This document shows positions 1 through 64,000 of a stretch of DNA of 64,000 nt, piece by piece. The DNA is taken from contig CAIQWD010000114.1 of NCBI GenBank assembly GCA_903875445.1, positions 1 through 64,000 of the forward strand. Reading direction: 5' to 3'. Below the pieces are notes generated by a model. That model ran no database searches, had not been told where the DNA came from, and was given only the letters and a program-made list of their open reading frames with translations. Source of the stretch: an uncultured delta proteobacterium. Lineage in GTDB: Bacteria; Desulfobacterota; Desulfobulbia; Desulfobulbales; Desulfocapsaceae. Every line of letters begins with the position of its first letter. Within the stretch, counting starts at the first letter, position 1. Both the position numbers and the translations under genes were made by a program.

Positions 1-26
1 CCCTTAAAAGATTTTTCTTTTAAGGG
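1..26. repeat. Perfect inverted repeat at the left edge
   Basis: Ten-base arms CCCTTAAAAG (1-10) and CTTTTAAGGG (17-26) flank a six-base A/T loop. The arms are perfectly complementary. It lies just downstream of the NACHT fragment on the minus strand, so it could be that gene's terminator, or the end of a mobile or integrated segment cut by the window edge. No T-tract can be judged because the sequence stops here. Confidence 0.5.
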
Positions 27-109
27 GGCCGACAGAATTTTTTTATTTCTTTGTCAAGAAAATAATGATCCAACTGGCTAATATTTATTAATATTTCACA
101 TGCAATTTT

Positions 110-685
110 CTAACCGGATATTACTGCAAAAAAAGATGAGATTTCTTTTTTGATAAATCCTTTAGTAATTTTAACATCTCTTAGTGATATAAAAAACGGA
201 AACCTTTTTTCCCCACGAAATAAGTGACCTTGAGCCGCTAACAGCATTATATACTTCATTGTTGTTGTTTTACCTGAACCGGCTATTCCCAAGATAGCGA
301 CATCACTTTGTATTTCTTCAATTTTGCCGTTATCTAGTTTTACTCTTATAAAAGAACTCTCAATCACTTCTTCTATGGACACACCCTCTCGATGCTCAAG
401 GGGTTTAAGTAGTTCTTTTTTAACTAAATTGATATCTCTAAATTTTTCCCTTGCAATTTCACCAGTAAATCGTAATCGTACATGAAGAGAACTTATATGA
501 GAGGTCTTGTTTATTCCAAAAAGAGGTACTGTTCCAAATGTTTCGACAACCCATTTAGCATATTTCTTAGAACTATTATCTATCAGATTGTTGAAATTTT
601 TTTTAGTTTCTAACCCTTTATTAAAGGTATCATAAACAGATAGGAAAGCTCTCTCTATAATTTTCTCAAACCCTTTGTTAATCAT
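110..685 (-). pseudogene. NACHT-domain NTPase, N-terminal fragment
   Basis: The reading frame gives 191 residues, with a P-loop GIAGSGKT at 133-140 followed by a strand of the type FFISLRD (164-170), as in the first part of a NACHT or STAND NTPase. Family members usually run to 700-1000 residues, so the sensor half, the Walker B and the rest of the NTPase core are missing. After the TAG stop (110-112) the same frame stays open for 29 more codons (23-109) and still reads like protein, so the TAG may be a nonsense mutation. The DNA is markedly AT-rich. Such proteins are often antiphage (Avs-like) or conflict systems; that role is inferred. The start ATG at 683-685 is plausible. Confidence 0.6.
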
Positions 686-1608
686 TCAGAAATTACCCCT
701 AATTTGCGATCAATCTGCAGCAAATTGCTTTATTTTGTAGGATTATATTTTTTAAACGAGCCTGTTTCCAAGTTCAACAAGAAGTTATTGTCTAGTTTTC
801 GAGTTATCCCCATCGCCCACATGTACTAACAATCTAAAGCTGCTGATTATAGGCTGTGTTTAACTGGTTAACCCGCATATTTGAGTGCTATCTAGAAGCC
901 TGCTATCATCCAGCGATCGCTTTGCCTACCAATCTTCCTGCTTGTTGCACCGCTCGATCTTTATTTATCTGTCAAGGTGATATGCCCGCTGTCGTGAAAT
1001 CAAAACTCTTCGCAGCCGGTTTTCTGGGGCTTTTCAGAAATGCAAAGCCCGATGACCAGCATCTCGAAAAACCTAGCACCTAATTTCTTACCGCTCCACA
1101 GAATATTTTGCTAGGATAAATTTAAGATAAACTTGCGGTTGCGGCCATCAGAACTTTCGAATCCTACTGAAACCCTTGCGTGCTCAGGGTTTCAACAGAA
1201 TCGGAAAATTCGGGATGGATGTGTCTACGAAACCAGGCTGTCTCTTCCTCTTTACCATGAAACAACGGGGATCAATGTGATTTGGCGATGCATATCCACC
1301 CCAGTCACGAACACAATGTTGCGCTTCGATACAGCCGAGGAAAAAACAACTTCTTTCCGAGGTGCATACCGCAAGAGAAAGAAAAAATGGTTGCAGTGCC
1401 GACAAAAGTATACGAAAACAGGCAGAGCACAATCGGCCTGATATGCCATGGCAGCGTCCCCAGTCTGCATGCCTTTGCCAGTCGAAGAGCCGAGCATCAT
1501 AGTAGAAACCAGCAGGCGAAGACCTGTCGAGAAACGTTTCGGAGGCATTACGAAAGGGGCTTTTTCATCCATTTCGCTATGCTTCCTCATACCAATAAAG
1601 GAAGAACC
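686..1608. other. Long stretch without a convincing gene
   Basis: No frame on either strand shows a recognisable protein here. The first 150 bases are AT-rich like the NACHT fragment and the rest is nearer the chromosomal average, so a transfer boundary may lie around 850. A perfect 9-bp inverted repeat (TGAAACCCT 1168-1176, AGGGTTTCA 1186-1194) stands alone without a T-run. The frame of RNase PH stays open upstream to 1282, but that extension has no family similarity I recognise. Confidence 0.4.
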
Positions 1609-2301
1609 ATGAGAAACAACAACAGGCAGCCTGACTGTCTCAGGCCAATATCAATAGAACGTGGCGTGCAATACCAGGCCGATGCATCGGTCCTGATCCG
1701 TATGGGCAACACCCATGTGCTCTGCGGGGTGTCGATTGAAGAGAAGGTTCCCCCTTTCCTGCAGAATACCGGGCGCGGGTGGATCACCGCCGAATACGGC
1801 GTCCTGCCCTGCGCCACCAACAGTCGGTATCGCCGGGAGACCCAGGGGCAGTCGGGGCGTACCATGGAGATTCAGCGGCTGATCGGCCGAAGCCTGCGGA
1901 TGATGGTCGATTTGGCGACCATCGGCGAGCGAACCCTGCGCGTCGATTGCGATGTTATCAATGCCGACGGTGGCACCCGGACCGCCTCGATTACCGGCGG
2001 TGCCCTGGCGGTTCGCGACGCCCTTCAGAAACTGGTTGCCGACAAAAAGCTGGAAAAACTGCCGGAAATCCTGCCGGTCGCGGCCATCTCGGCGGGAATT
2101 GTCGACGGGACACCGCTCCTTGATCTCGATTATGCGGAGGATTCCGCCGCCGAGACCGATGCCAACTTCGTCATGGCCGGTGACGGTCGGTGGATAGAGA
2201 TCCAGGCCACCGCCGAAGACAGGCCCTTTAGCGATGAGGCCTATATGGTCATCACCACACTTGCGCGCCGGGGTATCGCCGAACTGTTCCGGCTCTGGTA
2301 G
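1609..2301 (+). CDS. rph: Ribonuclease PH
   Basis: Phosphate-dependent 3' exoribonuclease that trims the 3' tails of tRNA precursors. The 230 residues match the usual length of about 238. Family blocks seen in order are [13 protein letters not shown], a [15 protein letters not shown]-type arginine-rich segment, [19 protein letters not shown] and [12 protein letters not shown] chose the ATG at 1609 because AAGGAAG lies just upstream and the protein then begins with the typical RPISIERG stretch, although the frame is open further upstream. The usual neighbour (nucleoside triphosphate pyrophosphatase) is absent; the next gene is unrelated. Confidence 0.93.
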
Positions 2302-2467
2302 GGAAAAGGTCGGCGATTCCCAGGCATTGAATCTCCTTGTGTTCGTGGCAATCCTTTACCATTCTCCCTCTGTTGTTCCTCTGTCAGTTATGGCGTCGGC
2401 GCTAAAAGAGTTGCGAAAGTTACCTTGAAAGGGTAGTTTTGAGGCATATGGATCATATGGCTCTTCG

Positions 2468-4714
2468 TTGAAAAGCGCCTTTCTTTTAGCAACCTTGAAG
2501 CAAACAAGTACTTATCACCACACCTTGCCAAAACCTCAAGCTATAACTCATTATCACAGCTCACCTTGGCATGACTTATCTCTAGCATCTGTCGATGCAG
2601 GCCAGGTCGCAGATGTTGTCCTGTGCGTTGCTCGCCTTTTTCAAAAAGGAGCAATCGTCCAAATCTCCCTTAATAGCTCTCATGTGCTGTTTAAAAGCGG
2701 CAAGGGGCACACGTATGAAGTACATTTTTTACGTGGAGGGAGAACGCTTAAGAGACGATTTACCGTGTATCGGTTGGGTGGCCTTCACTCGAAAAGTGTA
2801 TGCTATCAAGTGACTGATCCGAAAGGAAAATACATGGTCGTTAAAATTCCGCCTCAGCCGATAACCGATATTATTGCCTATTTGCTGGCTGTTGCCCATG
2901 AACGGCAGCTCGCCCAAAAAATAATTGAGTTAGGAATTAAAGTTGTAGTTCCCTGTGTCAGCTCGGTGATGAAGCATCTTCACAAATTGGATGCTACAAA
3001 AAAAATGTCACTTTGTGAAATGGAAGATGCCTATTTGGCTGTGTTACAGCTTTCCGGAAATCAGTATGCCGATCAATTCAGAATTAAAGGCAACTATGTG
3101 TTTTTTATGGAATATCTTGACGATCCATTCTTAGGAAAGGTGGTTCGAGAATTTTACAACAAAGAAATGCTGATCAACCTAAAAAGAGAATATTTCGAAA
3201 AGGACCTTATCCTCTTACATAAACATGATAAAATTGGTTTATTATATAAATACAAGCATATTGGAACCGTAAAATATCTTGACGAAACATTTAATGAGTT
3301 ACAACAAACCTTTAAAAGTTTTTCTAGAAAAGTTGATTCTATATCGAATTCATATTCAACATCGCTTGGTATGTGGAAAAAAAAGGATTGGTTTGTTAAC
3401 AGCAGTCTTGGAAAGTCGATCGATGAATCCTCATTTTTTGAACATGGGGACTTTGATAATGATGACAAAGCCTTGATTGTTAAGAGACTGAACACCTTAC
3501 TTAAGCAAACAGCTGAGAGTTCCAAAATAAAACGCTATTTAGATATCCTTGATCAGGAAGCACATTGGACTGCCTTTAAATATGGTTCCGGCAAGATGAA
3601 AATGATCGGCAACAACTTGCTGATGTTATTGGTTTTACTTGAATCAATGGGCTTAATTCTCAGGGATTTAAAAGTCGATAATCTTTTTATTGCCGATGAT
3701 GAAGATATGGAATTAGGGGTAATTGATTTAGAAACAGGTGGATATATCGGTTCAGGAAAAATTGAAGGCATTGTTCCTGCGGGAATGCCAAGCAATATGA
3801 CCATATCCAATCTGTTATTTGTCAATCAATTACAACGAATCTACGGAGAGGAAAATCTCAGCACCATTTTACATATGCAAGATTGGTATGCCACGATTTC
3901 CATGATGTATGAAACGACTATCGGCTCGATTTTGTTTGATGATGCCCGCAACTATATTATACTCGTTAATCGGGAAATTGATGCAAGATTAGCGATAAAT
4001 CATAGTGATTTCGTTCGCAAAAACCCCGGCGTGAGAATCACTCCGGACATGATAGAAAGCTTTTTTTCTCTTTCCGACGAAGAAATCAAAGGCCGTACAT
4101 GGCAGTTCTGGACTTTGGCCCAGCAGAATTTACAACGAAAGTGTTTGCAACATAAGACAAAATTAACAGAAATTGAATATGAGTTACCCCCTGAGCTAAA
4201 AAGAAAATTTACAAATGACATAGAAGAAGAACTTCAACAAATCCAAGACAAATATCGTAGCTATAAACTGACTACTGCATCCATCGATTACTTAAATAAT
4301 CCAACTACCACAATTACTGTTCTGCAAAACAATTTGGCGTTAAAAGAACTATTATTTGTTGTGAAAAAGAATCATCGAACAACCAAGAATAAGATAAATG
4401 TAAAATTGGAACAGGAGATTGATATTTACAAAGACTGCATTACGCAAAAACAAAAGGAAGAGGAACTCCTAGCGAAGAAAAACCTACTGAATCAAGAACA
4501 CATTTCGGCGTTTGATTTATTGCCGATTATGTTGCACTTTATTACTAAAGTGATGTGCCAAGATGAATGGTGCCAGTACAGACCTGAAGCTGTGGCCACA
4601 TCCATCGGGAGAAAATATACAAAAAGCCTGTCAAACATTGCTTCTGAAGACTGGAAATCAACAATTTTCACACACAAAGATGCGTTAGCCCCCAAAAGCA
4701 AATACAAGAATTAG
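2468..4714 (+). CDS. Protein-kinase-like protein of unknown role
   Basis: A 748-residue protein with kinase-fold signatures: MVVKIPP, with K126 as candidate ATP-binding lysine; catalytic loop RDLKVDN at 399-405, with D400 as candidate base; and VIDLE with D420 in place of the DFG aspartate. About 270 residues separate the lysine from the catalytic loop, far more than in a canonical kinase, so a large insert or unusual lobe is present. The C-terminal 250 residues are charged and probably helical. There is no signal peptide or clear membrane segment. The start is TTG at 2468; the frame closes at 2426 and no ATG lies between. The AT-rich composition contrasts with rph and dsdA on either side, which suggests horizontal acquisition. 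Substrate and function are unknown. Confidence 0.6.
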   Translation: MKSAFLLATLKQTSTYHHTLPKPQAITHYHSSPWHDLSLASVDAGQVADVVLCVARLFQKGAIVQISLNSSHVLFKSGKGHTYEVHFLRGGRTLKRRFTVYRLGGLHSKSVCYQVTDPKGKYMVVKIPPQPITDIIAYLLAVAHERQLAQKIIELGIKVVVPCVSSVMKHLHKLDATKKMSLCEMEDAYLAVLQLSGNQYADQFRIKGNYVFFMEYLDDPFLGKVVREFYNKEMLINLKREYFEKDLILLHKHDKIGLLYKYKHIGTVKYLDETFNELQQTFKSFSRKVDSISNSYSTSLGMWKKKDWFVNSSLGKSIDESSFFEHGDFDNDDKALIVKRLNTLLKQTAESSKIKRYLDILDQEAHWTAFKYGSGKMKMIGNNLLMLLVLLESMGLILRDLKVDNLFIADDEDMELGVIDLETGGYIGSGKIEGIVPAGMPSNMTISNLLFVNQLQRIYGEENLSTILHMQDWYATISMMYETTIGSILFDDARNYIILVNREIDARLAINHSDFVRKNPGVRITPDMIESFFSLSDEEIKGRTWQFWTLAQQNLQRKCLQHKTKLTEIEYELPPELKRKFTNDIEEELQQIQDKYRSYKLTTASIDYLNNPTTTITVLQNNLALKELLFVVKKNHRTTKNKINVKLEQEIDIYKDCITQKQKEEELLAKKNLLNQEHISAFDLLPIMLHFITKVMCQDEWCQYRPEAVATSIGRKYTKSLSNIASEDWKSTIFTHKDALAPKSKYKN

Positions 4715-4757
4715 TGGGCAAGCCATCGTACAACAATAAATTATCCGTTTCTATGTT

Positions 4758-6092
4758 ATGAACGGTCTGACCATAAACAAGTGGTGCCTGCGTTACCCAG
4801 TCCTCACCGAACTCATGGCCTACCGCGAAACCATCTGGTTCAATCCGGCAACCGAAGAGGCCCGGGCCGCCCTGGCCAAGACCGGCCTCGGCCAAGGCGA
4901 TATCGATGCCGCCGCCGACCGGCTCGAACGCTTCCGGCCTTTTATTGCCACCGCCTTCCCGGAAACCTTGGCCGAGGGCGGGTTGATCGAATCGCCCCTG
5001 CTGCCGATCCCCCACATGCAGGCGGCACTTGAAAAGAAGTTCAGACTGCAATTGCCCGGTCGCTTGCTGTTAAAATGTGACAATCTCCTGCCTATTTCCG
5101 GCTCGATCAAGGCCCGGGGCGGCATCTACGAGGTGCTCAAATACGCCGAGGAGATCGCTCTTGCAAGTGGTCTTGTGCACGGAGAAGAAGACTATTCGGT
5201 TCTGGCCGACGACAAGGCAAGGGCGGTCTTTGCCAGCTACCGGATTGCCGTCGGCTCAACCGGCAACCTGGGTCTTTCCATCGGTATCATCGGCGCCCGC
5301 TTTGGTTTTAAGGTCACCGTCCATATGTCCGCCGAGGCCCGGAAATGGAAAAAGGAGCTGCTGCGCAGCCACGGCGTCGAGGTGGTCGAACACCAGGGCG
5401 ACTACAGCCAGGCAGTGGCGGAGGGGCGAAAGCAGGCGGCAAACGACCCGCAATGCCACTTCGTCGATGATGAAAACTCCACCGATCTCTTCCTCGGCTA
5501 TGCGGTGGCGGCAGGGCGACTGCAGCGCCAACTCGCCGACCTGGCCATCCCGGTCGATGGCGATCATCCGCTCTTAGTCTATCTGCCCTGCGGCGTAGGC
5601 GGCGGCCCCGGCGGCATCACCTTCGGCCTAAAACATATCTTCGGCAATAACGTCCACTGTTTTTTTGCCGAACCGACCCACGCGCCCTGTATGCTCCTCG
5701 GCCTCTGCACCGGCCTGCACGACGCGGTCTCAATCAGAGATTTCGGTCTGAACAACGAGACCGCCGCCGACGGCCTGGCGGTCAGCCGTCCGTCCGGCTT
5801 TATCGGCAAGATCATGGCCCCGCTGATCGACGGGGTATTCACCGTCAGCGATGAGGAGATGTTTCGCCTGTTGTCGCTGCTTGCCGACAGTGAAGAAATC
5901 CGCATGGAACCGTCGGCTTTGGCCGGGATGGCAGGCCCTGTGCGAATACAACAGGCAACTGCGTATCAACAGGAGAAAGGATTACAAACCATGGGCAATA
6001 CCACCCATATTATCTGGGGTACAGGAGGTCGGATGGTGCCGGAAGTGGAAATGATCGGCTATTACCGGCGGGGCAAAGAACTTGCAGGTTAA
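4758..6092 (+). CDS. dsdA: D-serine dehydratase (D-serine ammonia-lyase)
   Basis: PLP enzyme converting D-serine to pyruvate and ammonia. The 444 residues agree with the 442 of E. coli DsdA. The Schiff-base lysine is K118 in the motif SGSIKARGG, followed by the substrate and phosphate-binding segment GSTGNLG and the glycine-rich CGVGGGPGG. It is GC-rich compared with the kinase-like gene 43 bp upstream. No dsdX transporter or dsdC regulator is adjacent, so it appears to stand alone, possibly as a detoxification or amino-acid catabolic enzyme. Confidence 0.93.
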
Positions 6093-6183
6093 GCAAATTT
6101 GACAAGCCACAAGCAGCCGAAAAACTCCCCTCTCACCCTGTATTACTCTCCGACTCCCATCCCTGTGAATCAGAAGAAACAAA

Positions 6184-7836
6184 ATGAAATCCAACCATTT
6201 GCGAAGGCTATTTTCCTCTCTGTTCCTCATTTCTCTCCTGTTGCAGAGCCCTGTGTCGTCTGCTTCAGAAAATGTGAAAATTGGTATATTGGCACAACGA
6301 GGGATAGAGATAACGCAAAAGAAATGGAAACACCTGGCTGATTATTTGAATAATGAAATCCCCGAATACCGTTTTTCAATAGAGCCGCTCCGTTTCGATG
6401 AAGTTTCAAATGCGGTCGCCACCAAAGCAGTGGATTTTCTTTTCGTTAATTCCGGGATGTATATTGAGCTGGAATACCACTTTGGACTTCGACCCATTGC
6501 AACTGTGTGTGCAAAACTTGGCAATAAAGGGACTTCGCTGTTTGCCGGATTGATCATTACCCGTGCCGATCGCAGTGATATGCGCACTTTTCAGGACCTG
6601 CGAGGCAAAACCTTTATGGCGGTAGACAGGGATTCTCTCGGCGGATGGCTTATGGCCAAGCGTGAGCTTGAACTCAGTGGCATTAATACAGAGAGTGATT
6701 TCAAATCCTTCAGTTTTGCCGGAACCCACGATGGTGTCGTCAATGCCGTTCTCAACGGCGATGTCGATGCCGGGACAATTCGTTCGGATACCCTTGAGCA
6801 GATGGCTAAAGATCATCTGCTCGATATAAGCAAGCTGCGTATCATCCATGGAGAGAGGATCCATTTTCACTTTGACATTGGTGAGGAGGATTTTCCCTTT
6901 CCCCATAGTACCGATATTTATCCTGAATGGCCCATGGCAAAACTTGCCAACACCTCGGATATGCTTGCCAGAAAGGTAGCAATAGCCCTGCTGAAAATGT
7001 CTGAGGATACTGAGGCCGCAAAATTAATTGGAATTGTAGGATGGGACATCGCTCGCAATTACCAATCTGTCCATGAGTTGTATCGGGAACTTCGTATCGG
7101 CCCATATCGTCAAATTGATAATTTGCGAATTAGTGACGTTTGGCAGCGCTATTGGCCGACCATTGTCTCCGTTGCTCTTTTTTTGGGGATCCTGTGTGTT
7201 TTGCTGTTTTTCCTGGTTCATCTGCGATTGAGGTTAATGAAGGCAAACCAGGCCATAACCCGTATTGCCATGTATGATCCTCTGACCCATCTGCCGAATC
7301 GGCGATTATTTAAAATTCTCGCCGAGAATGCTTTCGCCCAGGCTCGCAGAGAAGGATGGAAAGCCTATTTGTTACTCATTGATTTAGATGGTTTTAAAAT
7401 CATCAACGATACCTATGGCCACGAATCGGGAGATGAAGTGCTGCAGCAGGTAAGTCGACGACTGCGGGTTGTTTTTCCTTGTCAGGAAACCATTGAAAGT
7501 CCCCCCTCCTCCACAAAGCCAAAAAGGTCTGAGGGATTATTCAGAGCAGAGGATCTCATTGCCCGTCATGGTGGGGATGAATTTCTCAGTATGCTCATTC
7601 ATGTGAAAGAACTTGCCGACGTCAAATCCATTGCCCAACGGGTCGTAGATACGGTTCAGCAACCTATCGAACTGGGAGATAAACAGGTGGCTGTCGGAGC
7701 CAGTATCGGTATCGCTGCTTTTCCGGAGGATGGGGAGAATCTCGATGAGTTGATAAAAAACGCTGATAGGGCTATGTACGAAGTGAAACGTTCAGGAAAG
7801 GGAACATATAGGTTATATCGTCAACCTCTCGGTTGA
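6184..7836 (+). CDS. PhnD-type periplasmic sensor diguanylate cyclase
   Basis: A 550-residue membrane sensor. An N-terminal signal peptide (about 1-27) leads into a periplasmic phosphonate-binding-like domain (about 30-300). One transmembrane helix lies near 323-345, and a GGDEF domain occupies about 370-545. The active-site motif is intact, HGGDEF with GGDEF at 463-467, and the inhibitory I-site RxxD is present at 454-457, five residues before it. The enzyme should make c-di-GMP in response to a periplasmic ligand and be subject to product inhibition. A Pro/Ser-rich insert of about 25 residues precedes the I-site. The ligand is unknown. The gene is monocistronic between dsdA and the TPR gene. 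Confidence 0.88.
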   Translation: MKSNHLRRLFSSLFLISLLLQSPVSSASENVKIGILAQRGIEITQKKWKHLADYLNNEIPEYRFSIEPLRFDEVSNAVATKAVDFLFVNSGMYIELEYHFGLRPIATVCAKLGNKGTSLFAGLIITRADRSDMRTFQDLRGKTFMAVDRDSLGGWLMAKRELELSGINTESDFKSFSFAGTHDGVVNAVLNGDVDAGTIRSDTLEQMAKDHLLDISKLRIIHGERIHFHFDIGEEDFPFPHSTDIYPEWPMAKLANTSDMLARKVAIALLKMSEDTEAAKLIGIVGWDIARNYQSVHELYRELRIGPYRQIDNLRISDVWQRYWPTIVSVALFLGILCVLLFFLVHLRLRLMKANQAITRIAMYDPLTHLPNRRLFKILAENAFAQARREGWKAYLLLIDLDGFKIINDTYGHESGDEVLQQVSRRLRVVFPCQETIESPPSSTKPKRSEGLFRAEDLIARHGGDEFLSMLIHVKELADVKSIAQRVVDTVQQPIELGDKQVAVGASIGIAAFPEDGENLDELIKNADRAMYEVKRSGKGTYRLYRQPLG

Positions 7837-7840
7837 AAGA

Positions 7841-7918
7841 TCAATCGCCCCATTCCCGTTCCTCATCAGGGCCGACCCAGGCGGTGGCGCTGCGGTCTTT
7901 TGTCGATTTCCTGAGCAT
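7841..7918 (-). CDS. Possible 25-residue small ORF
   Basis: Minus-strand frame beginning MLRKSTKDRSATAWVGPDEE and ending REWGD. The same frame stays open a further 30 codons upstream to a possible TTG. The composition is protein-like and acidic at the C-terminus, but there is no strong ribosome-binding site and I do not recognise the family. It could be the tail of a lost gene convergent with the cyclase gene. Confidence 0.22.
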   Translation of the reverse strand: MLRKSTKDRSATAWVGPDEEREWGD

Positions 7919-8058
7919 AGTGAGAGAACTTGACTTTTCGAAGAATCTGAAAAACCCGCGCTTGAACAATTCCAATTTGCAATTAGCTGTCAAGAAGATA
8001 TAGGATTAAATATCTCTCAACAACCTCACAGATCCAAGCAAACCAGCAGGAGTGAACT

Positions 8059-9285
8059 GTGTTAAGCCTCGTTTTTATTTTTTCCGTCTCGATATTTTCT
8101 CATCGGTATAGGTTGCCGAATACCGTAAGAACAAACCTGCCGGCGAGGGCTGTAAGTATTTTCATCCTCCTTGCCATGCTCTTTCTTCCCCCAAGCTATG
8201 CAACCGCCGCAACCAAGATCTTCGACCATACCGTCGATCAACCCTTTTCAGGCAGCCAGTCGCCGGATGATGCCTATATGGCCGCTATCACCCGGGCAAA
8301 ATTCGAGGTTCTCGAATTGGCAGGGACCTATCTCGAAAGTCTCAGCGTGGTCGAAAACGCCATCCTTACCAAGGACGAGGTGACGGCCCTCGCCGGAGGG
8401 GTGTTGACCACGGAGGTGGTAAAAAAAGAAAACTATGCAACCGACAAGACCTTCGGGATACACCTCTCCACCCGGATAGAGGTGAATACCGACAGCCTCC
8501 ACCAGCGCATGAACAAATTACTCCAGGATCGCACCCTGCTCCACAAATACAATGAGATACAGCAGCGCGAGCAAGAACTCCTGGCACGAATCAAGCAGTT
8601 GGAAGAGGCCTCCCACAATCCCGATGCCGCCTCCCGCCCGGAGAATTTCAGCAACGAATTTTCGGCAATAAGTGCCGCCCTCACCGCCAGCCAGTGGATC
8701 GAAAAAGCCATTGCCCTGTGGAGCAACGGCCGGTTCGGCAATCCCTCCAAGGCGATCGGCTATCTTAACCAGGCCATAGCCCTGGACGGTAAGAACCCCA
8801 GGACCTTCAACAGCCGTGCCGTGGCCTATCTCAACATCGGAAAATTGAACGAAGCGGAAAAAGATCTTAACGCTGCCCTTAAACAAAATCCCTCTTTTGC
8901 CGACGCCCACAATAATATGGGCAGCCTGCATTATCGCCGGGGCGACTATAAAAAGGCCATTGCCTCGTACACCCTGGCCCTGAAAACCCAACCCGATTAT
9001 GTCGAGGCTATTCTCAATCGCGGCATGGCTTCCCGCAGACTCTTCAACTTCGAAGACGCCTTCGAAGATTTCCGCCGGGCCATGCTCCTTGCACCTACGG
9101 CCTTTAACAAAAGCAACGATGCCGGTTCGCTAGTGGAACTGAACGATATTGACAGGATGTGCGACAAATCCCGAACCGCCTGCCGCATGGGTCTTTGTCG
9201 CTCTCTTGACTTTCTCAGACAGCGCGGTTTTTGTCTCCAGGAAAAAACATATACAATAGAGATACATGAAATGGTGGTTTTATGA
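8059..9285 (+). CDS. Exported tetratricopeptide-repeat protein
   Basis: 408 residues starting with GTG behind AGGAG. A hydrophobic segment near 30-50 ending in an AxA-like site suggests export, or an N-terminal anchor. Residues 55-170 form a conserved-looking alpha/beta region of unknown fold. A short coiled coil (about 160-185) follows, then three or four TPR units from about 215 (AIGYLNQAIALDGKNP, AEKDLNAALKQNPSFADAHN, KAIASYTLALKTQPDYVEAI). The extreme C-terminus is cysteine-rich. The stop overlaps the start of the substrate-binding protein gene by four bases, so the two are co-translated and probably act together as periplasmic components. Confidence 0.75.
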   Translation: MLSLVFIFSVSIFSHRYRLPNTVRTNLPARAVSIFILLAMLFLPPSYATAATKIFDHTVDQPFSGSQSPDDAYMAAITRAKFEVLELAGTYLESLSVVENAILTKDEVTALAGGVLTTEVVKKENYATDKTFGIHLSTRIEVNTDSLHQRMNKLLQDRTLLHKYNEIQQREQELLARIKQLEEASHNPDAASRPENFSNEFSAISAALTASQWIEKAIALWSNGRFGNPSKAIGYLNQAIALDGKNPRTFNSRAVAYLNIGKLNEAEKDLNAALKQNPSFADAHNNMGSLHYRRGDYKKAIASYTLALKTQPDYVEAILNRGMASRRLFNFEDAFEDFRRAMLLAPTAFNKSNDAGSLVELNDIDRMCDKSRTACRMGLCRSLDFLRQRGFCLQEKTYTIEIHEMVVL

Positions 9286-10466
9286 ACCGTAGCAAGACAA
9301 TGTGCAGATTTCTTCTATTTTTTTTGATCATTGTTGTCAGCCTTGGAGCATCACGGATAGAGGCCGGACAGGATGACTCGTTGCCGACAAGCCCTCGCCT
9401 GAAACACGGAAAAAAATGGCGTATCGGTTATCTGCAGGGTGGGGATTACAATTCCTATCAACAATCCCTTGCCGCCATAACCAAGGGTTTGATGCACCTC
9501 GGTTGGATAAAGGAAAGCGGACTTCCGCCGATGAAAAACGACAAAGACACCAAAGATCTTTGGCAATGGCTCGCAACGCAAGCTGCGAGCGACTACCTGG
9601 AATTCGTCGCCGACGCCTGGTATGACGCGGAATGGCAGAAAGAAAAGCGGCCGCTGGTGCAAAAGGAGGTAATCAGCCGCCTCAACACCGCCAAAGACAT
9701 CGACCTGATGTTGGCCATGGGTACCTGGGCCGGACAGGATCTTGCAAACACCGCCCATAAAGTGCCGACAATCGTCGGTTCGACCAACGACCCGATAGTC
9801 TCGGGAATTATTAAAAGTGCCGAAGATTCCGGCCTTGACCATATCCACGCGAAAATCGATCCCGACCGGCACCGCAGGCAGGTCCGCTTGTTTCACGAAA
9901 TTTTCAACTTCTCCGTCCTTGGCGTGGTTTATGAAGACAGCCCTGAAGGTCGTGGTTTCAGTGCCGTCGACCACGTCTACGATGTAGCCAAAGAGAAAAA
10001 ATTTCGGGTAGTAAAGTGTCAGGCTCCTTTCAATGGGGTGAGTACGGCCGAAGCGGAAAACAATGTTGCGAACTGCTACAAGGAACTGGCCGACAAGGTT
10101 CAGGCCGTGTATATCGTCCGCCATCCCGGTGTCACCCTTGCCAATATGCCGAATATCCTGGCACCGCTTCTCGAAAAAAAGATTCCTACCTTTTCCCAGG
10201 CCTTCTCCGATGAGGTTCGCCATGGCGTACTGCTCAGTATTTCTCTCGCCGATTTCAGCTATATCGGTGATTTTTACGCACTCACCATCGCCAAGATCTT
10301 CAATGGTGCAAAACCGCGCAACCTCACTCAGATCTTCCTCAACCCGCCGAAGATTGCCATTAATCTGAAAACGGCGCAGATAATCGGCTATGATCCTTCC
10401 GTCGATATCGTCGGGGCCGCCGACGAAATCTTCACCGAGATCGAGGTACCGCCGGCAAAGCAATAG
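9282..10466 (+). CDS. ABC-transporter-type substrate-binding protein
   Basis: 394 residues with a signal peptide (about 1-28). The body resembles the ABC substrate-binding family PF04392 (TrpX-like periplasmic binding protein, type I fold): a start KWRIGYLQGGDYNSYQQSLA, a central VPTIVGSTNDPIVSGI and a C-terminal NLKTAQIIGYDPSVDI. No permease or ATPase gene lies beside it. It overlaps the upstream TPR gene by ATGA and is followed after 9 bp by an AAC(3)-like gene. It may therefore be a binding or sensing partner, not a transporter subunit. The ligand is unknown. Confidence 0.75.
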   Translation: MNRSKTMCRFLLFFLIIVVSLGASRIEAGQDDSLPTSPRLKHGKKWRIGYLQGGDYNSYQQSLAAITKGLMHLGWIKESGLPPMKNDKDTKDLWQWLATQAASDYLEFVADAWYDAEWQKEKRPLVQKEVISRLNTAKDIDLMLAMGTWAGQDLANTAHKVPTIVGSTNDPIVSGIIKSAEDSGLDHIHAKIDPDRHRRQVRLFHEIFNFSVLGVVYEDSPEGRGFSAVDHVYDVAKEKKFRVVKCQAPFNGVSTAEAENNVANCYKELADKVQAVYIVRHPGVTLANMPNILAPLLEKKIPTFSQAFSDEVRHGVLLSISLADFSYIGDFYALTIAKIFNGAKPRNLTQIFLNPPKIAINLKTAQIIGYDPSVDIVGAADEIFTEIEVPPAKQ

Positions 10467-10475
10467 GGGGACGAG

Positions 10476-11231
10476 ATGTTCGAGGCACTTTTTGAAAAGG
10501 CAAATATTCCCGGCGGCAAGGCTATTCTTGTCCACGCCCGTCTACGAGGAGTACAGAAACAAACCGGCGACGAATACCGTTTGCTGGCCGACAATCTCCT
10601 CCACTGTCTTCTCGCCTGCAAACCGAGTCTCCTACTAATCCCGGCCTATACCATTTACAGCTTTATGGCGATGCGCATCTTTCACCTTGAATATGCCCAC
10701 TCGGAAGTCGGTCGTTTTTCCGAGGAGATGCGCCGCTGCGGTTATCGCCGCACCCCCGACCCGATGTTCAGCATGCTCGATGTCCTCGGCACCCTCCCCG
10801 AGGGTTTAAGTTATCTGCAGACCTTTGGCCCGAACACCTTGTTCGACCACCTCCTTAGGCAGGACAGCATCGTTATCAACGTCGACATGCCGGGTTTCTA
10901 TGCCACGCCGGTGCATAATGTCGAGTTGCAGCACGAGGTGCCCTACCGATTCACCAAGGTCTTTGACGGACATATTCAGGCAAAAGACGAGCCATGGCTG
11001 AAAGTCGACTATCAAACCTATGTCCGTAAGCTGAATCTCTACGGCTCCGGCTCCTATCCGCATTATAACTATGATCGACGCGACCAATATCTGCGAACGC
11101 AGGGAGTTATCAGCGAAAGCAGAACAAGGACCGGCTATCTGGCCTGGGCCGAGCTGTCCTCCTTTTGTTCGGTCATCGGTGACGCTTTGAAAAAAGACAA
11201 GTTTTTCCTCGTCGATCAGGCATCGGGATGA
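10476..11231 (+). CDS. AAC(3)-family N-acetyltransferase-like protein
   Basis: 251 residues resembling the aminoglycoside N3-acetyltransferase family (PF02522). It has the MFSMLDVLGTLPEG segment, then a stretch ending LQTFGPNTLFDHLLRQDS, and the late HEVPYRFTKVF block. Family members use acetyl-CoA to acylate amino groups of aminoglycosides, but many environmental homologues act in surface-polysaccharide or secondary metabolism, so resistance should not be assumed. An ATG at 10476 follows GGGGGACGAG. Its 3' end overlaps the convergent sensor-MFS gene by 16 bp. Confidence 0.6.
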   Translation: MFEALFEKANIPGGKAILVHARLRGVQKQTGDEYRLLADNLLHCLLACKPSLLLIPAYTIYSFMAMRIFHLEYAHSEVGRFSEEMRRCGYRRTPDPMFSMLDVLGTLPEGLSYLQTFGPNTLFDHLLRQDSIVINVDMPGFYATPVHNVELQHEVPYRFTKVFDGHIQAKDEPWLKVDYQTYVRKLNLYGSGSYPHYNYDRRDQYLRTQGVISESRTRTGYLAWAELSSFCSVIGDALKKDKFFLVDQASG

Positions 11232-13537
11232 TGCTTGAGACCGATGGTGAGGAAAAGGGTGAGCAGTAGGTAAATACCTCCCATGACCAACATCGCCCCG
11301 CGCATGTCGAGAAAGGTCATGAGCGTCGCCGGAACCATGGCCCCCAGGGCCTGCCCCAGTTTGTCGATACTCCTGTACACCCCCATCACCTGCGAGGCGC
11401 CCAGTTCTTTGGAAACCGGAATGTTCAGCATAATGACATTGCGTGAAGCGCCGCTGATTCCCACCGAAAGCCCGAAGAGAAATACTGCCCCGGGAACAAT
11501 CCAGAACGACCCGTAAAAATGAAAGAGCAGGAGACTGCAGCCGGCAAGAATACCGCCGCCGATGACCAGGAAGCGCTTGTCGCGAAGGCGATCGGCCAGA
11601 AGACTGACCCGTGGTGCGAGAAAGATCATGCACAGGCCGAATACCATAATTACCCGGCCGATATTCGATTGGCTGGTTCCCAACCCTTTTAAATACAGAG
11701 GGGTGACGTAGTAAAGTAAGCCCACCATGCCGATGGAATAAGGCAGGAGACTGCAGGCAAAGAGCAGAAGGGCCTGCGGGTCGGTGAGCAGACGCAAGAT
11801 TTGCAGCCTCCCGGCCTTGGTTGCCGGGGAAGCTGAAGGAAGATGGAAGGCCGGACGCATGAACAGCAGGACAAATACCAATCCGGCAGCCATAATGACC
11901 GCTCCGATGAGGAAAACATAGCGGTAGCCGAGCCGTTCGGCGATGAGGGCGCCCATGCCGTTGCCGCAGATAATACCGGAAAAAATACCGGCCACGACGT
12001 TGGAAATTCCCCTGGTCCGATTCTTCAGTTCGGTTCTCTGCAGCACATAGCCCTGCGCCGACATCCAGGCCATGCCGTAGCCTATCCCGGCGAGGAGCCG
12101 CGAGGCAATAAAAACCAGAGGTTGCAGGGTCAAGCCGGATGCCGCTGTTCCCAGCATGGCGAGGAGCACACCGATGATAAATGGCTGGTGCCAACCCTTT
12201 TTATCTATCCATAAACCAACCGGAATCAATATCAGCCCGCCTCCGAGCATTTCCAGGGCCAGGGGCAGACCAAGAACCATCTCCTTCGACAATCCCGGAA
12301 TGGGTCGATACAGATTGGCCATATGCAGGGGGATAAAGGAATAGCAGAGCGACGCGGCAAAAATAAAGAGAAAGATTGCCGTTCGCGCCAGAGAGCCGAG
12401 ATCAGCCCTGGTCTCTTCGCCTTCGATCCGGGGCACATATCCTTTAAGAATGGTGGCGGAAAGAAAAAGCACCAATTCCATGATGAAAAGCATAGATAAG
12501 GCGACTATGGTCAGGGAGTCATAGGCAATTTCCCGCACCGCTTTCTTCACTACCCCGACATTCAGACCGATCGCCAGCCGCCCAACAGGGCCCTGACGAC
12601 CGGAAAGATCAAGATATTCGATCGGCCCTTCGTCTCCCGGCCTTGCAAGGTGCCCTCCACGGTACAGTACCTTGCCCTGGTCATCGAGAATGGTCAGTGA
12701 CTGCAGTTCCGGGACACGATCGACGGTATTTTCAAGCTGCCGATCAATCTTCAGCAGGGTGTTGATCTGCAAGCCCTTTTGCAGCAATGCCTCGACATCC
12801 TGCTGCAGCAGTCGGGCGACGGTCTGGGATTTACCGCGGATGAGTTCCAGGTAATCGTTCTGAAAAAGGTAGAAGTTATACCCCGAGCAAACAAGTTGCG
12901 CACAGCCGAGAACGATAAAAAGGAGCCAGGCCAAAAAATTTCTTTTCCAAATCCTGGTTCGATCTAGAAAAATCTTCAGGCCGAAAACCAAGACCAGTGC
13001 CGCCGCTACCGTACAGAGAGCGAGGGCTTCCAAGCTCTTAGCCAGGATCGACAACCGCTTATCCTGCAAGCGTGCCTCGCTGAATGCAAGGCATAGGGTG
13101 CCGCCCTCGGCAGCACCCGTAATAAGCGGAAAAAGCAAAAAATGGTTATCCAGGACACGCAAATGATGGCTCTTCGCTCTTCCCGCATTGCTTGAAACAA
13201 CCATCTCCGATGGAGGTATCGGCTCGGATTTAATAGAGGCAACAACCTCACCGCTTGTTCTATGGATACTGACATTTTCCAGATCCTGGCCTGCCTTGGC
13301 TCCCTCCCTCAGCAGCTCATCGACCCCGAGAAAATTCTCCAGAGTTTTGCCGAGGCGCAAGGCGCGCTCAACTTTCGCAGCAATATTCGCCCCAACGGCA
13401 TCGTAACCGGATAAAACCGTCGCGAGCTGTTGTTGCTCAAAAGACAGCAGACTAAGACCACCATTCATCACCTGGGTACAGATGAGCAGCAGTAAAACCG
13501 CGCCGACGGTGGAGAAGGTGGAAAACGATCGTTGCAT
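11216..13537 (-). CDS. Sensor-domain/MFS transporter fusion
   Basis: 773 residues. The first half has a transmembrane helix (about 8-30), an extracytoplasmic region (about 31-165), two helices near 167-222, a second extracytoplasmic region (about 225-345, with the PAS/Cache-like stretch LTILDDQGKVLYRG) and another helix near 350. The second half (about 388-770) is a 12-helix major facilitator with LWIDKKGW and LADRLRDKR loop motifs of the A-motif type. Such Cache-like modules usually feed kinases or cyclases; here the output seems to be a transporter. It is convergent with the TPR/binding-protein/acyltransferase set. The substrate is unknown. Confidence 0.7.
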   Translation of the reverse strand: MQRSFSTFSTVGAVLLLLICTQVMNGGLSLLSFEQQQLATVLSGYDAVGANIAAKVERALRLGKTLENFLGVDELLREGAKAGQDLENVSIHRTSGEVVASIKSEPIPPSEMVVSSNAGRAKSHHLRVLDNHFLLFPLITGAAEGGTLCLAFSEARLQDKRLSILAKSLEALALCTVAAALVLVFGLKIFLDRTRIWKRNFLAWLLFIVLGCAQLVCSGYNFYLFQNDYLELIRGKSQTVARLLQQDVEALLQKGLQINTLLKIDRQLENTVDRVPELQSLTILDDQGKVLYRGGHLARPGDEGPIEYLDLSGRQGPVGRLAIGLNVGVVKKAVREIAYDSLTIVALSMLFIMELVLFLSATILKGYVPRIEGEETRADLGSLARTAIFLFIFAASLCYSFIPLHMANLYRPIPGLSKEMVLGLPLALEMLGGGLILIPVGLWIDKKGWHQPFIIGVLLAMLGTAASGLTLQPLVFIASRLLAGIGYGMAWMSAQGYVLQRTELKNRTRGISNVVAGIFSGIICGNGMGALIAERLGYRYVFLIGAVIMAAGLVFVLLFMRPAFHLPSASPATKAGRLQILRLLTDPQALLLFACSLLPYSIGMVGLLYYVTPLYLKGLGTSQSNIGRVIMVFGLCMIFLAPRVSLLADRLRDKRFLVIGGGILAGCSLLLFHFYGSFWIVPGAVFLFGLSVGISGASRNVIMLNIPVSKELGASQVMGVYRSIDKLGQALGAMVPATLMTFLDMRGAMLVMGGIYLLLTLFLTIGLKHHPDA

Positions 13538-13726
13538 GAGCCTCCGTTTATCGATTCTTGAAAAAAAGACAGCTATGTGTTACCAATAAGAAATACTCTT
13601 CACCCCCTGCATTATAGCAGAGAGGAAAGCCGAATGAAACGAATACCCCATGTTTTTATTCGTGATATTTATCGGCATAACAGGCGGTTGTGGAAAGAAT
13701 CCCGACAACCTGAGAGGGCATGAGCC

Positions 13727-14140
13727 ATGGGCAAAACCAAAATCTTTCGCGTCGAAAACGGGAGAATGCTCTTCAAGTGCCATATGTGTCAGGGCAAACG
13801 GATGGTTACCATTGCCCCGGGAGTTCGAACGCGATCCCTGCGCTGCAGTAAATGCGGAGAATCCACCCGCTGTATTTTCAACCGCCGCCAGACACCAAGA
13901 GAATCGCAATGCGGCACTGTCTTATTACAGACCAGTGACGGCAGAGAATTGATAGTAGATCTCACCGATATCTCACCGAAGGGGGTGGGGTTCGATCTTT
14001 CCATCCGCGATATCAACAAACTTACCGTCGGTCGGGATGTCCAACTGAAATGCACCTGGAATCCCCAGCTGCTCAGCCATGGACGGTATATAGTGCGGTC
14101 GATGAAAGGTCAGCGAGTCGGTGTCGAACGGCACACTTGA
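13727..14140 (+). CDS. Zinc-ribbon PilZ domain protein
   Basis: 137 residues. An N-terminal four-cysteine ribbon (C18, C21, C40, C43) is followed by a PilZ domain with the c-di-GMP-binding signatures RRQTPR (53-58) and DISPKG (81-86). The protein is cytosolic and likely an effector for c-di-GMP, with the ribbon as a protein or nucleic-acid contact. Two diguanylate cyclases are encoded within 7 kb on either side. It stands alone and is divergent from the sensor-MFS gene. Confidence 0.8.
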   Translation: MGKTKIFRVENGRMLFKCHMCQGKRMVTIAPGVRTRSLRCSKCGESTRCIFNRRQTPRESQCGTVLLQTSDGRELIVDLTDISPKGVGFDLSIRDINKLTVGRDVQLKCTWNPQLLSHGRYIVRSMKGQRVGVERHT

Positions 14141-14176
14141 TGTTATCGTCGAAGAGCAAGGGACTGTCATTGGAGC

Positions 14177-14659
14177 TCAACCCATGTTCGCCTGCCTTTT
14201 CTCCATGAACACGATCCGAACCCTTGACGACAGATCTTCCTCACGGTATCGGCAATATCCAAGCTTTTGGTAGAGACGGATATTGTCAATGCTCCTGGTT
14301 CCCGTAAACAGTTCAAAACGTTCTGCACGCGGAAAGAGGGTTTCGATTTTTTCCATCAAGTGGGTGCCGATCCCTTGTCTCTGGTAATCGGGGTGAACGA
14401 TAAGCCTACCGACGAGGCAGGTATCAGAATCGAGTAACGCTCTCACTGAACCGACGATTCTGTCGACGCACACCGCCTTCAGAAAGATCTTGGTTGCAAA
14501 CTCCGCCTTGATTTCAGAAAGAGTTTGGGTAAGAGGCGGAATAAACGAGTCATCATAGAGGTTCGCTTCACTTTGGTAGGCAACCTTCTGCAGTGCAAGA
14601 ATCTCGGACGCTTCCTCTGGAATTGCCTGCATTATGGAAATATTATCCATCACATTCAA
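14177..14659 (-). CDS. GNAT-family N-acetyltransferase
   Basis: 160 residues with the acetyl-CoA-binding motif VHPDYQRQGIGTHLM, preceded by strand VGRLIV, and a C-terminal RLYQKLGYCRY block, the normal GNAT architecture. The start overlaps the stop of the neighbouring GNAT gene by four bases (ATGA), so they form a translationally coupled pair. The acceptor substrate is unknown. Confidence 0.85.
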   Translation of the reverse strand: MNVMDNISIMQAIPEEASEILALQKVAYQSEANLYDDSFIPPLTQTLSEIKAEFATKIFLKAVCVDRIVGSVRALLDSDTCLVGRLIVHPDYQRQGIGTHLMEKIETLFPRAERFELFTGTRSIDNIRLYQKLGYCRYREEDLSSRVRIVFMEKRQANMG

Positions 14660-15150
14660 TTACGCTCAACGTCCAGGATTTTGGAAAACAGCACACGGTC
14701 CTCGCCTTTTCCATCATACCCTTCGACGACAGGGACACCATCGACAATCTTTTCGCTGTCCTTAGCGGTAAAGCCCATGCGATGATGAAAGGCGATGGAG
14801 CCCTTGTTGATTGGTGCCGTAACACATCGCACTATGCTGCAACCAAGCTTTGCAACAGCAGCAAAGAATTTTTCGTAGAGGGCTCCTGCCACTCCATCTT
14901 TTCGAAACTCCGGGTGCACACCGACGAAGTGAATGTAGGCTTCCTCGGGGAAAGTGTGAGAGACAAACCCAATTACAAACCCCACAATCTTGCCCTTGTT
15001 CTCGACGACAAAGCTTGTGGGCCGAAAATGCATGAAAAACAACATCGGCAGCATATCGGCCATTTGCCTGCCACCCCACCACTCATTCACGACTGCGATG
15101 ATCGGCTGATAGTCAGATGGCTCCGCATGGCGGATAAGCATCCCCTGCAT
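14656..15150 (-). CDS. GNAT-family N-acetyltransferase
   Basis: 164 residues. Motif A reads VGVHPEFRKDGVAGALYEKF, slightly degenerate in the final glycine pair, and a later block AFHHRMGFTAKDSEK fits GNAT motif B. It is the upstream member of a coupled pair with the GNAT at 14177-14659. The two proteins are clearly different in sequence, so this is not a recent duplication. Substrate unknown. Confidence 0.82.
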   Translation of the reverse strand: MQGMLIRHAEPSDYQPIIAVVNEWWGGRQMADMLPMLFFMHFRPTSFVVENKGKIVGFVIGFVSHTFPEEAYIHFVGVHPEFRKDGVAGALYEKFFAAVAKLGCSIVRCVTAPINKGSIAFHHRMGFTAKDSEKIVDGVPVVEGYDGKGEDRVLFSKILDVERN

Positions 15151-15199
15151 TGATCACCTCTTTCGATTGCGTTTAAGTGCCCAAATTTGTTATTAAAAC

Positions 15200-15511
15200 C
15201 TAGGCAAAAACAGGCTGCATAAAACTCCTCTCATAGCTCATAATACAGCGTGTTTCCTCTGCATATTGGAAAGCTGCTTGGCACTCCGTATCCTGCCGTA
15301 TCTTTGTCCGGTATTCTTCGTAGGCAGCGAGACTCGGAAAGCTGAAGAGGGCTATTCCGATATTGTTTGCCCCCTCATGGGGCAAGAAATACCCATGATG
15401 GATTCCTCCGAGTCTGTTGACCAGGGGAATCCACATCTTGGCGTACTGCTCAAACTCTGCCGACTTATAGGGATCAATTACGTATCGCAAGTAACAAGTA
15501 ATCATAATCAC
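15200..15511 (-). CDS. NIPSNAP-family protein
   Basis: 103 residues with the family outline: an N-terminal CYLRYVIDPYKSAEFEQYAK, a central GGIHHGYFLPHEGANNIGIALFSFP and a C-terminal YEEYR segment. NIPSNAP domains are small ferredoxin-like folds of uncertain biochemical function. The gene sits in a leftward run with the GNAT pair and a DsrE-like gene. Confidence 0.75.
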   Translation of the reverse strand: MIMITCYLRYVIDPYKSAEFEQYAKMWIPLVNRLGGIHHGYFLPHEGANNIGIALFSFPSLAAYEEYRTKIRQDTECQAAFQYAEETRCIMSYERSFMQPVFA

Positions 15512-15535
15512 TCCATTTCTGTAAGTGACTGAGAT

Positions 15536-15895
15536 CTACAGACTGATAACCGTCGCATCGCAGGCAAGATGTATCAACTCAACGGCAGTACCCATCCTGG
15601 CGCCTTCAATCATATCGTCGACGGAAATCCCCCGCGCCTTGGCACACGGAGTGCATACCAGCACAGGTACCCCGTTAGCCTGCAAATAGGTCATGAGATC
15701 ATCCGCCACATCCCCTGTTGCCGCCCGCAGATTGTCAAGAAGTCCCTTCTTGGCGAGGTAAACCGCTTCATCAAGAAGAAACAGGGTGACGTTTTTCCCC
15801 TCTTTGTGGGCAATGGTTGCCAGATGAATAGCCCTTGTTGCCCGGTTAGGATTATCGGTTCCGCATGCAACGGTAATAACAACGTTATTGGTCAT
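15536..15895 (-). CDS. DsrE/DsrF-like family protein
   Basis: 119 residues of the DsrE-like fold, with the start VVITVACGTDNPNRATRAIHLA, a middle VTLFLLDEAVYLAKKG and the late VLVCTPCAKARGI. Its cysteines C82 and C85 (CTPC) are near where sulfur-relay members carry their active residue. It is likely a small cytosolic sulfur-trafficking or related protein. Not enough is seen to place it in the dissimilatory sulfite-reductase system; no dsr genes are nearby. Confidence 0.7.
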   Translation of the reverse strand: MTNNVVITVACGTDNPNRATRAIHLATIAHKEGKNVTLFLLDEAVYLAKKGLLDNLRAATGDVADDLMTYLQANGVPVLVCTPCAKARGISVDDMIEGARMGTAVELIHLACDATVISL

Positions 15896-15997
15896 TTATC
15901 TCTCTCTTTTATTGGAATTATGGGTTTTTGAAGCCGGCAAGCCTCAATTGATTACTCCGGATCGCAAACCGCCATTTCGGGAAACGGCTGCAAAAAA

Positions 15998-17047
15998 CTA
16001 TTTCCTGAAGACCTTTCCGAAAAATGCGGTTACGGCTTGCGCCGCCTTTTCGCGCGCATCATGGTTGCCTTCAACACTGGCACCAAGTGCACGGCAGGAT
16101 TTTTTTATGGCGGCTTCGTAGTCATCGCCTGACAAGCGTTGTCCGGTAAAACGGTCGTAGGTCATCAAGGTATCGATGTCGGTTTCTATTGGACAATCAT
16201 CGGACGTTTTCTGGGCATTGCGCAGGTCATAGCGTTTGGTATCATCAAAATCGAACTTATGGCGTGCACCCTTGATTACCACAAATTCAACCGGCGTTCC
16301 GGCCTTGCCGATTCGTTCAGCATAATCCTGGCAGGGGGCCATGCTGCAATAGTCGTCTACATCGCCATGGACCCACAGCATAGGGGCCTTGGAAAATACC
16401 CCAGGTTTGACAATAAGTCGGAAGATGCCCACACAGCCACCCGAGTACATCTGCACATGCGCCGCAAAGCGTAGTCCGTTCGCAAGGTTCTGCGCAGCAA
16501 TGAGTCGCTCTACACCAGTACGCCAGGCGGTGATGCCGCCGCGCGAGAAGCCCATGACTGCGATACGACTTGAGTCAATGCGCGGATGTGACGCCAACAG
16601 CTTCAGTGCCGCAAAGGCATCGGCCACATCGGCGGCGAAGGGTACCTTGGATTGGTCATCGGCAGTGCTTTGCACGCCGCGCGGCCCAAAGGAATCGACA
16701 GCCAGTACCGCGATATTTTCAGCATTGAATTGCTTTGGCCAGAAATCAAGCATTGCCGGGTAAATTCCGCCCGAGCCATGCATCAATACTATGGCCGGAA
16801 CCTTTTCCGCACCGGCCGGCAGAAACAGGTGACCGATGATATTCACCCCTTCGCCTGAAGCGTTGCCTTTGATCAGATCGGGTACGGATTTCGGAGTCCA
16901 GCTCTTAAACGAATATTGACCTGAGGGTTGACTGGCGGAAAAATCAACTACCGTTTCCTGCGCATGGGCCAGTGAGCTGACGTAAGCTACAGCCAACGCC
17001 ATCGTGAACAGGGTCATTGCAGAAAATCGAACTAAATAAACGTTCAT
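15998..17047 (-). CDS. Exported dienelactone-hydrolase-family protein
   Basis: 349 residues with a cleavable signal peptide (about 1-29, ending AHAQ). The alpha/beta-hydrolase core has IVLMHGSGG, the nucleophile elbow GFSRGG, an acid candidate in HGDVDDYC and the late histidine in GARHKFD. Several cysteines (in CVGIF, CSMAPC, CPIE and CRAL) fit a periplasmic location with disulfides. The substrate cannot be predicted. It is followed leftwards by the DsrE-like gene after about 100 bp. Confidence 0.78.
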   Translation of the reverse strand: MNVYLVRFSAMTLFTMALAVAYVSSLAHAQETVVDFSASQPSGQYSFKSWTPKSVPDLIKGNASGEGVNIIGHLFLPAGAEKVPAIVLMHGSGGIYPAMLDFWPKQFNAENIAVLAVDSFGPRGVQSTADDQSKVPFAADVADAFAALKLLASHPRIDSSRIAVMGFSRGGITAWRTGVERLIAAQNLANGLRFAAHVQMYSGGCVGIFRLIVKPGVFSKAPMLWVHGDVDDYCSMAPCQDYAERIGKAGTPVEFVVIKGARHKFDFDDTKRYDLRNAQKTSDDCPIETDIDTLMTYDRFTGQRLSGDDYEAAIKKSCRALGASVEGNHDAREKAAQAVTAFFGKVFRK

Positions 17048-17131
17048 GTTCTTCCTCCATTCGGTTTAATCTTCACCCCTGGTCGGGACTCTTCCCCTTG
17101 TTTTTCAGTTTGCCTTGTCAGGTGTCCTCTT

Positions 17132-17857
17132 TCATTTAGTGGCAATGACTGTAACAAAACCATGATCGACCGTCGACTCGATGCGATTGAAGCCGACACC
17201 GGTAAGGTGACTGTCTACCCACTCCTTCGATAACCGGAGTTTTCTGTAGAAACTTTTGTTCATATTCCACATCCCATTATTTTTTTGGTATACGATATCA
17301 TGGACCTTTACCGCCTCCGGCTCATATTCCAAAAAACAGGTAAGGAGTATATTTTCATCGCTCCTTACCGGAATGAATCTGTCAAGTTCTGAGAGTTCAG
17401 AAGAAAGATCGCGGAATGTAAGAATAAATTTACCTCCCGTCTCTAAAGAGGAAAGAACCTTTTTGAAAAGAGAAAGAACCCTGTTTTTTGACTCCAGATG
17501 AATGAGCGTGTCAGTCATGCAAACGATAAGTTCAGTCTTGTCTTTGGTGTATTTGTCAAAATCTAGGAGGTCGTCTTGCACTATGGCGACTGCCAATGTA
17601 CCGCAATTGTTTTTAAGTTCATTGAGCAACTTGCCATCGCTATCAACGGCAATTACCGAAAAACCGGCTTGCGCCAGGGGAATCGACTGAAAGCCGCAGC
17701 CGGCACCGAGATCAACGGCCACTCCGGAAAGAACCGGGCGTATCTTATGCTTTTTGAAAAAGCCGATGTTTCTTTCGATTCCGTTAGCAAATCCGCCAAA
17801 CATCCAAGAGTAGACATCTGACAAGAGGTGGTCGTAATGTTCCTTAGCCGTAGCCAT
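17132..17857 (-). CDS. SAM-dependent class I methyltransferase
   Basis: 241 residues. Motif I is VDLGAGCGFQSIPLA, motif II includes VIAVDSDGKLL, and later VQDDLLDF and LETGGKFILTFRD fit motifs post-II and III. The fold is clear, but the substrate is not. It lies between the exported hydrolase and MetF in a leftward run. Confidence 0.82.
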   Translation of the reverse strand: MATAKEHYDHLLSDVYSWMFGGFANGIERNIGFFKKHKIRPVLSGVAVDLGAGCGFQSIPLAQAGFSVIAVDSDGKLLNELKNNCGTLAVAIVQDDLLDFDKYTKDKTELIVCMTDTLIHLESKNRVLSLFKKVLSSLETGGKFILTFRDLSSELSELDRFIPVRSDENILLTCFLEYEPEAVKVHDIVYQKNNGMWNMNKSFYRKLRLSKEWVDSHLTGVGFNRIESTVDHGFVTVIATK

Positions 17858-17956
17858 TTTTGCACTCTCCCGGATGGAGTCAATTAAACAGTCGGAATGC
17901 CGGTAATCTTAAGAATTTTCACTATGTTTCCGCTTTCTCAGCAAATCTCTAGCGCT

Positions 17957-18820
17957 TCATCGCGCCACCAGGGTATTTACAAATTCGATAATACTGTTTG
18001 TGCCTTTCACATCTCCCATTGCCATGATATGAATGCCATCGGTATAGTCGGCGATTTCCCTTATAAAATCGCAGGCGATCTCAATCCCGGTTACCCCCTC
18101 ATTTTCCATGCGGACAATAATCTCTTCCGGGACATCGATACCTTCGACACTGGTGTTCAGAAACCTTGCCATCTTCACGCTTTTTAGAGGCATTACCCCT
18201 ATCAGTATCGGCTTCTCCAGTTTTCGCGCCTCCTTAAGAAAACTTATTGCCTTTTCGGAATCATAAACCACCTGGGTCTGAAAAAAATCCGCTCCGGCGG
18301 CTATTTTCTTCGTCATTCGCTGCAGTTCGCGTTCGAGATTGTTGGCTGTCGGTAGGGTCGTGCAGGCGATTCTGAAAGCAGTTTTTCCGCCGAATTCCTT
18401 TTCGTTATAATCGAGACCATTGTTCATTTTCTTAATAAGCCGAATGAGTTCCGAGGTGTTGTAATCATAAACGGCTTTTGACGGATAAGGTCCATGTTTC
18501 GGAGGATCACCGGTTGTCACCAGAATGTTGCGGATACCCTGAGCATGGGCACCAAGCAGATCGGCCTGTGTGCCCAGAAGGCTCCGATCCCGGCAGGTGA
18601 AATGGGGAATAGCTTCGATATGCAGCTCATTCTGCAGCATGGTCCCCATGGCAATCGAATTGATGCGCAGATTACCCATCGGACAATCGTGGATATTGAT
18701 GCCGTCAAGGGGAAGATAGGACCTGGCTTTTGTCAGAGACTCCTCAGCCAACACCCCTTTTACCGGACCGAGTTCGGTGGTAACGACAAATTTTTTACCA
18801 AGCTTTTCGGACAAATTCAT
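17957..18820 (-). CDS. metF: Methylenetetrahydrofolate reductase (MetF family)
   Basis: Flavoprotein reducing methylene-THF to methyl-THF. The 287 residues match the MetF length. Seen are an N-terminal TTELGPVKG (the family's conserved glutamate), TCRDRS, LVTTGDPP, and GADFFQTQVVYD. In sulfate reducers it serves methionine synthesis or the methyl branch of the Wood-Ljungdahl pathway; no corrinoid or MetV partner lies beside it, so the first use is the simpler guess. Confidence 0.88.
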   Translation of the reverse strand: MNLSEKLGKKFVVTTELGPVKGVLAEESLTKARSYLPLDGINIHDCPMGNLRINSIAMGTMLQNELHIEAIPHFTCRDRSLLGTQADLLGAHAQGIRNILVTTGDPPKHGPYPSKAVYDYNTSELIRLIKKMNNGLDYNEKEFGGKTAFRIACTTLPTANNLERELQRMTKKIAAGADFFQTQVVYDSEKAISFLKEARKLEKPILIGVMPLKSVKMARFLNTSVEGIDVPEEIIVRMENEGVTGIEIACDFIREIADYTDGIHIMAMGDVKGTNSIIEFVNTLVAR

Positions 18821-18961
18821 AATACCCCCTGAATGGTAGAGTTAGTGCCATTGCAAAAAAAGTCGCGCTCTGCCAATGCAAACATAGAAGTACCCAGCTT
18901 GCACGGCATTTTATGCATGCGTGTTGATTACCGGGTTAGCTCATACCCATTCAAACTTCCG

Positions 18962-20173
18962 TCAGGCAAGTCGGAGAATCCAAAGGTCACCCTGCACCCA
19001 CATTCCCTGCTCTTTTCTCAGCACGGTTTCCTGCCTGGCTGCAACCTGCCAGCCGGTCGCCTTGGCCAATCCCTCGATATACCGAGGGGAATGGGCAAAC
19101 CGTCCGGTTTTCTGCAACCGGTAGGTGGTATCTTTGGTAGTTTCCGTGGAAAAGCAGAAGAGAACGTCTTGGCGGGCTTGCCGCCTCAACAGGCAGAAGG
19201 TTTCCTGCAGATCGCCGACATAGGCAAAGACATCGGCGGCCAGATAAAAATCGAAGGTGTCCTGCACCTCTTGGAGAACGCCGGCAATACTGCCGGGATG
19301 GAGATTGCGGTATATTCCCTTTTTCGCAGCTTGGACAAGCATCTTCGCCGACAGATCCAGGCCGTCGAATACTTCGACAATATCGGCGAAAGCCTGGCCG
19401 CCCAGGCCGGTCCCGCAGCCGAGGTCGAGGCCGTGGACAAACCTCGGCCGCCCGGCGAAGGTCTGGTCGAGGAGAGTCCTGAGGGTAGTCGGCACACAGT
19501 ACAGAAGTTCGGTAACGAGGCTGCGCTCGAAGTATTCGGAATAGTTGTCGAAGACCTCTTTGACATAGAGATCGGGTGCACTGGTGGCCAAGGCCCCGGT
19601 CAGGGCGGCGACCATATGTTTTGCCGCCTGATGGTCCGGGTTATATTCGAGAACCATCCGGTAATACCACACCGCCTGCTCGATATCGCCGTCAAGATGG
19701 TAGAGAAAGGCCAGATTGTTATTTGCCGACTGGTGCTGCGGGGCCTGCCGCAACACCTCTCGATAGGTCGCCATGGCCTCGGCGTACTGTGAACTGTCCT
19801 GATAACAAACCGCCAGATTGTAAAGGGTATCGATACTTGCCGGTTCTATCGCCAACACCTGTTTATAGATATCTATGGCCCCGAGCGGATCCCCTGCCTT
19901 TTTTTGGCTGAGGGCGAGGTTAAAAAGAATGTCGGCATCCCCCGGATGCAGTTCGACCGCCTTGGCAAACGAGTCCCGGGCCTTTTCATACCGGTCCTGG
20001 CCATAATAAACAAGGCCGAGATTATAGTGGAGAATCGGGGCTTCGGCAAAATAGTCAAGCAGCCGCAGATAGGACTGTCCTGCTGCATCAAGCAGACCGT
20101 TTTGATGATCCTCACAGGCTTTGGCAAAGAGTTGATTCAATTCGTCGTGAAAACTTTGTAATGGCTTATGCAT
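18962..20173 (-). CDS. TPR-repeat methyltransferase
   Basis: 403 residues. Residues 10-215 hold five or six TPR units (for example APILHYNLGLVYYGQDRYEKAR, ADILFNLALSQKKAGDPLGA, DTLYNLAVCYQDSSQYAEAM). The C-terminal half is a class I methyltransferase with motif I GLDLGCGTGLGG and FDGLDLSAKMLVQA. TPR-methyltransferase fusions are frequent in this phylum and in nearby ones; the TPR part probably binds a protein substrate. No target is visible nearby. Confidence 0.82.
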   Translation of the reverse strand: MHKPLQSFHDELNQLFAKACEDHQNGLLDAAGQSYLRLLDYFAEAPILHYNLGLVYYGQDRYEKARDSFAKAVELHPGDADILFNLALSQKKAGDPLGAIDIYKQVLAIEPASIDTLYNLAVCYQDSSQYAEAMATYREVLRQAPQHQSANNNLAFLYHLDGDIEQAVWYYRMVLEYNPDHQAAKHMVAALTGALATSAPDLYVKEVFDNYSEYFERSLVTELLYCVPTTLRTLLDQTFAGRPRFVHGLDLGCGTGLGGQAFADIVEVFDGLDLSAKMLVQAAKKGIYRNLHPGSIAGVLQEVQDTFDFYLAADVFAYVGDLQETFCLLRRQARQDVLFCFSTETTKDTTYRLQKTGRFAHSPRYIEGLAKATGWQVAARQETVLRKEQGMWVQGDLWILRLA

Positions 20174-20333
20174 GATGGTACTGACAACCGATAAAAACTT
20201 GGAGTGCAGGTTTAACGGTTGTGATGAAATTAAGTATGTGGTAGTCGGCCCCCTCCCTTAGGACCGGTCCAATCGGAACTTTTCCCAAACGGGCAACATT
20301 TTAATGTATTTCTTTTTTCCAAACAATACCTTT

Positions 20334-21254
20334 TTAAGTGCCGATAACACTCGCAACAATACGATTGCGGCCATTTTCCTTGGCAAGATAGAGGTTCTTG
20401 TCGGCAGCGGCGACAAAGCTTTGCGGCGTATGACTGTTGTCTACATACATGGTCACAAGCCCCATACTGACTGTGACATAGGCTGCGGCCTGCGAGTAAT
20501 GGTGGGGGATGTTCAGCTCGACAATTTTCCCAAGAGCCCGCTCGGCAACCCCCTTTGCCGCCAACGCATCGGTTTCCGGCAACATCATGACAAATTCCTC
20601 GCCACCGTAACGGGCGATGAGATCGGCGGGGCGCTTAAGAACACTGTCCAGGGCCTTGGCGATTTTCTGCAAAGTGCGATCTCCCATGGCATGGCCGTAA
20701 TGATCGTTGTAGAGCTTAAAATAATCGACATCGACCATGGCCAAGGAAAAAGGTGTCCCGCTTCTGGCCGACCGAACCCATTCCCTCTGAAGATACTCAT
20801 CGAAGCGGCGGCGATTGGATATTTCGGTCAGGCCGTCGAGATAGGCCAATTGATCGAGAAGCCTGTATTGATGGACAATGCGCAGGTGGTTGTGGACACG
20901 AATTTTGACAATGGGCGGGGAAAACGGTTTGGTAATATAATCCACCGCCCCGAGCTTCAGCCCGTGTTCTTCATCGAGAACCGAGTCCAGGGAGGTAACA
21001 AAAATAACCGGGATGTGATTGGTTTTGTCGTTATTTTTAAGGCGCTTGATGACCTCATATCCGCCCATTTGCGGCATGACAACATCCAGGAGGATAAGAT
21101 CCGGCGGTGAATCCCCAAAGGCGTGCTGCAGGGCCTGTTCGCCATCTCTGGCCAGGATCGGCGAATAGTCTTCCTTCAAAAGATCCGCCAGAACCTTGAG
21201 ATTCATCTTTTCATCGTCAACAATGAGTATACGCGGCTTATCTTTCTGTTCCAC
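20334..21254 (-). CDS. Response regulator with GGDEF output (diguanylate cyclase)
   Basis: 306 residues. An N-terminal receiver has D57 as phosphorylation site (LILLDVVMPQMGG). The C-terminal GGDEF domain has an intact active site, GGEEF at 217-221, and an I-site RxxD at 208-211. It should make c-di-GMP when phosphorylated. The start lies 2 bp after the stop of the hybrid kinase, the last step of the hydrogenase operon, so the kinase is the obvious phosphodonor. Confidence 0.92.
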   Translation of the reverse strand: MEQKDKPRILIVDDEKMNLKVLADLLKEDYSPILARDGEQALQHAFGDSPPDLILLDVVMPQMGGYEVIKRLKNNDKTNHIPVIFVTSLDSVLDEEHGLKLGAVDYITKPFSPPIVKIRVHNHLRIVHQYRLLDQLAYLDGLTEISNRRRFDEYLQREWVRSARSGTPFSLAMVDVDYFKLYNDHYGHAMGDRTLQKIAKALDSVLKRPADLIARYGGEEFVMMLPETDALAAKGVAERALGKIVELNIPHHYSQAAAYVTVSMGLVTMYVDNSHTPQSFVAAADKNLYLAKENGRNRIVASVIGT

Positions 21255-21256
21255 CT

Positions 21257-24094
21257 TCAGTCCCCACTTTTCTGCCGAAGCGTATCCAGCAAGACTTTAG
21301 TCATTTCCGCCGCGCTTTCATACTCAATATCTTCAATCAGCTCGGCAAGCGCCCGTAACTGCTTGTCGAAACCACTGCCGACGAGCAACTTTTCAACTGC
21401 CGCAAACTGTTCCTCGGCAGCCAGCTCGCCCCTCTGTAAGTGAGCGATGAGGGTAGAAAGGGGTTCTTCCACCTCCTCTATCCTGACATTCTTTACGGGA
21501 GTGTCAGGTTTTTCCGACACCTGCTCCTCTTTCCGGGCCGGGAGCATCGACAGGGAAGAGAGAATGTCGTCGAGGGCATCGATAAAAGCTGTAAGATGCT
21601 GCACCGCCTCCTCCCGTTGATCATTTCTCAGCGCATTTTCCAACTGTTCCGCTGCCCGCATCAAGACAAAGGAGCCGATATAGCCGGATACCCCCTTAAT
21701 CGTGTGGGCCTTTGTCTCAATGTCCGGCCACTTGCCGGCAACCGACAATTCCCGCAGGAGGGTTGGCAGGGAACTGAAATTCTTTTTGAAATCATAGAGC
21801 ATTTTCACAAAAAGATCAGTTTTGTTATTCAAGATCTTCAGTGCCTCAGCCTGGTCGATCCCCGGCAGATGCGGCAGAAAAGAAAAATCGGTCACCCCGG
21901 CAGCGGTTGCCGGTTGGGGCTTTGGAATTTTGACCACCGGGGTTTTCCCCCGCAGCCATTTTCTTAAGGTATGGTGGAGTGCCGCCGAATCGATGGGCTT
22001 GGTTATATGGTCGTTCATCCCTGCCGCCAGGCTCTTTTCTCTATCGCCGGTCATGGCATGGGCGGTCATGGCAATAATCGGCAGGTCTTTCTGCTTACTG
22101 TTTTGCCGGATTCTTCTGGTTGCCTCCAAGCCATCCATCACCGGCATCTGGATATCCATCAGCACCAGATCATAGGCACTGCGGTCCAAGGCCTCAAGAC
22201 ATTCCCAACCATTGGCGGCAATGGTTACCTCCATGCCGATATCCCGGAGAAATTCGGTGGCCACCTCCTGATTGATAAGATTATCATCGACCAACAGAAT
22301 ATTCGCCCCGGGTATCTCCGCAAAGTCGTCTGCCTTAATTTCTTCCCTGATGGCTAAAGGCCCGGAAAAAGTTTCGACACCGAGAATATCCACCAAGGCG
22401 TCGTACATAACCGAGGCATAAACCGGTTTCAGTAAAAAACCATCGAGACCCACTTTTTCCGCCTCGACATATGCCTCCTCACGCCCATTGGCGGTGACCA
22501 TCAACATCGCCGGAACTTTTGCCAGGAGTGCATTGGCTTTAATTCTCCTGGCCGTCTCTATGCCGTCTATTCCCGGCATTATCCAGTCAAGGAGTACCAG
22601 ATCATAGGGATTGCCCTGCTCCATCGCCTGTTCGAGACAGGTGATGGCCGACATGCCGTCAACGGCGGTATCGACCTTGATCTTGAGGGAAGACAACATA
22701 GCCGAAAGCACTTCGCGGGCTGCCCCATTATCATCGACGACGAGAGCGCGAATTCCCCGCAAGGCGAGCGCTCGACGTGATTTCCGGGCATCGCTTATGC
22801 CCGCAAGTTGCATTTTGGTGGTAAAAATGAATTCCGTTCCTACCCCCGGCTCGCTCTCAATCCATATCTCGCCACCCATCAGTTCCGTCAGTTGTTTGCA
22901 GATGGCCAGGCCTAGTCCAGTACCACCATATTTGCGGGTAATGGAATCATCCGCCTGGCTGAATGCCGAAAAAAGGCGGGCGACCTGCTCCGGCTGCAAA
23001 CCTATACCGGTATCGCGAACGGAAAATCGCAGGGTGACTTCGTTTTCCCGCTGATCTTCCATGCCCACGGCAATAACAATCTCGCCCTTTTCGGTAAATT
23101 TCACCGCATTACCCGCCAAATTCATCAGTACCTGGCCAAGACGCAGGGGGTCGCCGATGAGATTCATCGACACCCCGGATTCTATCCGGAAGATAAACTC
23201 CAAACCTTTCTTCTCGGCCTGCATGCCGACGACACTAGCAATATTACCAAGAATCTCCTCCAGATTGAAGGGTACCGCCTCAAGGAGCAGTTTTCCGGCA
23301 TCAATCTTGGAAAAATCAAGGATATCATTGATCAGGCGCAGCAGGGTGTTGGCGGAACTCAGAGCTTTCTCGACATAGTTGTGCTGCCGGGAATCAAGTG
23401 CTGTCTTTTTTAACAATGAGGCCATGCCGATGATGCCATTCATCGGGGTGCGAATCTCGTGGCTCATCCTCGCCAGAAAATCGCCGCGAGAGGCATTGGC
23501 GGCCTCCGCCTGCTCCTTGGATGCCCTCAATTCCCGCTCCATCTGCTTCTGCAGGGTCATATCCATCGCCGTGAAAAGATAGCCGACAACCCTACCGATA
23601 GGACTGAACAGGCTGGTGACCGACAAACTGACAGGCAGGTGGGAGCCGTCTTTGCACACATAAAACCATTCCTGGGCACGGCTATGTTTCTGTTTGACGA
23701 ATTGTTCGAAGACCTTCATGTCGCGAAGGCTGGAACCGGCGACGCCACTGACCTTCCTGCCATAATGTTCCAGCTCTTCCGGCAGGTGAAGGGAGAGAAT
23801 ATTGCGATTGTTGATCATCTCCGACGGGCTGTAACCAAGCAGCGTCGAAGCGCCTTGGCTGAAGAGCTGAATGGTGCCGTCAAGATAGGTGGCAATGATC
23901 GACAGCTGGGTAGCGCCATCGAGAACCGCCTGCCGTTCGGCATCGGCGGATTGAAAGCGATGCAGCATCTGTTCGGTTTCTTCAAACTGCTTCACCACGA
24001 ATTCGGAGGTGATTTCCGCCGCCTCACGGGCCACCTTGATCTCCCGGCGCAGCATGTCGATTTCCCGCTGCATCTCCTCTCTTGTTTTTTCCAT
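21257..24094 (-). CDS. Hybrid histidine kinase (PAS-HisKA-HATPase-REC-REC-HPt)
   Basis: 945 residues, no transmembrane segment. In order: a coiled coil (about 1-60), PAS (about 60-190, GYSPSEM and CKDGSHLPV), HisKA with SHEIRTPMNG, HATPase with NLAGNAVKF and GGTGLGLAI, two receivers (LVVDDN...LLDWIMPG and LLVDDN...LMDIQMPV), and an HPt domain with AHTIKGVSG. It is a full phosphorelay in one cytosolic protein. The start ATG overlaps the stop of the hydrogenase maturation protease by one base. The genes on both sides imply that it reads the state of the hydrogenase and passes phosphate to the receiver-GGDEF protein. Confidence 0.92.
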   Translation of the reverse strand: MEKTREEMQREIDMLRREIKVAREAAEITSEFVVKQFEETEQMLHRFQSADAERQAVLDGATQLSIIATYLDGTIQLFSQGASTLLGYSPSEMINNRNILSLHLPEELEHYGRKVSGVAGSSLRDMKVFEQFVKQKHSRAQEWFYVCKDGSHLPVSLSVTSLFSPIGRVVGYLFTAMDMTLQKQMERELRASKEQAEAANASRGDFLARMSHEIRTPMNGIIGMASLLKKTALDSRQHNYVEKALSSANTLLRLINDILDFSKIDAGKLLLEAVPFNLEEILGNIASVVGMQAEKKGLEFIFRIESGVSMNLIGDPLRLGQVLMNLAGNAVKFTEKGEIVIAVGMEDQRENEVTLRFSVRDTGIGLQPEQVARLFSAFSQADDSITRKYGGTGLGLAICKQLTELMGGEIWIESEPGVGTEFIFTTKMQLAGISDARKSRRALALRGIRALVVDDNGAAREVLSAMLSSLKIKVDTAVDGMSAITCLEQAMEQGNPYDLVLLDWIMPGIDGIETARRIKANALLAKVPAMLMVTANGREEAYVEAEKVGLDGFLLKPVYASVMYDALVDILGVETFSGPLAIREEIKADDFAEIPGANILLVDDNLINQEVATEFLRDIGMEVTIAANGWECLEALDRSAYDLVLMDIQMPVMDGLEATRRIRQNSKQKDLPIIAMTAHAMTGDREKSLAAGMNDHITKPIDSAALHHTLRKWLRGKTPVVKIPKPQPATAAGVTDFSFLPHLPGIDQAEALKILNNKTDLFVKMLYDFKKNFSSLPTLLRELSVAGKWPDIETKAHTIKGVSGYIGSFVLMRAAEQLENALRNDQREEAVQHLTAFIDALDDILSSLSMLPARKEEQVSEKPDTPVKNVRIEEVEEPLSTLIAHLQRGELAAEEQFAAVEKLLVGSGFDKQLRALAELIEDIEYESAAEMTKVLLDTLRQKSGD

Positions 24095-24540
24095 CAACCA
24101 AGGCCCCGCAACCCATGCACTGCAATGGAAACACTCATTTCGGCAGCTTTCTCGATAGTCTCGTCAACACAGCTTCCCTCAAGCCCCACGAGAACCATTT
24201 CCTCCGGCAGTTCCCCTTCACACACCTTGGGCAGGACGGCAAGCAGATAGGGCAAACCGGCGTCATGGCCAAAACAAAAATGGCCGGGAGCTTGCAGGAT
24301 TTCCCGGTGGGTCAGAAGAACTATTTTCCCCGCCTGGGTGAAACCCCTGATCGCATCGACAAAAACCACTCGCCCCCCGTGCTCCAAGAGGGGAAGAAGA
24401 TTCAGACCCGCCAGCCCGCCTTCCACAAGCTCTATCCCGACCGGCAAGGGGTGCAGCGCTTGAATGCGGTCGAAGACCCGGAGCCCGGCTGCATCCTCCT
24501 CGATAAAGCGGTTGCCGATACAGATAATGCTTCCTCTCAC
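24094..24540 (-). CDS. [NiFe] hydrogenase maturation endopeptidase
   Basis: 148 residues of the HyaD/HybD/HoxM family (M52). It has the glycine-rich start GNRFIEEDAAG, the acidic residue in VVFVDAIRG and the histidine in CFGHDAGL, which together form the nickel-recognition site in characterised members. It cleaves the C-terminal tail of the large subunit after nickel insertion. It overlaps the large-subunit stop by four bases. Its presence argues that this hydrogenase is processed, unlike the classical tail-less H2 sensors. Confidence 0.88.
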   Translation of the reverse strand: MRGSIICIGNRFIEEDAAGLRVFDRIQALHPLPVGIELVEGGLAGLNLLPLLEHGGRVVFVDAIRGFTQAGKIVLLTHREILQAPGHFCFGHDAGLPYLLAVLPKVCEGELPEEMVLVGLEGSCVDETIEKAAEMSVSIAVHGLRGLG

Positions 24541-26087
24541 CGAAAAGAACCCACTGTCACCCTACCCCGCTCCTGCCCTTTAGAGAGACAGTGCACCGCG
24601 CACACCAGGCACGGGTCAAAAGACCGGACAACATGCCCGGCCTCCACCGGGTTCTTGATATCCTTGACCGGGGTGCCGATCAGGGCCTCTTCCCAGGCCC
24701 CCCGCGCCCCCTGTTCATCCCGCGGGGAACCGTTCCAGGCGGTTGGGGTGATTATCTGATAGTGGCTGATCTTTTCATCCTGGATTTTCACCCAATGCCC
24801 CAATGCGCCGCGGGCCGCCTGAATCATTCCCGCCCCTTGACCATCGGGGATGGTTCGCACGGAATGATAAAAGGGCTCGCCCCGCTTCTCCACCAACTCG
24901 TCCAGCCATAGGGCCATCGGGCGGAGGAGCCCTGCGGGCCGGACCAGGCGAGCCAGTTGCCGGGCCATGACGCTTGGGCCGTCTTTTTCGATCATGTCGC
25001 AAAAAAGCGGATTACCGGAGATCACCATTTCCGCAAGAGGTCCTGTTTCAATCACCTCACCACCATAGCGGGGCGCCTTGACCCAGGAATACAACCGACC
25101 GCTTTGCCCGGAAGCGTAGGGTTTTGTCTTGCCGGCAAAGGGGTGCAGCGCAACGGTATCCTGCTCATACCAGGAGTGAGACACATCTTCGCTAATTTTG
25201 TTTGCTTCAAACGAGAAAACAGCGGCACAGGCGGCATAGCCGGCTGCCGTCATCCTGCCGCCTGTCCCCTTGACCTCGGTTTCTAACGGCAGGGGCAAAT
25301 TGCCGTAGGAGAGAAAGCGGTTCGGACCTTTGCCGAGCGCCTGCAAACCGATCTTACGAGAAAAGCGAAGAAAAAAGCCCACTTCGCTGTCCCGATGGGC
25401 CGGACTTTCTTCGAGCCAGGTCTCAAGATCGGCGACACTGCCTATCGCCAGCCATCTTTCGATGGAACACCCGAGGATGCTGCGCTCGTACCAGGACTGA
25501 AACCGCTCGACGATAATTCGACATTGCAGAAGTTTTGCGATCTCGGGAATCGAGGTCACTCCGCCGGGAACCATGAAGGAGGTATGGGGCCACTGGCCGC
25601 CGATGATGGCTATCACCTGCACCAGCCGCTTGCTTTCGCGGATCACCTCCAGTGCCGCCCGGCCGGCGAGTGGCTGATACCTGCCATAGGCATCGGCCCC
25701 CAGAGGATGATCGCCATAGGCGTCGCGGTTGGCAAAATCGACCATAAACATCAAAATCGCCTGGCGGACATCGCTCTGAACGGTTTCGACCATCAAGGCC
25801 AAATTGCGCAGCCTCCGAGCATTGTCGGGAGGGGTGACCGCGGCGATTGCATCCAGCGCCTCAACGGCTGCGGTGAGATGGGTAATACTGCAAATCCCGC
25901 AGACTCTAGGGGTCATGACCAAACCATCGAGGGCGCCGCGGCCCTGCATCATCCCTTCAAAGCCGCGAAACAGGGTGCCGGCACTCCAGGCCTCGGTGAT
26001 AATCCCGTCTTCGACCTCGACGTTGATCTCCAGATCGCCCTCGGCCCTGTTCAGGGGAATGTTGATTCCCTTCGTTATCTTAACCAT
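24537..26087 (-). CDS. [NiFe] hydrogenase large subunit
   Basis: 516 residues. The N-terminal nickel-binding motif is RVCGICSITH (C63, C66, H70), and the C-terminal motif is DPCLVCAVH (C493, C496, H499), followed by a 17-residue tail expected to be removed by the maturation protease. All four nickel-ligating cysteines are present. There is no membrane segment. It probably pairs with the small subunit encoded 22 bp upstream. Sequence style and gene context fit the cytosolic group 2 hydrogenases (uptake or sensory) better than the periplasmic group 1 enzymes; I infer group 2c. Confidence 0.93.
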   Translation of the reverse strand: MVKITKGINIPLNRAEGDLEINVEVEDGIITEAWSAGTLFRGFEGMMQGRGALDGLVMTPRVCGICSITHLTAAVEALDAIAAVTPPDNARRLRNLALMVETVQSDVRQAILMFMVDFANRDAYGDHPLGADAYGRYQPLAGRAALEVIRESKRLVQVIAIIGGQWPHTSFMVPGGVTSIPEIAKLLQCRIIVERFQSWYERSILGCSIERWLAIGSVADLETWLEESPAHRDSEVGFFLRFSRKIGLQALGKGPNRFLSYGNLPLPLETEVKGTGGRMTAAGYAACAAVFSFEANKISEDVSHSWYEQDTVALHPFAGKTKPYASGQSGRLYSWVKAPRYGGEVIETGPLAEMVISGNPLFCDMIEKDGPSVMARQLARLVRPAGLLRPMALWLDELVEKRGEPFYHSVRTIPDGQGAGMIQAARGALGHWVKIQDEKISHYQIITPTAWNGSPRDEQGARGAWEEALIGTPVKDIKNPVEAGHVVRSFDPCLVCAVHCLSKGQERGRVTVGSFR

Positions 26088-26109
26088 GCAGCCTTCATCC
26101 TTTTGTGAG

Positions 26110-27045
26110 TTACACCTTCGATTTCCTGTGCTTCAGATGCTCGGGTGCAGCGGCGGCCGCCATACCTTTGTACACCATATAATGGGCGCGATTGACACCC
26201 ATGGGCAAGGACAGCGGAATGCCCTCGATATTCGGAGTTTGGAAAAATGGGGTGGTCCTGGGGAAGTCCGGATCGGTACAACCAAAACACGGTACCCCGG
26301 CACGGGTTTTGGAAGAATGTTGATTCCACAGCGATTTATTGCAGGGCCCCGGCACCAGGGGTCCGGCGCAGCCCATATGAAAGAAGAGGCAGCCCATTTC
26401 CCCAAAGTCGGATTCCTCCACCCGATATTCATGGTATTCATTGCGCGTGCACCCCTGGTGCACGGTGGTGGCATACCATTCGCGCGGTCGCTGATATTTA
26501 TCCAGTTCAAGGACCACGCCCTTGGCCGCGGACATAAGCGCCCCGGAGATCACATCATGATGACACGGGCATCCCGCCAGATTAATGACCGGCTGCCCGG
26601 ATTTGCTGACAAAATCCTTACCGAGGAAACCGCCGCGTTGTTTTTTTACAAACTGCAGACCGGTGGCTTCAATCGCATCATCGGCACCAAATCCGCCGAA
26701 GGATGCACAGGTGCCGATCGCTATAACTACCTGGGCCTGGGAGGCGAGATTATACACCCGTTCTTTTTTCGGATGGCCATCAACGGTGTGAAACATGCCG
26801 GTGCCCGCCGGCCCGCAGATCACCGAACCCTCGACCAGAAGGATGTCGAGTGCCTGCCGCCCGGCAAAGATGTCTTCCAAAAGACACTCATGGGCATCGG
26901 GAGAAAAATGAGAAAGCGAAGGATGCCAGAGAAGCTGAATGCCGAGAGTCCGAAAGAGCCCTATGACGTCCGGACACTCACTGCTTAAAAAGGAGAAGGT
27001 ATCCCCACCGCAGCCGCCACCCTGTAGCCAATATACTGTTTTCAC
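26110..27045 (-). CDS. [NiFe] hydrogenase small subunit
   Basis: 311 residues starting with GTG behind GGAG. There is no Tat signal and no C-terminal anchor, so the enzyme is cytosolic. Fe-S ligands for the distal and medial clusters are present (HQGC, GCLFFHMGC, GPCNKS, PCFGC). For the proximal cluster, C12, the cysteine of GTCASFGG and that of AGCPCH are seen, but the usual second cysteine of the CxxC pair is Asp15 (CGGD). Three-Cys-one-Asp ligation is known from the actinobacterial-type hydrogenase of Cupriavidus necator. It is the first gene of the five-gene operon. Confidence 0.93.
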   Translation of the reverse strand: MKTVYWLQGGGCGGDTFSFLSSECPDVIGLFRTLGIQLLWHPSLSHFSPDAHECLLEDIFAGRQALDILLVEGSVICGPAGTGMFHTVDGHPKKERVYNLASQAQVVIAIGTCASFGGFGADDAIEATGLQFVKKQRGGFLGKDFVSKSGQPVINLAGCPCHHDVISGALMSAAKGVVLELDKYQRPREWYATTVHQGCTRNEYHEYRVEESDFGEMGCLFFHMGCAGPLVPGPCNKSLWNQHSSKTRAGVPCFGCTDPDFPRTTPFFQTPNIEGIPLSLPMGVNRAHYMVYKGMAAAAAPEHLKHRKSKV

Positions 27046-27121
27046 TCGTTACTCCTTCCCTTTGCCGGTAGAGACAGTTTGTCTTGGTGCGTCGATATTG
27101 CCGGGTACTGACTTCTCATCC

Positions 27122-27150
27122 AGTATCAAGGATTCGACTCCTGATGTCAA
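27122..27150 (-). promoter_or_regulatory. Candidate sigma-70 promoter of the hydrogenase operon
   Basis: On the minus strand TTGACA (27145-27150) is followed after 17 bp by GATACT (27122-27127), about 75 bp before the GTG start of the small subunit. The -35 is perfect and the -10 matches four of six positions. Confidence 0.45.
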
Positions 27151-27256
27151 CCTCGGTTGCATTATTATTCTTGAACTTTTTTTCATTCAATGATCGACTA
27201 TTATTGACAATAACAGGCATCCGTCAAGCACCCCCGACCGTAATTTTTTAGCCGAT

Positions 27257-28378
27257 ATGACAACAACAGCCAGCGATTTTCAGATCTTTGCCAAACCTGC
27301 CAGCTATCGTTGCAACCTCGAGTGCAGCTATTGCTATTATCTCGGCAAGGCCGACCTCTTGCCGGCAGACCCACTGCCGCTGATGGCGGACGCTCTTCTT
27401 GAAACCTATATTCACGGGCATATTGAGACCCATCCAGGAGAAATTGTCCGATTTTCCTGGCACGGCGGCGAGCCGACGCTCCTTGGTCTTGACTACTTCC
27501 GGCGCATTGTCGAACTGCAGCAAAAATATTGCCCGCCCGACAAACGCATTGCCAACGGCATCCAGACCAACGGCACCCTGCTGAACGATGCCTGGGGCCG
27601 CTTTCTGGCAAAACATCGCTTTTCCGTAGGCTTGAGCCTTGACGGCCCGGAGGAAATCCATGATCTGTACCGCCGCACCAGACGGGGCCTGGGCACCCAC
27701 GACGCGGTGATGCGCGGCTATAACTGCCTTGTCAAACATGGCGTACCTGTCGATATTCTCTGCGTAATCAATGACTACAACGTCATGTTCCCCCTGCAGG
27801 TGTACCGTTTTTTTACCTCCATCGGCGCGAAATACCTGAGTTTTTTGCCGCTGGTCGAACGCATCCCGAGCGGAGTCAGCGAGCGCACGGTCCACCCGGA
27901 GGCCTTTGGCGCCTTTTTATGCACGGTTTTCGACCTGTGGCTGGCAGAGGATATCGGCAGCATCAAGATACAGATCTTCGAGGAAGCGGCGCGCACCGCC
28001 TTTGCCCAGGACCATTCCCTGTGCCTTTTTCGGCCAACCTGCGGCGACATCCCGGTGCTTGAATACAATGGCGATGTCTATGCCTGCGATCATTTCGTCC
28101 TGCCCGCCTGGCGAGTGGGGAACCTTCAGGAGGCCACACTTGTCGAGATCCTCACCTCTAAGCGTCTGACCGCTTTTGGCGCGGCCAAACGCTTGACCCT
28201 TCCGCAATGTTGCAGGTCCTGCGAGGTACTGGCGATGTGCAACGGCGAGTGTCCGAAAAACCGCTTTGTCGAAAAGGCCGGGGAGACGGAAAAATGCAAC
28301 TACCTGTGCGCCGGCTACAAACTCTTCTTCACCCATTGCACTCCCTTTGTGCAGGCGATTTCCCGGCAATGGTCGTAA
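27257..28378 (+). CDS. Radical SAM sulfatase-maturase-type enzyme (anSME)
   Basis: 373 residues. The SAM cluster motif CNLECSYC has C19, C23 and C26. Residues after about 255 form a SPASM domain with CGDIPVLEYNGDVYACDHF and a final CCRSCEVLAMCNGECPKNRF for auxiliary [4Fe-4S] clusters. Characterised family members oxidise a Cys or Ser of a sulfatase to formylglycine without oxygen. No sulfatase lies in the window, so the partner is elsewhere or the substrate is a different peptide. It is divergent from the hydrogenase operon. Confidence 0.88.
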   Translation: MTTTASDFQIFAKPASYRCNLECSYCYYLGKADLLPADPLPLMADALLETYIHGHIETHPGEIVRFSWHGGEPTLLGLDYFRRIVELQQKYCPPDKRIANGIQTNGTLLNDAWGRFLAKHRFSVGLSLDGPEEIHDLYRRTRRGLGTHDAVMRGYNCLVKHGVPVDILCVINDYNVMFPLQVYRFFTSIGAKYLSFLPLVERIPSGVSERTVHPEAFGAFLCTVFDLWLAEDIGSIKIQIFEEAARTAFAQDHSLCLFRPTCGDIPVLEYNGDVYACDHFVLPAWRVGNLQEATLVEILTSKRLTAFGAAKRLTLPQCCRSCEVLAMCNGECPKNRFVEKAGETEKCNYLCAGYKLFFTHCTPFVQAISRQWS

Positions 28379-28409
28379 GTGTAAAAAATGCTGCAGCGGC
28401 AAAGAGTCA

Positions 28410-29273
28410 TCAACTCTTCAATTTTCTCGTCAAGAACTCGATAGTCCGCTTCCAGGCCAACTCCGCCGCCCCCTTGTTGTAACGGGCCGCGTTGGTGTCA
28501 TTGTTAAAGGCGTGGTCGGCGCCTTCGTACATATACAGTTCATGCTCGACACCGTTTTTCACCAGCGCTTCCTTCAGTTCAGGGATTCCCTTGTTGATGC
28601 GTTCGTCGAGCCCGGCGTAATGGAGGAGGAGCGCGGCTTTAATCTTCACCACCTCGTCGGTCGGCGGCTGCATGCCGTAATAGGGGACGGCGGCAACGAT
28701 GTCCGCCGACTGCACCGCCAACATATTGGCCACGGCACCGCCCCAGCAGAAACCGACGACTCCGACCTTTCCGGTCGATTGTGGATGGGTTTTAAGATAG
28801 GCTGCTGCGGCGGCAAAATTTTTAATCGTCTCTTCCATATTGAGAGTTTTTATCATGCCTATCGCCTGCTCCTGATCGGCAGGTGTGCCACCCATGGATG
28901 ACAGTGCATCCGGGGCAAGGGCCAGGAAGCCCTCCAGGGCAAAGCGCCTGGTGACATCTTCAATGTGGGGATTGAGGCCCCTGTTCTCATGAACGATGAG
29001 GATAGCCGGCATCTTGGCGATATTTTTCGGCTGTGCCTGATAGCCGGACATTTGCCCGGTTGCAACCGGAAATTTCACCACTTGGGAGGCCAGCCGGGCA
29101 TCACCTTCGGCAACGATTTCCGCCTGCGCCACACTGCTTTCCAGCAGTGGTAGAAGCGCATAGGCGGCGGCCACCCCCCCGACAATGCCAGCCAGTTTTT
29201 CCAGGAACTGTCTCCGGTTGATTTCTTTATGTGTATATTGGGCGTACACCTCGGTTGCTCTCCGGTCTACCAT
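28410..29273 (-). CDS. Tat-exported dienelactone hydrolase family protein
   Basis: 287 residues from the ATG at 29273, chosen because AGGAGG lies 7 bases before it; an upstream ATG would add 18 residues with no such site. A twin-arginine signal NRRQFLEKL with a hydrophobic stretch leads to a mature alpha/beta hydrolase. It has the HENRGLNPH oxyanion region, nucleophile GFCWGG (cysteine, as in dienelactone hydrolase), an acid in YAGLDERI and a histidine in GADHAFNND. It likely acts in the periplasm on an ester or lactone. The true substrate is unknown. Confidence 0.86.
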   Translation of the reverse strand: MVDRRATEVYAQYTHKEINRRQFLEKLAGIVGGVAAAYALLPLLESSVAQAEIVAEGDARLASQVVKFPVATGQMSGYQAQPKNIAKMPAILIVHENRGLNPHIEDVTRRFALEGFLALAPDALSSMGGTPADQEQAIGMIKTLNMEETIKNFAAAAAYLKTHPQSTGKVGVVGFCWGGAVANMLAVQSADIVAAVPYYGMQPPTDEVVKIKAALLLHYAGLDERINKGIPELKEALVKNGVEHELYMYEGADHAFNNDTNAARYNKGAAELAWKRTIEFLTRKLKS

Positions 29274-29782
29274 GGCACTCCTCCTCCGTTTGCTGGTTGT
29301 ATGATGAACAGGCATCAACTCCTTCATTTTGCTCTACCACATTCCCCTCGTCGTTTTGAAGCTTAGACTTGCCCGGACCATGCTGTCAAGACCCGAGGCG
29401 GCAATGCGCAGAAACAACAGACGATTGCTCAAGCAAATACTTGCCGGGGACTTCCCGGAAAACTCGTGAAAATCGGCTTGTTCCTTACCTAAAATACCCG
29501 TATCTGTCGGCTGAGCAACTCGGATTTGTTGCATTTTCAATTCACTCGGGGAGTGATTGAGGGTTGACAAGTACCCCTACAATAGTCTAAAGATTACCGG
29601 AAATAAATCGTTTGCCGGAAATAAATCTCCGGGTTTTGTAAAAGGTCGCACATCTTGCACAACTAAAATGATTTTCGGGGAATAGCAATTGCATCCCAGG
29701 AGAAGACGCATCGCGGAAGGTTGAACCTTCTGTCCCATGCAAGCTACAAAAAAACAAGTTGCAAAACGCTGACGAGAGGACC
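29274..29782. other. Gap with a possible frameshifted gene remnant
   Basis: No intact gene. On the plus strand two adjoining frames read like one decayed protein: one ends LLKQILAGDFPENS at 29469 and the next continues TRENRLVPYLKYPYLSAEQL to a stop at 29560. A single frameshift near 29460 would join them. I do not recognise the family. The 200 bases after it, up to the NlpC/P60 start, hold nothing I can support. Confidence 0.3.
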
Positions 29783-30328
29783 ATGCAAAAACAAATCCGA
29801 CCCTGTCCGTTTTCTAGAAGTCTCATTTGTATCGTTTGCTGTGTAATTATCGCCATATCGGTTTCCCGGACCTGGGCCATGGAAGGTCCATCCGAATTTT
29901 CATTATCATCGATCGGTCTTTCCGAACAGAAGTTTGAAGATGAGGTGAAAGAGTACCTTGGCACCCCCTATCGAAAAGGAGGAACAACCAGGAAAGGTAT
30001 GGATTGTTCCGGTTTCGCCAGAACCGTCTATGACGAACTCTTAGGCCTCGAACTGCCCCATAGCTCCGGGGACCAATTCCGTTCCTCGGAACTCCAAAAA
30101 ATAGATGCCAGTGAATTGCAAGCCGGCGATCTGGTCTTTTTTGCCAATAAAAAGAAAAAACGCAGCAATCAGCGCATCAATCATGTCGGGGTCTACCTGT
30201 CGGACGGGCAATTCATTCATGCCAGCAGCAGCGAAGGTATCATCGTCTCCAGCCTTGATGAAAAATACTGGAAAATGCGCTTCGTCGGTTCGAAACGCCA
30301 CCTGGCCCTTCAGTTCTGCCGGCGATAA
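29783..30328 (+). CDS. NlpC/P60-family cell-wall hydrolase
   Basis: 181 residues from the ATG at 29783, preceded by GAGAGGA; the frame is open slightly further upstream from a TTG. A hydrophobic N-terminus (about 11-32) is a signal peptide. The NlpC/P60 domain has the catalytic cysteine C75 in DCSGF, the histidine in NHVGVY and a later FIHASS. It is expected to be a DL-endopeptidase on peptidoglycan stems. It is directly followed by a barrel fragment in another frame, so part of its original operon may be gone. Confidence 0.85.
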   Translation: MQKQIRPCPFSRSLICIVCCVIIAISVSRTWAMEGPSEFSLSSIGLSEQKFEDEVKEYLGTPYRKGGTTRKGMDCSGFARTVYDELLGLELPHSSGDQFRSSELQKIDASELQAGDLVFFANKKKKRSNQRINHVGVYLSDGQFIHASSSEGIIVSSLDEKYWKMRFVGSKRHLALQFCRR

Positions 30329-31064
30329 CGATGAGTTCCGCTATGAGAGCTACCTGGAGATACCCGCGCATCGAAACGGCGCTTTCACCTTTTACAGCCG
30401 GGATGAAGTCAGTCGAAACACAGCCGTCGAAAACGACTTCGCAACCATCAACTCCGACCCCCTCGGAATCCGCGACACCTCATCCCCTGCCCGGAATTAT
30501 CGGGAAATCGGTTATAATCAGACTCTCTTCGATGGCTTCGATATCAGTCTCTCTGCCTTCACCGAGAAATTTGACGTAAGTACCGCCTGGCCGGGAATCG
30601 AACCTAGGGACCAATCCAAGGGATATAATTTGGATGAAACTGCTTACACCTCGGTTCGCCAAGGCCTCACCCTCTCTGGTGACTACCGCCCCAGCAACTG
30701 GCTCAGTTTCACCCCATCGCTTACCTATTTTGAACATACCGGCGATCTCGAACATCTGGTAAATGTTCCTAAACGGACACTCGGCCTCAACACCCAGCTG
30801 TCTCCCCTGCATAATAGCTGGTCCCTGTCGATGCTCGTGCAGTATACCGACGGCGAGAATCTCACGAATCTTGCAGACTTGGACAACAAAATCAACTCCC
30901 TGGATATGTCTTTCAAACTTGGAATTGCGCTCACGGAAAATCTCCAGTTTTCCATCATTAGCAAATACGACAAACGATCCATGGCCTTCAAAATGATGGA
31001 CGATTCTTCGCTTAACCAACCTCTCTCAAGCGATGTCGCGATGGTTTTCGATTTCAGTTATTAG
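30309..31064 (+). pseudogene. Orphan outer-membrane beta-barrel C-terminal fragment
   Basis: A frame of about 250 residues without a usable start codon near its beginning. It shows alternating hydrophobic/polar strands ended by aromatic residues (for example GLTLSGDYRPSNWLSFTPSL, NSWSLSMLVQYTDGENL, FDFSY) and ends in an aromatic residue after a short strand, as in TonB-dependent receptors and other barrels. The plug and N-terminal strands are absent, and its 5' end is buried against the NlpC/P60 stop. I infer the leftover of a deleted receptor, possibly siderophore or metal related. Confidence 0.5.
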
Positions 31065-31164
31065 CAGTCCACCGGCCTGGGGCCAGGGTTTATCAGCAAG
31101 GATTCTTCAGATAAATCTGTTTTCCCTCCATTCGTTTTTATAACATCTTCTTAGTTACTCCGTG

Positions 31165-31355
31165 TTCGGCCTGGAGAGAGGAAGTCCTCTCGGCGGGGCT
31201 GTGCAGTTTTTCTCCTACGACACACCATCGCCCTCTCCTTGCCGGAGATGATTATTCTCCGCAACATTCTCAAACCACCACTCATTGCTACTTTTATTGC
31301 CGTGGTCGGCAACGGTACCATTTTTACCGGATACCTCTTTAATTTTATAATCTAA
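31165..31355 (+). pseudogene. Decayed permease remnant (ArsP/DUF318-like)
   Basis: A first frame reads FGLERGSPLGGAVQFFSYDT, which resembles the transmembrane start of PF03773 permeases. After a frame change the region from about 31225 reads IALSLPEMIILRNILKPPL, then IATFIAVVGNGTIFTGYLFN, a family block that follows it, and ends at TAA 31353-31355. Most of the middle is missing. It lies just ahead of a functional split permease pair (33125-34140) of the same family, so it looks like a superseded or rearranged copy. Confidence 0.55.
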
Positions 31356-31382
31356 AATGAGGAATATCTTTAACTCACCTGG

Positions 31383-31577
31383 GTGGTCTTCATTTTGCTC
31401 TTTGCTATCGGCCACTGCATCCCTATAGTAATTGCCGGAAGTTCGACCGCCATGGTTAAAAGTCTCCTCGCCAATAACTCCTGGCAGCAGAGCGGCAGGG
31501 TCTTTAAGCGACTGGCGGGCACGTTGATCGCCCTGCTCGGCGTGTATTTTATTGTTCAGCCGTTTTTTTCAGCGTGA
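31383..31577 (+). pseudogene. C-terminal remnant of a CcdA/ArsG-like membrane protein
   Basis: 64 residues: LLFAIGHCIPIVIAGSS followed by a last hydrophobic helix, LAGTLIALLGVYFIVQPFF. This matches the end of CcdA/DsbD-like six-helix proteins, a family that includes arsenical efflux proteins of the ArsG type. The first four or five helices are missing and there is no start in a sensible place. It is another decayed piece at the front edge of the arsenic locus. Confidence 0.5.
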
Positions 31578-31645
31578 GCTGAGCGATCTGGATATTACGA
31601 ACACGGCACGCTACCTGTAAATTTATTCGGAGAACAACCACAGCC

Positions 31646-32089
31646 ATGCAAGCGAAACTAAAAATTCTTTTTCTCTGTACCGGCAATTCCTGCCGTAGCC
31701 AAATGGCGGAGGGATGGACACGGGCGTTGAAAGGTGATGTTTTCGAGGTGTATTCCGCCGGCATCGAGATCCACGGCCTCAATCCACTGGCCGTCGAGGT
31801 TATGGCCGAGGTTGGAGTTGATATTTCCGCCCACACCTCAAAAAATCTAGACAGTCTGCGGCATATCGCCTTCGATGCGGTCATTACCGTCTGCGATAAC
31901 GCCCGCGAGACCTGCCCGTTTTTTCCCGGGGCAAAAAAGATGGTGCATGTCGGTTTCAGCGACCCGCCGGCCCTGGCGGAGAAACTGGCCGCCTCAGGTG
32001 CCGAAGAGGAGGAGCAGCGCAACTGCTACCGCCAGGTCCGCGATGAGATTCGAGCCTTTGTCCTGACCCTGCCCGAATCTCTGGGATAG
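31646..32089 (+). CDS. arsC: Arsenate reductase, low-molecular-weight phosphatase type
   Basis: 147 residues. The P-loop is CTGNSCRSQMAE with nucleophile C11 and C16, and the later pair in CDNARETCPFFPG supplies the resolving cysteines of the thioredoxin-coupled ArsC mechanism. The acid is in GFSDPPAL. It reduces arsenate to arsenite for export by Acr3. It sits downstream of two decayed permease remnants and is followed after 38 bp by a cation diffusion facilitator. Confidence 0.9.
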   Translation: MQAKLKILFLCTGNSCRSQMAEGWTRALKGDVFEVYSAGIEIHGLNPLAVEVMAEVGVDISAHTSKNLDSLRHIAFDAVITVCDNARETCPFFPGAKKMVHVGFSDPPALAEKLAASGAEEEEQRNCYRQVRDEIRAFVLTLPESLG

Positions 32090-32127
32090 AAGACAGCCCT
32101 CTTTACTTTTTTGATTGGAGATTTTCA

Positions 32128-33114
32128 ATGGCCCATGACCACAGCCACCACAGTCATACCCCGGGCAACCTGAATCGTGCTTTTGCCATCGGCACTGTCT
32201 TAAACCTGCTCTTTGTGGTCATTGAAGCAAGCTATGGCCTGCTGTCCCATTCTCTGGCCCTGGTCGCCGACGCCGGACACAATCTCAGCGACGTCATGAC
32301 CCTGCTTCTTGCCTGGGCTGCCATGGCCCTGGCCAAGCGAGCAGCCACCGCCCGGCATACCTTCGGATTTAAGAAAGGGACTATCCTTGCCTCACTCTGC
32401 AGTGCGCTCTTTCTCTACGCTGCCATCGGGGTCATCATCTGGGAAGCTGTTGCCCGCCTGCGCTCTCCGGTACCGGTTGACGGGATGACCATTACCATCA
32501 TCGCCGCCATCGGGGTAGTCGTCAATACCGCTACCGCCTTCCTCTTCATGGCCGGCAGAAAGGATGATCTCAACATCAAGGGGGCATTTTTGCATATGGC
32601 CGCTGATGCAGTCGTTTCCGCCGGCGTGGTTGTGTCGGGGCTCATTATCGCCGCGACCGGCTGGAATATTCTTGACCCGGTGATTTCCATAGCCATCGCT
32701 TGTGTTATCATCCTGTCGGGCTGGGGGCTGTTGAAGGATTCCCTGCATCTCGCCATGGCTGGGGTTCCGGCGGAGATAGATCCGGAGGCGGTCCTTGCTT
32801 ATCTGCGCAATTTGTCGGGCGTGCAGTGTGTCTACGACCTGCATATCTGGGCCGCCAGCACCACCGAAAACGTCCTGACCGCCCATCTGGTCATGGAAAA
32901 CGGCGGGACGGACGAATTTCTTCAGGACACTGCCGAATATCTTCGCCACAACTGCAACATTCATCACAGCACCATCCAGATCGAACGCTTCAAGAGCGAT
33001 GGCCTTTGCCTTCATGAGAGCCTTGATCCGCATAAAAACTGTTGGCCGGGTAAGATGGACGCTCCTCACCATGATCGTCACTCGGCAAGTCACTCGCATC
33101 CGGACAAAGCATAG
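32128..33114 (+). CDS. Cation diffusion facilitator (CzcD/ZitB-like)
   Basis: 328 residues. A His-rich N-terminus (HDHSHHSH) precedes six helices with HNLSD and HMAADA, the metal-site motifs of zinc-type CDF transporters, and a cytosolic C-terminal domain with a His-rich tail (HHDRHSASHSH). It exports Zn(II) or related divalent cations. The location inside the arsenic locus suggests a general metal-stress island. The stop is 10 bp before the next gene. Confidence 0.9.
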   Translation: MAHDHSHHSHTPGNLNRAFAIGTVLNLLFVVIEASYGLLSHSLALVADAGHNLSDVMTLLLAWAAMALAKRAATARHTFGFKKGTILASLCSALFLYAAIGVIIWEAVARLRSPVPVDGMTITIIAAIGVVVNTATAFLFMAGRKDDLNIKGAFLHMAADAVVSAGVVVSGLIIAATGWNILDPVISIAIACVIILSGWGLLKDSLHLAMAGVPAEIDPEAVLAYLRNLSGVQCVYDLHIWAASTTENVLTAHLVMENGGTDEFLQDTAEYLRHNCNIHHSTIQIERFKSDGLCLHESLDPHKNCWPGKMDAPHHDRHSASHSHPDKA

Positions 33115-33124
33115 GAAAGAAAAA

Positions 33125-33607
33125 ATGGACACCTTTATTCTCTATCTTGTCGCCGCCGTCTGCCTGGTCTGGTCGTTTGTGAAAAGCAGGGAGAAAACCC
33201 GCATAGCCTTGAAGAAGGCCTGGAAATCCTTTGAAAACATTCTGCCGCAATTTCTGGTGGTTTTGATCCTCGTGGCTCTCTGTTTATCGGTGCTTGACAC
33301 CGAGACGATTTCCCTGTTTCTCGGCAAGAATTCCGGGGTATGGGGTGTGCTGGCCGCCTCGCTGGTCGGGGCGATAACCCTCATTCCCGGTTTCGTTGCC
33401 TTCCCGGCGGCGGCTGCCTTGATGCAGGGCGGGGCGGGAGTGGTGCAGATCGCCGCCTTTGTCTCCAGCCTGATGATGGTCGGGGTGGTCACCCTGCCCC
33501 TGGAAATCCAGTATTTCGGCAGGCGCGCCGCCCTCTTGCGTAATCTTCTCGCCTATATTTTTTCTCTGGTCGCCGCCGTCTGGGTCGGCTGGGTGGTGGG
33601 CTTATGA
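33125..33607 (+). CDS. Permease, N-terminal half-type subunit (PF03773-like)
   Basis: 160 residues from the ATG at 33125 with AGGAAAG upstream; the frame is open earlier but overlaps the CDF gene. Four hydrophobic stretches are visible, with the block LVGAITLIPGFVAFPAAAALM and FVSSLMMVGVVTLP, typical of half-size permeases of the ArsP/DUF318 superfamily. It overlaps the next gene by ATGA, and together the two would rebuild an eight-helix transporter. Organoarsenical, cobalt or other metal export is possible; unknown. Confidence 0.72.
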   Translation: MDTFILYLVAAVCLVWSFVKSREKTRIALKKAWKSFENILPQFLVVLILVALCLSVLDTETISLFLGKNSGVWGVLAASLVGAITLIPGFVAFPAAAALMQGGAGVVQIAAFVSSLMMVGVVTLPLEIQYFGRRAALLRNLLAYIFSLVAAVWVGWVVGL

Positions 33608-34140
33608 AACCGCTGTTGCGCCGTTATGCCGCTGTCCTGGTGGCAACCGTAGTGTTCCTCGCCTTTCTCGTGCTTTTGCCGGGGTATCAGGGCAAGGCCT
33701 TGGAGATCCTTTCCTTTCAGACTCGGACCTTGCTGTTGGTCATCCCACCGATCTTTGTCCTTCTCGGCCTTCTCGACGTCTGGGTGCCGCGTGAAAAAAT
33801 GATACGCTTCATGGGTCCGGGGTCGGGAACCAAAGGCATAACCCTTGCTTTTCTCCTCGGCTCCTTTGCCGCGGGGCCACTGTATGGGGCCTTTCCCGTG
33901 GCCGCCGTACTCATGAAAAAGGGTGCGAGTTTTCCCAACATTCTCATCTTCATCGGTGCCTGGTCAACAACCAAGATCCCGATGCTGCTTTTTGAAAGCT
34001 CGGCCCTCGGGGTTCGCTTTACCCTTGCCCGCCTAGCCATCGACATCGTCGGGATTGTTGTGATCGCCATGGCTATGATGGCGCTTTTGCCGAAGGCCGA
34101 GGTCGAGGAGCTCTACCGCCAGGCGGAAAAGATCGGCTGA
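33604..34140 (+). CDS. Permease, C-terminal half-type subunit (PF03773-like)
   Basis: 178 residues with four or five helices and the parallel block LGSFAAGPLYGAFPVAAVLM, then IFIGAWSTTKIPMLLFE. This internal similarity to the partner gene reflects the duplicated repeat of the family. It is translationally coupled to the first half by a four-base overlap. The last reading frame of the plus-strand arsenic genes, it converges on the Fe-S gene. Confidence 0.72.
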   Translation: MKPLLRRYAAVLVATVVFLAFLVLLPGYQGKALEILSFQTRTLLLVIPPIFVLLGLLDVWVPREKMIRFMGPGSGTKGITLAFLLGSFAAGPLYGAFPVAAVLMKKGASFPNILIFIGAWSTTKIPMLLFESSALGVRFTLARLAIDIVGIVVIAMAMMALLPKAEVEELYRQAEKIG

Positions 34141-34183
34141 ACCCTATTTGCAAGAAATGTATGCTTTAATTTTGAACGACGGC

Positions 34184-34705
34184 TTATTCGAAATGGAACT
34201 GCGCGAGATAAGTCGCCATGGCTTCTTTTTTCTCTTGCGGCAGCGACGGGCAATAGGTCTGATCTTTGACCCCTTCGATAACCCGGACGGCAAAGACCAT
34301 ACAGGTCGGTTCGCCGCATTCTTTGCAGTTGGTTTTGGGAAGGAGCTTCAGGACTTCCATCAGGGCTGGCCGCTTCGCTCCTTGCACGCTCGGTTCGATA
34401 CTTTCGCGGTTTTCCCAGGCGTTGTTGATCTCGCGCTGCAGCCAGGCGACAATCTTCTCCGCCTGTTCTTCGTCCTGAAGGGCATTGACCGCGATTTTGC
34501 GGGGATGAATGGTAATCAGTTTGCCGGAACTTCTCAAAGTCAAAGCCGGCGGTTCTTTTATGTAGCCGAAGCCACCGAGTACCGTGTTCAGATACGGCAG
34601 AACCGCCCCGACATCATCGTTCAGGTGGGCAAAACAGTGCAAGCTCTGGGCATCCGGGTTGCACTTCGACCGAAATATTTCTAATGAATAGCCGGTAAGT
34701 AACAT
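34184..34705 (-). CDS. Fe-S domain protein of the acr3 operon
   Basis: 173 residues. The C-terminal part has LPKTNCKECGEPTCMVFAVRVIEGVKD followed by CPSL, a PF04060-like [4Fe-4S] domain with four cysteines. The N-terminal part (about 1-110) is alpha/beta with no motif I know. The start follows AAGGAG. It lies 17 bp after acr3 in the same direction, so an accessory role in arsenic handling or a redox partner is likely. Confidence 0.7.
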   Translation of the reverse strand: MLLTGYSLEIFRSKCNPDAQSLHCFAHLNDDVGAVLPYLNTVLGGFGYIKEPPALTLRSSGKLITIHPRKIAVNALQDEEQAEKIVAWLQREINNAWENRESIEPSVQGAKRPALMEVLKLLPKTNCKECGEPTCMVFAVRVIEGVKDQTYCPSLPQEKKEAMATYLAQFHFE

Positions 34706-34722
34706 CGCAACTCCTTCTTTTC

Positions 34723-35811
34723 TTACTCTTTTGTCCGTACATGACAGACCCCGGTGAGGGTCCGCCGCGCATAAGGAAAATATTTTGTTTTCAAGCGAAG
34801 AGCTACATTAACCAAGGCGATCAGTACCGGCACCTCGACCAGCGGGCCGATGACCGCCGCAAAGGCCTCTCCGGAATTGATGCCGAACACGGCGATGGCC
34901 ACGGCGATGGCCAGTTCAAAGTTATTGGAGGCGGCGGTGAAACTGAGAGTCGTCGTCTGCTCGTAGGTCGCTCCGACCTTCATGGAAAGGAAGAAGGAGA
35001 CAACGAACATCACCAGGAAATAGATGGTCAGGGGGAGGGCGATACGCAGCACATCAAAAGGTAACTGGATGATATACTCGCCTTTCAACGAGAACATTAC
35101 CAGAATGGTAAAAAGGAGAAAAATCAGGGTCAACGGGCTGATTTTCGGGACAAAGGTCTCTTCATACCACTGTTTGCCACGGCTTTTGATCCCGACAAAA
35201 CGGGTCAACATGCCGGCCAAGAAAGGGATACCGAGGTAGATAAAAACCGATTTGCCAATCTCACCGATCGACACATCGACCACCGCCCCCACAAGACCAA
35301 ACCACCGCGGAACGACGGTGATGAAGATCCAGGCATAGAAAGAGAAAAACAGGACCTGGAAAATCGAGTTGAAGGCCACAAGGCCGGCACAATACTCGGT
35401 ATCGCCGTCGGCCAAGTCATTCCAAACAATGACCATGGCAATACAGCGAGCAAGGCCGATGAGGATCAGACCGACCATATACTCATGTTGCCCGGAAAGA
35501 AAGGTGATGGCGAGAAGGAACATCAGAACCGGACCGATAAGCCAATTCTGCACAAGGGACAGGGCGAGAACCCTGCCGTTCTTAAACACCTGGCCGAGTT
35601 CTTCATACTTGACCTTGGCCAGCGGCGGGTACATCATCATGATCAGGCCGATGGCGATGGGGATATTGGTGGTCCCAATCTGAAAGGCATTGATTATCTT
35701 GGTGATAACCGGAAAAAAATAACCGCCAAAGACCCCTGCCAGCATCGCGGAGAAGATCCACAGGGTGAGAAATCTATCAATAAATGAGAGCTTTTTTGCT
35801 GAAGTAGCCAT
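34723..35811 (-). CDS. acr3: Arsenite efflux transporter Acr3
   Basis: 362 residues with about ten helices. Family signatures include [19 protein letters not shown], with the conserved cysteine essential in characterised Acr3 proteins, and [20 protein letters not shown] near the C-terminus. It exports As(III) driven by the proton gradient. The start ATG follows AAGGAAA. It is preceded by arsR and followed by the Fe-S protein gene. Confidence 0.94.
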
Positions 35812-35871
35812 GGGGGTTTCCTTGAGAAAAAATGAATCTGGAAAAAAAGGCCAATCCGTTCAGGGTATGTG

Positions 35872-36279
35872 TCATCTCCCCATGAACTCTTGCGGGATAC
35901 TGTCTTTTTCTTCTTTCATTGCCTTTACCTGTTTATATCGTCGGCAAAATTCCGCCGTGTCGCAGGTGAGCATATCTGCGAGTTTTCGTCGGTCGGCCGT
36001 GATCTCCGCCGTGTCGCGCAGCACCTCACTCAGCCACTCTTTAACCGGTGCGGGGAAGGATTGGCCCAAGCGGTAGAAAACCCAGCGTCCTTCCTTTCGG
36101 CTTTGCACAAGACGAGCCTTGTGCAGGATGCTCATATGCCGGGAGACGGTCGCCATGCTGATTCGCAGCATTTCGGTAAGCTGGCAGACACAGAGTTCCT
36201 CATGTTCAAACAAGGCGGCGACAACGCGCATCCGGTTGCCGTCGGCCAAGGCCTTTACTGTGTCGAGTGCAGTTTGCAT
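35872..36279 (-). CDS. arsR: ArsR-family repressor
   Basis: 135 residues from the ATG at 36279 (MQTALDTVKALADGNRMRV), 7 bases after AGG; another ATG 12 bases upstream and a longer frame exist. The winged-helix core has LTEMLRISMATVSRHMSILHKARLVQSRKEGRWVFYRL. The metal-sensing ELCVC motif gives two cysteines for As(III), and further cysteines sit in the C-terminal tail (LTCDTAEFC). It should repress acr3 and its own operon. The upstream AT-rich region to 36348 probably holds the operator; I cannot define it. Confidence 0.9.
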   Translation of the reverse strand: MQTALDTVKALADGNRMRVVAALFEHEELCVCQLTEMLRISMATVSRHMSILHKARLVQSRKEGRWVFYRLGQSFPAPVKEWLSEVLRDTAEITADRRKLADMLTCDTAEFCRRYKQVKAMKEEKDSIPQEFMGR

Positions 36280-36480
36280 GGTACGCCTCATATTTGCATA
36301 TTTATCTAAATGACGAATAATCGTAGCGAGCGTCCTTGTCCATGTCAAGCAGTTTTTCCATTTTCACTGACGGGGTCTGTTGTACCCTGCATTGACAAAT
36401 GGCATATGGCCAGATAGGATTTTTCTAGGAGCCGGCCCCTATCTCACCCGCGATGAGTCTCTGGAAAGGATGGAGCGAAT

Positions 36481-37188
36481 ATGACCGAAATAAAGAAAAC
36501 CCTTAAGGTCGTCCCAGATATTCGCAATAACAAATTGTACTTCACAATTACCGGAACTATTAGCAAAAAAGATTTGGATGCACTTTATACCGACACAAAA
36601 TTCAGCGCTGCCGATCTGCAATCCGGTTTTGATGTAATCGCCGACCTTTCCGGATGTTCAGTGGTACATCTCAATGGCATCGCCACTTTTAGGAAGGTTG
36701 TTAATTATCTTATTGCCAATGGAGCTCAAAACATAGCTTGGGTCGCAACCCCTGAAAGCTTGTTCTACCGGCAGGTAATGAATGTTGCCCAGATCATAAA
36801 CGGCTATAAACCAATTTATGCAGCCACTCGAGAAGAGGCGGAGGAGAAACTCGCAAACACGGTCAAGCGCAACGGTCTCCGCCTTCATCTTCATGACTTT
36901 CCGGTTATTTACAGAGTAAACGGAATAAGTGGACAAAGTGATCTCATCGACATATCAACAAGTGGCTGTGCGGTAAAATCAGCAACCCAACTGCCCTCCG
37001 TGGATGAAGAAATTCTCCTCATTTTTACCTTCCAGCTTCAAGATATCCAGCCGAATATATTTAAAATAAAGGCAAAGGTTGTGAGGGTCGAGGGTGATAC
37101 TTTTGCAACCCTGTTCCTCGATCTTGATAAAGAAGATCAAGACCAGTTATGGAAATGTCTCATTGCCGAGTTGCAACGTGATTTGTAA
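36481..37188 (+). CDS. PilZ domain protein with a STAS-like N-terminus
   Basis: 235 residues. The first 120 resemble a STAS/SpoIIAA-like fold (LYFTITGTISKKDLDALYTD, FDVIADLSGC). Residues from about 130 form a PilZ-like barrel with DISTSGCAV, matching the DxSxxG signature. The arginine motif that precedes it is weak, so c-di-GMP binding is uncertain. A GGATGGAG site precedes the ATG. It is divergent from arsR and convergent with the reductase operon. Confidence 0.65.
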   Translation: MTEIKKTLKVVPDIRNNKLYFTITGTISKKDLDALYTDTKFSAADLQSGFDVIADLSGCSVVHLNGIATFRKVVNYLIANGAQNIAWVATPESLFYRQVMNVAQIINGYKPIYAATREEAEEKLANTVKRNGLRLHLHDFPVIYRVNGISGQSDLIDISTSGCAVKSATQLPSVDEEILLIFTFQLQDIQPNIFKIKAKVVRVEGDTFATLFLDLDKEDQDQLWKCLIAELQRDL

Positions 37189-37260
37189 AGGTTTTGCGAT
37201 ACTTGTTACAAACTTCCGGCAAGTTTTCCGGAATAAATCAACCGGCATTCTTCTGCAAAA

Positions 37261-37293
37261 TGCCCGCCCTTCGCATGGCTGCGAGGGCGGGCA
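37261..37293. terminator. Strong hairpin between convergent genes
   Basis: TGCCCGCCCT (37261-37270) pairs with AGGGCGGGCA (37284-37293), extended inwards by TCGCA/TGCG pairs around a short loop. On the minus strand it is followed by TTTTGCAG, so it works best as the rho-independent terminator of the reductase operon, and it can also stop transcription of the PilZ gene. Confidence 0.75.
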
Positions 37294-37299
37294 CAATTC

Positions 37300-40200
37300 T
37301 CAGACCTTCGTAACCTTTACCTTGCTGTCATAAAAAACCGCTGAACCGCCAACCAGATCGGAGAGGGTTACGTTTTTAGTAACCGGGTCTATCCGCATGG
37401 CGGCATTGAGGTGGAGAGGTACCGTCCTCCTCTTGTCTCCCTTAATGAGTTTTCCATTAATCGTCATATCGGCGGAGCCGCTTGCCCAATGCCCAAAACC
37501 GAGGGGAAAAGCAACAACACCGGGACGGATACCTTCAGTTACATAGGCCTTGCCCTTCATGGGAATTTTCCGTCCACCCTTGACATCCCAGACCCCCTCG
37601 GGGTTACTCGCCGAAGTGACGTGAACCGTATCATCATGACGAATTCCCAGTTTGGCGGCATCTACTGTATTCATGAGAACGTACCCTTCATGCACTATGG
37701 AGAGGAGCCAGTAGTTACTGATAGTTCGAGCCTTGGTCATGGTTATGGTCTTAAAGGTTATGAGATGCAGGTCATAGCCATTATCCTGAATAACCTTACC
37801 AAGGTAATCGGTACCGGCCGGGAGATAGGTCGGAAGTCCTATCATGTTTTTTCCGGTCATGGTGTTTATGCATTTTGCGGTTTTTTCCTGGAACAAGTTG
37901 ATCAATTCTCCATAGGTATTGGTAACCTGTCCGTCTTTGTAAGCCTTGGCAAAGTCTTGATAGCGACCGCCGCGATTCATGGCATAGACAACTTTTTTCC
38001 AGAGCGATTCATTGCCGCCGACGGCAGCCTTCCATTTTTTCTCGTCAAAGACCGAGGGAGGAAGATGCCTTCGCGCCTTGAGAAAAATGATCATTTCCTC
38101 TTCATTTGCTTCAGGCACCGAATCGGAGCCATCCTCTTTTTCGCCAAAGGCTATATCGGCAACTTGTTTAAGGTAGAAATCTTCCGGCCTGCGATAAGGG
38201 ATACCCTTGCCGAAGCCATCAGGGCCAAAGCCCGGTAAATCAAGCTTTTCGGCAATAGCCAAAAAGAGTGCTTCGAAGCATATCGGGATCTCTTCCCCAT
38301 AAACGGAGACCGTAGGCCAACCGGGAAGACTGATGGCAGGATTTCTGATATTCTCAACCTTCCATGGGACCGACGGGTGTGAACCGTGGAATTCCCAACG
38401 TTCAAGGTACGATACATCCGGGAAAATATAATCGGCATAGTTGGATGTTTCTCCGACCATGATATCACAGGCAATATACAGAGGGAGCTTCTTGATGTCG
38501 GTAAGAATTTCAATTCCCGTATGTCCGGCGGGGAGGCTGTAGACGCTGCCGTTCATGTAGGTCATCAATATTTTGATAGGATATGGATAGGCATCGCCTA
38601 TCGACGGAAGGTCCTCCTGGTAAATATCCGAGGCAATAGGGAACCATGGCCGTTTGGTCGGATAGCTGCCGTCAAAGAGGGTGCTTTTTTCATAGGTGGT
38701 CTTCGTCCGCAGCATGTCAACACCAAAAGCGGTGAAATGGTGACTGCCGAACATTTTAGTTACCGGAAAAGGTTGCCCCTTTTTACTCCCCTTGCGATCA
38801 TAGGTTTTTGCCTTGATGCTTCCTCCGGCATAATCATAATTACCAATCAGCAGATTAAGCGTGTAATAGGCGTTATTATTATAAAAGCCGTTGGTATGCT
38901 GCGACGGCCCACGATGGATGTCGACAACCGCTTTGCGTCCATGGGAGGTAAACTCATCGGCAAGGATGAGGATATCCTTTTCACTCACCCCGGCGATATC
39001 CGCCCATTCGGCGATAGTATGCTTTTCCGCTTCTTCTTTTAAGAGCTGCAGGCTTGATTTTACTTTCTTTCCTCCTATTTCGGTACTTACCAACAGGTCG
39101 CCAATGACCGCCGGAGCCTTTTTATCGACCGGATCAAAAGCAACCGGCACACCATTCACCATTGCCACCGGGACATCACAGGTGAAAGTGCGACCATCCG
39201 CTGTTTTATAGTGGGTAGTTGGTTTGCCCTCTTCATCTAGGGCTTCGACCGGTGAAGTGAGGCCTATTTCGCTTGCCCGCAGAAATTTGGTGGGTTCATT
39301 TTTGTCATTAATTTTCACGAGCCAGGCGGTGTTGGCATAATTCGGCTCTCCTGCGGCGGTGGCCGCCGCTTGATTGGTGAGGGCCAGATAGCCGGCATTA
39401 TAGCGTTCTTTTTCGATAATCCATCGGATCATTCCCATAGCCAGGGCTGCGTCGGTTCCTGGTTTTATCGGGATCCATTTCCATGCTTTGGCGGCAAGCT
39501 TACTGCACCTGGGATCGATAACCGCAAATTTGCGACCGGTGATAATGGCCTCGGTGGCTTTGGGGGCGCGATGCGGCGGACCATAATTGGCATCAAATAA
39601 GTTGGTCCCGGCATAGATGACAAATTCACTATTGCCGGTGTCCCCCTGCCAGTAAAATTTGTCGCCGCTATCGAATTCCCCATTCTTCGAATTCCATTTG
39701 GAACTCATCGATTTGCCGGTGAAATAGAGTGACCCCTGGCAAACGGTGGTATGGCCGTTCATATTGATGGAGCCGAATGCTTCCTGGACAAAGCGATCGA
39801 CAACATCTTCACGTCCGCCTTTCATCCTCCCCCAGACAAACATGAATTGATTGTTTTTCGGTCCGAAATCCGGATGATCGGGATCAATCAAGGTGTGAAG
39901 ATGATCTTTAAACTTTTCTTTAAATCCCTCGACCAGGGCTTTTTTCTTCTCCTTATCCTTTTCATCCCAGATTTTTTTTACAGCTTCCCCCATCTCTTTT
40001 GCCATATCAGCGCTGGTTAAAGCCCGGACCGATTTCAACCCATCGACATGGCCTTCGCCAAAGAGATCGCCGCCGCCGATAATTTCATCAATGGCCTTGT
40101 CGAAAGGGAGGGTGATCCATTGCCCATCCCCTCGTTTGCTTCCGGGTTTTCTTTTCAAGACACTCATGATGCGATAGGGATCGTAGGCGGCTTGCATCCC

Positions 40201-40572
40201 CGCCTGTCCTTTCGGGCAGATGGCGCCTTCTATTTTCCCCATCTCTTTTGCCGGAGTTTTATAGGCCGGATGGGGCCACAGAGTCCACGGGCTATAGGGG
40301 TTGCCATCAATTTTCGCGACAATGCCGTCGAGGATTTTCACCTTAATGCCGCAACCGGTATTGCATTGCAGGCAGACGGTGTAGATCTGGTTTTCAGGAT
40401 TATCTTCGAAGAAATCGACATCTTCTCCAGCTGCGAAAGCTTTTTGGATGGCAGCACAGGCCTCCGGCAGATCACGAAGGAAAGCAGCCGAGGCGGCTAC
40501 CGCGCAGGAGGATGACTGAAGAAATGCCCGTCTGGTTATCATAGCTGTTTTTTTCGATGTAATGTCATTCAT
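37300..40572 (-). CDS. Molybdopterin oxidoreductase, TtrA-like catalytic subunit
   Basis: 1090 residues. The N-terminus carries a twin-arginine signal (TRRAFLQ, R14-R15). A [4Fe-4S] ligand set follows: C67, C70, C74 and C119. C278 in HTTVCQGSLYF is the likely molybdenum ligand, and the DMSO-reductase core covers most of the rest, with GTNLFDANYGPPHR and IKPGTDAALAMGM. The size and large inserts fit tetrathionate, selenate and related reductases more than nitrate reductase. With the partner genes it forms an export-type respiratory reductase on the outer face of the cytoplasmic membrane. The substrate is not decidable by reading: tetrathionate, polysulfide, arsenate and selenate are candidates. 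Confidence 0.85.
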   Translation of the reverse strand: MNDITSKKTAMITRRAFLQSSSCAVAASAAFLRDLPEACAAIQKAFAAGEDVDFFEDNPENQIYTVCLQCNTGCGIKVKILDGIVAKIDGNPYSPWTLWPHPAYKTPAKEMGKIEGAICPKGQAGMQAAYDPYRIMSVLKRKPGSKRGDGQWITLPFDKAIDEIIGGGDLFGEGHVDGLKSVRALTSADMAKEMGEAVKKIWDEKDKEKKKALVEGFKEKFKDHLHTLIDPDHPDFGPKNNQFMFVWGRMKGGREDVVDRFVQEAFGSINMNGHTTVCQGSLYFTGKSMSSKWNSKNGEFDSGDKFYWQGDTGNSEFVIYAGTNLFDANYGPPHRAPKATEAIITGRKFAVIDPRCSKLAAKAWKWIPIKPGTDAALAMGMIRWIIEKERYNAGYLALTNQAAATAAGEPNYANTAWLVKINDKNEPTKFLRASEIGLTSPVEALDEEGKPTTHYKTADGRTFTCDVPVAMVNGVPVAFDPVDKKAPAVIGDLLVSTEIGGKKVKSSLQLLKEEAEKHTIAEWADIAGVSEKDILILADEFTSHGRKAVVDIHRGPSQHTNGFYNNNAYYTLNLLIGNYDYAGGSIKAKTYDRKGSKKGQPFPVTKMFGSHHFTAFGVDMLRTKTTYEKSTLFDGSYPTKRPWFPIASDIYQEDLPSIGDAYPYPIKILMTYMNGSVYSLPAGHTGIEILTDIKKLPLYIACDIMVGETSNYADYIFPDVSYLERWEFHGSHPSVPWKVENIRNPAISLPGWPTVSVYGEEIPICFEALFLAIAEKLDLPGFGPDGFGKGIPYRRPEDFYLKQVADIAFGEKEDGSDSVPEANEEEMIIFLKARRHLPPSVFDEKKWKAAVGGNESLWKKVVYAMNRGGRYQDFAKAYKDGQVTNTYGELINLFQEKTAKCINTMTGKNMIGLPTYLPAGTDYLGKVIQDNGYDLHLITFKTITMTKARTISNYWLLSIVHEGYVLMNTVDAAKLGIRHDDTVHVTSASNPEGVWDVKGGRKIPMKGKAYVTEGIRPGVVAFPLGFGHWASGSADMTINGKLIKGDKRRTVPLHLNAAMRIDPVTKNVTLSDLVGGSAVFYDSKVKVTKV

Positions 40573-40577
40573 CTCGA

Positions 40578-41702
40578 TTACTCCTTTGGGGAATGTGCAA
40601 GTGGGAGAAAACGATCAAATCCGGCTCGTAAACCGAGGATGACCAGCCCGAGCAAACCGCAAGCCACCGCCCACTCCGTCATACTGGGAGAATAGGTTAA
40701 CGTGAGTCCTTTGCCGGAAAAAGAAGACGATAAGCCTTCCAGAGGGTCGACCTGTTGGCCTGCAACCAGAACCAGATATCGTGCCACCGCATTGCCGAGA
40801 AGAATCAAGAGCCCGGCAAGGCCGAGAAGAAACGAACCGGCACTCCCTCTAACGATGAACAAGATGAACAGCGGCACAATGGAGCCGAGAACGATCTGCA
40901 GACCCCAGAACGAAGTACTGAAATGTCCGAAGACAATCTGCTGTGCCGGTTGCGCTATTTCGGGCATGTTGCCACTGAGAGATTGCGTCAAAAAGACGTA
41001 GGAGGCGAAGAGATTGATCAAGACCAGAAGAGAAGTGATTTTCCCAAGAAGACCGGGCTGGTATTCTCCCGGCAGATCCCGAAGAAATATTCCCCTAAGA
41101 ACCAGGAGCATGGCTCCGCCTGCCATCAACGACTGCAGAAGATATTGCAGCGGCATGAGAGAACTGTGCCAGAAGAGCCGAGCAGCATTATTGCCCATCA
41201 GTTTGCCGGGTAAACCGCTGACGACAACCGAGACAATCAATCCTATCCACATAATTGCCTGCAATGTCGGATTCTTGGGTTCTGTCGCTGAAACGATGAG
41301 TGCGGCAACGGTTACCAAGCCGAAGACTGTGTAGCCCCAGACGTCCATGGCAACCCCAGAGGACATATTGGCCTGGAAAATGGTCTTCCAGAAACGATCC
41401 ATATGTCCAAGATCGAGGGCAATGGCCGCAAGACCGGCAACGAGAGTCACCAGTGCCGCAAGAAGAGCCGGTCGGCCCGTTCCGGAAAAAGAGGGTACGT
41501 GAAAGATAAGGTCAAGGCTTGCCCAGATAAAGCAGCCTGTAGCGATGCCCCCGAAAAGAAAATAGAGGGAAACCCATAAACCCCAGACCACAAAAGAACC
41601 ATAGTTGGTATGTGCATCTCCTGCGGAGAGAAAATCGGCCAGTCCCCAACAACCTATGGCAAATCCCAGTATTCCAACAAGATAGAGTATTTTCTTATCC
41701 AT
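40578..41702 (-). CDS. NrfD/PsrC-type membrane anchor subunit
   Basis: 374 residues, nine or ten transmembrane helices, of the polysulfide-reductase NrfD family. Seen are WGLWVSLYFLFGGIATGCFIWASL near the start, LDLGHMDRFWKT, and GNNAARLFWHSSLMPLQY. It anchors the reductase to the membrane and takes electrons from menaquinol. It lies 5 bp upstream of the catalytic gene and 9 bp downstream of the ferredoxin gene, so the three form one operon. Confidence 0.88.
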   Translation of the reverse strand: MDKKILYLVGILGFAIGCWGLADFLSAGDAHTNYGSFVVWGLWVSLYFLFGGIATGCFIWASLDLIFHVPSFSGTGRPALLAALVTLVAGLAAIALDLGHMDRFWKTIFQANMSSGVAMDVWGYTVFGLVTVAALIVSATEPKNPTLQAIMWIGLIVSVVVSGLPGKLMGNNAARLFWHSSLMPLQYLLQSLMAGGAMLLVLRGIFLRDLPGEYQPGLLGKITSLLVLINLFASYVFLTQSLSGNMPEIAQPAQQIVFGHFSTSFWGLQIVLGSIVPLFILFIVRGSAGSFLLGLAGLLILLGNAVARYLVLVAGQQVDPLEGLSSSFSGKGLTLTYSPSMTEWAVACGLLGLVILGLRAGFDRFLPLAHSPKE

Positions 41703-41711
41703 TTTCAGCTC

Positions 41712-42536
41712 CTACAGTATGTAGTAGACACGCGGTTTGGTGCCGAATTCCGCTTTCAGTTGCCCCACATTCGGTTTGGCCAGGAGTTCACTGACCAGCG
41801 ATGTCGAATCGTCGGCATCACCGAAATACGTGGCCCGGCCGATGCACGTTGTGGTACAGGCAGGCAGGACACCGTTATGAATACGATCAAGGCAAAAGTG
41901 GCACTTTCGAACATTCCCTATCGGTGAGGAATGCTTGTTGGTTCGCACTCGTTTTCGGCCATACTCGATATTGATATTTCGTTCATAATCATCAGCCCTG
42001 CTTTCGCCGAGGACAACTGTCTCCTCATTTGTCGTTCCTTCTGTATAGGTCCCACCAAAATCATAGGTCCTGGCCCCGTAGGGACAGGCGGCTATACAGG
42101 CACGGCAGCCTATACACTGGTCATAATCCATGACCACAATTCCTTCCGCATTGGTGTAAGTGGCATGAACCGGGCAGGCTTGGGTACAGGGCGGATTTTC
42201 ACACTGCATGCATGGACGCGGTAAAAAGTTCATGGTCACATTGGGATACTTCCCTTTTTCCTGTATGGTTACAGGTCGGTAAACGATACCAGGCGGGAGC
42301 TTGTTGACGGCAATGCAGGCAACCGTGCAGGCATGGCAACCGATGCATCGACGCAGGTCGATGACCATCACCCACTTTCTTTGGGCTTCATTTTTTTTGA
42401 GCGCTCTGCCAAGCTCTTTGTTCATTCGCAGCAGAACATCTTCTTTAGCGGGCGGTTCCGGGGTTTTTATTGTCGCACCGCCGCTGACCGGTGGGGAGGG
42501 TGAACCCTTTTCCATAGGTTGGACTTCATTTGCCAT
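41712..42536 (-). CDS. Four-cluster ferredoxin-type electron-transfer subunit (TtrB-like)
   Basis: 274 residues from the ATG at 42536, picked because AAGGAG lies before it; the longer frame to 42644 has an implausible leader. Four [4Fe-4S] motifs are visible: [35 protein letters not shown] and [30 protein letters not shown] near the end is typical of the DmsB/PsrB/TtrB family. It shuttles electrons between the NrfD anchor and the molybdopterin subunit. It is the first gene of the operon. No N-terminal signal is seen, so it may be exported together with the catalytic subunit. Confidence 0.88.
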
Positions 42537-42605
42537 GGTCAATCTCCTTGTGATGATGACACCTGAAAAATATGCTATCTCAATGAAGTACTCATTTGAG
42601 GCTGT

Positions 42606-42621
42606 TGCATAAAAAATGCCA
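42606..42621 (-). promoter_or_regulatory. Sigma-54 (-24/-12) promoter of the reductase operon
   Basis: The minus-strand sequence TGGCATTTTTTATGCA has GG at -24 and GC at -12 with exactly 10 bp between them, close to TGGCACN5TTGCW. It lies 70 bp upstream of the ferredoxin ATG. The adjacent gene encodes a sigma-54 activator with GAFTGA, which makes the assignment coherent. Upstream, two CTGTCTA repeats at 42671-42677 and 42694-42700, 23 bp apart, may be activator sites. Confidence 0.72.
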
Positions 42622-42704
42622 TCTATATCTATTTGAAAATACAATGATAAAACTGGAGACTGGGGAATAACTGTCTAAGGAATGAGCAGGATGCTGTCTA
42701 TTAT

Positions 42705-44090
42705 TTAAGCAGATCCCAGTTTTTTGCGGAGGGTCATGCGGTTGATGCCAAGGAGATGGGCGGCCTGTACCTGATTGCCTTCACAGAGATCCAGGGCTTT
42801 TTTTATCAAGATATTCTCAACTTCAGTAAGAAGATGTTTGTATGGTTTTGACTCATCGGCATGAATGAGGAGATCGATCTGTTTGTTGACAGCTTGCTGA
42901 AAACCTTCTTCACCGGCAACGGGAACTTCGGAGAAGGAGAAGTCTTCCTTGCCGAGAATCGTCGAGCGAGCGAGAACGATAGCTCGACGAATGGTGTTTT
43001 CCAGTTCGCGAATATTGCCGAGCCAGGCATGTTTCATCAGTTTCTTGATGGCATTGTCGCTGACTCCCGTCACCGGCGGGGCAACCTGTTTGCCGTAGCG
43101 AAAAAGAAAATATTGCACCAGCTCGGGAAGGTCGTTGAGACGCTGGCGCAACGGGGGAATGGATAAGGTCAGAACATTAATCCGGTGGAGCAGGTCGAGA
43201 CGAAATTGTCGTTCGGAGGCCAGATGTTCAAGGTTCCTGTTGGTTGCGGCGAGTAAGCGGACATCGGTTTTCAGTTGCTGATTGCTTCCCAGTCGCTCAA
43301 AAGTTCCATCCTGCAAAACCCTGAGGACTTTTGCCTGGGCCGCAAGAGGTAACTCGCCAATCTCATCGAGAAATATTGTTCCCCCGTGGCATTGTTCAAA
43401 TCGGCCGATCCGTTGTTTACCGGCACCCGTAAAGGCACCGGTTTCGTAACCAAAGAGTTCGCTTTCCACTAATTCGAGCGGCAAGGATGCGCAGTTGACG
43501 ACAAGAAAAGGACGAGTATTTCGTTTACTATGTTGAATAATAGCACGGGCTGCCAGTTCTTTCCCCACTCCGGTCTCGCCGGTGATGAGAACAGGCAGAT
43601 CTGACTGGGCAATCTGGCCGATTTTTTTGCACATTGAGAGGATCGCCGGACTGGTACCGATAATACACTCTTTATCGTTTGCACCCTCCTGCCAAAGATG
43701 GCCGCAATCACAGTTGAGTTTGGCCTGCAATTTGGAGGCATAGAGAGCTTTGGTGAGGATATCACGGAGTTCGGCATTATTGAATGGTTTGGCAACATAG
43801 TCGAAAGCGCCGTCTTTCATGGCCTGCATGGCGGATGCTGAATCGGCAAAGGCAGTAACCATTATCACCGGTAATTGCGGGTTGCTGATTTTTATATGGC
43901 GTAGGGCGGTCAAACCATCCATCGTCGGCATGCGAATATCCATGAGCACGACTGAAGGTTCATCCCGGGCAATTTCCTCCAGTGCCTGCATGCCATTTTC
44001 TGCGGTACGAATGGTGTATTCTTCACCAAAAGTTCTTTCGAACGCGTAACGAACCGCTTTTTCGTCGTCAACCACAAGGAGAGTTGTCAT
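42705..44090 (-). CDS. Sigma-54-dependent response regulator (NtrC family)
   Basis: 461 residues: receiver with D51 (VVLMDIRMP), AAA+ core with Walker A GETGVGKE, the sigma-54 contact motif GAFTGA and Walker B FLDEIGE, then a Fis-type HTH (NQVQAAHLLGINRMTLRKKL) at the very C-terminus. It is the expected activator of the reductase operon. Its gene begins inside the kinase gene (23-bp overlap), which encodes its partner. Confidence 0.93.
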   Translation of the reverse strand: MTTLLVVDDEKAVRYAFERTFGEEYTIRTAENGMQALEEIARDEPSVVLMDIRMPTMDGLTALRHIKISNPQLPVIMVTAFADSASAMQAMKDGAFDYVAKPFNNAELRDILTKALYASKLQAKLNCDCGHLWQEGANDKECIIGTSPAILSMCKKIGQIAQSDLPVLITGETGVGKELAARAIIQHSKRNTRPFLVVNCASLPLELVESELFGYETGAFTGAGKQRIGRFEQCHGGTIFLDEIGELPLAAQAKVLRVLQDGTFERLGSNQQLKTDVRLLAATNRNLEHLASERQFRLDLLHRINVLTLSIPPLRQRLNDLPELVQYFLFRYGKQVAPPVTGVSDNAIKKLMKHAWLGNIRELENTIRRAIVLARSTILGKEDFSFSEVPVAGEEGFQQAVNKQIDLLIHADESKPYKHLLTEVENILIKKALDLCEGNQVQAAHLLGINRMTLRKKLGSA

Positions 44091-45507
44091 AGGGCAAGGT
44101 GAGGATAAGGGTTGTACCTTTATTTACTTCAGACCGTATATCGAGATGACCTTTATGCTTTTGGGCGATGTTCCAGGCAACCGATAAACCCATACCGGTA
44201 CCATTTTCCTTGGTAGTGAAAAAGGGATCAAAGATATATTTAAGGTTCTCTTCGCTAATACCGCAACCGGTGTCGTTTATGGTGCATTTCAGGGTGTTTT
44301 CGTCGCCTCTGGTGATAATTGTCAGTTTCCCCCCTTGCTGCATTGATTGCAAGGCATTGAGTAAGCCATTCAACACTATCTGCTTGATTCCTGCCGCATC
44401 TACGTGAATGGAAGAAAGATTGTCAGCGAGTTGCTTGTGTATGGTTATACCCGATTTTTCAATTTTAAGACGGGTAATAGCCAGGACATCCTCAACGAGG
44501 CTATTAAAATCGGCTTTTCCTGTTTGGATTTGTGTTTGCCGAGCTAAATGCAGAAACTGCGAGACCGTCGAGTCAATTCTACTGATTTCGTCAATGATTA
44601 CCTTGAGGTCTTCCCCTTGAACGGCTTCCTCCTGCTCACTTGCTCTTTGGATGAGCATTTGAATAGAGGTTAACGGATTTTTTATTTCATGGGCCAGCCC
44701 TGTGGCAAACTCGCCAAGGGCATAGAGCTTTTCCGTTCGAACTAGATTTTCTTGGGCTGCGGTAATCTCATCGACAAGCTGTTTTATCCGCAACGACATG
44801 ATATTGAAGGTCAATCCCAATTCTCGAATCTCGCCGATACCTCTTTCCGGGACGAGCACGCCAAGATTTCCCTTACCGACCTCATGGGCCGCTTGATTGA
44901 GGAGTAAAATCGGGCGGAATAAGGAACGGGCCATCCATAACCCGGCAAAAGTGCCGACAACAGCAATGAGTATTGTTGCTATCCATACGGTTTGTTTCGA
45001 GGCGAGGATGGTTTTATTCAGGTAGCTGACGGTGAAACCAAGTCGCAGATAGCCGATTGTGCCAATTTTTGAGGATATGATCGGCATGAGGATATCCAGA
45101 GGCAGTTCGTTGCTGCTTTCACCGACATCTCGCAGCACTATGAGCCTGTCTGAAGGCAAAAGTGACGGATCGAGGCTTTGTATTGCGATCTCTTCGCGCC
45201 CCTTTGCAAACAATTTCTCTCCTCGATCATTGTATACCTCGCCATAAACGAGCAAGGTATCTCTGGCTGAAAGATAGGAAGAAAACAGCTCATGGAGCTT
45301 GTAATCTTCTTGGTAAAGCAAGGGTTCGATTATCTGATTGGATAAGATTTCTCCCAGCTGAATTGCTCGCGCCCGCAAATCGTCCTGCAGGATTTGCTGT
45401 TCATCTCGTAAAACCAATGAGGCCACCGCCACGGCAGTAATCAGCACCGTGGCCACAATGGAAAGGGAAAACCTCAGTGCTATTCGTTCATGGAATTTAA
45501 CCGGCAA
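44068..45507 (-). CDS. Membrane sensor histidine kinase (HAMP-HisKA-HATPase)
   Basis: 479 residues. A first helix (about 13-30), a periplasmic region of about 140 residues, a second helix (about 175-195), a HAMP linker, HisKA with GLAHEIKNPLTS, and HATPase with NGLLNALQSM and GTGMGLSVAW. The start codon is the ATG at 45507. The small periplasmic domain may read the neighbouring phosphonate-binding-like protein, as in three-component systems in which the solute-binding protein activates the kinase. Confidence 0.9.
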   Translation of the reverse strand: MPVKFHERIALRFSLSIVATVLITAVAVASLVLRDEQQILQDDLRARAIQLGEILSNQIIEPLLYQEDYKLHELFSSYLSARDTLLVYGEVYNDRGEKLFAKGREEIAIQSLDPSLLPSDRLIVLRDVGESSNELPLDILMPIISSKIGTIGYLRLGFTVSYLNKTILASKQTVWIATILIAVVGTFAGLWMARSLFRPILLLNQAAHEVGKGNLGVLVPERGIGEIRELGLTFNIMSLRIKQLVDEITAAQENLVRTEKLYALGEFATGLAHEIKNPLTSIQMLIQRASEQEEAVQGEDLKVIIDEISRIDSTVSQFLHLARQTQIQTGKADFNSLVEDVLAITRLKIEKSGITIHKQLADNLSSIHVDAAGIKQIVLNGLLNALQSMQQGGKLTIITRGDENTLKCTINDTGCGISEENLKYIFDPFFTTKENGTGMGLSVAWNIAQKHKGHLDIRSEVNKGTTLILTLPYDNSPCG

Positions 45508-45654
45508 AAAACGCTCCTTTTTAGTGCCTTAGAAATTCATTTCTTGTTTTAAAAATGAATTTCGTGAAGGTACTTATACTCCCTCGTGGGGTGTTGGAAT
45601 TCTCCAAGTGAACAACCCGGGACTTTTGGTATTTACAGGCACACCGGCCTGCGA

Positions 45655-46521
45655 CTATTCTATAACATTCTTCTGACGTAGCACTGCTGAATGATAGAGC
45701 TCGGGATGAGGCAAGGCGAAGCCATCCATCTCCAAACTTTTAAGCACTTTCATGCCCTCAGGATCTTTATCCATAGCGAGAAATATTTTGATAAGTCTCA
45801 TTTTTAGAGCAGGTGTCAGTCCCGGCGGCACAACAACGGGCGGCATGCCGAAATCCTCTGATTCTTCAATAACCTTTAATTGCCTAGCAAAGGAATCCGG
45901 CTTTTGCCGCAGCGCATCGAAAATAAGGCTATCAACAGCCGCCGCATCGGCAATACCTGTGGCCACGGCTTCAATCGATTTATCATGACTTGCGGTAAAG
46001 AAAGTTTTCTTGAAAAAATTTTTGCTGAGAAAGCCTGCCTCGTTCAGCCGCGCCGTCGGGTAAATTTTTCCGCTGAGTGAAAGCTGATCGGTAAAGGCGA
46101 AGACACTGTTTTCGAGGTCAAAGAGAGACGTTGCCGCCTTGTCCTTTTTTACAACAATATATGAGCGGTATTGGGTTGCTCCCTTAATAATTGGAATAAC
46201 AAGAAGTTCGAGGTCAAAAAGCTTCCTGCCGGCAAGGTACCCACCGGTACAGGTAAATGCCAATTGAATCTGTTCTTCGGCAAGCAAGTCATTGATTTCA
46301 TGATATGTCCGCCGTTGTTTCAAGACGACGGGCTGCTCCAGTTTCAATGAAAGGTAGTTGCCGAACTGAGAGAAATTAGCCAGTGTGTCTGCTGGAGAAG
46401 CCATTGCTGAAACCGCAAAGAAAAAAGGTGTCTTGTCGTCGTTGTTCTGACTCCGAGCTATTTGTGGAAGAAGAGTTGCGGTAAATATTAATGCTATGGC
46501 TAATATTCTTATAAAAAACAT
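45655..46521 (-). CDS. PhnD-like periplasmic binding protein
   Basis: 288 residues from the ATG at 46521, with GAGGG 9 bases before it. A signal peptide (about 1-24, ending ARSQ) is followed by a phosphonate-binding-family body: FFFAVSAMASPADTLANFSQFGNYL, VVLKQRRTYHEINDLLAEEQIQLAFTCTGGYLAG and a C-terminal GTG-like MPPVVVPPGLTPA. It has no permease or ATPase partner here. Family members near arsenic and tetrathionate systems (ArrX/AioX-type, TtrS N-terminal region) act as periplasmic sensors for kinases. It is probably the ligand-binding part of a three-component sensor with the kinase next door. Confidence 0.83.
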   Translation of the reverse strand: MFFIRILAIALIFTATLLPQIARSQNNDDKTPFFFAVSAMASPADTLANFSQFGNYLSLKLEQPVVLKQRRTYHEINDLLAEEQIQLAFTCTGGYLAGRKLFDLELLVIPIIKGATQYRSYIVVKKDKAATSLFDLENSVFAFTDQLSLSGKIYPTARLNEAGFLSKNFFKKTFFTASHDKSIEAVATGIADAAAVDSLIFDALRQKPDSFARQLKVIEESEDFGMPPVVVPPGLTPALKMRLIKIFLAMDKDPEGMKVLKSLEMDGFALPHPELYHSAVLRQKNVIE

Positions 46522-46559
46522 AACGGTGCCCTCTTTTCGTAGAAACAACACGGGGACCG

Positions 46560-47162
46560 TCATCGGCAGCCCCCACTTTCTTCCTCATCTTGCAGAATGT
46601 TATCCAGGCGCTGCAGCAGCAGGCTTACCGCCTTCTCGGTATCGAGCCGCCTGAACTGGCAAATCAACAGTTCCTCCGGATACTCGAACACCTCTTTCTG
46701 GTGCAGATAGATCTTCCAGTTGCCGTCGGAAACGGCTGCCGGGTCCTGTGCCCGCTTTGCCAGACGAGTTTTAATAATTTCCTCGCGGCAGCTGCACATG
46801 ACGAAAACCACCCGAGCCCGGCGTTCCAAGCGCATCAGCAATCTCTCCCGTTCCGCCCGAGCCTGATACGATCCATCAAGAACCACGCAGGGTACCGCCA
46901 CATCATCCAGGGCCTTTTCGGCAAAACTCAGCAGGGCGTCATAGGTTAAACGGGTAAATGCCGGCGAATATATGCCTTCGGCGATCCCTTGCGCACGGGG
47001 TTCGCAAGACTCCATCCCCGCCAGATGCTTTCGCACCACATCGGTATTGCAAGAGGGGAAACCGTGTTTTTCGGCCCAGGCCCTGGCTATAAAACTCTTG
47101 CCCGAGGCGACCAAACCGAAAAACACCACCACCCTCTTCGTCACTCTCCCCTCATGTTTCAT
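46560..47162 (-). CDS. AAA-type kinase, second half of a split COG0645-like protein
   Basis: 200 residues from the ATG at 47162, which overlaps the stop of the preceding gene as ATGA; the frame is open upstream but inside that gene. The P-loop is FFGLVASGKS and the later CSCREEIIKTRLAKR is an arginine-rich lid. COG0645-type AAA domains are commonly fused to an aminoglycoside-phosphotransferase-like domain; here the two are separate but coupled genes. Substrate unknown. Confidence 0.68.
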   Translation of the reverse strand: MKHEGRVTKRVVVFFGLVASGKSFIARAWAEKHGFPSCNTDVVRKHLAGMESCEPRAQGIAEGIYSPAFTRLTYDALLSFAEKALDDVAVPCVVLDGSYQARAERERLLMRLERRARVVFVMCSCREEIIKTRLAKRAQDPAAVSDGNWKIYLHQKEVFEYPEELLICQFRRLDTEKAVSLLLQRLDNILQDEEESGGCR

Positions 47163-48223
47163 AGTCTTCCGGCATATTCCTCGGCCAGCTGAAAATAGCG
47201 TCCGGCGCTGTGCGACCAACCTTCGGCGGCACTGGCATCGATTGCGGGATCGGCTGCGGCAAGCAAGCCGACCTTGCCCCGCACGTAGGCCCGATAGCAT
47301 TTATAAAAATCGAGCATCTGCAGCAAGCCGGTGTCTTCGGATCTCTCGATAAAATGGTCGATAAAAAAGTTGCTGAGGGCGTGAAGGCCGTGGAAATCGA
47401 GATCCATGGCGAGAAACGCCAGGTCGGCGCAGGTATCGATACAGCGAAGGCGATCATTGAACTCAAGACAATCAAAAATATGGATTTTGCCGGTATCTGC
47501 CAGGCAGATATTATTGGAATACAGATCTCCATGGCAATCGCGGATGCAGCCGGCGTTCATCCGTTCGGCAAACAGCTCTTTCCGGCGGAGAAAGGCGTCG
47601 GTACCTCGTTTGATCCGGCTAAACCGCTCGGAACTGAGGGGTGTGCTGCCGAGAAAGCGCTCGGTCTCGGCAAAATTACTGGCGATTGTCCGGGCTACGG
47701 CCTCCGCCCTGCCGTTGTTCCGCACCTCTTGCCCCTGCTCGGCCCGGCGGTAGAAGGGCACGAGAATATCGACGATCAAGGCAAGATGCTCAGGCCGCAA
47801 GCGACCGGCGGCAATAACCCGGTTCAACATGCCGTCTTCCGGCAAACGAGCCATCTTCACTCCGTATTCAACTCTTTCACCCTCGCCCTTCAGCCTGAAG
47901 GATCGCCCTTCCCGACTCAGCCACACGGTTTCCAGATATATCTCCGGGCAGAGCCGCCTGTTTAAAAACAGCTCCCGCTCGCAATAAAACTGCCTTTTCG
48001 CCAGGCTGGAAAAATCGACAAAGCCAAACTTCACAGGCTTTTTCCACTTATACACATAGTCACCGGCAAGAGTCACAAAGGAGATATGGGTCTGCAGCAA
48101 CTGCACCCGATCGACCGGATGCGGGTAGCTGTCCGGTAAAAGAAGATGCTCGACATATTTGGGCAAGATGCTGGTTTTAAATGTTTTTTCAGACATATCC
48201 AGGTATTGCCTCCAGTCACCCAT
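47159..48223 (-). CDS. Aminoglycoside-phosphotransferase-like kinase (COG2187-type)
   Basis: 354 residues. The kinase core has YVYKWKKPVKFGFVDF (candidate lysine), the catalytic RDCHGDLYSNNICL (brenner-type HGDLxxxN) and FDCLEFNDRLR with the metal-binding aspartate. It is half of a pair normally found as one protein with the AAA domain gene next to it. It may phosphorylate a small molecule; resistance to aminoglycosides is not implied. ATG 48223 is used, with a second ATG nine codons later (MSEK) possible. Confidence 0.75.
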   Translation of the reverse strand: MGDWRQYLDMSEKTFKTSILPKYVEHLLLPDSYPHPVDRVQLLQTHISFVTLAGDYVYKWKKPVKFGFVDFSSLAKRQFYCERELFLNRRLCPEIYLETVWLSREGRSFRLKGEGERVEYGVKMARLPEDGMLNRVIAAGRLRPEHLALIVDILVPFYRRAEQGQEVRNNGRAEAVARTIASNFAETERFLGSTPLSSERFSRIKRGTDAFLRRKELFAERMNAGCIRDCHGDLYSNNICLADTGKIHIFDCLEFNDRLRCIDTCADLAFLAMDLDFHGLHALSNFFIDHFIERSEDTGLLQMLDFYKCYRAYVRGKVGLLAAADPAIDASAAEGWSHSAGRYFQLAEEYAGRL

Positions 48224-48333
48224 GCATTATTTACATTGCTCTTATTATAATGATAGTGCGATTTTTGAAAAAATGTTCAAGTTATTTCGCAACTGCTCTT
48301 CATTCCAAATCGCTTTGAAAAAACTGCCGACCC

Positions 48334-49269
48334 TTGAAAATCGAACGACTGCTGACCATTACCGTGCTTCTCCTCAACCGGCGACGGGTGACTGCCAAAG
48401 AACTGGCGGAACGTTTTGAGGTTTCGGTGCGAACCATCTACCGAGACGTAGAAACCCTAAACGGCGCGGGCATCCCGGTTATATCGAACCAGGGCCATGA
48501 GGGTGGACTGACTATTCCCGACAACTACAAACTCAGTCGCCAACTCCTCACCTTTGACGATATGCTGTCGATCCTAACAACGCTGCAAGGTGTCAACCGG
48601 ACCATGCAGAACAGCGATTTGCAGCGGGTCATCGAAAAGATTACCGCCCTTATTCCCGAAGAGAAAGAATCGCAATATCAAAACCATGCCGATTCCTTTG
48701 TCATCGATATCAACCACTGGGGAATGGCCGATCTCCAGAGAGAAACCCTGCAGAAGGTTCACGAGGCAGTGGGCAGATCGCTGCTCCTCGGCTTTTCCTA
48801 TACCGGAGCAGATGGCCGGAAAAGCCTTCGCCTCGTTGAACCGCATACCCTCGTTTATAAAAACTTCACCTGGTACCTCCTGGCCTACTGCCGAAACCGC
48901 CTTGATTTTCGCTTCTTTCGCCTGTCACGGATGCGAGAACTTGCGCCCAATCAGGGACATTTCGTAAGGAGGCAAGTGGGCCCCTTAAGCCGGTTTACCG
49001 ACCCGGACAGCCGCCCCTTGGTGGAACTCATAGTAAAATTTATACCAGCCATCCGGGTAAAGGTTGAAGAGCACTTTTCCCCGGCACAACTACAGTATTC
49101 AGCAGATGGGGCGATCATCGCCACCATGACCTTTCCTGAGAATCCTTGGATTCTCTCATTTCTTCTCAGTTTCGGCAGTGATGCTGAAATCCTTTCCCCT
49201 CCCCGCTGGCGAGAGGCAATAGAAAAGAAAATAACAGAAATGCAAAAACTCTATAGTAACTTGACATAA
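48334..49269 (+). CDS. HTH/WYL-domain transcriptional regulator (YafY family)
   Basis: 311 residues. A DeoR-like winged helix (RRVTAKELAERFEVSVRTIYRDVETLNGAGIPV) is followed by a WYL domain with TGADGRKSLRLVEPHTLVYKNFTWYLLAYC and FFRLSRMRELA. The start is TTG at 48334, supported by the conserved MKIERLL beginning. WYL regulators respond to nucleic-acid or small ligands. It is likely to control the genes that follow, including the GyrI-like protein. Confidence 0.88.
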   Translation: MKIERLLTITVLLLNRRRVTAKELAERFEVSVRTIYRDVETLNGAGIPVISNQGHEGGLTIPDNYKLSRQLLTFDDMLSILTTLQGVNRTMQNSDLQRVIEKITALIPEEKESQYQNHADSFVIDINHWGMADLQRETLQKVHEAVGRSLLLGFSYTGADGRKSLRLVEPHTLVYKNFTWYLLAYCRNRLDFRFFRLSRMRELAPNQGHFVRRQVGPLSRFTDPDSRPLVELIVKFIPAIRVKVEEHFSPAQLQYSADGAIIATMTFPENPWILSFLLSFGSDAEILSPPRWREAIEKKITEMQKLYSNLT

Positions 49270-49357
49270 TGGTGTCACAGCCATCTGCTATTCTCTGCTC
49301 CGTAAAGCCTGGGAACAAAATCCCAGGCACACCAAATTCAACCGGAGAAAAGATGCG

Positions 49358-49807
49358 ATGGAAAGGGTAAAAAGAGAAGGTTTTTCGGTAAGCGGCATAT
49401 CCATACGAACCACTAACAAAGAAGAGATGGACCCGGAAAAAGGCAAAATTGCCGGACTCTGGCAGGATTTTTGGACCATCTGCAACAAGGCAGGGCAACA
49501 ACCAACGGTCGTATATGGCATCTATTCGGACTATGCCTCGGACCAACATGGGGAATTTGATGTAACCGCCGCTGTTACCGGTGATTTCCCCCATGTCGAG
49601 CAAAGGGAAGTGAAGATTCCGACCGGTAACTACCTCAGGTTCGTAAAGAATGGACCATGCCCTGAAACGGTCATAGCACTTTGGCAGGAGGTCTGGGATT
49701 TTTTCGTGCAGAATGAGACCCCAGAGCGTACCTATCTGTTTGACCTTGAAGAGTATACCGGCCCCGAATCAGTGGCTATTTTTATCGGAATAAAGGAGGA
49801 GGTATGA
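49358..49807 (+). CDS. GyrI-like/AraC effector-binding-domain protein
   Basis: 149 residues with the SHV-type fold of GyrI-like proteins: FSVSGISIRTTNKE, a central VVYGIYSDYASDQHGEFDVTAAV, and the C-terminal TYLFDLEEYTGPESVAIFIGI. These domains bind hydrophobic or cationic small molecules and often act with regulators such as the WYL protein just upstream. It overlaps the DUF3795 gene by four bases. Confidence 0.8.
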   Translation: MERVKREGFSVSGISIRTTNKEEMDPEKGKIAGLWQDFWTICNKAGQQPTVVYGIYSDYASDQHGEFDVTAAVTGDFPHVEQREVKIPTGNYLRFVKNGPCPETVIALWQEVWDFFVQNETPERTYLFDLEEYTGPESVAIFIGIKEEV

Positions 49808-50151
49808 ATCTTGTCGGAAAAAGCGAACTCGTCGCCGCCTGCGGTATTTACTGCGGCGCATGTCATCGATACACAAAAGGATCGTGCCCCGGCTGTGCCG
49901 AGAACACCAAGGCCACCTGGTGCAAGATACGAAGCTGCACGAAGGAGAAAGGCTACCACACCTGTGCCCAGTGCACTGACTTTGCCGACGTCCAGACCTG
50001 CCGGAAATTCAATAACATTTTCTCGAAATTCTTTGCCCTGGTCTTCAGGTCGGACCGCAAGGCCTCGCTGGCGTTGATTAGAGAAATTGGAGTAGAGGCC
50101 TATTCCCAAGAAATGGCGGACAAGAATTTACCGGTGCTGAAACGACGATAG
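49804..50151 (+). CDS. DUF3795-type cysteine-rich protein
   Basis: 115 residues with CGIYCGACHRYTKGSCPGC, then WCKIRSC and YHTCAQCTDF, nine cysteines in a pattern typical of DUF3795 proteins, which probably bind metal. The function is unknown. It starts by ATGA overlap with the GyrI-like gene. Confidence 0.82.
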   Translation: MNLVGKSELVAACGIYCGACHRYTKGSCPGCAENTKATWCKIRSCTKEKGYHTCAQCTDFADVQTCRKFNNIFSKFFALVFRSDRKASLALIREIGVEAYSQEMADKNLPVLKRR

Positions 50152-50180
50152 CCTTTTATCCGGTGGGGAGAGGAAGGCAA

Positions 50181-50342
50181 TCAGTTGTCTTCTCTCTTTT
50201 TGTTCGAGGGGCCGGCAAATGACACGGCGATCGCGGCGTAACTGGCCAGGTATTCCTTTACCAATTGCCGTCGTTGTGACACTTTTAGTCGCCAATAGCA
50301 GGGGCTGAGCATCAAAATGCTTATTGCTTCTTGTGGTTTCAT
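50181..50342 (-). CDS. Small 53-residue protein
   Basis: Minus-strand ORF starting MKPQEAISILMLSPCYWRLK and ending SNKKREDN, with AGGGAGGGAAGAG directly before the ATG. The sequence looks protein-like, with an amphipathic helix VSQRRQLVKEYLASYAAI, and the site is strong, so I believe it is real. It is convergent with DUF3795 and shares no recognised domain. The next 230 bases (50343-50572) hold no other gene I can support. Confidence 0.5.
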   Translation of the reverse strand: MKPQEAISILMLSPCYWRLKVSQRRQLVKEYLASYAAIAVSFAGPSNKKREDN

Positions 50343-50572
50343 CTCTTCCCTCCCTGGAAAAGATTGTTGTGGTATTCTGCTTATCGGTCGTTTCCGGGAA
50401 TTTCTTTACCAGACGCCTGCTGGGACTATAATAAACATGACCTGCCATTACGACAGGCTTTTTCTCTTATGCAGCCGTTTGCTACAACCTCCCGATTTCC
50501 CTTGCCTGGGAGGAGCGCTCCCTTTATTGTGGCCGAAACCGTCCCTATCCCCTTAACCGAAAGGCCGCACTC

Positions 50573-51751
50573 ATGTTTTTTTCCACTAGGTTACCCAAAA
50601 GCCTCGAACCGAACCAATTCACCAAGATTCTTGAAGAAAAAAGGGCAACCGGAGCAAAAATCCTCGATCTCACCCAAGCAAATCCGACAACCGCCGGTTT
50701 TGCCTTTGGTCCCGCTTTCCCCATTTCTCCCGCCGACGAACCGGCAAAGGGTTACGAGCCCTCGGCCCAAGGCCTGCTGGCCACTCGCGAGGCAATCGGC
50801 GAATACTACCTGAACAATAACCATGGCCGCATCGACAGCGACGACCTGCTGCTCACCGCCAGCACCAGCGAGGCCTACAGTTTTTTACTGAAGCTTCTGA
50901 CCGATCCCGGCGACGAGATTCTCATCCCCGCTCCCAGCTACCCGCTCTTTGATTTTCTTGCGACCCTCGAAAACGTCAGGCCAAGTCGCTATATGCTGCG
51001 TGAGGACACTGCAGGTCATTGGCGGATAGACTTCACCTCCCTCGAAGGGGAGATTTCCCGGCTGACCAGGGCCATTGTCGTGGTCAATCCCAATAACCCG
51101 ACGGGCTCCTACATGACTGCCGACGAACTGCAAAGACTCTCGGCTCTCTGCCTGACCCATGACCTGGCGCTGATCGTTGACGAGGTGTTCCTCGATTACA
51201 AAAACCCCGGCAGCTCAGCGACACCCATCTCGGCAATTGCCGGCAACACCGCCCTGACCTTCACCATGAGCGGTCTCTCCAAAGTCCTGGCCTTGCCGCA
51301 GGTGAAACTCAGCTGGATCCACGTAAACGGTCCGGAGCCGCAGAAGACCATGGCAAAACAGCGTCTGGAATTTATTGCCGACACCTATCTCTCGGTAAAC
51401 AGCATGATCCAGCATGCCGCTGGGGCGCTCTTCTCCTGCCAGGAGGGGGTTCAAAGGGAGATTCTCGCCCGCATCCGCACCAATGAGACCTTGTTGCAGT
51501 CGCAGACGGGGCTCACGCCTGCCCTTCGCGAGGGCGGCTGGTACGCAATCCTCAACCTGCCCGAAACCATCGGCGACGAACAATGTTGTCTCGATCTTTT
51601 AAGGGAATCTGCTGTACTTGTCCATCCCGGTTTTTTTTATGACTTTGTCGAAAACAATCGCATTGTCGTCAGTCTGATAACTCCGGAAGAGGATTTCCGC
51701 CTGGGCCTTCTTCTGCTCCAGGACTACTTCAATTCCCAGCACAGAATATAA
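50573..51751 (+). CDS. PLP-dependent aminotransferase (class I/II)
   Basis: 392 residues. The fold-type I pattern has the NPNNPTGSYM asparagine-rich segment, the aspartate in VDEVFLDY, the Schiff-base lysine in SGLSKVLALP and the late IRTNE to MRF-type C-terminus. The first 45 residues (ILDLTQANPTTAGF) match aspartate/aromatic-type aminotransferases. The substrate is unresolved. It is transcribed rightwards on its own. Confidence 0.86.
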   Translation: MFFSTRLPKSLEPNQFTKILEEKRATGAKILDLTQANPTTAGFAFGPAFPISPADEPAKGYEPSAQGLLATREAIGEYYLNNNHGRIDSDDLLLTASTSEAYSFLLKLLTDPGDEILIPAPSYPLFDFLATLENVRPSRYMLREDTAGHWRIDFTSLEGEISRLTRAIVVVNPNNPTGSYMTADELQRLSALCLTHDLALIVDEVFLDYKNPGSSATPISAIAGNTALTFTMSGLSKVLALPQVKLSWIHVNGPEPQKTMAKQRLEFIADTYLSVNSMIQHAAGALFSCQEGVQREILARIRTNETLLQSQTGLTPALREGGWYAILNLPETIGDEQCCLDLLRESAVLVHPGFFYDFVENNRIVVSLITPEEDFRLGLLLLQDYFNSQHRI

Positions 51752-51850
51752 TTGCCTTTCCGGCAATACCGGATCGAACCGCAACTTATCGCGGTGTCTC
51801 TATTTTTCATTCCACTCGAACAAACAATAATTAATGAATGTAATGCACAT

Positions 51851-51877
51851 AATAATTATCGTTTTACGATAATTATT
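51851..51877. promoter_or_regulatory. Perfect palindrome upstream of a promoter
   Basis: AATAATTATCG (51851-51861) and CGATAATTATT (51867-51877) are perfect inverted repeats around TTTTA. It directly precedes TTGACA (51880-51885), 17 bp and TACCAT (51903-51908), a credible sigma-70 promoter for the DUF2975/HTH pair. The palindrome is probably the operator of the HTH protein encoded at 52624. Confidence 0.55.
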
Positions 51878-51879
51878 TC

Positions 51880-51908
51880 TTGACACCTGGCCATTCATCA
51901 TCTACCAT
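51880..51908 (+). promoter_or_regulatory. Candidate sigma-70 promoter of the DUF2975/HTH pair
   Basis: TTGACA at 51880-51885 and TACCAT at 51903-51908 are 17 bp apart. The -35 is perfect and the -10 is moderate. The palindrome at 51851-51877 abuts the -35, which fits repression or activation by a Cro/C1-type protein. The start codon is 123 bp downstream. Confidence 0.5.
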
Positions 51909-52031
51909 TGTTCACAATACGATCCGATTTGCTCCGTAATCAAAGAGATCTATAATCTGGAAGGAGCTCCGGCGGGCGTCAAGCGACGCCACGCCATTTC
52001 CCACGATACATTTGGTGAGAGGAGATGCAAA

Positions 52032-52583
52032 ATGAAAAATATCCAACGTATTGCCCGGGCGAGCCGTCGATTACGGCGTATCTGTACCGCCACAATCTTT
52101 GTCCTGCCGATTGCTTCCGCCCTTTTCTGGTTTTTTTTCAATCAAATCTATGCTCCGTCCTCATTTATCCCGACCTCTATGATTCCTTTGCCGGTGCACA
52201 TTACCGAGGAACTTAGCGACTTGACACGCTTCCTCGCTTTTTTGACCGAACTTTTACCACTCACCGCCTTAATCTACGGCTTGAAAAAGTTGGGAGAATT
52301 ATTCCATCAATATGAACAAGGGCAGATTTTCACAGACAAAAACGTGTCATGTTTCCGCAGCTTGGGGAGAATACTCATCATCTGGGTGCTCTGTGATGTG
52401 GTGCAAAATCCTCTCTTGAGCATCATTCTCACAAGGGAAAAGCCCCCCGGCCAACATGTGATCACCGTCGGGTTTTGTTCTGCAGATTTCATCGCTCTCT
52501 TTGTGGGAATTATCATTCTCATAATCGCCTGGGTCATGGATGAGGCTCGCATGATAAAGGAAGATCAGGCGCTGATTATTTAG
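52032..52583 (+). CDS. DUF2975 membrane protein
   Basis: 183 residues with four hydrophobic segments (about 20-40, 66-84, 112-132 and 148-170) and the family sequence LGELFHQYEQGQIFTDKNVSCFRSLG. DUF2975 genes normally pair with a small Cro/C1-type HTH gene, as here. The pair is widespread but poorly understood, and is sometimes linked to membrane or growth-phase control. Confidence 0.85.
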   Translation: MKNIQRIARASRRLRRICTATIFVLPIASALFWFFFNQIYAPSSFIPTSMIPLPVHITEELSDLTRFLAFLTELLPLTALIYGLKKLGELFHQYEQGQIFTDKNVSCFRSLGRILIIWVLCDVVQNPLLSIILTREKPPGQHVITVGFCSADFIALFVGIIILIIAWVMDEARMIKEDQALII

Positions 52584-52623
52584 GAGTCGTTAGGTTTTGT
52601 ATAAGGCACTCTCGAGGATTTGA

Positions 52624-52836
52624 ATGGCTATAATTATCAATCTGGATGTCATGCTCGCCACACGTAAGATGAAATCCAAGGAACTATCAGAACTAGTTGG
52701 AATAACAGAGCAAAATTTATCGCTGATAAAGACTGGCAGGATAAAAGGCATTCGTCTGGCCACCCTGAACTCCATCTGCAAAGCTCTCCAGTGTCAACCC
52801 GGGGACATTCTTGAATACCGCATCGACGACCTTTAG
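52624..52836 (+). CDS. Cro/C1-type HTH regulator (YozG-like)
   Basis: 70 residues: IINLDVMLATRKMKSKELSE, then the helix-turn-helix ELVGITEQNLSLIKTGRIKGIRLATL and QCQPGDILEYR at the C-terminus. It is a short DNA-binding protein that follows its DUF2975 partner by 40 bp. It probably binds the palindrome at 51851-51877 and regulates the pair. Confidence 0.85.
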   Translation: MAIIINLDVMLATRKMKSKELSELVGITEQNLSLIKTGRIKGIRLATLNSICKALQCQPGDILEYRIDDL

Positions 52837-52931
52837 TATCGTCAACAATCGATTCATTCCTTGATCCCAAAAGGGATGTGTCGTTCGAACTACAAACATC
52901 ATGTTTTCAATAACAAAGGAGCGTAATACCC

Positions 52932-53651
52932 ATGAAAAGTCATGCCCTATTTTTCCTTATTACCGTGAATTGCTTAATGGTGTTGTCGGGATGTGCATCC
53001 GAGAAGATGACCTATGAGAGAGGGTGGATAGGCGGGAAATACTTGGAGTCAAACCCTTCGTTGTATAAAAAAATTACTGCAAACTATTTTAAAACGGAGA
53101 CCGGGGTCATCCCCATTCTTCCGGGCAAAATCAAAGAGCGGCAACAAAGTGCCGTGTTTATTTCCAGAGTCTATCCCGATACGCCGGCAACAAATGCCGG
53201 CATGCGAGAAGGAGACCTGATCATCGCTGTTAACAACCAGACTGTAGAGGACTTGGTGGGTTTTTATAAAGTTGTCGACCAGAGCAAGGCTGGAGAAAAG
53301 ATTCTCGTCTCGGTATATCGCAACGGAGAAATCGTCGAACTGCCGGTAACTGTAGGGAGAGAAACCTACCAAAAATGGGGCTATTTCAATTTGGGACTCC
53401 GCCTGGGTACCGAGCTTAATCCGGTGCCTACTCCCGATTTTAATATCCTCAACATTATCAGCTATCAAACCAATGATACCAGGCTCCACTTATACTCTCC
53501 GGAATACAAATACTATCATGATGCCTTGGCATTACCTGCCAACGAAACAGACAGAAAACCAGACAGCGACGTTGACACCGAAGGATGGGACGCATGGTTT
53601 GGTATTTTCGGTGTTGCCGGGAAGAAAATCATTTTGAACCAGGAAAGCTAA
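52932..53651 (+). CDS. PDZ-domain lipoprotein
   Basis: 239 residues. The lipobox is LSGC (cysteine at about residue 21), after a hydrophobic signal. A PDZ domain (about 70-145) has VFISRVYPDTPATNAGMREGDLIIAVNNQTVEDL and VSVYRNGEIVELPVTV. The C-terminal 80 residues are of unknown fold. It should be anchored to the outer or inner membrane and bind peptides or protein C-termini. No protease domain is present. Confidence 0.83.
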   Translation: MKSHALFFLITVNCLMVLSGCASEKMTYERGWIGGKYLESNPSLYKKITANYFKTETGVIPILPGKIKERQQSAVFISRVYPDTPATNAGMREGDLIIAVNNQTVEDLVGFYKVVDQSKAGEKILVSVYRNGEIVELPVTVGRETYQKWGYFNLGLRLGTELNPVPTPDFNILNIISYQTNDTRLHLYSPEYKYYHDALALPANETDRKPDSDVDTEGWDAWFGIFGVAGKKIILNQES

Positions 53652-53716
53652 GCGGAGAAACAACCTCGAAGGAGATGGGGAGAGAGACGCAGGCGGGAAT
53701 TGTGGTACACCTGGAC

Positions 53717-53758
53717 CCTGCATCACGAACGTTACCTTTAACACCTTCGCGATGCAGG
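53717..53758. terminator. Imperfect hairpin between convergent genes
   Basis: CCTGCATCACGAA (53717-53729) and TTCGCGATGCAGG (53746-53758) pair over 13 positions with one mismatch around a 16-base loop. It lies between the PDZ lipoprotein and the convergent CstA gene, but no T-run follows on either strand, so it is either a weak terminator or an RNA structure. Confidence 0.4.
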
Positions 53759-53771
53759 AGTTTCCCAACGC

Positions 53772-55595
53772 TCATGCCTCCGTTTGTTCCCTGACTCTCA
53801 GCAACACCTGATCGCCATAGCCGTCCGCCACTGTTTCCCTGACTTTCAACAGGGTGTTCCAACGGCGGAATGCCTCGATAAAAACCACAGTCATCAGCAC
53901 CATCAGGACTATCGACATGCACGTCAACAGATAGAGCCCTTTTGGCAGGAAATTCTTGGTGATATTGAGGTAGCCGGCCCACATGCAGATCGGCATCATG
54001 AAGAGCCCCGGACCGGCGGTCACCCAGGCATATTTCGCCTTGCCGAGCCTGATGAGCATGGTGGTGCCGACGATCAGCGCGCAGGTTGCCAGCAGTTGGT
54101 TACTCATCCCGAACAGCGGCCAGATGGTTGAAATATCGCCGGTATACACCAGATATCCCCAGGCCGAGGTGAATACGGCGCTGGTCAAGATAATGCCGGG
54201 AGTCCAGGCGTTATCGGCAAAGGGTGCATACACCTTGCCGAGCATCTCCTGCAGCAGATAGCGACCCACCCGGGTACCGGCATCAACTGCAGTGAGGATA
54301 AAGACCGCCTCGAACATGATGGCGAAGTGGTACCAGTAGGCCATCATCCCCTTCATAATGGGCACGGAGGAAAAAATATAGGCCATCCCCACCGCCAGCG
54401 AGACGGCGCCGCCCGGTCGCCCCTGAATCTCCTCGCCCACCGCCGCGGCAAGGGTCGGCAGGTTGACCGTGGTCAGACCCAAGGTCTCGAAGACCTTGGG
54501 GGCGGAATTGATGGCGAAGAAATCGGCCGGCACCAGGGCACAGGCGGCGATGAGGGCCATAATGGCAACAAAGCCCTCGGTGAGCATCGCTCCATAACCG
54601 ACGAAAAGAATATCACGTTCCCTGGCGATCATCTTCGGCGTGGTGCCGCTGCCGATGATGGCATGAAAGCCGGACAGAGCGCCGCAGGCAATGGTGATGA
54701 AGATGAAGGGGAAGGCGGCACCGGGGATGATCGGCCCACCGCCGAAGAAGTAAGGGGTGATGGCCGGCATCTGCAGGACCGGATGAACGAAGAAAATTCC
54801 CAAGGCGAGAAGGCCGATGGTACCGATTTTCAGATAAGTCGATAAATAGTCGCGCGGCACCAGGAGAAACCACACCGGCAACACCGAGGCAGCAAAACCG
54901 TAAGCAGGAATGATGACGGAGAGCTGTTTTTTCGAGAAGGTGAACAAGGCCGCAAGCGTCGGATTAGCGGCAACATACGGACCTACAAGAATCGACAAAA
55001 ACAGGAGAACAACCCCGATAATACTTCCTCCCTTGATGTCGCCGGGACGGATCTTCTGCATATAGATGCCCATGATCATGGCGATGGGGATGGTGGCTAC
55101 GACGGTGAAGGTGCCCCAAGGGCTGTTGAACATCGCATTGACAACGGCGATGGAGAGGCCGGCGAGGGTCAAGACCAGGATAAAGAGGATGGCGATCGAG
55201 GCCACCTTGCCGGCCACCGCGCCGATCTCGATTTCAGCAATGACCGAGAGGCTTTTTCCCTGGTGCCGTACCGAGGCAAAGAGCACGATCATGTCGTGTA
55301 CCGCCCCGGCCAGGACACAGCCGATGAGTATCCACAGCGCCCCGGGCAGGAAACCGAACTGGGCCGCCAGGACCGGGCCAAGGAGCGGCCCCGCCGCGGC
55401 AATGGCGGCAAAGTGATGGCCGAACAGCACGTACTTATTGGTCTTCACATAATCATGCCCATCAGCCCGGGTGATTGCCGGTGTTTCCCGGTCATCGTGC
55501 AAACAGAGGACCTTGTTGGCGAGAAAGACTCCATAGAGCCTGTAGGCAATTGCAAAGATGCAAAGTGCCGCGAAAATGAGTGTCAGTGAATTCAT
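53772..55595 (-). CDS. CstA-family peptide/pyruvate transporter
   Basis: 607 residues from the ATG at 55595, with GAAGAGGG before it; an upstream ATG adds 13 residues. About 16-18 helices, with the family blocks YGVFLANKVLCLHDDRETP, FGHHFAAIAAAGPLLGPVLAAQ, AGAVHDMIVLFASVRHQGKS and SGFHAIIGSGTTPKMIARE. In E. coli CstA and BtsT import peptides or pyruvate during carbon limitation. It is downstream of a LytS/LytR-type pair that probably regulates it. Confidence 0.92.
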   Translation of the reverse strand: MNSLTLIFAALCIFAIAYRLYGVFLANKVLCLHDDRETPAITRADGHDYVKTNKYVLFGHHFAAIAAAGPLLGPVLAAQFGFLPGALWILIGCVLAGAVHDMIVLFASVRHQGKSLSVIAEIEIGAVAGKVASIAILFILVLTLAGLSIAVVNAMFNSPWGTFTVVATIPIAMIMGIYMQKIRPGDIKGGSIIGVVLLFLSILVGPYVAANPTLAALFTFSKKQLSVIIPAYGFAASVLPVWFLLVPRDYLSTYLKIGTIGLLALGIFFVHPVLQMPAITPYFFGGGPIIPGAAFPFIFITIACGALSGFHAIIGSGTTPKMIARERDILFVGYGAMLTEGFVAIMALIAACALVPADFFAINSAPKVFETLGLTTVNLPTLAAAVGEEIQGRPGGAVSLAVGMAYIFSSVPIMKGMMAYWYHFAIMFEAVFILTAVDAGTRVGRYLLQEMLGKVYAPFADNAWTPGIILTSAVFTSAWGYLVYTGDISTIWPLFGMSNQLLATCALIVGTTMLIRLGKAKYAWVTAGPGLFMMPICMWAGYLNITKNFLPKGLYLLTCMSIVLMVLMTVVFIEAFRRWNTLLKVRETVADGYGDQVLLRVREQTEA

Positions 55596-55698
55596 TTTTC
55601 CCTCTTCCGGTTGATTTTTTTGTGTGCCGCCCATGCGGTGCGGCCTCTATCCACTGGGAAAAATACAACAGGAAATCAACGAGAAAGGAGAATTTCTT

Positions 55699-55748
55699 CG
55701 AATGGCACTGATAACCGGATGAATGGCTGAAAAACGGGGATGAATGGC
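55699..55748. promoter_or_regulatory. Three operator-like direct repeats, LytTR type
   Basis: On the minus strand GCCATTC occurs three times with a 21-bp period (AATGGC at 55701-55706, 55722-55727 and 55743-55748 on the plus strand). Two copies extend to GCCATTCATCC. Spacing and sequence resemble the tandem GGCATTTCAT sites with an 11-bp spacer described for the LytTR regulator YpdB. They sit between the regulator's stop and the cstA start, so the regulator likely activates cstA here. Confidence 0.6.
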
Positions 55749-55752
55749 GGGA

Positions 55753-56508
55753 CTACAAATCGAAATGCTTCTTCAGATCTTGCACATGATATCTACTGAC
55801 CGGGACTTTCGTCTTATTGGCATCACCCATGAGGAGCTTGTAGCTACCGTTAAACCAAGGGATTACTTCCCTGACATGATTGATATTCACCAGATAGCTG
55901 CGGTGCGATCTGATGAATCCCACCGCGGCAAGTTTCTGTTCCAATTCGCCGAGGGTGCAGCGCGTGTGGTATTTCTTTTCGTCGATGGTATAGACAAACA
56001 CCTCTCCGTCCTCGGAGTGGGCAAGGACGATTCGCTCCGGGGCAGTCGGGATGATGGTTTCTCCCCGATAGAGGGGAATTTTTCGACAGGGATCGACCTT
56101 GAAGGAAGTCGACGAAATTTTCGACTCGGCGGAGAGAGCAATAATCCTGGCTGCCTTGGCAACCGCCTTCGTCACCCTCTCCAGGGTAAAAGGCTTGCAG
56201 AGATAATCGATGGCATCCACCTCAAAGGCCTGTAAGGCATATTCATCGAAGGCGGTGGCAAACACCAGGAGCGGTCGCTCGGGCAATTCCCCGAGGAACT
56301 GGGCGAGTTCCAGGCCGGTCAATCCCGGCATCTGGATATCAAGAAAGACCAGTTGTAGCTTGGTCTCCCGGATCCCCTTGAGGGCGGCCGTACCGCTCGC
56401 CGCCTCGCCGACCACCTCGACCTCGGGGTTTTGCCCGAGAAGATAGCGTAGCTCCCTTCTCGCCGGAGCCTCGTCGTCAATGATGAAGGTGCGTAACGGT
56501 GTTTTCAT
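55753..56508 (-). CDS. LytTR-family response regulator
   Basis: 251 residues: receiver with D57 (VFLDIQMPG) and C-terminal LytTR DNA-binding domain (RCTLGELEQKLAAVGFIRSHRSYLVNINHVREV). Its start overlaps the stop of the kinase gene by ATGA. Homologous pairs (BtsS/BtsR, YpdA/YpdB) sense pyruvate or nutrient limitation and switch on CstA-type transporters, the same arrangement as here. Confidence 0.93.
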   Translation of the reverse strand: MKTPLRTFIIDDEAPARRELRYLLGQNPEVEVVGEAASGTAALKGIRETKLQLVFLDIQMPGLTGLELAQFLGELPERPLLVFATAFDEYALQAFEVDAIDYLCKPFTLERVTKAVAKAARIIALSAESKISSTSFKVDPCRKIPLYRGETIIPTAPERIVLAHSEDGEVFVYTIDEKKYHTRCTLGELEQKLAAVGFIRSHRSYLVNINHVREVIPWFNGSYKLLMGDANKTKVPVSRYHVQDLKKHFDL

Positions 56509-58199
56509 GGGTGCGGCACGGTGAAGGCGACCGTAGTTCCCTGGCCGGGACTGCTTTTTATCTGTAGGGCATGAGCCGTCCCGTAGAGGGCGGTCAGTCG
56601 GGCATTGACGTTCTTCAAGGCGATCCCGGCGCCGTCTTTTGCCGAGACTTTCGGCATATCCTGCATTAACGATGTCAGCATCGCCGGTGCCATGCCGATG
56701 CCGCTATCCCGCACCTCGATCCGTACCAGTCCCTGATCGTGCCGTGCCGAGATCGTCACCCTGCCCCCTCCCTCAAGGGGCAGGATACCATGTTTCAGGG
56801 CGTTTTCCACCAGCGGCTGGAGGATCAGCGGCGGCAGCAGGCAGTCCAGGGTATCCTCATCGATAGCAAAGGTCGCCGTAATCCTCTCCTCGAAGCGGGC
56901 CGATTCGATGGCGATGTAGGCCCGGCAATGCTCCAGCTCGGTTGTCAGGGTGACGCTCTCCACCCCGGGGCTGATATTGGTCCGGAAGAAATCGGCCAGT
57001 TTGACCAGGAGGGCCGAGGCGTTCTCGGGGTCGGTCCGGATATAGCTGATGATGGTGTTGATGGCATTAAAGAGAAAGTGGGGATTGATCTGGGCCTGCA
57101 GCGCCTTGATTTCCGCCTCCTTTACCAGTTTTTTCTGTTCTTCGAGGGCCGATATCTCCAGCTGATTGGAGAAAAGGTGGGCCAGGCCGCCCGCCAGTTC
57201 CACATCCAGCGAGGTTATTCCATTTTCCTTCAAGCGGAACAGCTGTAGGGTGCCGAGGGTCTTGTCCTGTTTGTTCAGCGGCACGATAATGGCCGAACCG
57301 AGGCGGCAGGTGGCATGGGTGCAGCCGATCGCCTCGCGGGTCATCGGCGTGGCAATTTTACCGGTAGTCAGAGCGATTTTGGTAGAGCCGTGCATATACG
57401 GAGTGCCGGGATGGTGATGGGCGTTTTCCGCCCCCGCATAGGCGAGAATCCGGCTTTCGTCGGAGAGAGCGACTGCATCCAGATCGGTCAATTCGAGAAT
57501 AATTTCGGCAGTCTCGGCTGCGGATACAGCTGTCAAACCACCCCGCAGAAACGGCAGGGTGCGCAGGGCGATATTCAGCGCCGTCTGCGCCTGGAAGGCG
57601 GCAAAGCGCTCCTTTTCCTTATACACCGAGGCGATCATCATCACGAAGATAGCCAGGCCCAGCGAATTGATGAGAATCATCGGCAGTCCAATCACGCTGA
57701 CCAGGGCCACCGCCGCCTCGAAGGGTTTGGGAATAATCAGCAGAAGTATCATCTGCAGGGCTTCGACAATAATCCCGGTTATGAAGGCCGCGGCCGGATC
57801 AAAGGGGCTCCGCTTCAAGCGGTGATAAATCAGGCCACCGGCCACACCCTCGACAATGGTTGCCACCCCGCAGGCTATGGCAGTGAACCCGCCGATATCG
57901 ATCAGGTAGCGATGTCCGCCGGCAATAACACCTGCGGCAGCACCGACCAGCGGTCCACCGAGGATGCCCCCCAGGGCCACCCCGATGACCCGGGAGTTGG
58001 CGATGGCGTTCTGGATCGGAACCCCCATATAGGTGCCGGCAATGCCCAAAAGACCGAAAAGCACCGACAGGGAAAGCTTTTCATAGCGGTTGACATTGCC
58101 GGTAAGCAGCCGCCTGCAGATATCGAAACGCATGGCCAGGATAAAGACAATCGCAAATATCCCGAGTCGTTCCAGAAGGTTGATGAGTAAATCGGCCAT
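56505..58199 (-). CDS. LytS-type sensor histidine kinase (5TM-GAF-HATPase)
   Basis: 564 residues. Five or six membrane helices (about 1-190) form a 5TMR_LYT module with NAIANSRVIGVALGGILGGPLVGAAAGVIAG. A GAF domain (about 220-345) follows. The His_kinase block is QINPHFLFNAINTI, and the C-terminal HATPase ends with GIALKNVNARL. It probably senses an extracellular nutrient, such as pyruvate, and phosphorylates the LytTR regulator encoded next. Confidence 0.92.
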   Translation of the reverse strand: MADLLINLLERLGIFAIVFILAMRFDICRRLLTGNVNRYEKLSLSVLFGLLGIAGTYMGVPIQNAIANSRVIGVALGGILGGPLVGAAAGVIAGGHRYLIDIGGFTAIACGVATIVEGVAGGLIYHRLKRSPFDPAAAFITGIIVEALQMILLLIIPKPFEAAVALVSVIGLPMILINSLGLAIFVMMIASVYKEKERFAAFQAQTALNIALRTLPFLRGGLTAVSAAETAEIILELTDLDAVALSDESRILAYAGAENAHHHPGTPYMHGSTKIALTTGKIATPMTREAIGCTHATCRLGSAIIVPLNKQDKTLGTLQLFRLKENGITSLDVELAGGLAHLFSNQLEISALEEQKKLVKEAEIKALQAQINPHFLFNAINTIISYIRTDPENASALLVKLADFFRTNISPGVESVTLTTELEHCRAYIAIESARFEERITATFAIDEDTLDCLLPPLILQPLVENALKHGILPLEGGGRVTISARHDQGLVRIEVRDSGIGMAPAMLTSLMQDMPKVSAKDGAGIALKNVNARLTALYGTAHALQIKSSPGQGTTVAFTVPHP

Positions 58200-58218
58200 C
58201 TGTTCTTCTTTTTAATAA

Positions 58219-59139
58219 TCAGGGAGTTTTCCCGGTAGTGAACAATCGCAAAAACTTGCCGGGAATGGCGGTCTCGAAGCGACAGAGCTTGCCGGTTTTC
58301 GGATGGGTGAAGGCGAGGACCTGGGCGTGCAGGCCCATGCGACGGAGGGGATTCTGGCTTGCGCCGTATTTATCGTCACCGATGATGGGATGTTTGATAT
58401 CCTGCATATGTACCCGGATCTGATGTTTTCGGCCAGTCTCCAGATTCAGTTGCAACAAGGAAAACGTGCCGTTATCACGCAGTTTTTTATAATGGGTGAT
58501 GGCCTTCTTGCCGAGTTGGGAGCTTTGGTGCGAATATACTATGAGTGCCGAGCTTTCCTTCAACCAGGAGGTGATGGTGCCCTCCGGCGGTTCGACCTGC
58601 CCTTCAACGACGGCGACATAGGTGCGCTCGGCAATGGTTGTTTCCCAGGTTTCCTGGATCTGTCGTTTGATCGTTTCATTTTTGGCAAACAGCAGCAGTC
58701 CTGAGGTCTCCCGATCAAGGCGGTGAACGATGAAGATCTTGTTCTCTTTATCCTGCGACTTGACGTAGTCGCTGAGCATGGCATAGGCGGTTTTCCGTTT
58801 TTCCTTGTCGGTTGCCACCGTCAGGAGGCCGGACGGCTTATCGATGACGATCAGATCCTCGTCTTCGTGGACAATCTTCAATTCTTGACCCGGCTTATGC
58901 GCTGCCGCAGGGTCCCAGCGAACCTCCACCTTTTGGCCGGGACGGAGCGGATGGTCGAATTGGGTCACCGGTTTTTTTTCAACAAAAATCTGCCGGTCCC
59001 CCAGCACTTTCTTGACGGTGTTGCGGCTTTTTTGCGGCAGCTTGGCAAGCAGAAAGGCAAGCAGGGTATCCTCTTTCTCGACTATAAAGGCATCGATTTT
59101 TTTCTTGACGGGGGAATAGCGTTTTTCGGAATTCTTCAT
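58219..59139 (-). CDS. RluA-family pseudouridine synthase
   Basis: 306 residues. An S4-like RNA-binding domain (about 20-85) precedes the catalytic domain with HRLDRETSGLLLFAK, whose aspartate is the nucleophile, and the late QIRVHMQDIKHPIIGDDKYGA. The enzyme isomerises uridine in rRNA or tRNA. The exact site cannot be assigned among RluA, RluC and RluD types. Confidence 0.9.
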   Translation of the reverse strand: MKNSEKRYSPVKKKIDAFIVEKEDTLLAFLLAKLPQKSRNTVKKVLGDRQIFVEKKPVTQFDHPLRPGQKVEVRWDPAAAHKPGQELKIVHEDEDLIVIDKPSGLLTVATDKEKRKTAYAMLSDYVKSQDKENKIFIVHRLDRETSGLLLFAKNETIKRQIQETWETTIAERTYVAVVEGQVEPPEGTITSWLKESSALIVYSHQSSQLGKKAITHYKKLRDNGTFSLLQLNLETGRKHQIRVHMQDIKHPIIGDDKYGASQNPLRRMGLHAQVLAFTHPKTGKLCRFETAIPGKFLRLFTTGKTP

Positions 59140-59251
59140 TTTTCTCTCTGGGAATCGGATTGGTTGCGGCGGCAGGCGATGACTTTGGCCTCGACTGTCG
59201 GCAATCTACCTTCTTTCTCGCCCGAAGTCGTCAACATTCGCAATTTCACTC

Positions 59252-59282
59252 TTGACAACTGATCCTCGAAAATGAGTATACT
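59252..59282 (+). promoter_or_regulatory. Weak promoter candidate before the sensor kinase
   Basis: TTGACA at 59252-59257 and TATACT at 59277-59282 flank a 19-bp spacer, longer than the optimum of 17. The gene starts 75 bp downstream. No activator site is visible. Confidence 0.3.
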
Positions 59283-59356
59283 TCCACACTCGAAATACCG
59301 GTTAATTATATCTCGGTGCACCCTCCGCAACCGCCAAAAATTATAAAGAGCAGAGA

Positions 59357-62215
59357 ATGACCATAACGATTGGCTTAAACTTTTTGGCTCGGTTTTGTTC
59401 GGCAGTATTCCTGTTTTGCATAGTACTGATATCTCATGCGTATGCGATCGATCTGTCAAACGCCGAGAAAGAATTCCTGAGCACAAAAGGCACGATTGTT
59501 TTTGTCAGCCAGACACACTATCCACCCTTTGAGTTCACCGATGAGCACCTGCAGCATGAAGGCATGATGCTTGATATTATTCGTTGGATGGCCGTCGAAA
59601 TGTCTTTCCATCCGGTGTTTCTGGATATGCCCTTCCTGCATGCGCAACAAGCCGTAATTTCCGGGCAGGCTGATATTATTACCAGCCTTTTTCCGAGTGA
59701 AAAGCGAAAAGAAACATTTGAGTTCACAGATACACTTTTTGATGTCCCGGCATCGATTTTTGTTAAAGCAGAACGGACCGATGTAAAAGATCTCAAGGAC
59801 CTGAACGGCAAAACCATCGCTATTCAGAGGGGAGACTATGCCAAGGAATATCTGGAATCGCAAAAGATACATTTCAATACAGTGGATACAGAGGACTTTG
59901 CCGAGGCTATTGATCAGATAATTTCCGGCAAAGCCGATGCGGTCATCGGCGATGAACAAATCGTCCTCTATCATATTTTCAGTAACCGGCTAACGGATCA
60001 GGTTAAAAAAGTGCATGAACCGCTGTACATCGGCAAAAACTGTATGGCAGCGAATAAAGACAAGGCCATCCTCATCGATATTCTCAACAAAGGTATCCAT
60101 GAGGCCAGGAAAACCGGGGTGTTGGATAAGATTAGCAAAAAATGGTTAGGAACAAATTTCGGCTATCAAAAATCATTTTTGGAACGCCATTTCTGGCCGT
60201 TATCCGCTGCCGCCGGATGCCTGTTGCTGGTATCCATTGGTGTGTGGGTATGGAACGTCAGGCTGCGCATCCTGGTCCGTAAGAAAACAGAGGTTATTTT
60301 GCACCGAGAAACAGCCCTGCGGGAAAGCGAGAGAAATTTTCGCACCTTCTTTGATACAATGGATGACATGCTCCTCGTGAGTGGCCCGGACGGCAAGATC
60401 TGCTATTCAAATTCCGCCGTATCAATAAAACTGGGCTACAAGCAGGCCGAACTTGAAAAGATGGACATCGTTCACATGCATCCATCGGCGATGCGGGAGG
60501 AAGCCGAAGCGATTTATTCCGCCATATGCAAGGGGGAGATGAATGTCTGCCCTTTCCCGCTTGAAAGCAAAACAGGTACGCTTATCCCTGTGGAATCCAG
60601 GGAATGGCTTGGCCAATGGAACGGAACCGATTGCATTTTCTGCATTTCCAAGGACCTTTCCAAGGAACAAGAAGCTCTGCAGAAGTTTAATCGACTTTTT
60701 GATAACAACCCGGCGCCGATGTCGGTACTCAGTCTTCCCGATAAAAAATTCACCGATGTCAATAACGCCTTTATTCATGCACTCGGCTTTTCCCGTGAAG
60801 AAATCCTTGGTAAGACGAGTGGCGAATTACGACTCTTTGTTGACATGGAAGTCCATCATCGATTTATTGAGCAATATCAGAAAGAAGGGAAGATAATCCA
60901 GTCCGAATGCAAAATTAGATGCAAAGATGGGGCGATTCTCGACGGGCTCTTTTCCGGAGAGGTCATTGAAAGCCAGGGACAGCAGTTTTTTCTTGCCGTC
61001 ATGGTCGATCAGACCGAACGTAAAAGTGCCGTGAATAAACTTCGCGAGAGCGAAGAACTGCATCGTCTCCTGGTCACCAACATCAATGAGGGATTCTTTA
61101 TGACCGATGGTGAAGGATTTTTGACCTTCGGCAATGAGGCCTTGGCCAGGATCTATGGCTTTGACACCCCAACTGAGTGTATCGGCAAGCAAATCTTCGA
61201 CCTCGTGGCGCCACAGGCCAGAGAGACGGCCAGGCAAATTTTCTCCGAAGCGGTGGCAAGCGGCCAGGCTCCCGCCGGTTTCGAAATACCGACCTTAAGA
61301 AAAAACGGCGAAATAGTGCAGACCGAGGTCAAGCCAACGATTTTTTTTCAAAAGGATGGGGCGGTTATCATCCAGGGACTGCTGATTGATATCAGCGAAC
61401 GCAGGAGGATTGAAGAGGAGCGCAGACAATGGGAACGGCAGGGGCAGCAAATCGAGAAAGCTGAGAGCCTAAATCGTATGGCCGGGGCTATTGCCCATCA
61501 TTTCAACAACATGCTTGGGGCGATAATGGGGAATATTGAGTTGGCCGTTGCCGACTTACCCCGAGGATCAGATATCGCAGAATCCCTGACGGAAGCCATG
61601 AAGGCCTCTCATCGTGCGGCGGAGATGAGCAGTCTGATGCTTACCTATCTCGGACAAACAATTTCCCATCATGAGTCCCTGGATCTCACCGATATATGCC
61701 GTGGCTGCCTGCCGTTGTTCAGAACCGTATTGCAGAAAAATGTGGTTCTGGAGACGGACTTTTTATCCTCCGGACCGGTCATCAATGCCAATGTCGGCCA
61801 GGTGCAACAATTGATCAGAAACCTGGTCGCAAATGCCTCCGAGTCTATTGAAAACACCGGAGGAACCATTCACCTGACGGTCAGGACTGTTTCCGCACAA
61901 GACATCTCAATGACACATCGTTTCCCCATCGACGGGAACCCGCAGGACAATTACTATGCCTGCATAGCAGTAAAAGACACCGGTGCCGGGATTACCGACA
62001 AGGAAATCGAGCAGATCTTCGACCCGTTTTTCTCGACCAAATTCACCGGGCGAGGTTTAGGTCTCTCTGTGGCACTCGGCATCGTGCGGGCACATAACGG
62101 CGTGATTACGGTGGAAAGCTCCTTAGGTCGGGGCAGTGTTTTTCGGGTCTTCCTCCCCTTGGCCCAGCAACCGGCCCCTCCCCGATCCGAGGAGCAATCG
62201 GTGCCAACCCTTTAA
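59357..62215 (+). CDS. Sensor histidine kinase with periplasmic solute-binding domain and PAS repeats
   Basis: 952 residues. Signal segment (about 10-35), a SBP_bac_3-type binding domain (about 40-265, EFTDEHLQHEGMMLDIIRWMA), one helix (about 275-300), three PAS regions (about 325-680, such as GYKQAELEKM, GFSREEILGKTSGEL and GFDTPTECIGKQIFDLV), HisKA with IAHHFNNMLG and HATPase with NLVANASESIENTG and GRGLGLSVALG. No receiver is attached. The domain order follows the EvgS/BvgS type without its relay. The ligand is probably an amino acid or similar solute; no response regulator lies next to it. Confidence 0.9.
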   Translation: MTITIGLNFLARFCSAVFLFCIVLISHAYAIDLSNAEKEFLSTKGTIVFVSQTHYPPFEFTDEHLQHEGMMLDIIRWMAVEMSFHPVFLDMPFLHAQQAVISGQADIITSLFPSEKRKETFEFTDTLFDVPASIFVKAERTDVKDLKDLNGKTIAIQRGDYAKEYLESQKIHFNTVDTEDFAEAIDQIISGKADAVIGDEQIVLYHIFSNRLTDQVKKVHEPLYIGKNCMAANKDKAILIDILNKGIHEARKTGVLDKISKKWLGTNFGYQKSFLERHFWPLSAAAGCLLLVSIGVWVWNVRLRILVRKKTEVILHRETALRESERNFRTFFDTMDDMLLVSGPDGKICYSNSAVSIKLGYKQAELEKMDIVHMHPSAMREEAEAIYSAICKGEMNVCPFPLESKTGTLIPVESREWLGQWNGTDCIFCISKDLSKEQEALQKFNRLFDNNPAPMSVLSLPDKKFTDVNNAFIHALGFSREEILGKTSGELRLFVDMEVHHRFIEQYQKEGKIIQSECKIRCKDGAILDGLFSGEVIESQGQQFFLAVMVDQTERKSAVNKLRESEELHRLLVTNINEGFFMTDGEGFLTFGNEALARIYGFDTPTECIGKQIFDLVAPQARETARQIFSEAVASGQAPAGFEIPTLRKNGEIVQTEVKPTIFFQKDGAVIIQGLLIDISERRRIEEERRQWERQGQQIEKAESLNRMAGAIAHHFNNMLGAIMGNIELAVADLPRGSDIAESLTEAMKASHRAAEMSSLMLTYLGQTISHHESLDLTDICRGCLPLFRTVLQKNVVLETDFLSSGPVINANVGQVQQLIRNLVANASESIENTGGTIHLTVRTVSAQDISMTHRFPIDGNPQDNYYACIAVKDTGAGITDKEIEQIFDPFFSTKFTGRGLGLSVALGIVRAHNGVITVESSLGRGSVFRVFLPLAQQPAPPRSEEQSVPTL

Positions 62216-62287
62216 ACAAACCTTACCTGCGTGAAGATCTTCGCACGGCGATTAATCATGCATTGACAAACCAGTCTCAATGACCGG

Positions 62288-62764
62288 TTAAGGCAAATCA
62301 ATGCCTTGTGGCCGGTACTGCATCTGTAACCCTTTAAGAAAATTGCGTAAAACCTGATCCTTACAAGGCCGGTAGTGCTTATGGTCCAACCTGCGAAAGA
62401 ATGCACTTACTTCATGCCGGCTCATTCGCAAACCAGCCAGATCCATGATTTTCACAATTTCCTCGCCTGTCAGGTTGAAGGCAATTTTCAACTTCCGCAG
62501 AACCATATTGTTGTTGAGGCGCTTTTCCGCATCTGCCTCCGGCCCTTCTTTTTTGCCCCTTTTCTCGCTTATCACAGCGTTGAGGAAAATTGCCAGCTGC
62601 CTATCGGTGCAATTCTGCCAGGTCGGATCGTCATCTTTTTTCAACCAATTGCAGACCTGCTCACGGGTGAGGTGATAATCGGCAAGCCTGAAAAGGCTAA
62701 TCATCTGCGCATCGTCCAGATCGAGGATATAACGGATACTCCGTAATATATCGTTATTATTCAA
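62288..62764 (-). CDS. DUF1456 protein (YehS-like)
   Basis: 158 residues with two tandem repeats of the family, each with NNxILRSIRYxLDLDDAQMISLFRLAD and VCNWLKKDDDP or VSAFFRRLDHKHYRPCKD. DUF1456 proteins are small, cytosolic and of unknown function. It is convergent with the sensor kinase gene and transcribed alone. Confidence 0.88.
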   Translation of the reverse strand: MNNNDILRSIRYILDLDDAQMISLFRLADYHLTREQVCNWLKKDDDPTWQNCTDRQLAIFLNAVISEKRGKKEGPEADAEKRLNNNMVLRKLKIAFNLTGEEIVKIMDLAGLRMSRHEVSAFFRRLDHKHYRPCKDQVLRNFLKGLQMQYRPQGIDLP

Positions 62765-62845
62765 AAAAATATTTCCTGTTGGAAGTGTTTTGCCTTGTGC
62801 GGTGGCGTCTCAATGGCCTGCGCCATTGAAATGGTTTAGGAGAAA

Positions 62846-63409
62846 TTATTTCGAGACCGCTCCTAAATTCTGCCCGAAAGCATATGCTTTGGTTAAGGTC
62901 GCTTCCTGTGCAAGAATATCCTCTTTGCCCCGTGTTCCTGTTGCCTGGATTCGACCTGCCAGGGTGAATCCAAGGAAGGGATACACCTTTTCCTGGTAAT
63001 CAAGGTACGGTTTAAACAAATCGGCATCCGGGTTGCCTTGTGTATAGACGAAGGCGATTTTTTTCGGTCCATTCAGGCGGCTTTCATATTTGGGGGTGAG
63101 CAGACGGCAGAGTCGGTCCATGAAGACCTTGGTGTTGCCGCTCACCTGCCAGGCATAGATGGGCGAGCCGAGAACCACGGCATCACTTTGCTGGATCGCA
63201 TCGACGACCCGATCCATATCATCCCGCATGACACATTCGCCGGTCGCCCTGCAGGTACCACAACCTTGGCAATACTTGATGGTAAGATCGGCGAGTTTTA
63301 AGAATTCAGTTGCGCCTCCCGCTTCGGTAGCCCCGGCAAGAACTTTTTTGAGCAGTTTCTCAGTATTGCCATTTTTTCTCGGACTTCCGTCAATGCCGAT
63401 GATCTTCAT
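62846..63409 (-). CDS. Flavodoxin-fold NADPH-dependent FMN reductase-like protein
   Basis: 187 residues. The phosphate-binding GSPRKNGNTEK and SPIYAWQVSGNTKVFMDR mark the FMN-binding flavodoxin fold of the iron-sulfur flavoprotein group, and YCQGCGTCRATGEC gives a four-cysteine motif that could hold a [4Fe-4S] cluster. It probably transfers electrons between ferredoxin or NADPH and small acceptors in the cytosol. Its electron donor is unknown. Confidence 0.85.
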   Translation of the reverse strand: MKIIGIDGSPRKNGNTEKLLKKVLAGATEAGGATEFLKLADLTIKYCQGCGTCRATGECVMRDDMDRVVDAIQQSDAVVLGSPIYAWQVSGNTKVFMDRLCRLLTPKYESRLNGPKKIAFVYTQGNPDADLFKPYLDYQEKVYPFLGFTLAGRIQATGTRGKEDILAQEATLTKAYAFGQNLGAVSK

Positions 63410-63587
63410 TCCCTCTTCTCCTTTTTGGATATTTTTTTCTTAGATGGTGATAAACTCAAGACAGCTTTCTTTATGGTCGAAAAGAGTAATCATTGAATAC
63501 TTACAGTCGATATCTTAACATCAAAAAGCGATGATCCATAAGTAGAAATTACGCAAATTCAGCAAACAGGAGGCCGAGATACACGCG

Positions 63588-64000
63588 ATGAAGACCACTA
63601 TCCTGCAGTGTGTACCAGACAATCCCGACAGCACGAAATCCTATCTTTTTTATCTTCACGGCCTGATTATCGAAGAGGCGGGAATACGCCCCAAGAGCGA
63701 AGAACATGGATACTATGAATATCAGCTCATCCTGGAAGAGCTGGCCAAGGAAGGGTTCCTTGTCATAAGTGAGGCCCGAGAGAAAGGCACCCAGATCCAG
63801 CCCTATGCCGAAAAGATTGTCTCCCAGATCACGACACTCCTGGAAAATGGGGTCCCGCCGGGGAACATCACCGTGGTAGGGGCGTCGAAGGGCGGGGTTA
63901 TAAGTGCCTATGCCTCCACCATGCTCAGACAAAAAGGGATCAACTTCGTGTTTCTCGCCGGCCTATTTGAAAAATGTCTGACGGATGAAAACTTGAAGTT
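63588..64000 (+). CDS. Alpha/beta hydrolase, 5' part cut by the window edge
   Basis: The visible 137 codons begin with ATG at 63588 and read YLFYLHGLIIEEAGI, the HG oxyanion region, then the nucleophile elbow GASKGG (serine). The catalytic acid and histidine lie beyond the right edge. AGGAGG sits 12 bases before the ATG, a rather long spacing. Function not assignable; no neighbour to the right is visible. Confidence 0.75.
   Translation, partial: MKTTILQCVPDNPDSTKSYLFYLHGLIIEEAGIRPKSEEHGYYEYQLILEELAKEGFLVISEAREKGTQIQPYAEKIVSQITTLLENGVPPGNITVVGASKGGVISAYASTMLRQKGINFVFLAGLFEKCLTDENLK

Follow-up and report, generated by a model that had tools for sequence, protein, structure and literature searches.

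The described systems closest to the locus analysed here are the group 2 [NiFe] hydrogenases of classes 2a, 2b and 2c and, for its last gene, the PleD/WspR-type cyclases. In group 2b (HoxBC-HoxJ, HupUV-HupT), a hydrogenase dimer is accompanied by a soluble kinase, and the pair is described in PMC10073562 as forming an H2-sensing complex. According to statements in the same article, the regulatory hydrogenase of Cupriavidus necator complexes with the kinase HoxJ, which phosphorylates HoxA in the absence of H2, and continuous H2 turnover is needed for sensing; a statement in a review (PMC6978683) gives the opposite control, HoxBC activating HoxJ. Group 2a, which includes Huc, has an uptake role, as given in the HydDB article (PMC5037454). 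The table of that article enters group 2c, a class apart from 2a and 2b, as 'Diguanylate cyclase-linked (putative)', with its role undetermined, and suggests that it may sense H2 and control processes by producing cyclic di-GMP. Since HydDB already proposes this link, the idea of H2 acting on c-di-GMP through group 2c is not new, and the operon described here is a member of a class already in print. No experimental test of any 2c enzyme was found in the literature searched on group 2c, H2 sensing, proximal Asp ligands and HupT docking, which lay mostly outside subscription journals and, apart from the HydDB table, mentioned the subject in passing.

The window, that is the whole stretch of 64,000 nucleotides analysed, comes from a draft genome of 4.9 Mb (117 contigs, 95% complete). 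Its minus strand carries five consecutive genes, in the order small subunit, large subunit, protease, kinase, cyclase:

26110-27045, minus strand: [NiFe] hydrogenase small subunit, 311 aa, without Tat leader (PF01058 and PF14720).
24537-26087, minus strand: [NiFe] hydrogenase large subunit, 516 aa, with nickel-site motifs CGIC and CLVC (PF00374, 282.7 bits; trees).
24094-24540, minus strand: hydrogenase maturation protease, 148 aa (HycI PF01750; TIGR00072 above cut-off).
21257-24097, minus strand: soluble hybrid kinase PAS-HisKA-HATPase-REC-REC-HPt, 946 aa (Pfam; His213, Asp504, Asp648, His798).
20334-21254, minus strand: REC-GGDEF diguanylate cyclase, 306 aa (PF00072, PF00990; REC Asp57, GGEEF, I-site).

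The two subunit genes are separated by a 22 bp gap, the large subunit and protease genes overlap by 4 bp, and a 2 bp gap lies between the kinase and cyclase genes. The protease and kinase genes overlap by 4 bp with TTG as the kinase start, and by less with the next codon, ATG, as the start. These coordinates confirm the tight five-gene order described in an earlier, sequence-only reading of the same DNA, and Pfam and NCBIfam match its domain calls. The closest solved chain to the small subunit was 7uur_D ('Hydrogenase-2, small subunit', E 1.1e-80); an AlphaFold model of this subunit was of too low confidence for further use (mean pLDDT 52, below 50 over the last 120 residues). Because hydropathy was low (a maximum mean Kyte-Doolittle value of at most 1.46 per 19-residue stretch across all five proteins) and no twin-arginine pair was present in the first 40 residues of the small subunit, all five proteins look cytosolic. 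Sigma-70-like sites numbered 14 where 6.1 were expected, and three lay upstream of the operon and on the operon's strand; predicted terminators numbered 12 where 11.0 were expected. Neither count was given weight. A gene for a radical-SAM anaerobic sulfatase maturase (27257-28378) is divergent from the operon, and its relatives flank the operon in 4 of 16 other neighbourhoods.

Relatives were gathered as 18 loci from named bacterial contigs, together with further genomes and plasmid records, including that of Cupriavidus necator HoxBC. The 2a and 2b labels of the plasmid rows were taken from annotation and general background, and the rows of the further genomes were labelled by tree position. 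Duplicates and fragments (L002-L008, L027-L046) were dropped from the stop-to-stop set; two duplicates (L001, L107) and four rows from other hydrogenase groups or with weak matches (L070-L073) were excluded from the trees. A quick maximum-likelihood tree, built on 82 large subunits, placed the window inside a clade of 51 rows (SH-aLRT 99). In a careful tree built on 41 of the 82 rows, this clade comprised 24 rows with a support of 100/99, group 2a was its sister (joint fork 98/94) and group 2b stood on a separate branch (100/100). All 200 bootstrap trees gave the clade a single origin. The large subunit fell outside the 2b clade in both trees and outside the 2a clade in the careful one. Its closest solved structures are of the 2a type (7uus_A and 7utd_A, E about 6e-115). 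As in the HydDB definition of 2c, the operon is encoded with a diguanylate cyclase (gene at 20334-21254), and an Ideonella plasmid relative carries a PAS-GGDEF-EAL protein. Tree position and gene context are the reasons for which we name the window hydrogenase a putative member of HydDB group 2c. Phylogeny of the large subunit was a check set beforehand; the separate clade does not group with uptake or bidirectional enzymes, though its sister is the uptake class 2a.

Two markers in the window distinguish this hydrogenase from one or other of the neighbouring classes:

27001-27012, minus strand: CGGD of the small subunit, in which Asp15 replaces Cys at the second proximal Fe-S ligand position (alignment; role assigned by position).
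24540-24590, minus strand: 17-residue tail of the large subunit after DPCLVCAVH, predicted to be removed on maturation (sequence, group comparison).

The second proximal ligand position was occupied by Asp in 48 of 48 clade small subunits (the window and 47 loci), by Asn in 10 of 10 from 2a and by Cys in 9 of 9 from 2b. At the first distal ligand position the window has His196, whereas 2a has Gln. A table in PMC4070099 lists Asp and Asn at the second proximal position, without group names, and gives the Asn/Gln pattern for Nostoc punctiforme. The 2b enzymes further differ from the window by a longer C-terminus of the small subunit. All 48 complete clade loci other than the window's have a large-subunit tail (4-22 residues), as do all ten 2a loci, against none of nine 2b loci. 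In 36 of these 48 clade loci a protease gene lay nearby; in the other 12 none was found. The sequence-only reading had taken tail and protease as the trait that makes this operon different from classical sensors. That holds with respect to the tail-less 2b enzymes; as a special trait of the window's operon it was rejected, the tail being class-wide and also found in 2a. Judged from sequence, tail and protease set the class apart from the classical sensors, yet are not special to the window.

We also looked at Ile62 and Phe110 of the regulatory hydrogenase, which we take to be the residues that narrow its gas channel. At these positions the window large subunit keeps Ile (Ile65) and has Met113 in place of Phe; with one of two bulky residues kept, the result was mixed and was rejected as proof of sensor function. 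Five deep-branching relatives lie on the 2b side (L066, L067, L068, L094, L095). Two of them (L067, L068) are tail-less and the other three tailed, Asp occupies the proximal ligand position in all four that could be read, and their kinase N-termini resemble HoxJ more than the helix of the window's clade described below. They may represent a stage between 2b and the rest.

A signalling gene came next after the hydrogenase genes in 49 of the 51 clade rows; L023, at a contig end, and L025, with a broken large subunit, had no readable partner and stand outside the partner counts. The 49 partners are 43 kinases, five PAS-GGDEF proteins and one PAS-SpoIIE protein. The kinases vary in the presence of PAS and HPt domains, in the number of receivers (0, 1 or 2) and in their catalytic cores. 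PAS is absent from L085 and L058 by Pfam and from the other L053-L064 rows by our own profiles. PAS-GGDEF(-EAL) genes follow the protease immediately in L074 (Pfam) and in L096-L099 (own profiles), and for kinase partners outside the window's subclade no cyclase gene was in view. The clade differs from the HydDB picture of 2c in also using plain kinases, PAS-GGDEF(-EAL) and PAS-SpoIIE proteins, and the window itself differs in that its cyclase would be reached via a hybrid kinase relay. In six annotated plasmid loci of group 2a, no kinase or cyclase gene adjoins the hydrogenase, which often has NifU and NHL-repeat genes beside it.

Some of these neighbourhoods showed features of their own. A sister group (L053, L055-L064; large subunit about 47-54% identical) has a kinase-receiver partner and no cyclase in view. 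Two unrelated fructose-1,6-bisphosphatase genes (PF06874 and GlpX, PF03320), which Pfam identified in L058 and BLAST located in the others, lie directly upstream of the hydrogenase in 11 of 12 sister-group loci, the twelfth contig (L054) ending at the small subunit. This linkage may point to gluconeogenesis or carbon fixation being under H2 control. In L065 (5295-11163), the clade hydrogenase is followed by a PAS-SpoIIE protein of the PP2C phosphatase type and preceded by a multihaem cytochrome gene, a possible H2-controlled partner switch. Four genomes (G030, G031, G035, G052) contain two clade loci each, one of the window's subclade and one of the fructose-bisphosphatase-linked type, which suggests separate H2 circuits in one cell.

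One element was common to all kinase partners read:

23927-24070, minus strand: N-terminal 48-residue segment of the kinase (residues 10-57), a proposed hydrogenase-docking adaptor (profile searches, identity comparison).

This segment of about 48 residues, with the helix consensus xxENxxLRxELxVAREAAEITAxLVVKQFxxTExxLxR, heads all 43 kinases (41 loci, the window and L092). The N-termini of HoxJ and HupT, the two 2b kinases compared, differ from it. In four loci (L052, L088, L090, L091) the helix is 52-65% identical to that of the window and the kinase core 27-34%; other kinases in the set lay at the same level, with core identities to the window of 25-39% and a single 50% match over 62 residues. 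Among the other partners, divergence of the helix goes along with that of the core, the core is often better kept, and most cores are 40-91% identical to that of the window. A profile was made from 19 segments (18 loci and the window) and run against genomes at E <= 0.001. Among 97 relatives it gave 29 matches in 25 genomes, each located 42-619 bp downstream of a large subunit with E <= 6e-157 (29 such subunits). Among 395 genomes of the phylum it gave 12 matches in 11 genomes, of which 11 were beside clade hydrogenases. The twelfth (G437:C24) directly follows what is left of the small- and large-subunit genes of a hydrogenase of this class, and was rejected as a stand-alone helix. In total, 39 distinct places were found in 478 distinct genomes, 38 beside a clade hydrogenase and one beside remnants.

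Of the 4698 frames in the collected loci, 43 matched the profile, namely the 41 partners, L092 and L107, the last a duplicate of L024. None of 23 other kinases matched over their whole frames (L107 and the partner L092 excluded). There was no match in the clade members with SpoIIE (L065) or PAS-GGDEF (L074, L096-L099) partners, nor in the 2b-side kin G066, G075, G084, G271 and G100, whose four readable kinases start differently from the helix. Since the profile was built from our own loci, its presence there is expected and its absence elsewhere is the informative part. The PAS-GGDEF and SpoIIE partners begin with a similar-looking helix; hhalign gave a probability of 13% against the kinase helix, and homology is not claimed. 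AlphaFold modelled the kinase N-terminus as one long helix running into PAS, with a mean pLDDT of 61 and values of 34-69 in the helix block, too low a confidence for further use. Our literature searches on H2 sensing and group 2c, subjects other than the helix itself, returned nothing on a shared adaptor or on output exchange, and the shared kinase helix is what is new here.

The helix might be nothing but an inherited dimerisation coiled coil of the kinase that makes no contact with the hydrogenase. Signalling helices are common in kinases, the low-confidence model predicts just such a helix into PAS, and descent alone could keep it because most partners have related cores. Such a reading does not account well for the four loci where the helix is much better kept than the core, nor for the lack of any profile match in the 23 other kinases, and we regard it as unlikely. 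Instead, we propose from these sequence comparisons that the helix may be a docking adaptor letting one H2-sensing head drive swappable outputs. Extended to the whole class, this proposal would make 2c hydrogenases one H2-sensing head with exchangeable outputs. The helix would be the plug on dissimilar cores (plain kinase, hybrid kinase, kinase-HPt-cyclase relay), with a similar-looking helix on PAS-GGDEF(-EAL) and PAS-SpoIIE proteins, and the proximal Asp would be part of the redox tuning. We give this wider proposal an even chance of being right.

The same observations bear on whether the hydrogenase is a sensor at all. It could be an H2-consuming or H2-producing enzyme that is merely co-operonic with a kinase and a cyclase answering another cue via PAS. 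The sister position of 2a, to which the nearest solved enzyme, Huc, belongs, would agree with this, as would the kept cluster-ligand positions and a tail and protease like those of catalytic enzymes. However, all 49 readable neighbours are signalling proteins, and these are of several types; what the kinases have in common is the helix and not PAS, which is absent from several; and the helix was not found away from a clade hydrogenase or its remnants in the 478 genomes. A metabolic enzyme in chance company with signalling genes therefore appears very improbable, and we retain a sensory role for the hydrogenase.

We then considered how far the five-gene unit as such is conserved. The window's subclade comprises 22 rows (SH-aLRT 97, quick tree), and 19 of them (the window and 18 loci) have the full order small subunit, large subunit, protease, kinase, cyclase; carriers include Desulfofustis glycolicus DSM 9705 and Desulfogranum mediterraneum DSM 13871. 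The sequences of L009 and L020 stop inside the kinase. The PAS kinase of L052, within the subclade, lacks both receivers and HPt, and in the 240 bp left after it no cyclase gene was found; this locus is the one exception among 20 rows readable at this point, the cyclase following the kinase in the other 19. Recurrence of the unit in 18 other loci is more than chance. The residues of the putative relay could be followed through these rows:

23555-23938, minus strand: PAS domain of the kinase, about residues 54-181 (PF00989/PF13426).
22382-22765, minus strand: first receiver of the kinase, Asp504 (Asp in 19 of 21 rows; gapped in L022 and L085).
21965-22300, minus strand: second receiver of the kinase, Asp648 (Asp in 21 of 21 rows).
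21563-21763, minus strand: HPt domain of the kinase, His798 (His in 20 of 21 rows; L009 cut off by contig).
20592-20633, minus strand: I-site RPAD and active site GGEEF of the cyclase (RxxD in 19 of 19 rows, GGEEF in 19 of 19).

The phospho-acceptor His of the kinase (His213 in the window) was kept in 21 of 21 subclade rows, and a residue of the acidic pocket of the second receiver was Asp in 17 and Glu in 4 of the 21 kinases. The receiver Asp of the cyclase was kept in 19 of 19 rows. The window cyclase thus combines the receiver Asp, GG(D/E)EF and RxxD of a receiver-GGDEF enzyme, and the intact GGEEF and I-site reported earlier were both read again in the sequence. Its best NCBIfam match was PleD, under the cut-off of that family. 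It is like the PleD/WspR-type cyclases in its receiver, GGEEF and I-site, and unlike them in being fixed to a hydrogenase operon. Distance matrices were correlated between large subunit and kinase (r 0.94), large subunit and cyclase (r 0.88) and kinase and cyclase (r 0.89; n = 19). None of 2000 permutations was as high, shared ancestry not being removed by permutation; the agreement shows co-inheritance and not function.

A sensory hydrogenase does not by itself make the cyclase the main target. The kinase might mainly control other regulators, for example of hydrogenase genes as HoxJ does with HoxA, and the cyclase would then be a side branch or be fed by several kinases. Hybrid kinases can feed several regulators, and the genome has a dense network of its own, with 26 GGDEF match pieces that fall in 25 places, since two pieces belong to a single gene. 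Such an arrangement would also fit L052 and those kinase partners beyond the subclade, where no cyclase gene is in view. It is countered by the position of the cyclase after the kinase in nearly every readable subclade row and by cyclase distances that track those of the kinase. Seven flank families were common to at least 3 of 17 neighbourhoods, none of them in more than 5, and none of the seven resembles a DNA-binding regulator when sequence starts are judged by eye. Control mainly of other regulators seems to us a rather poor prospect, and we keep the cyclase as the favoured output.

We consider it probable that the group-2c-type hydrogenase is a cytoplasmic H2 sensor acting via the kinase-HPt relay on the c-di-GMP output of the cyclase. 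The dimer, matured by the protease, would turn H2 over, and by analogy with the 2b complexes it may signal H2 to the kinase. The redox or conformational state of the dimer would be passed by direct contact to the N-terminal helix, where we place the contact, rather than at PAS, because the helix is the one element that all kinase partners read have in common. The helix would set autophosphorylation at His213. Domain order and intact residues suggest that the phosphate would then pass to Asp504 and/or Asp648, on to HPt His798 and finally to Asp57 of the cyclase, the phosphorylation of which would control c-di-GMP output, with feedback at the I-site. Thus H2 as the signal, the helix as the contact, the phosphate route and the change in c-di-GMP are what we infer. 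Since the 2b kinase is described in PMC10073562 as active without H2, H2 could by analogy lower c-di-GMP. The likeness to 2b ends at the output, HoxA being a transcription activator and the window's target a cyclase. Several points stand against the sensor model: the first receiver is missing in 2 of 21 kinases, L052 has a plain PAS kinase, the sister 2a consists of uptake enzymes, the helix profile does not match in the six members of the clade whose partner is a PAS-GGDEF or SpoIIE protein, only one of two gas-channel residues is kept, and the helix model is of low confidence.

The sequence-only reading had also named the PilZ proteins at 13727 and 36481 as possible readers of the signal. 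Both PilZ matches are present, that at 13727 with a score of 22.6 against a Pfam cut-off of 22.5 bits, and they are two of 19 PilZ matches in the genome. Neither gene belonged to a shared flank family in the 17 neighbourhoods, where flanks extended to at most about 9 kb and 36481 lay at the limit. Because the genome holds 25 GGDEF places and 19 PilZ matches, finding two PilZ genes within 64 kb does not argue for a dedicated target, and we rejected them as specific targets. Elsewhere in the window, a GGDEF domain fused to a phosphonate-type periplasmic binding domain (6184-7836) is a second possible c-di-GMP enzyme. The region 37300-44090 encodes a molybdopterin oxidoreductase of 1090 aa and an NrfD-like membrane subunit, with a sigma-54 response regulator close by; it resembles a reductase system for sulfur oxyanions or polysulfide that has a regulator of its own. 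An open frame of 748 residues (2468-4714) matched no Pfam family at E <= 0.001.

Between anaerobes, H2 serves as a central currency, and the most likely purpose of the five-gene unit, conserved among relatives of sulfate reducers, is to turn the presence of H2 into a lifestyle signal. With the conserved unit present in culture-collection strains, the HydDB proposal for group 2c can be tested directly. Should the helix indeed be a docking element, it would be a ready-made part for H2 biosensors with a chosen output.
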